Source: a virus. From it: DNA of 26,728 nucleotides. Shown piece after piece: positions 1 through 26,728 of this stretch. The notes under the pieces are model-generated. The model saw only the letters and a program-made list of their open reading frames with translations, was not told the DNA's origin and ran no database searches. The stretch's first letter is position 1, and every line of letters begins with the position of its first letter. A program made the position numbers and the translations under genes. The stretch lies in the IMG/VR virus record IMGVR_UViG_3300047546_002517, positions 1 to 26,728 of that record. The stretch is one strand, 5' to 3'.

Positions 1-147
1 ACAAAGCAAGCAGCTCAAAACCAAAGCGTTACAACAGCAACCACAGGTATTTCTGTTTCCACAACAATAGCTTCTACTGGATCAAGTGGAACCAATGCGA
101 ACTATCAGCCATACATTACCGTGTTTATGTGGAAACGTACGGCTTGA
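1..147 (+). CDS. 3' end of a collar-domain tail fibre protein (partial)
   Basis: Frame 1 is open from the first base to TGA at 145-147 and gives the last 48 residues of a protein whose start lies outside the window. It ends NYQPYITVFMWKRTA, which resembles the C-terminus of phage tail-collar proteins (short tail fibres and other fibre tips), where an N-x-x-PY-x-x-V-x-(Y/M) segment closes the domain. The preceding residues are Thr/Ser-rich. The next gene begins 17 nt downstream, preceded by an AAGGA ribosome binding site. Its position at the head of the fibre locus fits a gp12-like or long-fibre role, but too little is visible to choose between them. The 66-residue reading frame at 86-286 overlaps it in another frame and is not a gene. 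Confidence 0.75.
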   Translation, partial: TKQAAQNQSVTTATTGISVSTTIASTGSSGTNANYQPYITVFMWKRTA

Positions 148-164
148 TGAAGGAAATCAAATAA

Positions 165-2375
165 ATGTCAACAGCAAACAGCAAACTAAAGATAGACTTT
201 GGGTACGACTCTTACGGTACCAGCAACGTCACTGGGGATTTGGGTGTAACTGGCTCGTTGTCTGTTGGTGGAAATCTTGCTTTTAGCGGTACCACAGTAG
301 GTAACTTTATTCCTGATCAAGATCAACGTAGTCTTGGAAATACGACTAATAGATGGAACTTGGTTGGTTACTCAGCTAATCTAGCAAGCACACTGACTGT
401 CTCAGGTTCAGCCTCACTTCAAGATACATTAACTGTTACAAGTACAATCAGTGGTGGTAACACAACAATATTAGGATTTGCAAATGTAGCTACAGGCGTC
501 AATTCAGCACTACTGACTGTTGGTACTTCCTTCATTGCAAACACAACAGGGTTATACCATACTGGTACAATCAATGCCTCATCAATAACACTAAGCAATT
601 CAACAGTTAGTGGTATTGTCAGTGCAAATAACTCTGGAGTATATCCATCATCTAACACTGTTGGTTCAGTTTTGGGAACTTCCACTCAGCGTTGGATTGT
701 CAATGCAAACACGGGTAATTTTAGTGGCCAATTGACTGTATCTGGCAACACTTCTGTATCAGGTAATGCATCGGTGAGTGGAATATTATCTGTCACTGGC
801 AATGTTGATATTGATTCCGGCGCACTTTTTGTTGATTCGGTTAATAACAGAGTAGGTATCAACAACAGCGCACCTACAGTTGCTTTTTATGTTGTAGGGG
901 CAGCAAACGTCACATCGTCTGTTAATTCCGCACTACTAACTGTTGGCAGTAGTTTCATAGCAAATACAACTGGTGCATATCACACTGGATCAATCAATGC
1001 TGATAGCCACACTGTAGGATCTAACTTTGTTGCTAATAGTTCTGCTATAACATCTGACGGTGTTGCAAATCTGACAGCTGCAACTTCTTCTTTGAGAGTC
1101 GGTAACAGCTCAGTTAATTCATTTGTAAATTCAACTGCTGTTTCAGTAGGGATAGGAAACTTCTCTGTAGGTGCTAATGTTGGCGCCAATGTGAATCTAT
1201 CGAATACATCGCTCTCTATAGGTAACAATACATCTAATTCTATTATTACTAATTCTCTGTTGAGTATATCAAACTCAACCTCAACTGCAAATATATCACC
1301 CTCTAATTTAATAGTTGGGCCTTCTGTTGTAAATAGCACTGGCGTATTCGTTGGTGTTGGTAATTTCACAAGTTCAGCTAATGTGGGGTCTAATGTTAGT
1401 GTCAATACATCTACTATATTTGTAGGCAATAGTACATCTAATTTGACTGCAAGTTTCTTCTCTATTAGACTCAGTGATCCTACCTCAACAGCCAACCTTA
1501 CAGCAAACAATCTACAAATAGGGACGACTCTTGTTAATAGTAGTGTAATAACAATCACTACTGGTAATTTTAGCACCGGTGCTAATGTTGGATCTAATGT
1601 AAACATTACAACATCATCGTTACAAATTGGTAATAGTACAGTTAATACACAAGTCAATTCGTCTGTAATATCTACTGGAACTGGTAACTTCAGCGTAGCA
1701 GCAAATGTTGGAGCTAATGTCAAATTGACAACTGTTCTTCTATCAATAGGTAACAGCACTGTCAATTCAATTATAAACAACACGTCTCTTGGTATTGGAT
1801 CAGGTACGTTTGTCGCTAATTCATCTGCTGTGGTTATCACCAATCCATTGACAGCAAATGGTGGCACTGGTACATCAGGTCAACTCTTAGCTTCTAATGG
1901 ATCTACTGGATCTCCATATTGGACTACAACACAAAACGTCACCATTGCTGATGATACTACAACAAACGGCAGTAGATATTTGTTGTTTGCGAATCAGACA
2001 TCAAGTTTATTAACCTCTGCTTATGTGTCGAGCACTAAACTTTCTTTTAACCCGTCAACTGGTGTACTTTCTTCAACAACAGTTACTGGTTCTTCTGATG
2101 AAAGACTAAAAACAAATGTAGAAACAATTGTTGATCCAACAGAAGTCATATCTCAATTACGTGGGGTATCTTTCAATAGGATTGATACAGGTCAGAAGGA
2201 TTACGGGGTTATTGCGCAGGAAATCGAAAAAGTTATTCCTGATGTTGTTCATACTGATGCAAGTGGGTATAAAACCGTATCATATACCAGTATCATTGGT
2301 TTTCTAATTGAAGCTGTTAAAAAACAACAAGAACAAATTGATGTTTTGATGCAAGATAAATACAAAAAACAATAA
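165..2375 (+). CDS. Long tail fibre protein with C-terminal Peptidase_S74 chaperone domain
   Basis: A 736-residue structural fibre, expected at the baseplate and used for host recognition. The ATG at 165 has AAGGA about 10 nt upstream. Residues 1-60 are Gly/Ser-rich and anchor-like. Modules of the form LGxxxxRW occur near residues 55-66 and 165-175. FIANTTGxYHTG modules occur near residues 122 and 265. Residues about 310-560 form a diverged repeat with GNFSxxANVGxNV four times. The last 94 residues are an intramolecular chaperone domain (S74 family) containing SSDERLK. By analogy with endosialidase, Ser644 and Lys649 form the self-cleavage dyad, and GVIAQEIEKVIP is the family's signature. Cleavage before Ser644 after trimerisation would release about 93 residues. 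A short coiled coil (KKQQEQIDVLMQ) ends the protein. The domain call is strong; which fibre it corresponds to in T4 is unknown. Confidence 0.88.
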   Translation: MSTANSKLKIDFGYDSYGTSNVTGDLGVTGSLSVGGNLAFSGTTVGNFIPDQDQRSLGNTTNRWNLVGYSANLASTLTVSGSASLQDTLTVTSTISGGNTTILGFANVATGVNSALLTVGTSFIANTTGLYHTGTINASSITLSNSTVSGIVSANNSGVYPSSNTVGSVLGTSTQRWIVNANTGNFSGQLTVSGNTSVSGNASVSGILSVTGNVDIDSGALFVDSVNNRVGINNSAPTVAFYVVGAANVTSSVNSALLTVGSSFIANTTGAYHTGSINADSHTVGSNFVANSSAITSDGVANLTAATSSLRVGNSSVNSFVNSTAVSVGIGNFSVGANVGANVNLSNTSLSIGNNTSNSIITNSLLSISNSTSTANISPSNLIVGPSVVNSTGVFVGVGNFTSSANVGSNVSVNTSTIFVGNSTSNLTASFFSIRLSDPTSTANLTANNLQIGTTLVNSSVITITTGNFSTGANVGSNVNITTSSLQIGNSTVNTQVNSSVISTGTGNFSVAANVGANVKLTTVLLSIGNSTVNSIINNTSLGIGSGTFVANSSAVVITNPLTANGGTGTSGQLLASNGSTGSPYWTTTQNVTIADDTTTNGSRYLLFANQTSSLLTSAYVSSTKLSFNPSTGVLSSTTVTGSSDERLKTNVETIVDPTEVISQLRGVSFNRIDTGQKDYGVIAQEIEKVIPDVVHTDASGYKTVSYTSIIGFLIEAVKKQQEQIDVLMQDKYKKQ
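1155..1721 (+). repeat. Fibre repeats with GNF(S/T)xxANVGxNV core, four copies
   Basis: Four in-frame copies of a 13-residue core start at 1155, 1359, 1563 and 1683. The spacings are 204, 204 and 120 nt (68, 68 and 40 residues). Between cores lie further related strings such as IGNSTVNS and VGNSTSN. The exactly equal 204-nt spacing followed by 120 nt suggests a two-part unit in which one copy lost its 84-nt half. At the protein level this looks like a beta-solenoid or trimeric fibre shaft. Copies are diverged at the nucleotide level. Confidence 0.8.
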
Positions 2376-2387
2376 CGTGGACAGAGA

Positions 2388-2717
2388 ATGGCAACCAAAG
2401 CAAACATCATTATAGATCAAGGAACAACATTTTCAACTATCATTAATTTGACTGATGACAATGGTGATCCTATCGATTTGACTGGATACACAGGGGATTC
2501 AGAAATGCGTAAGCATTACACATCGTCTAATTCTCAGAGTTTTTCAGTAAGTCTTGGTGGTACTAGTGGAACAGTTACTCTTAGTCTCACAGCAGCTCAG
2601 ACTGCTAATCTTACACCTGGCAGATATGTATATGATGTCGAGGTAACAAGTGCCTCCAATGTTGTTTCTAGAATTGTTGAAGGTATTGTTACAGTAACAC
2701 CTGAAGTAACGAGGTAA
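2388..2717 (+). CDS. Small beta-rich virion structural protein
   Basis: A 109-residue protein starting 12 nt after the S74 fibre gene. It opens with a DQGTTF segment followed by LTDDNGDPIDLTGY and has GRYVYDVEV and IVEGIVTVTPEVTR near the end. This pattern (a bound-tether start, LTGY, GRYxYD, EGxxxVTP) is familiar from small proteins next to fibre genes in marine T4-like phages and resembles immunoglobulin-like or BppU-type N-terminal baseplate domains. I infer a beta-sandwich that sits on the baseplate or at a fibre junction. No enzymatic motif, signal peptide or membrane segment is visible. The ribosome binding site is weak (ACAGAGA), so it may depend on translation of the upstream gene. 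The next gene starts 3 nt after its stop codon. The exact role is unknown. Confidence 0.75.
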   Translation: MATKANIIIDQGTTFSTIINLTDDNGDPIDLTGYTGDSEMRKHYTSSNSQSFSVSLGGTSGTVTLSLTAAQTANLTPGRYVYDVEVTSASNVVSRIVEGIVTVTPEVTR

Positions 2718-2719
2718 GC

Positions 2720-2983
2720 ATGTCGCTGAACTCTGCAACAATCAAACTTGCAACTTCTTCCACAATTAGAGCAACGGTTAATACTGGTGGTAGCCAGATT
2801 CAATCGACGGCTCCAGTCACTCTTTCTACAAAAATAAACAGACTAGACCAACTTGCTGATGTTGTTGAGTCTTCACCAGTGGATAACTCTACTTTAGTAT
2901 ACAGATCTTCAGATGATAAATATATTGTAAGACAATTAACTTTGGAAGATTTAGGGGGCGCAGTTGACGGTGGTTCTTTTTAA
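2720..2983 (+). CDS. Small fibre-associated protein
   Basis: An 87-residue protein whose ATG lies 3 nt after the preceding stop, with GAGG just upstream overlapping the end of that gene. The first half is Ser/Thr/Ile-rich. The second half carries RLDQLADVVESSPVDNSTLV followed by YRSSDDKYIV. This matches the widespread fibre module of type LxDxxDVxxxxxxxGxxLVYdxxxxkWv, which also appears in the next large gene as LDGLSDVEVTSASAGQILIA. It ends DGGSF, nearly the same as the DGGTF end of the 3015-4697 protein, so the two share a C-terminal element despite very different lengths. It could be a fibre connector, or a trimmed relative of the larger gene. Function is unassigned. Confidence 0.72.
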   Translation: MSLNSATIKLATSSTIRATVNTGGSQIQSTAPVTLSTKINRLDQLADVVESSPVDNSTLVYRSSDDKYIVRQLTLEDLGGAVDGGSF

Positions 2984-3014
2984 TATGATTGCCTAAAATA
3001 AGGAAAAAAAACAA

Positions 3015-4697
3015 ATGGCTAATCTAATTCAGATCAAAAGATCGCTCAATTCAAGCACGCCTGGATCGCTTGCTAATGGTGAACTTGCGTTTACCGCTAA
3101 TGGGGATGTACTTTACATCGGTAGTAACTCTACAGTCGTTGCTATTGGTGGTAAACGAGTTCCGGGTACCCTAACAGCAAACCAAGCACTTGTTGCTAAT
3201 GCAACCAGCTATCTTGACGCTATCAAGGTTGCAAATGCAACGATAGATAAAGTATACGCTAACGGTACTTTCGGAACAGCCGGTCAGGTACTCACATCAA
3301 ATTCTACAGGTGGTGTGTATTTTGCAGCACCAGTAACTAATCTTGATGGTTTGTCGGATGTTGAAGTTACTTCTGCATCTGCTGGTCAAATTCTTATTGC
3401 AAACTCCACTGGATTCTTCAGAAACAAATCACTATCTGGTGATATAACAATTGATTCTGATGGTTTAGTTTCTATTGCTGCTGATTCCGTTGCTCTTGGC
3501 ACGGATACAACTGGAAACTACGTTGCAACAATCACAGCTGGTGCTGGTATATCTGGATCATCTTCTTCGGAAGGTGGAACGCCGACTATCGCTGTTGTAG
3601 CTAACAGTGGTATTGTATCCAATTCTAGCGGGGTATTCGCAAATACAGATAATTCAACTTTAGAGTTGTCTGGTGGTGTGATCAGAGTCAAAGATGATGG
3701 TATTGCACTTGGTACCAAGACAACAGGTAATTATGTTGCTACTATCACAGCTGGTAACGGTATTTCAGGATCGTCTTCAACAGAGGGTGGTGCACCTACC
3801 ATTGCAGTTGTTGCAGGAAACGGTATTGCATCAAATTCAACTGGTGTACACGTTGTAGCTGGAACAGGTGTAGTATCAAATTCGACCGGTGTTCATATTG
3901 GTCAAGCTATTGGAACAACAGACAATGTTACATTCAATGACCTAACAGTCAACGGTAACACTATAATTGGAAACGCATCGAGTGATAGAGTCACAGTCAA
4001 TGCTCAACTATCTTCCGATATTATTCCATCAGCAAACATAACTTATAGTCTTGGTAACAATACTCTAAGATTTCTTGAAGTACATGCACAGAATGCACAT
4101 TCTGAATATTTGTATGTTGATAAAGATGTTACAGTCAGTGGTAACTTAACAGTATCAGGCTCACTTGTTACAATTAACGTTGCTACGTTGTCTGTTACAG
4201 ACTCGTTGATTCAACTAGCATCAAATAATACATTATCAGATTCTTTAGACATTGGTTTCTATGGAAGTTATCAGGTTGGTGGTGGTGATCACGAACATAC
4301 TGGTTTGTTTAGAGATGCTACAACCGATACCTATAAACTGTTCAAGGGGCTAACGTTAGCCCCAACAACAACAGTTGATGTAACTGGCACTGGATACACT
4401 CAAGCAACGTTAGAAGCATACTTATCTTCGGGTGGATTATCAACAAATTCTACAGCAGTTGCTCTTACAGCTAACAGCACCGTTGCTGTTTCTATAACAG
4501 CTAACTCATTGACATTGAGCACTCCATTAGTTGGAACGAGTGGTGGTACAGGACTCGCTTCTTACACAGCAGAGGATATCCTTGTTGCAAACTCATCTAA
4601 CGGATTCAGAAAGCTCGCTGCGGGATCAGAGGGATATGTATTACAAATCTCGGGTGGTGTGGTTGCATATGGAACATTAGACGGAGGAACATTCTAA
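3015..4697 (+). CDS. Tail fibre-like protein with Mtd-type N-terminal segment
   Basis: A 560-residue structural protein. It starts MANLIQIKRS, followed by GSLANGELAFTANGDVLYIG, the pattern of the N-terminal domain of Mtd-like tropism and fibre proteins (IQIKRS, GELA, LYIG), probably the attachment end. An LxGLSDVxV module follows near residue 115. The middle holds paired modules with ALGTxTTGNYVATITAG and GNGISGSSSTEGG, repeated near residues 155-200 and 228-270. A YSLGNNTLRF module and a TVSGNLTVSGS segment come later. It ends LDGGTF. There is no S74 domain and no C-type lectin-like variable region. AAGGA precedes the ATG by about 10 nt. Shared sequence with the 4935-9356 fibre, including GTAGQVLTSN, indicates paralogy. 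It may be a long-fibre segment or a baseplate-associated fibre. Confidence 0.8.
   Translation: MANLIQIKRSLNSSTPGSLANGELAFTANGDVLYIGSNSTVVAIGGKRVPGTLTANQALVANATSYLDAIKVANATIDKVYANGTFGTAGQVLTSNSTGGVYFAAPVTNLDGLSDVEVTSASAGQILIANSTGFFRNKSLSGDITIDSDGLVSIAADSVALGTDTTGNYVATITAGAGISGSSSSEGGTPTIAVVANSGIVSNSSGVFANTDNSTLELSGGVIRVKDDGIALGTKTTGNYVATITAGNGISGSSSTEGGAPTIAVVAGNGIASNSTGVHVVAGTGVVSNSTGVHIGQAIGTTDNVTFNDLTVNGNTIIGNASSDRVTVNAQLSSDIIPSANITYSLGNNTLRFLEVHAQNAHSEYLYVDKDVTVSGNLTVSGSLVTINVATLSVTDSLIQLASNNTLSDSLDIGFYGSYQVGGGDHEHTGLFRDATTDTYKLFKGLTLAPTTTVDVTGTGYTQATLEAYLSSGGLSTNSTAVALTANSTVAVSITANSLTLSTPLVGTSGGTGLASYTAEDILVANSSNGFRKLAAGSEGYVLQISGGVVAYGTLDGGTF
4346..4363. repeat. Perfect 18-nt palindrome inside a fibre gene
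   Basis: The sequence GGGGCTAACGTTAGCCCC is its own reverse complement over all 18 nt. It lies inside the 560-residue fibre coding region and encodes part of FKGLTLAPT. It is GC-rich compared with its AT-rich surroundings. It may be chance, or a protein-binding or hairpin-forming site. Confidence 0.85.
4683..4687 (+). promoter_or_regulatory. Ribosome binding site GGAGG deciding a TTG start
   Basis: GGAGG lies 10 nt before the TTG at 4698. It sits inside the codons for the terminal DGGTF of the upstream protein, so the same bases encode that C-terminus and start the next gene. It supports a TTG start directly after the TAA. Confidence 0.6.
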
Positions 4698-4904
4698 TTG
4701 GAACCTGAATTTGTTAATGCTTATATTATTAAACAAAAAAATTGGATTGAAGATTTACTTGCAAAGCATATAATATTAGAAGTCCGAGTACAAATGGCAG
4801 AGGCGAAAGCAGCACAACTAGCTGAGCAGGTAGCCTTGCTAAATAATAAGTTAGAAAAACAAACACCAAAGAAAAAATCAGAAAATTCTGATTCTAACTT
4901 TTAA
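4698..4904 (+). CDS. Small coiled-coil protein between fibre genes
   Basis: A 68-residue protein read from a TTG start placed immediately after the TAA of the upstream fibre gene, with GGAGG 10 nt before it. The sequence opens MEPEFVNAYIIKQKNWIEDL and continues as a long helix with a heptad-like pattern (ILEVRVQMAEAKAAQLAEQV), then a Lys-rich, Asp/Ser-rich tail. I recall similar small proteins next to fibre genes in marine T4-like phages, but no function is known to me. The helix-only character, small size and position between two fibre genes suggest a fibre assembly chaperone or trimerisation aid. The next ATG in frame, at 4794, would remove the conserved-looking first half, so TTG is preferred. 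Confidence 0.7.
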   Translation: MEPEFVNAYIIKQKNWIEDLLAKHIILEVRVQMAEAKAAQLAEQVALLNNKLEKQTPKKKSENSDSNF

Positions 4905-4905
4905 T

Positions 4906-4924
4906 AGCTCTACATAGAGTTTTT
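4906..4924 (+). terminator. Possible weak hairpin plus T-tract
   Basis: AGCTCT, loop ACAT, then AGAGTT can pair over six base pairs (one G-T), followed by a T run at 4920-4924. It sits between the coiled-coil gene and the largest fibre gene. The stem is short and AT-rich, so termination would be partial at best. Confidence 0.3.
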
Positions 4925-4934
4925 GAGGGGCCAT

Positions 4935-7900
4935 ATGGCTAATAAATTTCAAGTCAAACGTACGACGGTTTCCGGCCGTACTCCCAATACTACCAATTCT
5001 GGTAATTCTCATTTCATTGATACGGGTGAGCTGGCGCTCAATCTTACCGATGGTAAGATGTTTTCGTCTAACGGAACAGTATACTTTGAAATAGGTGCTA
5101 ATTTACAAAACATTTCTATTGCCTCCAATGCTACATTTGATAGCTCTGGAAAAATTGTTGCTAATGGTTCGTTTGGTACTGCAGGCCAAGTACTTACTTC
5201 AAACGGTACAACAATGTACTGGTCCACTGTCAGTGGTGGAGGTGGATCTGGCACAGTTACACAAGTCAATACAGGTATTGGTTTATCAGGTGGACCAATC
5301 ACAACTACAGGAACAATATCAGTTGTAGCAAATGATGGTATTGTTGCTAACTCGAGTGGATTATTTGCCAATGCAGGAACCGGTGTTGTAGTCAATGCAA
5401 CTGGTATTCATGTTAATTCTTCTTATATCGGAACATTAGCTGCTAATAGTGCAACATATGTTGGTGGTAATACTGCTCTTGATTTAAGAAACTACTCTGA
5501 TACAGTAGCTGGCACTGCTTATACAAATGCCACTGCTTTTGCTGCAAATGCTACTAATATTTCATCTGGAACACTCGACGCAGCAAGACTTCCTGCAACA
5601 GTTGTTCAAAATACTGATTCAAGGACTCTTTCCGGTAATCTAGTAATATCTGGTACCTATTTTAATCCTAGCTCTAATACTGTCCTTCTAGGTAATTCTA
5701 TTCAAAGATGGATTATTTCCGGTAATAGTGGATCTTTTTCTGGAAACGTCAGTGCCTCGTATCTCAGTGCTCAATTTGGTGTTTCAGGTGCAACCTTAAG
5801 CATTGGTGGTGCACTTACAGCTAATTCGAGTGGAGCAGTACTGAATTCCGCTGATTTAACATTCAGTGGTCCAGGTACAATAATTATTGGTGCTGCAGGA
5901 ACCCTTGCCAATAGTTCAACCTTCAAAGTTCAAACAAATTTTACCGCTAATACTTTAGGTGCATATCATACAGGAACTATTAACGCAGCATCATTAACTA
6001 CTCTCAATTTCAGAGCTAATACCTCTGGAGCTTACCCCCTTTCGAATAGCTTCGGCATTGCACTAGGATCATCAACTCAGCGTTGGGTAATTAATGCAAA
6101 CACTGGTGATTTTAGCGGTACTGTTGCTGCTGGAAATACAACAATCACTGGATTTGCTAATGCATCTGTTAGTGTTAATTCTGCGTTATTAACAGTAGGC
6201 ACTTCCTTCATTGCAAATACAACCGGTGCTTATCATACCGGTATAATCAATGCAGCCAGCTTGACTGTTGGTTCAAACTTTGTTGCTAACTCAACAGCAA
6301 TAGTCGGTACTGGATTTGCTAATATATCCACCTCTGTCAACAGTGCTCTTTTAACTGTTGGTACATCTTTTGTTGCTAATACAACAGGAGCTTACCATAC
6401 CGGTATAATCAATGCGGCTAGCTTTTCAACAAGTGGATTTGTTGGTAATACGACTGTCATTGCACCAACATCCAACACAATACTGCTAGGTAACTCGATT
6501 GGTAGATTTGTAATATCTGCTAACACTGGTGATTTTACAGGAACTGTTACTGGTACAGTTGCTGATATGTCAACAAGTGTCAATAGTGCTTTGTTGACTG
6601 TTGGTACATCTTTTGTTGCTAATACAACTGGTGCTTATCATACCGGTACCATCAATGCTGCTAGCTTTACTACAACAGGGCTGGTTGCCAATGCAACAGC
6701 AATTGCACCAACATCTAATACAATACTACTAGGTAACTCGATTGGTAGATTTGTAATATCTGCTGATACTATCAATGCTTCAGGACTGATTACAGGATCA
6801 GCTGGTGCTAATATTACTGGTACTGCAAATTTAGTTGATGTTAACATATCAGGAAATTTAACAGTATCCGGTACAACCACGTATGTTAATACTACCAACT
6901 TAAATGTTGGTGATAACATTGTTACTCTTAATGCAGATTTAACCAACTTAACAGCTCCAACAGAAAACGCAGGGTTAGAGGTAAACCGTGGAAGTGCTGC
7001 CAACGTAAACTTCTTGTGGAATGAGACTTCGGACTCGTGGACATTAGGTAACACTGATATTACCGGTTACGCAAACGTAACAACAAGCGTCAATAGCGCA
7101 TTGCTAACTGTAGGTACTTCATTCATTGCAAATAGTACTGCAATCGTAGGAACTGGTTACGCAAATATTTCAACATCAGTCAATTCTGCATTATTGACTG
7201 TAGGTACATCGTTTGTTGCTAATACAACAGGAGCTTACCATACAGGCACAATTAATTCAGCTAGTTTCACCACAACAAATTTTACTGCAAACACAAGTGG
7301 TGCTTATCCACTTTCTAATTCAGCAGGCACTGCATTAGGGTCTTCAACAAAACGATGGGTTATAACAGCTAATACAGGTAACTTTACTGGTACAGTTACT
7401 GGTACAGTTGCTAATTTGTCAACGAGTGTAAATAGTGCTCTTTTGACTGTAGGAACCAGTTTCATTGCAAACACAACTGGTGCATATCATACCGGTGCAG
7501 TTAATGCAGCAAGTCTGAGTATTGGTTCAGGATCGTTCACAACTAATTCATCTTCAATTGTATTGGCTAGTCCAGTTACAGCCAATGGATCAACAGGAAC
7601 ATCGGGGTATGTTCTTACATCTAATGGATCAAGTGGGTCTCCTTATTGGGCTGCTGCTACAATTACTTCTAACTCTATTGGAAGAACAGTAACCTCGTAT
7701 ACAGGAAATGGATCAAATACAACATTTGATGTAACCTACACTGTTGGTAATATTGATGTGTATCAGAATGGTATTAGGCTAATTGATAGCTCCGATTATA
7801 ATGCCACGTCTGGAACACAAGTCATATTTAATACCGCTCCTTCTAGTGGTGATAATATTGATTTTATTGTATATTCACAAGCAACAGTTGCTCCTGTAAA

Positions 7901-9356
7901 CGCAAGAACAGTTACAAATTATACTGCGGATGGATCAACAAGTACATATAGTGTTTCTTATGAAGTTGGTTACTTGGATGTATATGTAAACGGTATAAGA
8001 TTAAGCAGTGGAGTGGATTTCACAGCGACGAATGGATCAAGTGTAACATTTACTGTTACTCCGCTGTCATCAGACTATATTGAGCTGGTTTCTCAGACGG
8101 TGGCTCCATTGCAGGGCAATGGTTCTATAAGAACAACAGCTTTTTATACCGGTGATGGAATCACAACCAGCTTTGACATCAACTATGATAATGGATACCT
8201 TGATGTATATGTTAACGGTACAAAATACAAGAACGTAGACGATTATACAGCTACTAATGGAACAAGTGTAACAATTCTATCAGCACCGCTTGCTGGTGAT
8301 AATATTGAACTAGTTTCATATAAAAATAATGTCAAGATTATAGACCTTTCTTATGTACAAAAGAACGGTGATACAATGACGGGTACGCTTCTTGTTCCAG
8401 CACTTGTATCATCAGGAAATGTCAGTGGTGTGAATGGCTACTTTACTACAGTTAATGCTGCCAGCCATACTATAGGATCTATCTTTATAGCTAATACAAC
8501 TGGTGCATATCATACAGGTACTGTCAATGCTGCAAGTCATACAATTGGCTCTAGCTTTATAGCTAATACAACTGGTACATATCATACTGGTACTACAAAT
8601 GCAGCTAGCTACACAGTAGGTTCCAATTTTATAGCTAATACAACTGGTGCATATCATACAGGTACTGTAAATGCTGCAAGTCATACAATTGGCGCAAGTT
8701 TCATTGCAAACACAACTGGCGTATATCATACAGGTACTATAAATGCAGCAAGCATAACTATAGGGTCCAGTTCTTTTATTGCTAATTCAACAGCTGTTGT
8801 TATTGCAGATCCACTGACAGCTAACGGTACAACAGGAACATCTGGACAAGTACTAACTTCAAATGGAACAACTGGGTCTCCTTACTGGGCTAATACAACG
8901 GGCGGTGGTTCTACTGCTTTTAATGATGTTAGTACAAACGATGTAAGATATGTTTTATTTGCAAACCAGACAAGTGGAACAATTTCGAATGCTTATGTTT
9001 CTAGTTCAAAACTACAATACAACCCATCAACCGGTACTCTAACCTCTGTAGTAATCACATCTTCTTCTGACGAAAGAATGAAACAGAATGTTGAAACGAT
9101 ATATAACTCCAACGATGTATTGAATAGTTTGAGAGGAGTTTCTTTCGAAAGAAAGGACAGCGGTAAAAAAGACTACGGTGTCATTGCTCAAGAAATAGAA
9201 AAGGTGATACCAGAAATAGTTCACACAGACAGCGATGGATACAAATCAGTATCTTATAATAGCATAATTGGTTTTTTGATTGAAGGTTTGAAGAATCAGA
9301 ATGATAAAATTAATAATTTAGAAAACTTAGTTAACAAATTAATTGAGAAAAAATAA
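4935..9356 (+). CDS. Giant tail fibre protein with Peptidase_S74 chaperone domain
   Basis: A 1473-residue fibre. The ATG at 4935 is preferred over the TTG at 4923 because GAGGGG lies 4-9 nt upstream and MANKFQVKRT matches the Mtd-like start of the 3015 gene. Parts in order: an N-terminal GELALNLTDGKMF attachment segment; a GTAGQVLTSN module; LGxSxxRW modules; many FIANTTGAYHTG units between about residues 335 and 870; three 74-residue beta repeats from 917, 991 and 1066; VQKNGDTMTGTL near 1140; four 24-residue repeats (1173-1268); and a C-terminal S74 chaperone with SSSDERMK. Ser1378 and Lys1383 are the expected self-cleavage dyad, and GVIAQEIEKVIP the family signature. It ends in a coiled coil. 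It is a candidate long tail fibre and paralogous to the 165-2375 gene in its last 95 residues. Confidence 0.88.
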   Translation: MANKFQVKRTTVSGRTPNTTNSGNSHFIDTGELALNLTDGKMFSSNGTVYFEIGANLQNISIASNATFDSSGKIVANGSFGTAGQVLTSNGTTMYWSTVSGGGGSGTVTQVNTGIGLSGGPITTTGTISVVANDGIVANSSGLFANAGTGVVVNATGIHVNSSYIGTLAANSATYVGGNTALDLRNYSDTVAGTAYTNATAFAANATNISSGTLDAARLPATVVQNTDSRTLSGNLVISGTYFNPSSNTVLLGNSIQRWIISGNSGSFSGNVSASYLSAQFGVSGATLSIGGALTANSSGAVLNSADLTFSGPGTIIIGAAGTLANSSTFKVQTNFTANTLGAYHTGTINAASLTTLNFRANTSGAYPLSNSFGIALGSSTQRWVINANTGDFSGTVAAGNTTITGFANASVSVNSALLTVGTSFIANTTGAYHTGIINAASLTVGSNFVANSTAIVGTGFANISTSVNSALLTVGTSFVANTTGAYHTGIINAASFSTSGFVGNTTVIAPTSNTILLGNSIGRFVISANTGDFTGTVTGTVADMSTSVNSALLTVGTSFVANTTGAYHTGTINAASFTTTGLVANATAIAPTSNTILLGNSIGRFVISADTINASGLITGSAGANITGTANLVDVNISGNLTVSGTTTYVNTTNLNVGDNIVTLNADLTNLTAPTENAGLEVNRGSAANVNFLWNETSDSWTLGNTDITGYANVTTSVNSALLTVGTSFIANSTAIVGTGYANISTSVNSALLTVGTSFVANTTGAYHTGTINSASFTTTNFTANTSGAYPLSNSAGTALGSSTKRWVITANTGNFTGTVTGTVANLSTSVNSALLTVGTSFIANTTGAYHTGAVNAASLSIGSGSFTTNSSSIVLASPVTANGSTGTSGYVLTSNGSSGSPYWAAATITSNSIGRTVTSYTGNGSNTTFDVTYTVGNIDVYQNGIRLIDSSDYNATSGTQVIFNTAPSSGDNIDFIVYSQATVAPVNARTVTNYTADGSTSTYSVSYEVGYLDVYVNGIRLSSGVDFTATNGSSVTFTVTPLSSDYIELVSQTVAPLQGNGSIRTTAFYTGDGITTSFDINYDNGYLDVYVNGTKYKNVDDYTATNGTSVTILSAPLAGDNIELVSYKNNVKIIDLSYVQKNGDTMTGTLLVPALVSSGNVSGVNGYFTTVNAASHTIGSIFIANTTGAYHTGTVNAASHTIGSSFIANTTGTYHTGTTNAASYTVGSNFIANTTGAYHTGTVNAASHTIGASFIANTTGVYHTGTINAASITIGSSSFIANSTAVVIADPLTANGTTGTSGQVLTSNGTTGSPYWANTTGGGSTAFNDVSTNDVRYVLFANQTSGTISNAYVSSSKLQYNPSTGTLTSVVITSSSDERMKQNVETIYNSNDVLNSLRGVSFERKDSGKKDYGVIAQEIEKVIPEIVHTDSDGYKSVSYNSIIGFLIEGLKNQNDKINNLENLVNKLIEKK
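6486..6764 (+). repeat. 36-nt exact direct repeat within the giant fibre gene
   Basis: Positions 6486-6521 and 6729-6764 are identical over 36 nt, starting CTAGGTAACTCGATTGG and encoding the LGNSIGRFVISA segment. The copies are 243 nt apart, in frame (81 codons). Flanking sequence is similar but diverged. An in-frame spacing means recombination between the copies would keep the gene open. Confidence 0.85.
7683..8339 (+). repeat. Three tandem beta-domain repeats (about 74 residues each)
   Basis: Three consecutive in-frame units start at 7683, 7905 and 8130. Each has the order RTxTxYTxDG, then V(S/T)Y, then (I/L)DVYVNGxR or a close form, then DYxATNGTSV, then GDNIELVSY. Such repeats are common in fibres of marine myophages and probably form small beta-sandwich domains stacked along the shaft. 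The nucleotide sequences are diverged, so the triplication is old compared with the 72-nt repeats downstream. Confidence 0.85.
8451..8738 (+). repeat. Four tandem 72-nt repeats plus a partial fifth
   Basis: Units start at 8451, 8523, 8595 and 8667, each encoding 24 residues of the form xNAASHTIGSxFIANTTGxYHTGT. A diverged fifth begins at 8739. The stretches 8484-8549 and 8628-8693 match at 65 of 66 positions, at an offset of exactly two units (144 nt), while neighbouring units differ more. This points to a recent duplication or gene conversion of a two-unit block. Units encode the fibre shaft. Confidence 0.9.
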
Positions 9357-10964
9357 ATGGGAAAAGCATTAGAACTTACACAACTACCGTCTTTTGTTGT
9401 TGCTAACTCAACAACAATGACTGTCAATGCTTTCAACTTTACAGTTGGATCTGATTTCATAGCCAACACAACTGGTGCATATCATACTGGTACGGTCAAT
9501 GCTGCTAGCCATACTGTTGGATCCAGTTTCATTGCTAATTCTACTGCAGTAATTGTTGGAAATACATCAGTTGGATGGTTTGGTTTTGGTGAAACAACAC
9601 CAGTTTCGACCAGAGCATTTAATATAAAACGAAGCTGGACAACTGATAGTACAGCTATGACATCGTTTTCTAATACGATAATTAATAATACTACACTAAC
9701 AGCTCCAAGAGGGTACTACGGCCAATGGAATATTATAACTTCAAATATTCTTGATGCTAATTCATCTGGTGGAATACAGGGATCGGATGTATACGGTACT
9801 TACACCTATGCATTAAACGGATCTGTTGGTGGTGATGCAAGAATCAATAATATTACTGGTTCAGGCAGCGAGGTGAGAAATCAAGCTGGTGGTGCAACAG
9901 CCAACACCGTCGATACAGCAACAGGATCTATATCTAAAGTAATACAGTCTTCTTCTGGTATAACAACGCAAGCTGTTGGAGTCAAATCTCAAATATATGC
10001 AGCTAATAATTCAGTAACTGGTAATGTTACATCCGCTTATGGATTTTCTTCATTGATACAAAGTAACACGGCGATGACTGTTGGTACTGGTTACTTGTAT
10101 CATGGAACGTACCAAGGATCGACAACCACAACAAGATATGGATTGTATATAACCGGTGAAGCAAATAATTACTTGTCTGGCAATTTGTCTGTTGCTGGAT
10201 CTGCTAATGTAACAACATCGGTAAACTCGGCACTACTAACGGTTGGATCTAATTTTATTGCTAATACTACTGGTGCATATCATACTGGTACGGTCAATGC
10301 TGCTAGTTATACAGTAGGTTCTAATTTTATTGCAAATACAACTGCAGTTGGGATTGGTACAACGAGCACACTAGGGAACTCATTACTGAGTGTTTTGACA
10401 GGGATCACTGCACGAACTGAAGCTGCATCTGGTGTCACACCATATTTTCAATCCTACAACGGAAATGCAAGCACGGATTTAAAGACTTGGCGTTTTGGTA
10501 CTGTTGCAGCTGGTGATTTAATTTTTGAAACTGTCAATGATGCTTATTCTGCTTCAACAGAGCGTATGCGTATTGATTCAAGCGCAAATTTGAAATTCAA
10601 CTCAGGTTACGGCTCTGTTGCTACAGCTTATGGTTGTCGTGCTTGGGTGAACTTTAATGGAACTGGTGTTGTGGCAATTCGTGCAAGTGGTAATGTGACG
10701 AGTATTACAGATAATGGTGTAGGTGATTACACAGTTAACTTCACCAATGCAATGCCCGATGGAAATTATGCATACCACATAGGCTCAAAACAAGATCAAG
10801 CTGGTGTTGGTGATGCAGCATTTCCAACAAACGGAACCCCAACTGGTGTAACCGATGGCGCAGCTGGCATGACAACCACAAGAATTCGACTTCGTTTTGT
10901 AAACCTTGATGGTACTGCGTCATTACGAGATCAAGAAGTTGTTTGCGTTTCAATTTTCAGATAA
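9357..10964 (+). CDS. Tail fibre protein with distinct C-terminal receptor-binding-type head
   Basis: A 535-residue protein whose ATG directly follows the TAA of the giant fibre gene, suggesting translational coupling. Residues 1-60 contain a short anchor (LELTQLPSF) and the shared FIANTTGAYHTG module. Residues about 65-270 contain a Gly/Ser/Thr-rich beta-solenoid-like region with YGQW, AYGFSSLIQ and TTRYGLYITGEANNY. A second FIANTTGAYHTG module lies near residues 300-320. An ERMRIDSSANLKF segment near residue 400 leads to a C-terminal head (about residues 425-535) starting YGCRAWVNFNGTG, with SITDNGVGDYTVNF and AMPDGNYAY. I recognise this head as a widely shared fibre tip in phages of proteobacteria. 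There is no S74 domain. It probably binds the host surface, with the two downstream small genes assisting assembly. Confidence 0.82.
   Translation: MGKALELTQLPSFVVANSTTMTVNAFNFTVGSDFIANTTGAYHTGTVNAASHTVGSSFIANSTAVIVGNTSVGWFGFGETTPVSTRAFNIKRSWTTDSTAMTSFSNTIINNTTLTAPRGYYGQWNIITSNILDANSSGGIQGSDVYGTYTYALNGSVGGDARINNITGSGSEVRNQAGGATANTVDTATGSISKVIQSSSGITTQAVGVKSQIYAANNSVTGNVTSAYGFSSLIQSNTAMTVGTGYLYHGTYQGSTTTTRYGLYITGEANNYLSGNLSVAGSANVTTSVNSALLTVGSNFIANTTGAYHTGTVNAASYTVGSNFIANTTAVGIGTTSTLGNSLLSVLTGITARTEAASGVTPYFQSYNGNASTDLKTWRFGTVAAGDLIFETVNDAYSASTERMRIDSSANLKFNSGYGSVATAYGCRAWVNFNGTGVVAIRASGNVTSITDNGVGDYTVNFTNAMPDGNYAYHIGSKQDQAGVGDAAFPTNGTPTGVTDGAAGMTTTRIRLRFVNLDGTASLRDQEVVCVSIFR
9471..10306 (+). 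repeat. 38-nt exact direct repeat within one fibre gene
   Basis: Positions 9471-9508 and 10269-10306 are identical over 38 nt, encoding the TGAYHTGTVNAAS module. They are 798 nt apart (266 codons, in frame). Recombination between them would remove the central beta-solenoid domain in frame. Related but non-identical copies occur in the neighbouring fibre genes. Confidence 0.88.
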
Positions 10965-10973
10965 GGAAAAACC

Positions 10974-11231
10974 ATGAACCAAGTAATCATTTACCCAAAC
11001 GACGAAGGTGTAGCCATCATTACTCCAGCACCTGATTGCGGTTTAACCATTGAGGAGATTGCCGCAAAGGATGTTCCTGAAGGCAAGCCTTTCAAGATTG
11101 TTGACGTAGCTGACATTCCGTCCGATAGAACTTTCAGGGCCGCATGGGAAGCTAATATAGTAGAACCTGACGGACACGGTATTGGACATGAAGCATGGTT
11201 TGCAGAACAGGCCGCCAAGGAGCAAGCATGA
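10974..11231 (+). CDS. Small phage protein, possible fibre assembly partner
   Basis: An 85-residue protein starting 9 nt after the fibre with the special C-terminal head, with AAGGA as ribosome binding site. The sequence begins MNQVIIYPNDEGVAIITPAP and includes LTIEEIAAKDVPEGKPFKIV and DIPSDRTFRAAWE, ending in an acidic, Ala-rich helix. I recall close relatives beside fibre genes in many proteobacterial phages and prophages, where they have no tested role. Its base composition is more GC-rich and its codon choice less AT-biased than the surrounding fibre genes, consistent with arrival together with the 10600-10964 fibre tip. Its stop overlaps the next start as ATGA. A role as tail fibre assembly chaperone is an inference from position and size. 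Confidence 0.75.
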   Translation: MNQVIIYPNDEGVAIITPAPDCGLTIEEIAAKDVPEGKPFKIVDVADIPSDRTFRAAWEANIVEPDGHGIGHEAWFAEQAAKEQA

Positions 11232-11464
11232 TTACGATAAACGTTGACAAAGCAAAAATAATTGCACATGACTTACGTCGTGCTGCAAGAGCCGAAGAAT
11301 TCAAACCGTATGATGATGCGATTGCAAAGCAAATTCCAGGTGAAGCAGAAGGAGCTGAGGCAGCAAGAGCGTTGATCAGAGCAAAGTATAAAACAATGCA
11401 AGAAGAAATAGACTCAGCTACAACGGTAGAAGAGATCAAGGCAGCAATGCCTCAGACTGATTAA
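11228..11464 (+). CDS. Small helical protein, possible tail fibre assembly chaperone
   Basis: A 78-residue protein. The ATG at 11228 overlaps the preceding stop (ATGA), which fits translational coupling better than the ATG 33 nt upstream, which would add MVCRTGRQGAS from inside the neighbour's coding region. The protein has MITINVDKAKIIAHDLRRAA at the start, a KQIPGEAEGAEAARALI segment, and an acidic end with VEEIKAAMP. It appears wholly alpha-helical and charged. I recall relatives in fibre-end cassettes of proteobacterial phages, paired with the upstream small gene. Together the pair is likely to help fold or attach the fibre encoded at 9357-10964. There is no direct evidence of function in the sequence. 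Confidence 0.75.
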   Translation: MITINVDKAKIIAHDLRRAARAEEFKPYDDAIAKQIPGEAEGAEAARALIRAKYKTMQEEIDSATTVEEIKAAMPQTD

Positions 11465-11494
11465 TTTAGTATCATAATGCCTTCAGAAATAAAG

Positions 11495-11502
11495 AATAAA
11501 TA
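11495..11502 (+). promoter_or_regulatory. Late promoter-like box AATAAATA
   Basis: AATAAATA differs at one position from the T4 late consensus TATAAATA and lies 21 nt before the ATG at 11524, in one of the few gaps of the fibre region (59 nt). The spacing to the start is close to that of the perfect box before gp13. The AT-rich context makes chance matches possible. Confidence 0.45.
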
Positions 11503-11523
11503 ATAGTTTAACAATAAACAATA

Positions 11524-12477
11524 ATGGCAACAACAAGATCATCAGAGTTATCAAAATTACCTTCTAATATAACTACGTCTGGTAATGTTGTATTCAGTAA
11601 TAATGTTTCAATTACTGGGTATGCCAATGTTACTGTTTCGGTTAACAGTGCTTTATTTACTGTTGGATCATCATTTGTAGCTAATAGTACTGGTGTTTAT
11701 CACGATACCTTAAATATAGGATCTGGTGCACTAACTTCCAATTCTACTTCTATTACTCTTAATGCTCCGTTGATAGCAAACGGTACAACAGGTGGGGCTG
11801 GCCAGTTTTTATATTCTAACGGAGCTACTGGTTCGCCTTACTGGAGTACGGCATTTACTGAGCCACTGATATATGATTCTTTATCGAGCAAATTCAACGG
11901 AGTATTGAAAGATTTTGTGCTGAGAGCTAATGGTGTGGTATCGGGTGTATACAGTAGTAGGTTGATGACAGTTACATCTGGTGGTGTCAGTATAAGTGGT
12001 GTGGATTTTACAAAGACTGATTATTTCAATGCACCTATCTTTTTTGATGATTTTACCAGTGGATTTAGAATAGATAGATCTGCATTAGTTGTCAATGTAT
12101 CAAGCTCATCTATTTCAACGAGCGAAGATGTTTATCAGCTAGATTCCAATAATTGTGTGATATATACAGCAAAGTGTGTAGAGAGTAATTCAACGTCTGT
12201 AATATTAACAAATGTGAGGAAAGCTGGATCCACAATCGAGACAAACACATCACCAGTTGTTGTTGGATCTTTGTTAGGAAGAAAAGGTGGATCGGCTACC
12301 ATAGCTAATTCCACTGTGTCTTTTGTTTCTGTTATAAACTTCGCAAATGCACCAACTAAATATAACAGAACGATCGAAATAAAAAGAAACAGCTCGTCGG
12401 ATGTAAGCACCACAGCAACGAGAGTTTTTGCAAGTATCATCCCATTTAGCCCAATTAACATCATGTTATCAGAATAA
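11524..12477 (+). CDS. Short fibre-like virion protein
   Basis: A 317-residue protein. It begins MATTRSSELSKLPSNI, reminiscent of the LELTQLPSF start of the 9357 gene, then has one copy each of the shared modules: VNSALFTVGSSFVANSTGVY, an IGSGALTSNSTSITL segment, and the GTTGGAGQFLYSNGATGSPY element that in the two long fibres precedes the S74 domain. From residue about 115 the sequence is unrelated to the other fibres, beta-rich, with no recognised motif, and it ends IIPFSPINIMLSE. I infer a fibre or tip protein that keeps the common N-terminal connector and carries its own distal domain. A promoter-like box lies just upstream. Its specific function is unknown. Confidence 0.75.
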   Translation: MATTRSSELSKLPSNITTSGNVVFSNNVSITGYANVTVSVNSALFTVGSSFVANSTGVYHDTLNIGSGALTSNSTSITLNAPLIANGTTGGAGQFLYSNGATGSPYWSTAFTEPLIYDSLSSKFNGVLKDFVLRANGVVSGVYSSRLMTVTSGGVSISGVDFTKTDYFNAPIFFDDFTSGFRIDRSALVVNVSSSSISTSEDVYQLDSNNCVIYTAKCVESNSTSVILTNVRKAGSTIETNTSPVVVGSLLGRKGGSATIANSTVSFVSVINFANAPTKYNRTIEIKRNSSSDVSTTATRVFASIIPFSPINIMLSE

Positions 12478-12492
12478 CGGAGAAATAAAAAC

Positions 12493-15400
12493 ATGGCAAG
12501 AAGAGTAATCCCAGACTTTGTATATACATTCAACACAGTAGCTCAGACAATTGCTGTTCGTGGTTATTATCCTCTAGAAAAACTAGCACTGATAACTAAC
12601 GTAACAGATAATTTGGTGATGTATAACTTTGCAGATCCAACATTTGCAGGCACTACAGCTACTTTCAACAGTAATACAAACACCACAACCATTACGTTGA
12701 ACTACAATACATCTTCAATGAGTAATAATGATGTAATTCAGATACTTGTTGATGAGACTGATATGGCAATAACAGCATCAGAGGAGTTGACTGATCCTGT
12801 TAATAAGATGCGTGTTAGTTTACCACAAGCGTTGATTGATACTGACTTTGAATACAGTACTCAGTCAACGAAATGGGAAACTGTTCCTATGATCAACTAC
12901 CAGCCATTTGGTTATCCAAACAATGCAACAACTCTGACTCTTACAACATATACAGCTGCAGCAAACGGTAGCAGAAACATAATTCTGACTCCTAATAACA
13001 GCCTTGTACAGGGTCAACCAGTTTATATCTACGACTCTGGATGGCACGGCTCAGATGGTGTGTTCCATGTTGTTGTAGCCAATTCAACAGCTGTTGTTTT
13101 GAATTCAAAGTATCCATTTCCAAATACAACATCAAACAACTTGTTAACTACATCTACAGTTGGATATGCTGGCCAGCAATATATTGGAGCAAACATTGCT
13201 CATTCGGCTGCAGTGTTCAGCACAAAAATGGTTAACGTTTCTACAACACAGGCTCACGGTCTTTCTGTAGGTAATGAAGTTGCTGTAATCAACTCAGTTG
13301 CTACTGCGTCTTTCAGTAATACACACGTTGTTGTGTCGGTTGCTAACAGCACAATGTTTAGCATCGTTCCAACTTCAGCACCTGGTACAATCACATCTCA
13401 ACAACTTGCATACTTACCATCCGGTGCTGCTCTTCATAGAGCATTTGATGGTGGTGTTAAATTTAGTACATTCAGTCAAAGTCATGGTCAGCAGCTAGTA
13501 AGACAGACAAGAAGATATTTTAGATATCAATCAGGTAAAGGTATTCAGCTTAGCACTGGTACTATCATGAAGCCTGAGATTACAATTGATTCATTGACAT
13601 CGTCTGGGACTACGGTTACTGTCATTACAAAAGAATTACACAATATTAACCCAGGTTTAGAAATTACAATAGCTGGTGCTGATCAGTCATCTTACAACGG
13701 AACATTTACCGTTGTTGATATATTGACTCCTTACAGTTTTACATATGTTGCTTTGTCAACCCCAACTGACTCCACTGCATCTGGTGATTATAGATTAAAC
13801 GTTTCTGCTTGGCATGGTGCTGGAATCCGTGTTGGTTTATTTGACGATCAGAATGGTTTGTTTTTTGAATACGACGGTCAACAGTTGTATGCTGTAATCA
13901 GACAAAGTACTTACCAATTGTCCGGGGCTGCTATATTAACTAACAACTCAGCATCAGTTACAAGTGCAACTCTTATAAACGGAGCAACAACAAGATTTGC
14001 ACGCCAGCTTGTACCTGGAGATACAATTATTATCAGAGGTCAGGCATATAAAGTTAACACTATTGCTTCTGATACTGCAATGACTATTAATCCTCCATAC
14101 AGAGGACCTACCATCACTGCTCCTTCGTATGCCACAATCACCAAGACCATCGATATTAAGATTCCACAATCTCAATGGAATATTGATCCATGTGATGGCT
14201 CTGGTAGAAGCGGATACAATCTTGACTTGACAAAGATGCAGATGTTCTACATCGACTATTCTTGGTACGGTGCTGGTTTCATCAGATGGGGATTCAGGGG
14301 ACCTGATGGTAATGTTGTTTATTGCCACAAGGTCGTTAACAATAATAAGAACTATGAAGCATATATGCGTTCTGGTAACTTGCCAGCAAGATATGAATCG
14401 CACACTCATGCAAAGTATACAGAATTAACATCCACACTTGATTCAAGTAATACAATTTCTATGGCTGTAGCAAATGCAATGTATTGGCCAAATACTGGTA
14501 TAGTATGGGTTCGTAATGATACACAAAGTGAATTTATCAAGTATGCATCGAGGTCTAATACATCATTGAACACTCTAACAAGAGCTGGTCAAGGTAACTT
14601 GGTTGCTACAATCACAACGACAGCTGGTTCTTCTACATTAGTAATGTCTGATACTACTGGTATTCGTGAAGGTATGTTTATACAGGCTAATAATGCTTCA
14701 GGGCTTTGGATTGTTCCACCTGATTCATATGTTGTTAGTGTTACAGCAAATGCATCTATCAAGTCTAGCAAGGCAGCACTACAATCAACAGTTGCAAACG
14801 TTGCAGCGATTGTTTCTCCTGGTGCAACTGCAGCTCAGACGTTTACATACTCAACAACAACTCCTATTCAAGTTCAGTTGCATTCACCTGCATTTGCTCC
14901 AACAATCAGCCACTGGGGTACCAGTGTGATTATGGATGGTAGATATGATGATGATAAATCTTTCATATTTACACAGGGTATGACAACTGGTCTTTCTGTC
15001 GCGGGTGCTGCTACAAACGTTTTACAAAGCTTCAGGATTGCACCAAGTGTTCATAACGGTATCCCAGGAGCGTTAGGAAGTAGAGAGATTGTAAACAGAA
15101 TGCAGATGGTATTAAGACAGTTGGATATGTTATCTGGTGGCCAATTCTTGGTCAGATTGATTTTGAATGGAACTATCAGTTCTGGCGGTGCAGCAGCTGC
15201 TCAAACATGGACAAACGTTGGTGGATCTAGCTTGGCTCAATATATCAATCATTCAAGTGCTACTACTATAACTGGTGGTGAGACGTTGTACGGTTTCTTC
15301 ACTAACAGCTCTGGTGGTTCGTCTAACTTGACAACAACAAGCCAGGAGTTGCCTTTGGTTAGAGACTTAGGTAACGGTGTATTGGGTGGATATTCAGGTC

Positions 15401-15567
15401 AAAATTCAATTTACGGCACTACTAACAATACAATTACATCGGTCACAGGCGCAGCTGCTGTCTATCCAGATGGTCCAGATGTTGTCAGTGTCGTTGTTAC
15501 TAATTTGACACCATCGACAGCTTTCACTGTTTTCAGCCGTATGTCTTGGACAGAAGCTCAAGCGTAA
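12493..15567 (+). CDS. Large conserved virion structural protein of marine T4-like phages
   Basis: A 1024-residue protein with GGAG 10 nt before its ATG. The N-terminus, MARRVIPDFVYTFNTVAQTI followed by KLALITNVTDNLVMYNFADP, and the segment near residues 315-365 (RAFDGGVKFST, QLVRQTRRYFRYQSGKGIQ) match my recollection of a large structural protein encoded near gp13 in cyanophages and related phages. A central part carries FFEYDGQQLYAVIRQSTY and, near 570-620, YSWYGAGFIRWGFRGPDG. Two regions (residues about 245-300 and 385-420) look like beta-barrel ligand domains with TTQAHGLSVGNEV and LHNINPGLEITIAG. It has no enzyme motif. It is probably a baseplate or peripheral tail component. It occupies the place of wac (fibritin) in the T4 order, but shows no fibritin-like coiled coil. 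Confidence 0.8.
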   Translation: MARRVIPDFVYTFNTVAQTIAVRGYYPLEKLALITNVTDNLVMYNFADPTFAGTTATFNSNTNTTTITLNYNTSSMSNNDVIQILVDETDMAITASEELTDPVNKMRVSLPQALIDTDFEYSTQSTKWETVPMINYQPFGYPNNATTLTLTTYTAAANGSRNIILTPNNSLVQGQPVYIYDSGWHGSDGVFHVVVANSTAVVLNSKYPFPNTTSNNLLTTSTVGYAGQQYIGANIAHSAAVFSTKMVNVSTTQAHGLSVGNEVAVINSVATASFSNTHVVVSVANSTMFSIVPTSAPGTITSQQLAYLPSGAALHRAFDGGVKFSTFSQSHGQQLVRQTRRYFRYQSGKGIQLSTGTIMKPEITIDSLTSSGTTVTVITKELHNINPGLEITIAGADQSSYNGTFTVVDILTPYSFTYVALSTPTDSTASGDYRLNVSAWHGAGIRVGLFDDQNGLFFEYDGQQLYAVIRQSTYQLSGAAILTNNSASVTSATLINGATTRFARQLVPGDTIIIRGQAYKVNTIASDTAMTINPPYRGPTITAPSYATITKTIDIKIPQSQWNIDPCDGSGRSGYNLDLTKMQMFYIDYSWYGAGFIRWGFRGPDGNVVYCHKVVNNNKNYEAYMRSGNLPARYESHTHAKYTELTSTLDSSNTISMAVANAMYWPNTGIVWVRNDTQSEFIKYASRSNTSLNTLTRAGQGNLVATITTTAGSSTLVMSDTTGIREGMFIQANNASGLWIVPPDSYVVSVTANASIKSSKAALQSTVANVAAIVSPGATAAQTFTYSTTTPIQVQLHSPAFAPTISHWGTSVIMDGRYDDDKSFIFTQGMTTGLSVAGAATNVLQSFRIAPSVHNGIPGALGSREIVNRMQMVLRQLDMLSGGQFLVRLILNGTISSGGAAAAQTWTNVGGSSLAQYINHSSATTITGGETLYGFFTNSSGGSSNLTTTSQELPLVRDLGNGVLGGYSGQNSIYGTTNNTITSVTGAAAVYPDGPDVVSVVVTNLTPSTAFTVFSRMSWTEAQA

Positions 15568-15568
15568 T

Positions 15569-16243
15569 ATGGCTGGTTTCAATAAACTTGTTCTTGATCA
15601 GGATGGTCTAATTGTCGGTAATCGGCAAATAGACGCATCCCAGAACGGAGTATATTTTTCCGGAAACGGAATGTTTGGGTCTGATCTTGTTGTTACTGGT
15701 AATGTTGTTGTTGGAGGTACAATATCTTCAACTTCAACAAGTAACACCACATATTCACCAGGTATGGTAGTACAAACTGGATATGTAAGAACCGATGATC
15801 GTGTAACCTACTCTTCTCCAGGCAGTCTTACTGCAACACCGATATCTGCTCTAAACCTTAGTATCACACCCAGATTTGCTAGTTCTATGATTCTATGTCA
15901 ATGGATAGTTAGTGGTGAATGTCAACAAGATAACACATTCTTAATTTTTAAAAATGGTGTTGTTGCTAATGATGGTTATAATTTACAGGCCGGTAATATT
16001 TTGGGATCTGGATACGCTGTAGTAGACTATGATGTAGATAACTCCACAACTCCCTTTACAATGAAAATAATGTATGCTGGATTTCCTGGTGGTACTGGTC
16101 TGGTAACTTACGGGTTAGCAATTCGTAGTGCATCTGCAACAGCCTATACACTCTATCTTAATAGATCAGTAACTGGTAGTACTACTGGATCAAGTAATGA
16201 AAACGGAGTATCTATTGGAATAATTCAGGAGATTGCTCAATGA
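15569..16243 (+). CDS. Small fibre-tip-like virion protein
   Basis: A 224-residue protein whose ATG lies one base after the preceding TAA, so it is probably translated by coupling; no strong ribosome binding site is visible. Residues 1-50 form a short connector (NKLVLDQDGLIVGNRQ, then GSDLVVTGNVVVGGTISS). Residues about 65-224 form a compact beta-rich domain with GMVVQTGYVRTDDRVTYSSP, LSITPRFASSMILCQWIVSG, and DNTFLIFKNG, ending GVSIGIIQEIAQ. I recognise this as a domain found at the C-termini of many marine phage tail proteins, likely a jelly-roll head. Here it stands almost alone, with only a short stalk. The next gene overlaps it by ATGA and probably encodes its assembly partner. Confidence 0.78.
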   Translation: MAGFNKLVLDQDGLIVGNRQIDASQNGVYFSGNGMFGSDLVVTGNVVVGGTISSTSTSNTTYSPGMVVQTGYVRTDDRVTYSSPGSLTATPISALNLSITPRFASSMILCQWIVSGECQQDNTFLIFKNGVVANDGYNLQAGNILGSGYAVVDYDVDNSTTPFTMKIMYAGFPGGTGLVTYGLAIRSASATAYTLYLNRSVTGSTTGSSNENGVSIGIIQEIAQ

Positions 16244-16551
16244 AAGTATTTGATATAACTGATGCTTTGTTAAGTTTAGTTCCCAATGCAAGATGGTCCT
16301 ATAGAGGACAAGGATATGATGGGCTTGAGTGGTTAGAGAACTATCCACCACCAACCAAAGAAGAGATTGAAGCCGAGATAACCAGACTTCAGAGCGAATA
16401 TGATAGTGTGAAATACAAGCTAGAACGAAAACAAGAGTATCCACCTATTGGTGATCAGCTTGATGCACTGTGGAAGGGTGGAGATGCTGCAGCTGAAATG
16501 TTGGCAATGGTGCAAGCAGTTAAGGCCAAGTATCCAAAACCCGCTCAGTAA
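16240..16551 (+). CDS. Small fibre-associated protein with YPPIGDQLDALWKGG motif
   Basis: A 103-residue protein overlapping the upstream stop by ATGA. The N-terminal third includes LVPNARWSYRGQGYDGLEWL. The middle is a charged helix (KEEIEAEITRLQSEY). The C-terminal third has EYPPIGDQLDALWKGG followed by AMVQAVKAKYPKP. That last motif is common to small phage proteins encoded next to tail fibre genes and is often annotated as tail fibre assembly or XkdW-like. I infer a chaperone for the 15569-16243 protein or a nearby fibre. The arrangement repeats the 9357-11464 pattern of a fibre tip followed by a small helical partner. No direct functional evidence is present. Confidence 0.78.
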   Translation: MKVFDITDALLSLVPNARWSYRGQGYDGLEWLENYPPPTKEEIEAEITRLQSEYDSVKYKLERKQEYPPIGDQLDALWKGGDAAAEMLAMVQAVKAKYPKPAQ

Positions 16552-16569
16552 TCATATACATTTGTGTAA

Positions 16570-16577
16570 TATAAATA
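16570..16577 (+). promoter_or_regulatory. T4-type late promoter box TATAAATA before gp13
   Basis: A perfect TATAAATA lies 22 nt before the gp13 ATG at 16600, in a 48-nt gap. This is the -10 element recognised by T4-type late sigma factor (gp55 family). An AAGGAG ribosome binding site follows. It probably starts the neck and packaging transcript. Confidence 0.8.
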
Positions 16578-16599
16578 CTCCAAAGAATAAGGAGTAATA

Positions 16600-17340
16600 A
16601 TGGCCGTTCCAACATCAAGATCAGAATTCAAAGAATATTGCTTACGCAAGCTAGGCAAACCTGTAATTGAAATAAACGTTGATGATGATCAGGTCGAGGA
16701 CCGTATCGATGAAGCTCTTAAGTACTACTGGGATTATCATTTTGATGGTACTGAACGAATCTACTACAAGCACCAAATTACTGCTAATAATGTTGTTGAC
16801 AAATACATTACTCTTCCAGAAAACATAATTGGTGCTGTAAGAATATTTAACATTGGTGATCCAATGGTCACAAATAATCTTTTTGATATTCGATATCAAA
16901 TTGCGTTAAATGATCTCTACACTCTAACATCTGTTTCCATGATTCCATACTATATGATGTTTCAACATATCCAACACATGGAACAGTTATTGGTCGGTCA
17001 GCAACCAATAAGATACAATAGACACAATGATAAGTTGTATATTGATATGGATTGGAACAAAGTCAATGTTGGAAACTATCTAATTGTTGAAGCATATCAA
17101 ATACTAGATCCAGATGTTTATACCGATGCATGGGGAGATAGGTGGCTAGCTCTCTACGCAACTGCATTGATCAAAAAGCAGTGGGGATCAAATTTAACAA
17201 AGTTTAGTGGCCTACAACTACCTGGTGGTGTTCAATTTAACGGCGATAAAATATACAACGACGCTGACAATGAAATTGAAGCAATGGAAAAAGAGATGAG
17301 CACAAGCTACTCTTTGCCAGCATATGATATGATTGGCTAA
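16600..17340 (+). CDS. 13: Neck protein gp13 (head completion)
   Basis: A 246-residue homologue of T4 gp13, a neck protein that closes the filled head and, with gp14, forms the surface to which the tail attaches. The N-terminus, PTSRSEFKEYCLRKLGKP followed by IEINVDDDQVEDRIDEALKY, is the conserved family start. The middle has PENIIGAVRIFNIGDP and the C-terminal half has DPDVYTDAWGDRWLALYATA followed by KKQWGSNLTKF. It is shorter than T4 gp13 (309 residues), as is usual for marine relatives. It stands first in a cluster in T4 order and is preceded by a perfect late promoter and an AAGGAG ribosome binding site. Confidence 0.93.
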   Translation: MAVPTSRSEFKEYCLRKLGKPVIEINVDDDQVEDRIDEALKYYWDYHFDGTERIYYKHQITANNVVDKYITLPENIIGAVRIFNIGDPMVTNNLFDIRYQIALNDLYTLTSVSMIPYYMMFQHIQHMEQLLVGQQPIRYNRHNDKLYIDMDWNKVNVGNYLIVEAYQILDPDVYTDAWGDRWLALYATALIKKQWGSNLTKFSGLQLPGGVQFNGDKIYNDADNEIEAMEKEMSTSYSLPAYDMIG

Positions 17341-17344
17341 GGGG
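17340..17344 (+). promoter_or_regulatory. Ribosome binding site AGGGG facing an ATC codon
   Basis: AGGGG (within TAAGGGG, overlapping the end of gp13) ends 7 nt before ATC at 17352. This is ideal spacing for initiation at that codon, whereas the first ATG of the gp14 frame at 17436 has no comparable purine run upstream. Confidence 0.6.
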
Positions 17345-17351
17345 CAGTAAA

Positions 17352-18074
17352 ATCGCTACATCATTCTATTTTAATAACTTTGGTGCAAGCCAAGAGCAGC
17401 TACTGATTGAGAATCTAGTAGTTGAATCAATCCGTATGTACGGTCACGACTTGTACTATCTTCCAAGAACCAGAGTTAATGATGATGTAATTCTTGGTGA
17501 AGAATCATACTCTAAATTTCTTAGCCATTATATGGTTGAGATGTATATTAAAAATGTTGAAGGGTTTGCAGGACAGGGTGACTTCCTGTCTAAATTCAAT
17601 CTTGAGATCAGAGATCAGGTTACATTTACTGTAGCAAGAAGAACATTTAGTGATGAGGTAGGTGCATATACTTCTTTTGTAAGACCAAGAGAAGGTGATT
17701 TAATTTACTTCCCACTTAACAATAAGTTATTTGAAATCAAGTTTGTCGAACACGAAGCAATATTCTATCAACTTGGATCTTTGCAGACATTTGATCTTAC
17801 TTGTGAGTTATTTGAATACAGTAATGAAATTTTCAATACCGGTATTTCAACTATAGATGATAAACAAAGAGATATCACATTCAATCTCACAGACTTTGCA
17901 ATAAAGTTGCAAAATGGTCTTGCACTTGCCAGTGAGGATGGTTATGATCTTGTTCTAGAATCTTTCAGTTTGGATACACAAGATCCAATATCTGATAATA
18001 CAGAACTCCAAGCTGAGGGTGATGATATATTAGACTTTACTGAAATAGATCCTTTTAGTGAGGGAGTCTATTAA
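17352..18074 (+). CDS. 14: Neck protein gp14, apparent ATC start
   Basis: Homologue of T4 gp14, the neck protein that joins gp13 in the head-tail connection. The frame is open from 17328. The first ATG is at 17436, but the 28 codons before it read (start)ATSFYFNNFGASQEQLLIEN then LVVESIR, which I recall as the conserved N-terminus of gp14 in marine T4-like phages, where the start is Met-Ala-Thr-Ser. At that Met position the codon is ATC. There is no ATG, GTG or TTG in frame upstream, and AGGGG is correctly spaced. I therefore place the start at the ATC, giving 240 residues (T4 gp14 has 256). Later motifs include YGHDLYYLPRTRVNDD and GDLIYFPLNNKLFEIKFVEH. The gene overlaps gp15 by one base. 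If ATC is not used, a 212-residue form would start at 17436. Confidence 0.88.
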   Translation: MATSFYFNNFGASQEQLLIENLVVESIRMYGHDLYYLPRTRVNDDVILGEESYSKFLSHYMVEMYIKNVEGFAGQGDFLSKFNLEIRDQVTFTVARRTFSDEVGAYTSFVRPREGDLIYFPLNNKLFEIKFVEHEAIFYQLGSLQTFDLTCELFEYSNEIFNTGISTIDDKQRDITFNLTDFAIKLQNGLALASEDGYDLVLESFSLDTQDPISDNTELQAEGDDILDFTEIDPFSEGVY

Positions 18075-18874
18075 TGTTTAATCAAGTATTCTATCATGAC
18101 ACAATCAAGAAATATGTTGTTCTTTTTGGAACAATATTTAATGACATCTATATTTTGAAAAACGACGGTACTGATACTACCCAAACAATTAAGGTACCGG
18201 TATCGTACGGTCCAAAGCAAAAGTTTATTTCCAGACTAACACAGGATCCTAATCTTACCAAACCAGTTGCTATTCAACTGCCTAGAATAGGGTTTGAGAT
18301 GACTGATATGAGTTACGCATCTGAGCGTAAACTACCAACAATCAACAGAATAGCAGTTCAAGATCCAACCAATCCAAATAAGTTGAAGTATCAGTACATG
18401 CCTGTTCCTTATGACTTCAACTTCAGTCTTTATATCTTGGTTAAAAATGCAAACGACGGAACAAGAATTTTGGAGCAGATTCTTCCGTTCTTCACACCTG
18501 ATTGGACTGCAACCTTGAATCTTGACTCTTCAATGCAACACAAATACGATATTCCTATTGTGTTAAATGATGTGAGATCAGAAGATACCTACGAGGGTAA
18601 TTTTATAGAAAGAAGAGTTCTTACATGGACTCTCAACTTCACTCTCAAAGGGTTCATATTTGGTCCAACAAGAAAAGCAGAACAAATTAAGACTTCTATT
18701 ATCAATCTATATAATATAGATACAGCTAAACCGTTTTCCTCTGCTATTGGAAATACTCAGCTTCAAGATGTAATTACAACAATTCCTGTAGTTGCAGGAA
18801 AAACTTTAAGTCAGATTGAAGCTGATGATGATTATACATTTAGTCAAACAATAGAGCAGTTTTATGAAAGATGA
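18074..18874 (+). CDS. 15: Tail completion / sheath stabiliser protein gp15
   Basis: A 266-residue homologue of T4 gp15 (272 residues), which caps the top of the tail tube and sheath and joins the tail to the head neck. Conserved stretches include the start MFNQVFYHDTIKKYVVLFGT, IQLPRIGFEMTDMSYASERK, PVPYDFNFSLYI, and LEQILPFFTPDW followed by FIERRVLTWTLNFTLKGF. The ATG overlaps the gp14 stop by one base (TAATG), so the two are probably translationally coupled. It overlaps gp16 by 11 nt. The gene lies in its T4 position between gp14 and the terminase genes. No unusual features. Confidence 0.93.
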   Translation: MFNQVFYHDTIKKYVVLFGTIFNDIYILKNDGTDTTQTIKVPVSYGPKQKFISRLTQDPNLTKPVAIQLPRIGFEMTDMSYASERKLPTINRIAVQDPTNPNKLKYQYMPVPYDFNFSLYILVKNANDGTRILEQILPFFTPDWTATLNLDSSMQHKYDIPIVLNDVRSEDTYEGNFIERRVLTWTLNFTLKGFIFGPTRKAEQIKTSIINLYNIDTAKPFSSAIGNTQLQDVITTIPVVAGKTLSQIEADDDYTFSQTIEQFYER

Positions 18875-19250
18875 TCCAATTGGGGATGCTTTAAATATGA
18901 ATCCTTTGCAACCACTATTAACTAACTCACAAAGAAAGTCGTTGGTACCAACGGACTATGAATATGCTCGCGGAAGTATGATTACAGTTATTGAAAAGGG
19001 GAGTGAGGCACTTAATGATATGCTTGGTGTCGCACAACAAAGTCAACAACCTAGAGCATATGAGGTTGTAGCCACCCTTTTGAAAACTATAGCAGATACA
19101 AACAAAGACTTACTTGAGCTTCAAAAAAGACAAAAAGACATAGAGAATATGGATGGTCCACAGACACCCCAGACAATAAACAATAATTTGTTTGTTGGGT
19201 CAACTGCAGAACTTCAAAAATTGATTAAACAGCAAAATGAACAAAAATGA
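18864..19250 (+). CDS. 16: Terminase small subunit gp16
   Basis: A 128-residue homologue of T4 gp16 (164 residues). It regulates the large terminase and forms oligomeric rings involved in DNA recognition during packaging. The sequence is mainly helical, with a recognisable central region (VPTDYEYARGSMITVIEKGS, then AYEVVATLLKTIADTNKDLL) and a Gln/Asn-rich C-terminal tail. It starts inside the last codons of gp15 and ends inside the first codons of gp17 (14-nt overlap), the typical arrangement in T4-like phages. No separate DNA-binding motif is obvious. Confidence 0.9.
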   Translation: MKDDPIGDALNMNPLQPLLTNSQRKSLVPTDYEYARGSMITVIEKGSEALNDMLGVAQQSQQPRAYEVVATLLKTIADTNKDLLELQKRQKDIENMDGPQTPQTINNNLFVGSTAELQKLIKQQNEQK

Positions 19251-20853
19251 AATTTATCTCGGTAATAAGAACTTAAAACGTACCGATGTAAAGGTTGAAT
19301 TTACCAGAGAAGAAATTCAAGAATATATTAAGTGTGCGAAGAGTGCAGAGTATTTTATTGAGAATTATGTAAAGATTGTAAACGTTGATAAGGGTTTGAT
19401 CCCGTTTGTACCTTATGATTACCAAAGAGATATTATAAGGTTAAATGAGACAGAGCGTTTTGTTATCTGCAAGATGCCTCGTCAGGTTGGTAAAACAACA
19501 ACGGTTGTTGGTATTCTTCTTCATGCTGTACTGTTTAATGAACTTTATTCTGTTGCTATTCTTGCTAACAAAGAAGCACAAGCTCAGGAAATTCTAAGTA
19601 GAATCCAGCTTGCTTATGAACACTTACCTAAGTGGCTTCAACAGGGTGTTAAAGAATGGAATAAGACATCTATTGAGCTGGAGAACGGTTCCACCATTTT
19701 AGCAAGCTCAACTGCTTCAAGCGCTATTCGTGGTACTTCTCAGAACTTTATTTACTTGGATGAGTTTGCTTTCGTTCCAAACGGTATTCAAGAAACATTC
19801 TTCTCTTCTGTTTACCCTACGATTTCATCAGGTACAACTACTAAAGTATTGATTACTTCAACACCTAACGGGTTGAATTTATTCTATAAGCTGTGGGTGG
19901 ATAGTGAGAACGGACGCAATTCGTATAAGAGAATTGATGTTCACTGGTCTGAGGTTCCGGGCAGAGATGAGGCTTGGAAAGAAGAAACTATTAGAAATAC
20001 TTCTAAAGAACAATTCAGACAAGAGTTTGAGTGTGAATTCCTTGGTTCATCTAATACATTAATCTCGCCCGAGGTGCTTAGAAGACTTGTTTACAAGCCA
20101 CCTTTAAGCAGTAATGAATACTTTAAGTTATTTTATGAACCCCGACAAACGGGATTATATATCATAATGGTGGATGTGTCAAGAGGGTTAGGTGGTGACT
20201 ACTCAGCTTTTATTGTATATGATATAACAGAAGCACCATACAAAGTAGCTGCAACATACAGAAACAACAACATATCACCGCTCCTATTTCCGGAAGTAAT
20301 ATATAATACAGCAGTAAAGTACTTCAACGCTCATGTACTAATTGAAACTAATGATATTGGTCAGCAAGTCGCTGATATTTTACATGAAGAGTTGGAATAT
20401 GAAAACATTATATACACATCAAAGACTCCCAAAGGAGCAGTTGAGGTATCACAAGGATTTGGCGGAACTGCTGTTAAAGGATTGAGAACAACCAAGTCAA
20501 CAAAGAAGATTGGATGCAATAACTTCAAGGCTTTGGTTGAAAATGATAAAGTTGAATTAAATGATATTGATTTAATTTCAGAATTATACAGATTTGTTAG
20601 TAATGGAAACACATACGAAGCAGAGGACGGCAATGACGACCTAGCAATGTGTGGTGTTTTATTTGGGTGGACGATGACTCAGCCATTCATTAAAGAGATA
20701 ACGAATTTAGATATCAGACGCAGGCTTGTTGATGAGAAACAAAGAATGCTTGATGAGGAGATCACTCCTTTTGGTATCATATATGATGGTCAGTCAATGG
20801 AGGACCAACCAGTTGTTTATGTTGATGATTTTGCAAGATATATGAATTCCTAG
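19237..20853 (+). CDS. 17: Terminase large subunit gp17 (packaging ATPase and nuclease)
   Basis: A 538-residue motor protein that cuts concatemeric DNA and drives it into the prohead through the portal; T4 gp17 has 610 residues. The N-terminal ATPase has the Walker A motif PRQVGKTT (residues 81-88), Walker B with DE (IYLDEF, Asp175 and Glu176) and the coupling motif TSTPNG (207-212). The C-terminal RNase H-like nuclease has Asp313 in MVDVSRGLGGDYSAF, Glu370 in HVLIETND, and the Asp467-Asp468 pair in EDGNDDLA, matching the acidic triad of the family. All key residues are present, so it should be active. Partner is gp16, encoded immediately upstream with overlap. Confidence 0.96.
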   Translation: MNKNEIYLGNKNLKRTDVKVEFTREEIQEYIKCAKSAEYFIENYVKIVNVDKGLIPFVPYDYQRDIIRLNETERFVICKMPRQVGKTTTVVGILLHAVLFNELYSVAILANKEAQAQEILSRIQLAYEHLPKWLQQGVKEWNKTSIELENGSTILASSTASSAIRGTSQNFIYLDEFAFVPNGIQETFFSSVYPTISSGTTTKVLITSTPNGLNLFYKLWVDSENGRNSYKRIDVHWSEVPGRDEAWKEETIRNTSKEQFRQEFECEFLGSSNTLISPEVLRRLVYKPPLSSNEYFKLFYEPRQTGLYIIMVDVSRGLGGDYSAFIVYDITEAPYKVAATYRNNNISPLLFPEVIYNTAVKYFNAHVLIETNDIGQQVADILHEELEYENIIYTSKTPKGAVEVSQGFGGTAVKGLRTTKSTKKIGCNNFKALVENDKVELNDIDLISELYRFVSNGNTYEAEDGNDDLAMCGVLFGWTMTQPFIKEITNLDIRRRLVDEKQRMLDEEITPFGIIYDGQSMEDQPVVYVDDFARYMNS

Positions 20854-20869
20854 TGACGGTTGGCAATAT

Positions 20870-20877
20870 TATAAATA
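20870..20877 (+). promoter_or_regulatory. T4-type late promoter box TATAAATA before gp18
   Basis: A perfect TATAAATA lies 30 nt before the gp18 ATG at 20908, in the 54-nt gap after gp17. It matches the T4 late -10 element. A TAGGAG ribosome binding site follows. A strong separate start would suit sheath and tube proteins, which are needed in many copies. Confidence 0.8.
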
Positions 20878-20907
20878 GAAAGAAACTCTAGTCTTTAGGA
20901 GATAAAA

Positions 20908-22977
20908 ATGGCATTTCAAGTTAGCCCAGGCGTAAATGTTTCAGAAATCGACTTAACAACCGTTGTCCCAGCAGTATCTACTTCTGTCGGAGCGATTGCC
21001 GGTGTGTTCAAGTGGGGTCCTGTCGGAAAAAGAACCCTTGTTAGTTCTGAAACAGAATTGATTAATAAGTTTGGTAAACCTACCAACCACAACCCAGAAA
21101 CATTTTTTACAGCAGCAAACTTCCTTGCATATGGTAATGCATTGCAGGTAGTAAGAGCAGCTAACACTACTAACTTTGCAAACGGTGTAATTTCAGCCGT
21201 AGCAAACACTGGTTCTGTAACCAACGCTCAAGCATTCACTGTTAAGAATGATGATTCATACGACAGTGTTACATTCAGCGATACTGATGTTCTTTATGTA
21301 GCAAGATATCCTGGTGATCTAGGTAATTCTTTAAAGATATCTGTTTGCGATAGCGTAAACGCATACAGCAGATCTATCGACACTATCAATGGTGATGCTA
21401 ACCTTTCAGCTAGCTTTATTTCTGCTACAGTTGGTTCTAACACACTAACAGTTGCTGTATCTAACAGCGCAACTGGTACATTAGCAGAAGCAAACACAAG
21501 AGCAAACACGATTCTTGGCTTGTTGAATGTTAATGATGTGTTGGAGATTGGTAATAGCTCAATTGGTAAACAGTACTTAAAGATCACAGGATTGCCTGCT
21601 GCAATGGGTACTAATTCGGAATTCGCAAATTCAACATACAGATACTTCACAGTAAATGTTGATAGTGTTTTCCAGCTCTCTACAAACTATTCAAGCAACA
21701 CATTCTCAAGATACTGGGAATACTTCAACTCCGTTCAAGTTGCTCCTGGCATCTCTGATTATCAAGCAGCTCAAGGAAATACAAGTGCTGTTGATGAAGT
21801 GCACGTTGTTGTTGCAGACGAAGATGGCAAGTTCACAGGTGTTCCTGGAACTGTTCTTGAAGTTTACAAAGGACTTTCAAGAGCAACAGATGCAAAAACA
21901 ACAGACGGTGCAACAAACTATTACAAAACTGTAATCAATGAAAACAGCAAGTACGTATGGTGGGCAAATGATAGAACATCAGTTCCTTCTAACACATCAT
22001 TGAATATTGCTAGTGTTAACACCAATCCTCTTTACGTCTCATTCAAACTGGGACAAGATGGTGACGGAGAAGCAGATGTAGCAGTCGGTACAGTGTTGAC
22101 TGGATATGATCTGTTTGCTTCTGCAGAAGATGTAGATGTATCATTGGTTATGACTGGCAAGTCAAGAGGTGGTACAAATGGAGAACAGATCTCCAACTAC
22201 CTAGTGGACAATATTGCAGAGACTCGTAAAGATTGTATCGTGTTGACATCTCCAGAAAAAGCAGACGTTGTTAATAATTCTGCACAAGATGAATCTGATG
22301 ATACAGTTACATTTAGAAACTCTTGCAGATCATCTTCATACTTGGTTATCGATTCTGGTTACAAGTATCAATATGACAAGTACAACGATATATTCCGTTG
22401 GATTCCATTGAATGGTGATATTGCTGGCCTATGTGTTCGCACAGATGCACAACGTGATCCTTGGTTCTCTCCTGCTGGATTTAACCGTGGTCAGATCAAG
22501 AACGTTGTTAAGTTGGCTTACAACCCAGATCAAGCAGATCGCGATTTATTGTATAAAAACGGTATCAACCCTGTTGCAACTTTCCCAGGACAAGGTACAA
22601 TACTATACGGAGATAAGACAGCATTGGCTAAGCCAAGTGCTTTTGATCGTATCAACGTTCGTAGATTGTTTATTGTACTTGAAAAGGCAATCTCTACAGC
22701 AGCTAAGTTCTCTCTATTCGAATTGAATGATGAGTTTACAAGAGCACAGTTTGTTTCTCTAGTAGAACCTTTCTTGAGAGATGTACAGGGTCGCAGAGGT
22801 ATTTACGACTATAGAGTTGTTTGCGACGAAACAAACAACACTGGCGATGTGATTGATAGAAATGAATTTGTGGGAGATATATACGTTAAGCCAGCTAAAT
22901 CCATTAACTTCATCCAGTTGAACTTTGTCGCTGTGAGATCAGGCGTATCATTCGATGAAGTTGTTGGTAGATTCTAA
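20908..22977 (+). CDS. 18: Contractile tail sheath protein gp18
   Basis: A 689-residue homologue of T4 gp18 (659 residues). It polymerises around the gp19 tube and contracts during infection. The N-terminal family signature, SPGVNVSEIDLTTVVPAVST followed by GAIAGVFKWGPVGKR, is present, as is the conserved C-terminal region (RDVQGRRGIYDYRVVCDETN, then NRNEFVGDIYVKPAKSINFI-type residues and FVAVRSGVSFDEVVGRF). The central region (about residues 120-370) is the variable, surface-exposed part in the family. It has its own late promoter and is followed after 15 nt by the tube gene. Confidence 0.95.
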   Translation: MAFQVSPGVNVSEIDLTTVVPAVSTSVGAIAGVFKWGPVGKRTLVSSETELINKFGKPTNHNPETFFTAANFLAYGNALQVVRAANTTNFANGVISAVANTGSVTNAQAFTVKNDDSYDSVTFSDTDVLYVARYPGDLGNSLKISVCDSVNAYSRSIDTINGDANLSASFISATVGSNTLTVAVSNSATGTLAEANTRANTILGLLNVNDVLEIGNSSIGKQYLKITGLPAAMGTNSEFANSTYRYFTVNVDSVFQLSTNYSSNTFSRYWEYFNSVQVAPGISDYQAAQGNTSAVDEVHVVVADEDGKFTGVPGTVLEVYKGLSRATDAKTTDGATNYYKTVINENSKYVWWANDRTSVPSNTSLNIASVNTNPLYVSFKLGQDGDGEADVAVGTVLTGYDLFASAEDVDVSLVMTGKSRGGTNGEQISNYLVDNIAETRKDCIVLTSPEKADVVNNSAQDESDDTVTFRNSCRSSSYLVIDSGYKYQYDKYNDIFRWIPLNGDIAGLCVRTDAQRDPWFSPAGFNRGQIKNVVKLAYNPDQADRDLLYKNGINPVATFPGQGTILYGDKTALAKPSAFDRINVRRLFIVLEKAISTAAKFSLFELNDEFTRAQFVSLVEPFLRDVQGRRGIYDYRVVCDETNNTGDVIDRNEFVGDIYVKPAKSINFIQLNFVAVRSGVSFDEVVGRF

Positions 22978-22992
22978 TTAAGGAGATAATAA

Positions 22993-23502
22993 ATGGCTTT
23001 TAGTATAAATGCATTCAAGTCGCTAGTAAGCACTACCGACTTTGCAAGACCAGCGTTATTCCAGGTGTTTATTTCAACACCACCTGGAGTGCCTGCTCTG
23101 ATCCCCTTCAGTCCTTTCCTAGTTCGTTCTGCCAGCCTTCCAGCTTCTAACGTTGGACAGGTAGCCATTCCTTATGGTGGTAGAACAATTAAAATTGCTG
23201 GTGAAAGAACTTATGGTGATTGGTCTACTACAGTAATGAATGATGAGGGATTCATCATCAGAAACGCAGTTGAACAATGGGTTGACATCATCAACCAAAA
23301 GACAACTAACTTCAGAGCATTTCCAAGCGAATATAAAGTTGACTTAACAGTTACTCAATATTCCAAAAAAGGACCTCCTTTGAAATTGGTTAAGCTGATT
23401 GGATGCTTCCCAACAAACATTAGTGAAATCGCTTTGGATTGGGGATCTGCTGATCAGATTGAAGAGTATAGTATTACTTGGTCTTACGACTACTGGGAAT
23501 GA
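22993..23502 (+). CDS. 19: Tail tube protein gp19
   Basis: A 169-residue homologue of T4 gp19 (163 residues), which forms the inner tube through which DNA passes. Conserved features are AFKSLVSTTDFARPALFQVF at the start, RSASLPASNVGQVAIPYGGR, IKIAGERTYGDWSTTV, and the end LDWGSADQIEEYSITWSYDY. It lies 15 nt after the sheath gene with a clear AAGGAG site and is followed by a strong hairpin, so sheath and tube probably form a transcription unit. Confidence 0.95.
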   Translation: MAFSINAFKSLVSTTDFARPALFQVFISTPPGVPALIPFSPFLVRSASLPASNVGQVAIPYGGRTIKIAGERTYGDWSTTVMNDEGFIIRNAVEQWVDIINQKTTNFRAFPSEYKVDLTVTQYSKKGPPLKLVKLIGCFPTNISEIALDWGSADQIEEYSITWSYDYWE

Positions 23503-23505
23503 AAT

Positions 23506-23529
23506 GAGGGGGAGCGTAAGCTCCTCTTC
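23506..23529 (+). terminator. Ten-base-pair hairpin with GNRA loop between tube and portal genes
   Basis: The arms 23506-23515 (GAGGGGGAGC) and 23520-23529 (GCTCCTCTTC) pair over ten base pairs with two G-U pairs, closed by the tetraloop GTAA, a stable GNRA type in RNA. The only gap between gp19 and gp20 is 43 nt. No clear U-run follows (TAATATA), so it may act as a partial terminator, an mRNA-stabilising 3' end for the abundant sheath-tube message, or a processing site. Confidence 0.7.
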
Positions 23530-23545
23530 TAATATAGGATAAAAT

Positions 23546-25066
23546 ATGGCCAGTCTTTTTGGATTTGAATTCAAACGGGTTACTCCTGAGGAGCCACCCG
23601 TTTCTTTTGCACCTCAGTCAAATGACGATGGTGCTGTTGTTGTTGCAGCTGGTGGATCGTACGGAACGTATGTAGATCTAGAAGGCACAGCAAGAACAGA
23701 AGCAGAGTTAGTTACAAGATATAGAGATATGTCTTTGACAGCTGATATAGACAGAGCTGTTGAAGAGATTGTTAACGAAGCTATCGTTCATGAGACAGAT
23801 GAGAAGATTGTTGAGCTCAACCTTAATGGTTTAGAGATTGCTGATAATATCAAAGCAGCTATCATTCAAGAATTCAACAATGTTAAGAACCTTCTAAACT
23901 TTGAAGATAAATCTTACGATATTTTTAAGAGATGGTATATTGATGGTAGATTGTACTACCATGCCATCATTGATGAAAAGAATCCTCGTCTAGGTATCAA
24001 AGAGCTCAGAAACATTGATCCAAGAAAGATCAGAAAAGTAAGAGAACAAAGAAAGAAGAAAGATCCTAGATCTGAAACAGTAGTCACTCAGGTTGCAAAA
24101 GAGTATTACATTTACAATGAAAAAGGATACAATGCTCAGGGGATAGGAAGTGGTGCAGCTGCTTACTCAGCAACAGGTGTTAAGATTGCAAAGGACTCTA
24201 TTGTTCATTGTACATCTGGATTGATGGATACAAACGGTACGATGGTTATTTCGTACCTGCATAAAGCAATCAAGCCTCTCAATCAGTTGAGAGTACTAGA
24301 AGATGCTACTGTTATCTACAGGATATCAAGAGCACCAGAGAGAAGAATATTTTATATCGATGTAGGTAATTTGCCAAAAATGAAGGCAGAACAATATCTT
24401 CGTGATATGATGGTTCGCCATAAAAACAGATTAGTATACGATGCTACTACTGGTGAAGTAAGAGATGATCGTAAGTTCATGACAATGCTAGAAGACTACT
24501 GGCTCCCACGTCGTGAAGGTGGTAAGGGTACAGAGATTACAACACTACCAGGTGGTGAGAATCTTGGTAAGATGGAAGATGTAGAATACTTCCAAAAGAA
24601 ACTATACCAATCATTAAATGTCCCAGCTACCAGATTACAAACTGAACAAACATATTCTATTGGTAGAGCAACAGAGATTACAAGAGACGAAGTTAAGTTC
24701 TCAAAATTTATCTCCAGAATGAGAGCTAAATTCTCTACATTATTTTTGAAATGTCTTGAAAAGCAGTTGGTATTAAAGGGTATTGTTACAGTCGAAGACT
24801 GGAAATCAATGTCCCAATATATAAAGTTTGATTATGCAAAAGATAATTACTATGAAGAGTTAAAAGAGACTGATGTCTTGAATTCTAGACTTCAAGTTGC
24901 ATCTCAGTTAACTCCATACGTTGGTAAGTATTATTCGCATGCTTGGATCAGATCTAACATTTTCAAACAGAGCGATGAAGATAGAGAGCAGATGGATCAG
25001 CAAATTAAAGAAGAGCTGAGCAATCAAATCTACTACCCTCCTCCACCGCCAGAACCTCAACAATAA
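23546..25066 (+). CDS. 20: Portal vertex protein gp20
   Basis: A 506-residue homologue of T4 gp20 (524 residues). It forms the dodecameric ring that nucleates head assembly, is the channel for packaging and joins the neck. Family motifs visible are TRYRDMSLTADIDRAVEEIV followed by NEAIV, FKRWYIDGRLYYHAIIDEKN, RNIDPRKIRKVREQ, and RISRAPERRIFYIDVGNLPK. The C-terminal half has LPGGENLGKMEDVEYFQKKL and NVPATRLQTEQ. It ends in a proline-rich tail (YYPPPPPEPQQ). AGGA precedes the ATG at 23546. Order and spacing match T4. Confidence 0.95.
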   Translation: MASLFGFEFKRVTPEEPPVSFAPQSNDDGAVVVAAGGSYGTYVDLEGTARTEAELVTRYRDMSLTADIDRAVEEIVNEAIVHETDEKIVELNLNGLEIADNIKAAIIQEFNNVKNLLNFEDKSYDIFKRWYIDGRLYYHAIIDEKNPRLGIKELRNIDPRKIRKVREQRKKKDPRSETVVTQVAKEYYIYNEKGYNAQGIGSGAAAYSATGVKIAKDSIVHCTSGLMDTNGTMVISYLHKAIKPLNQLRVLEDATVIYRISRAPERRIFYIDVGNLPKMKAEQYLRDMMVRHKNRLVYDATTGEVRDDRKFMTMLEDYWLPRREGGKGTEITTLPGGENLGKMEDVEYFQKKLYQSLNVPATRLQTEQTYSIGRATEITRDEVKFSKFISRMRAKFSTLFLKCLEKQLVLKGIVTVEDWKSMSQYIKFDYAKDNYYEELKETDVLNSRLQVASQLTPYVGKYYSHAWIRSNIFKQSDEDREQMDQQIKEELSNQIYYPPPPPEPQQ

Positions 25067-25069
25067 ATA
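25062..25069 (+). promoter_or_regulatory. Late promoter-like box AATAAATA before gp67
   Basis: AATAAATA overlaps the gp20 stop codon and lies 9 nt before the gp67 ATG at 25079. It differs at one position from TATAAATA. If used, the message would begin very close to or inside the ribosome binding site AGGAG (25069-25073), so its use for gp67 itself is doubtful. It could serve the downstream genes. Confidence 0.35.
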
Positions 25070-25078
25070 GGAGTATCG

Positions 25079-25312
25079 ATGGATTCTACAGTAACACAAT
25101 ATGAAGTGAGTGACCTTGTGAGATATGCTTACGAGGGGCAACCTGCCAAGATGCAGGATGTATTTAATGAACTGATGGCAGGCAGAATCTATGACTCCAT
25201 TCAGCAGAAAAAAGTCGAAGTAGCTCAGAGCTTCTTCAACAAAAATAAAGAAGAAGCAGAACTAGATTTAGACACAGAAGAAGAGGACGAAGATGGCGAA
25301 AACTCTCAATAA
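25079..25312 (+). CDS. 67: Prohead core protein gp67
   Basis: A 77-residue homologue of T4 gp67 (80 residues), a small internal core protein of the prohead that is degraded by the gp21 protease during maturation. The family pattern FNELMAGRIYDSIQQKKVEV followed by AQSFFN is present, and the C-terminus is very acidic (LDTEEEDEDGE), as usual. It lies immediately after the portal gene, as in T4, and overlaps the next gene by 20 nt. AGGAG precedes the ATG. Confidence 0.87.
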   Translation: MDSTVTQYEVSDLVRYAYEGQPAKMQDVFNELMAGRIYDSIQQKKVEVAQSFFNKNKEEAELDLDTEEEDEDGENSQ

Positions 25313-26294
25313 CATTTTGAACGGATTCACTCCTAAATCCAAAGACGAAAAGAAGTTTATGGATAAGCATATTGCTACCAAAAATAAACTTGATGATCGT
25401 GGAACACAGGATGATAAGCTGTTCAATGCAACAAACATTAACACTGTAAATCGTGAAACTGAGCACGGATACAATCCTGGAAACGACGAGAAAGTTTACG
25501 AAGAGACTGTGAAGGGTTTGCACCCAATGGCTCTACACGTAACACCGGTTAAGAAAGATGGTAGAACAAAATATCATGTTGTCAAAGTTGGTAGAGATTT
25601 AGAACAACATATCTCCAAAGGTGAACATCTAACTGATTCTGAACTAGATGATGCAACAGAAGCTGGTGCTAAGATTAAGCATGTTACTATTATCGGTAGA
25701 AACAAAATCACTGAAGATACTCTTGACGAGAAGACACTTACTCCAGCAGAGATGAAGAAACGCGAAGAAGTAGCAAAAGCTATTGAGCGTGAAAATCCAA
25801 AAATGCCTATGGCAAAGAAGATGGCGATTGCAACCGCTACTGCTAAGAAGGTTGCAGAGGAAGCAGAAGAGCTGGTGGAAGGTGAAGTTGCAGCAAAGCA
25901 ATTCCAACACTACCACAATGAATCTTCTAAGATATTAAAGAGCATTCAAAAAGGCTTGTCAGATCACTACGATAATGTGACAAGCAAAAAGAACTACAAC
26001 AAAGGTGAGCCACATTGGGGCCACGTTGGTGATATCAAAGACATTCACAGATCACTTCAAGACTTGAACGATCGCATTCTCCAACAAGGTGAATATTCAA
26101 AGCCTGTTGTTATGAATGCTATGAAAGAAGAAGTAGAGCAGCTGACAGAAGACGAAGAATTGACAAAGTTGTTGAACACTATCTACGAAAATCTATCAGA
26201 CGAAAACAAAGAGATCTTTGAGCAGATCCTTGAAGAAGATCCAGACCAGATGATCGAATTCTTAGAACAATTGGAGCTGCAAGATGGCGAGTAG
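25293..26294 (+). CDS. Putative prohead core/scaffold-like protein
   Basis: A 333-residue, strongly charged, mostly helical protein in the gp68 position between gp67 and gp21. It starts MAKTLNNILNGFTPKSKDEK. Residues about 70-145 look like a small alpha/beta domain (GLHPMALHVTPVKKDGRTKY, ISKGEHLTDSELDDA). Residues 149-190 hold a Lys/Glu/Ala helix containing LTPAEMKKREEVAKAIEREN, then KKMAIATATAKKVAEE, a motif I recall from other proteins of marine T4-like phages. Residues 200-270 include HYHNESSKILKSIQKGLSDH and a WGHVGDIKDIHRSLQDLNDR region. The end is acidic (LSDENKEIFEQILEEDPDQM). Several L/I-x-E triplets could serve as gp21 protease sites. It is much longer than T4 gp68 (141 residues). 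A core or scaffold role is inferred from context. Confidence 0.72.
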   Translation: MAKTLNNILNGFTPKSKDEKKFMDKHIATKNKLDDRGTQDDKLFNATNINTVNRETEHGYNPGNDEKVYEETVKGLHPMALHVTPVKKDGRTKYHVVKVGRDLEQHISKGEHLTDSELDDATEAGAKIKHVTIIGRNKITEDTLDEKTLTPAEMKKREEVAKAIERENPKMPMAKKMAIATATAKKVAEEAEELVEGEVAAKQFQHYHNESSKILKSIQKGLSDHYDNVTSKKNYNKGEPHWGHVGDIKDIHRSLQDLNDRILQQGEYSKPVVMNAMKEEVEQLTEDEELTKLLNTIYENLSDENKEIFEQILEEDPDQMIEFLEQLELQDGE

Positions 26295-26643
26295 AACATT
26301 AATTAACCAAAAGGGTGGCAAGTTTGTTGTCCTTTTCACATCCAATACAGAACTGCAAGTAGCATCAGCTAATTCAGGAATTGCTGGTGAGACAGTAACT
26401 GGTCTTCACATCAATCAAGTATGGTACGGATTAGATAATGGTTATTGGAAGATTGCCCGTGGCAATACAACAGTATCAAACACAATGTTGATTTCTGATA
26501 CATCTTCTTATCTTGATTTTGCTGGCTCTGGTGCAGCAATTCAAATTGATCCAGCAGCAAATGTTGTTGTTAACTGTACTTCATCTAACAGTACTTTGAT
26601 CATCGACTTCCAAAAAGTCTCATCGTACACTAGCGAGTATTAA
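26284..26643 (+). CDS. Small putative virion protein of unknown function
   Basis: A 119-residue protein overlapping the previous gene by 11 nt and ending 11 nt before gp21. It starts MASRTLINQKGGKFVVLFTS, has HINQVWYGLDNGYWKIARGN in the middle, then a beta-rich hydrophobic stretch (SYLDFAGSGAAIQIDPAANV) and ends FQKVSSYTSEY. It lacks charged helices and looks like an all-beta structural protein, unlike the core proteins on either side. I recall similar proteins in this place in marine T4-like phages, but no assigned function. A head decoration or minor capsid role is possible. No T4 counterpart is known to me at this position. Confidence 0.72.
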   Translation: MASRTLINQKGGKFVVLFTSNTELQVASANSGIAGETVTGLHINQVWYGLDNGYWKIARGNTTVSNTMLISDTSSYLDFAGSGAAIQIDPAANVVVNCTSSNSTLIIDFQKVSSYTSEY

Positions 26644-26654
26644 GAGGAACCAAA

Positions 26655-26728
26655 ATGAAATTAATGTGCGAAATTAACGAGAGCGTAAACTTTCTCGTAG
26701 AAGAAAAAGAAGGCAAGAAGCATTACTT
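26655..26728 (+). CDS. 21: Prohead core protease gp21 (5' end only)
   Basis: The window ends 24 complete codons into this gene. The visible start reads MKLMCEINESVNFLVEEKEG followed by KKHY, matching the recalled start of gp21 in marine T4-like phages (MKL, a short acidic segment, then V-x-F-(I/L)-x-E and a KK-Y turn). AAGAGGA lies 7-13 nt upstream of the ATG. gp21 cleaves scaffold and capsid proteins at head maturation and lies in this place in T4. The catalytic residues are beyond the window edge, so the call rests on position and the first 24 residues. Confidence 0.72.
   Translation, partial: MKLMCEINESVNFLVEEKEGKKHY

Follow-up and report, generated by a model that had tools for sequence, protein, structure and literature searches.

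To our knowledge, conserved AUH start codons (AUC, AUU or AUA; written ATH where DNA is meant) are documented for very few bacterial genes. In E. coli, infC, which encodes IF3, begins with ATT, its Streptomyces counterpart begins with ATC, and annotation commonly gets starts of this kind wrong; IF3 disfavours non-canonical starts, and the GTC start of Streptomyces sigR comes with experimental proof of IF3-controlled translation (PMC5472188). The free-standing homing endonuclease genes (HEGs) of phage T4 can contain promoters for the gene that follows, as with segG and gene 32, an arrangement that favours retention of the HEG (PMC2988022). A Shine-Dalgarno sequence raises re-initiation, which drops with intercistronic distance (PMC2268962). 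None of the three components is new by itself, whether the AUH start, the free-standing HEG or the embedded expression signal; in the literature that we searched, chiefly non-subscription, no paper turned up that reports AUH initiation of a phage neck gene or a change of start codon linked to HEGs, nor one describing a phage structural gene whose AUH start is conserved and shows repeated turnover, Shine-Dalgarno compensation and co-transfer with HEGs.

The neck gene gp14 discussed here resembles infC in having a conserved AUH initiator; however, the infC codon serves IF3 autoregulation, whereas gp14 is a phage structural gene and the AUH trait comes and goes within its family. Like sigR it would be an important gene with a rare non-canonical initiator, its initiation being predicted here from sequence, but sigR is a cellular regulator that uses GTC and has no mobile-element link. 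The HEG-bearing relatives are like segG and gene 32 in that an intergenic HEG adjoins an essential gene and carries its neighbour's expression signal; unlike that system, in which the signals are promoters, here they are a Shine-Dalgarno in the last HEG codons and a changed start codon, and the window itself is HEG-free. The match to T4 gp14 (Hc2 neck protein, PF11649) extends to family and to the order gp13-gp14-gp15, although the annotated T4-like phages DLP6, phiM12 and P-TIM40 start gp14 at ATG.

The window, i.e., the whole stretch of 26,728 nucleotides that we analysed (IMGVR_UViG_3300047546_002517, positions 1 to 26,728), is a virus contig with T4-like structural genes; the features from gp13 to gp15 described next are on the plus strand. 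The 246-residue gp13 (neck/head completion protein; 16600..17340, stop TAA at 17338-17340), which also precedes gp14 in relatives, is followed by gp14 (17352..18074 including its stop), which matched PF11649 with an E-value of 4.4e-37 over residues 5-182, and then by gp15 (18074..18874, ATG start), assigned from its ORF and the gene order. The position of gp14 between gp13 and the gp15/terminase genes, the order of annotated T4-like phages, was thereby confirmed. The gp13/gp14 junction of the window is an 11 nt gap with no HEG. Reading the gp14 frame directly, an in-frame TGA (17325) is separated by eight sense codons (TAT GAT TGG CTA AGG GGC AGT AAA) from ATC (17352..17354), after which the frame continues GCT ACA TCA TTC TAT and so on (peptide ATSFYFNNFGASQEQ...) to ATC CGT ATG, this being the first in-frame ATG (17436..17438); there is no ATG, GTG or TTG in this frame between the stop at 17325 and 17436. 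The Shine-Dalgarno AAGGGG (17339..17344) begins within the gp13 stop, with 7 nt between it and the ATC, and the predicted anti-SD duplex is -7.4 kcal/mol there versus +0.1 at the ATG of 17436. We searched for special RNA structure at the start and folding gave nothing unusual (z = 0.63). A preliminary description of this DNA had proposed that gp14 begins at the ATC behind a good ribosome binding site, and that automatic annotation, taking the first ATG, would cut 28 residues; its coordinates were right on direct reading, and these proposals held up, the ATC being most likely where gp14 begins. The loss would be the 28 codons at 17352-17435, which include the conserved N-terminus ATSFYFNNFGASQEQLLIENLVVESIR (17355..17435).

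We asked of IMG/VR how gp14 starts elsewhere. A pattern scan restricted to ATH returned 59 loci, 56 of which proved by tblastn to be real gp14 with ATC (the commonest), ATT or ATA at the same place. These fall into three groups, namely the clade of the window (76–93% identical), a group with ~50–54% identity, and cyanophage-like sequences (31–46%). A second scan that left the first codon free, and so was not selected on the start codon, yielded 113 distinct gp14 genes, with ATG in 86, GTG in 11, TTG in five, ATC in five and ATT in four; the remaining two have ATG one codon earlier. ATH thus accounts for 9/113, and no codon other than ATG, GTG, TTG or ATH was seen as the start of these 113 genes, so the position is strongly constrained, which fits an initiator. 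For 200 distinct gp14 loci we tabulated the start codon, the gap to gp13 and any insert; rates in this table are inflated by the ATH-targeted scan. On a quick, single-gene tree of 185 gp14 proteins the start must switch 16 times between ATH and ATG/GTG/TTG, and well-supported branches force at least 11 of these switches; by this tree, ATH starts appear to have been gained or lost repeatedly.

Among 16 aligned members of the window clade, codons 2-28 gave pS 0.73 and pN 0.034, a JC-corrected dN/dS of ~0.012 with synonymous differences near saturation, and this ratio is below that of later parts of gp14; strong purifying selection acts on the 27 residues that follow the ATC. This bears directly on the reading that gp14 starts at the internal methionine of 17436 and that the 28 codons upstream are untranslated, which has in its favour that this is the first in-frame ATG. 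We regard it as very improbable: beyond the conservation of those codons, the ATG has no Shine-Dalgarno before it, the methionine is replaced by Val or Ile in several clade members (IRVY, IKIY, IRIY), and relatives with ATG start at the position of the ATC and not at that methionine. Equally improbable is a gp13-gp14 fusion made by programmed frameshifting or stop bypass, for which no start codon would be needed. Here the gp14 frame is indeed open upstream to 17328 and overlaps the end of gp13, but clade members differ in the spacing of gp13 and gp14, some having 10 nt and others 11, so that the two genes keep no constant relative frame and frameshifting cannot serve as a general mechanism; moreover, HEGs lie between the two genes in relatives and no slippery motif was seen by eye at the junction. 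The preliminary description had left room for an ATG-to-ATC error of sequencing or assembly, and ATC is one base from ATG in what is an IMG/VR-type virus contig. This part of its interpretation did not survive, because codons of this class stand at the same place in many independent assemblies, with C, T or A as the third base, and each ATH contig has a Shine-Dalgarno that the ATG relatives mostly do not; the chance of an error is negligible. Initiation of gp14 at the AUH codon is, in turn, very probable.

The preliminary description did not bring out that the trait is widespread and tied to a broken stop-start contact between gp13 and gp14. In most relatives the gp14 AUG (or GUG/UUG) lies no more than 9 nt from the gp13 stop, and most of these starts have a weak Shine-Dalgarno or none. 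Among phylogenetically independent pairs, 8.6 of 10 joined ATH to a gp13 gap of at least 10 nt and no pair contradicted this (median p 0.004); a strong Shine-Dalgarno accompanied ATH in 9.8 of 11 pairs (median p 0.002). Inserts of at least 30 nt were less closely linked to ATH (6.5 to 0.5, median p 0.03). Where gp13 was in view in the unselected sample, the gap was at least 10 nt in 8/8 ATH genes versus 14/99 others (Fisher, 1e-6). Median anti-SD energy was -7.8 for ATH and -3.1 for ATG genes, a difference that holds among inserts alone (p 3.5e-5). Within the window clade (16 members aligned) the ATH members keep a GGGG/GGAG element, with a variable spacer to AAA-ATH, and the ATG members L003, L005 and L006 are without it. 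Neither the link of ATH to inserts and HEGs nor that to the Shine-Dalgarno is absolute, because 14 of 36 inserted gp14 loci (the inserts are not all HEGs), and more such loci besides, start at ATG, and because some ATG gp14 genes have a strong Shine-Dalgarno, down to -12.3.

The preliminary description likewise did not show that in many relatives the trait is tied to HEGs at the gp13/gp14 junction. A gene lies between gp13 and gp14 in many ATH phages beyond the window clade, as well as in L001 and L002 within it, and our searches revealed three kinds of HEG at this site: GIY-YIG type A (Pfam GIY-YIG, 4e-10, with NUMOD3); a GIY-YIG-like type B that had no Pfam match but matched the homing endonuclease family phrog_314, and that has relatives annotated as putative homing endonucleases in Sinorhizobium phages; and HNH (Pfam HNH, 4e-4 and 4e-5; phrog_655). 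The L001 HEG, when searched in IMG/VR, matched only its own two contigs. The HEG stop is often 1-2 nt upstream of the ATH, and the last HEG codons form the Shine-Dalgarno, e.g., GGA GGC TAA A ATC and GGA ACC TAA A ATT. Shortened junctions of 100, 66, 41, 23, 18 and 12 nt still end in ATH, and that of 41 nt (L113) retains a recognisable HNH-HEG 3' end. When L134, L136 and L101 were compared with phages of another gp14 lineage that have the same HEG, the 40 nt ahead of the start, the ATT itself and 33 nt at the 5' end of gp14 were 91–100% identical to that other lineage, and from about gp14 nt 37 the identity reverted to their own. This shared tract is the signature of homing with co-conversion and means that the start codon was transferred horizontally. 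A rule that HEG insertion always gives ATH was considered and is contradicted by loci that have both a HEG and ATG.

Several further observations concern these junctions. Contig L083 (IMGVR_UViG_3300020042_010337) has two gp14 copies in opposite orientation, one with ATG and an HNH HEG and one with ATT and a 100-nt remnant, possibly through misassembly of a mixed population. In L086 (1504-2109) and L104 a second ORF of 201 residues (MISFKQFSEAWLTDKPDVRSPEVSG...) lies between the GIY-YIG-like HEG and gp14, and it ends in the same SGG-stop that gives the Shine-Dalgarno. Related HNH HEGs also precede another late gene, tail-tube-like by eye, in L281-L284, L286, L287 and L297, with TAAATA, which is T4 late promoter-like, at the HEG stop; the HEG 3' ends at that gene may carry a promoter instead of a Shine-Dalgarno.

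Comparing several phage records, we identified two more genes in sister phages that pair ATH with a Shine-Dalgarno. One encodes an RNase H-like exonuclease (phrog_107) and has ATT in 7/52 distinct relatives, all with a GGTGA-type Shine-Dalgarno that close ATG relatives are without; in G001 (IMGVR_UViG_3300008266_000014; L345:17388) its ATT follows AGGTGATAAA. The other, an IscA/HesB-like protein of 107 residues in G003 (IMGVR_UViG_3300008267_000003; L354:3946), has an apparent ATA start preceded by AAGGAGATTCAAA, with AAGGAG, and its G008 homologue has a standard start codon at that position. No HEG was seen beside either gene in the related phage records. A genome-wide relaxation of starts was rejected, as gp14, one exonuclease and one IscA-like gene were the only ones to stand out from several hundred mapped N-termini, antisense-frame matches and those with a nearby alternative start having been set aside by eye. 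A special initiator tRNA was also rejected; G001, with ATA, and G003, with ATG, each carry two tRNA-Met(CAU), so there is no tRNA-Met contrast between the ATH and ATG phages that were compared. Three related phage records held no phage IF3 homologue.

Overall, we judge the best explanation, and a likely one, to be AUC initiation with a compensating Shine-Dalgarno at a junction widened by a HEG or by a short leader. We propose that the AUC at 17352 would be read by fMet-tRNA via a third-position mismatch, and that this would work because a strong Shine-Dalgarno at good spacing compensates for the weak codon; such compensation is itself likely. Where AUG abuts the gp13 stop with little or no Shine-Dalgarno, gp14 probably needs the ribosomes that finish gp13. 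Widening of the junction by a HEG or a short leader would break this coupling, so that a strong Shine-Dalgarno would be needed; at such widened junctions the gene has its own, and in many lineages it starts at AUH. An AUG combined with a strong Shine-Dalgarno might overproduce gp14, and AUH would return output to a level appropriate to a low-copy neck protein. The preliminary description suggested that the rare codon may limit the amount of gp14; the pairing of weak codons with strong Shine-Dalgarno sites makes this plausible.

How the AUH arose in the first place admits several readings. On the more tentative one that the relatives suggest, junction HEGs carry a complete replacement initiation signal (Shine-Dalgarno and AUH); homing would rewrite the gp14 start (a transferred tract can run from the HEG 3' end through the start codon and ~33 nt into gp14), the phage would then depend on the HEG 3' end, the converted allele would perhaps be protected from cutting, and AUH would be left as a footprint after loss of the HEG. 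A slightly stronger candidate, though still short of an even chance, is that AUH in the window clade is unrelated to HEGs and reflects dosage setting, with a strong Shine-Dalgarno and a weak codon used at gp14 and at other genes. The exonuclease of this clade and the IscA-like gene of G003 fit this, as does the clade itself, which is HEG-free except for L001 and L002, nested among HEG-free members on the gp14 tree, so that a HEG may have entered a site that was already ATC-started. Against it, in other gp14 lineages ATH occurs beside HEGs or what is left of them, the ATT moves together with the HNH HEG, and the leader of L094 (AAGGGGTAATAAAATC) resembles the 3' end of the L001 HEG (AAGGAGCATAAAAATC), a likeness that does not tell the order of origin. 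It is unlikely that ATH is an immunity allele, in which a changed ATG together with nearby synonymous sites destroys the target of a junction-cutting HEG and which would for that reason be kept with or without the HEG. HEG type does partly track start codon and 5' recoding across gp14 lineages (HNH, ATTGCGACCTCGGTG; GIY-YIG A, ATCGCAACATCC), but HEG-bearing phages with ATG exist, and co-conversion of linked sequence accounts for the same pattern. As to the window, the ancestor of its clade probably already had a 10-11 nt leader with a Shine-Dalgarno and ATH. The window's own 11-nt leader would be either a HEG remnant or an independent swap of the same kind; we give the footprint an even chance and the two origins about equal weight, because two further ATH genes have no HEG seen beside them.

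The gp14 family offers dozens of natural AUH examples, in which the start was gained and lost independently several times and the Shine-Dalgarno changed to match, and therefore lets comparisons test the trade-off between start codon and Shine-Dalgarno strength. A further suggestion from this family is that selfish homing elements are able to rewrite the translation starts of essential genes. Gene callers restricted to ATG, GTG and TTG would truncate such phage proteins. Elsewhere in the window, positions 165-15567 encode tail-fibre-like proteins that are long and repetitive, with many ANTTGAYHTGT repeats, and of these proteins two end in an endosialidase-chaperone-like domain (SSDERLKTNVETI / SSDERMKQNVETI).
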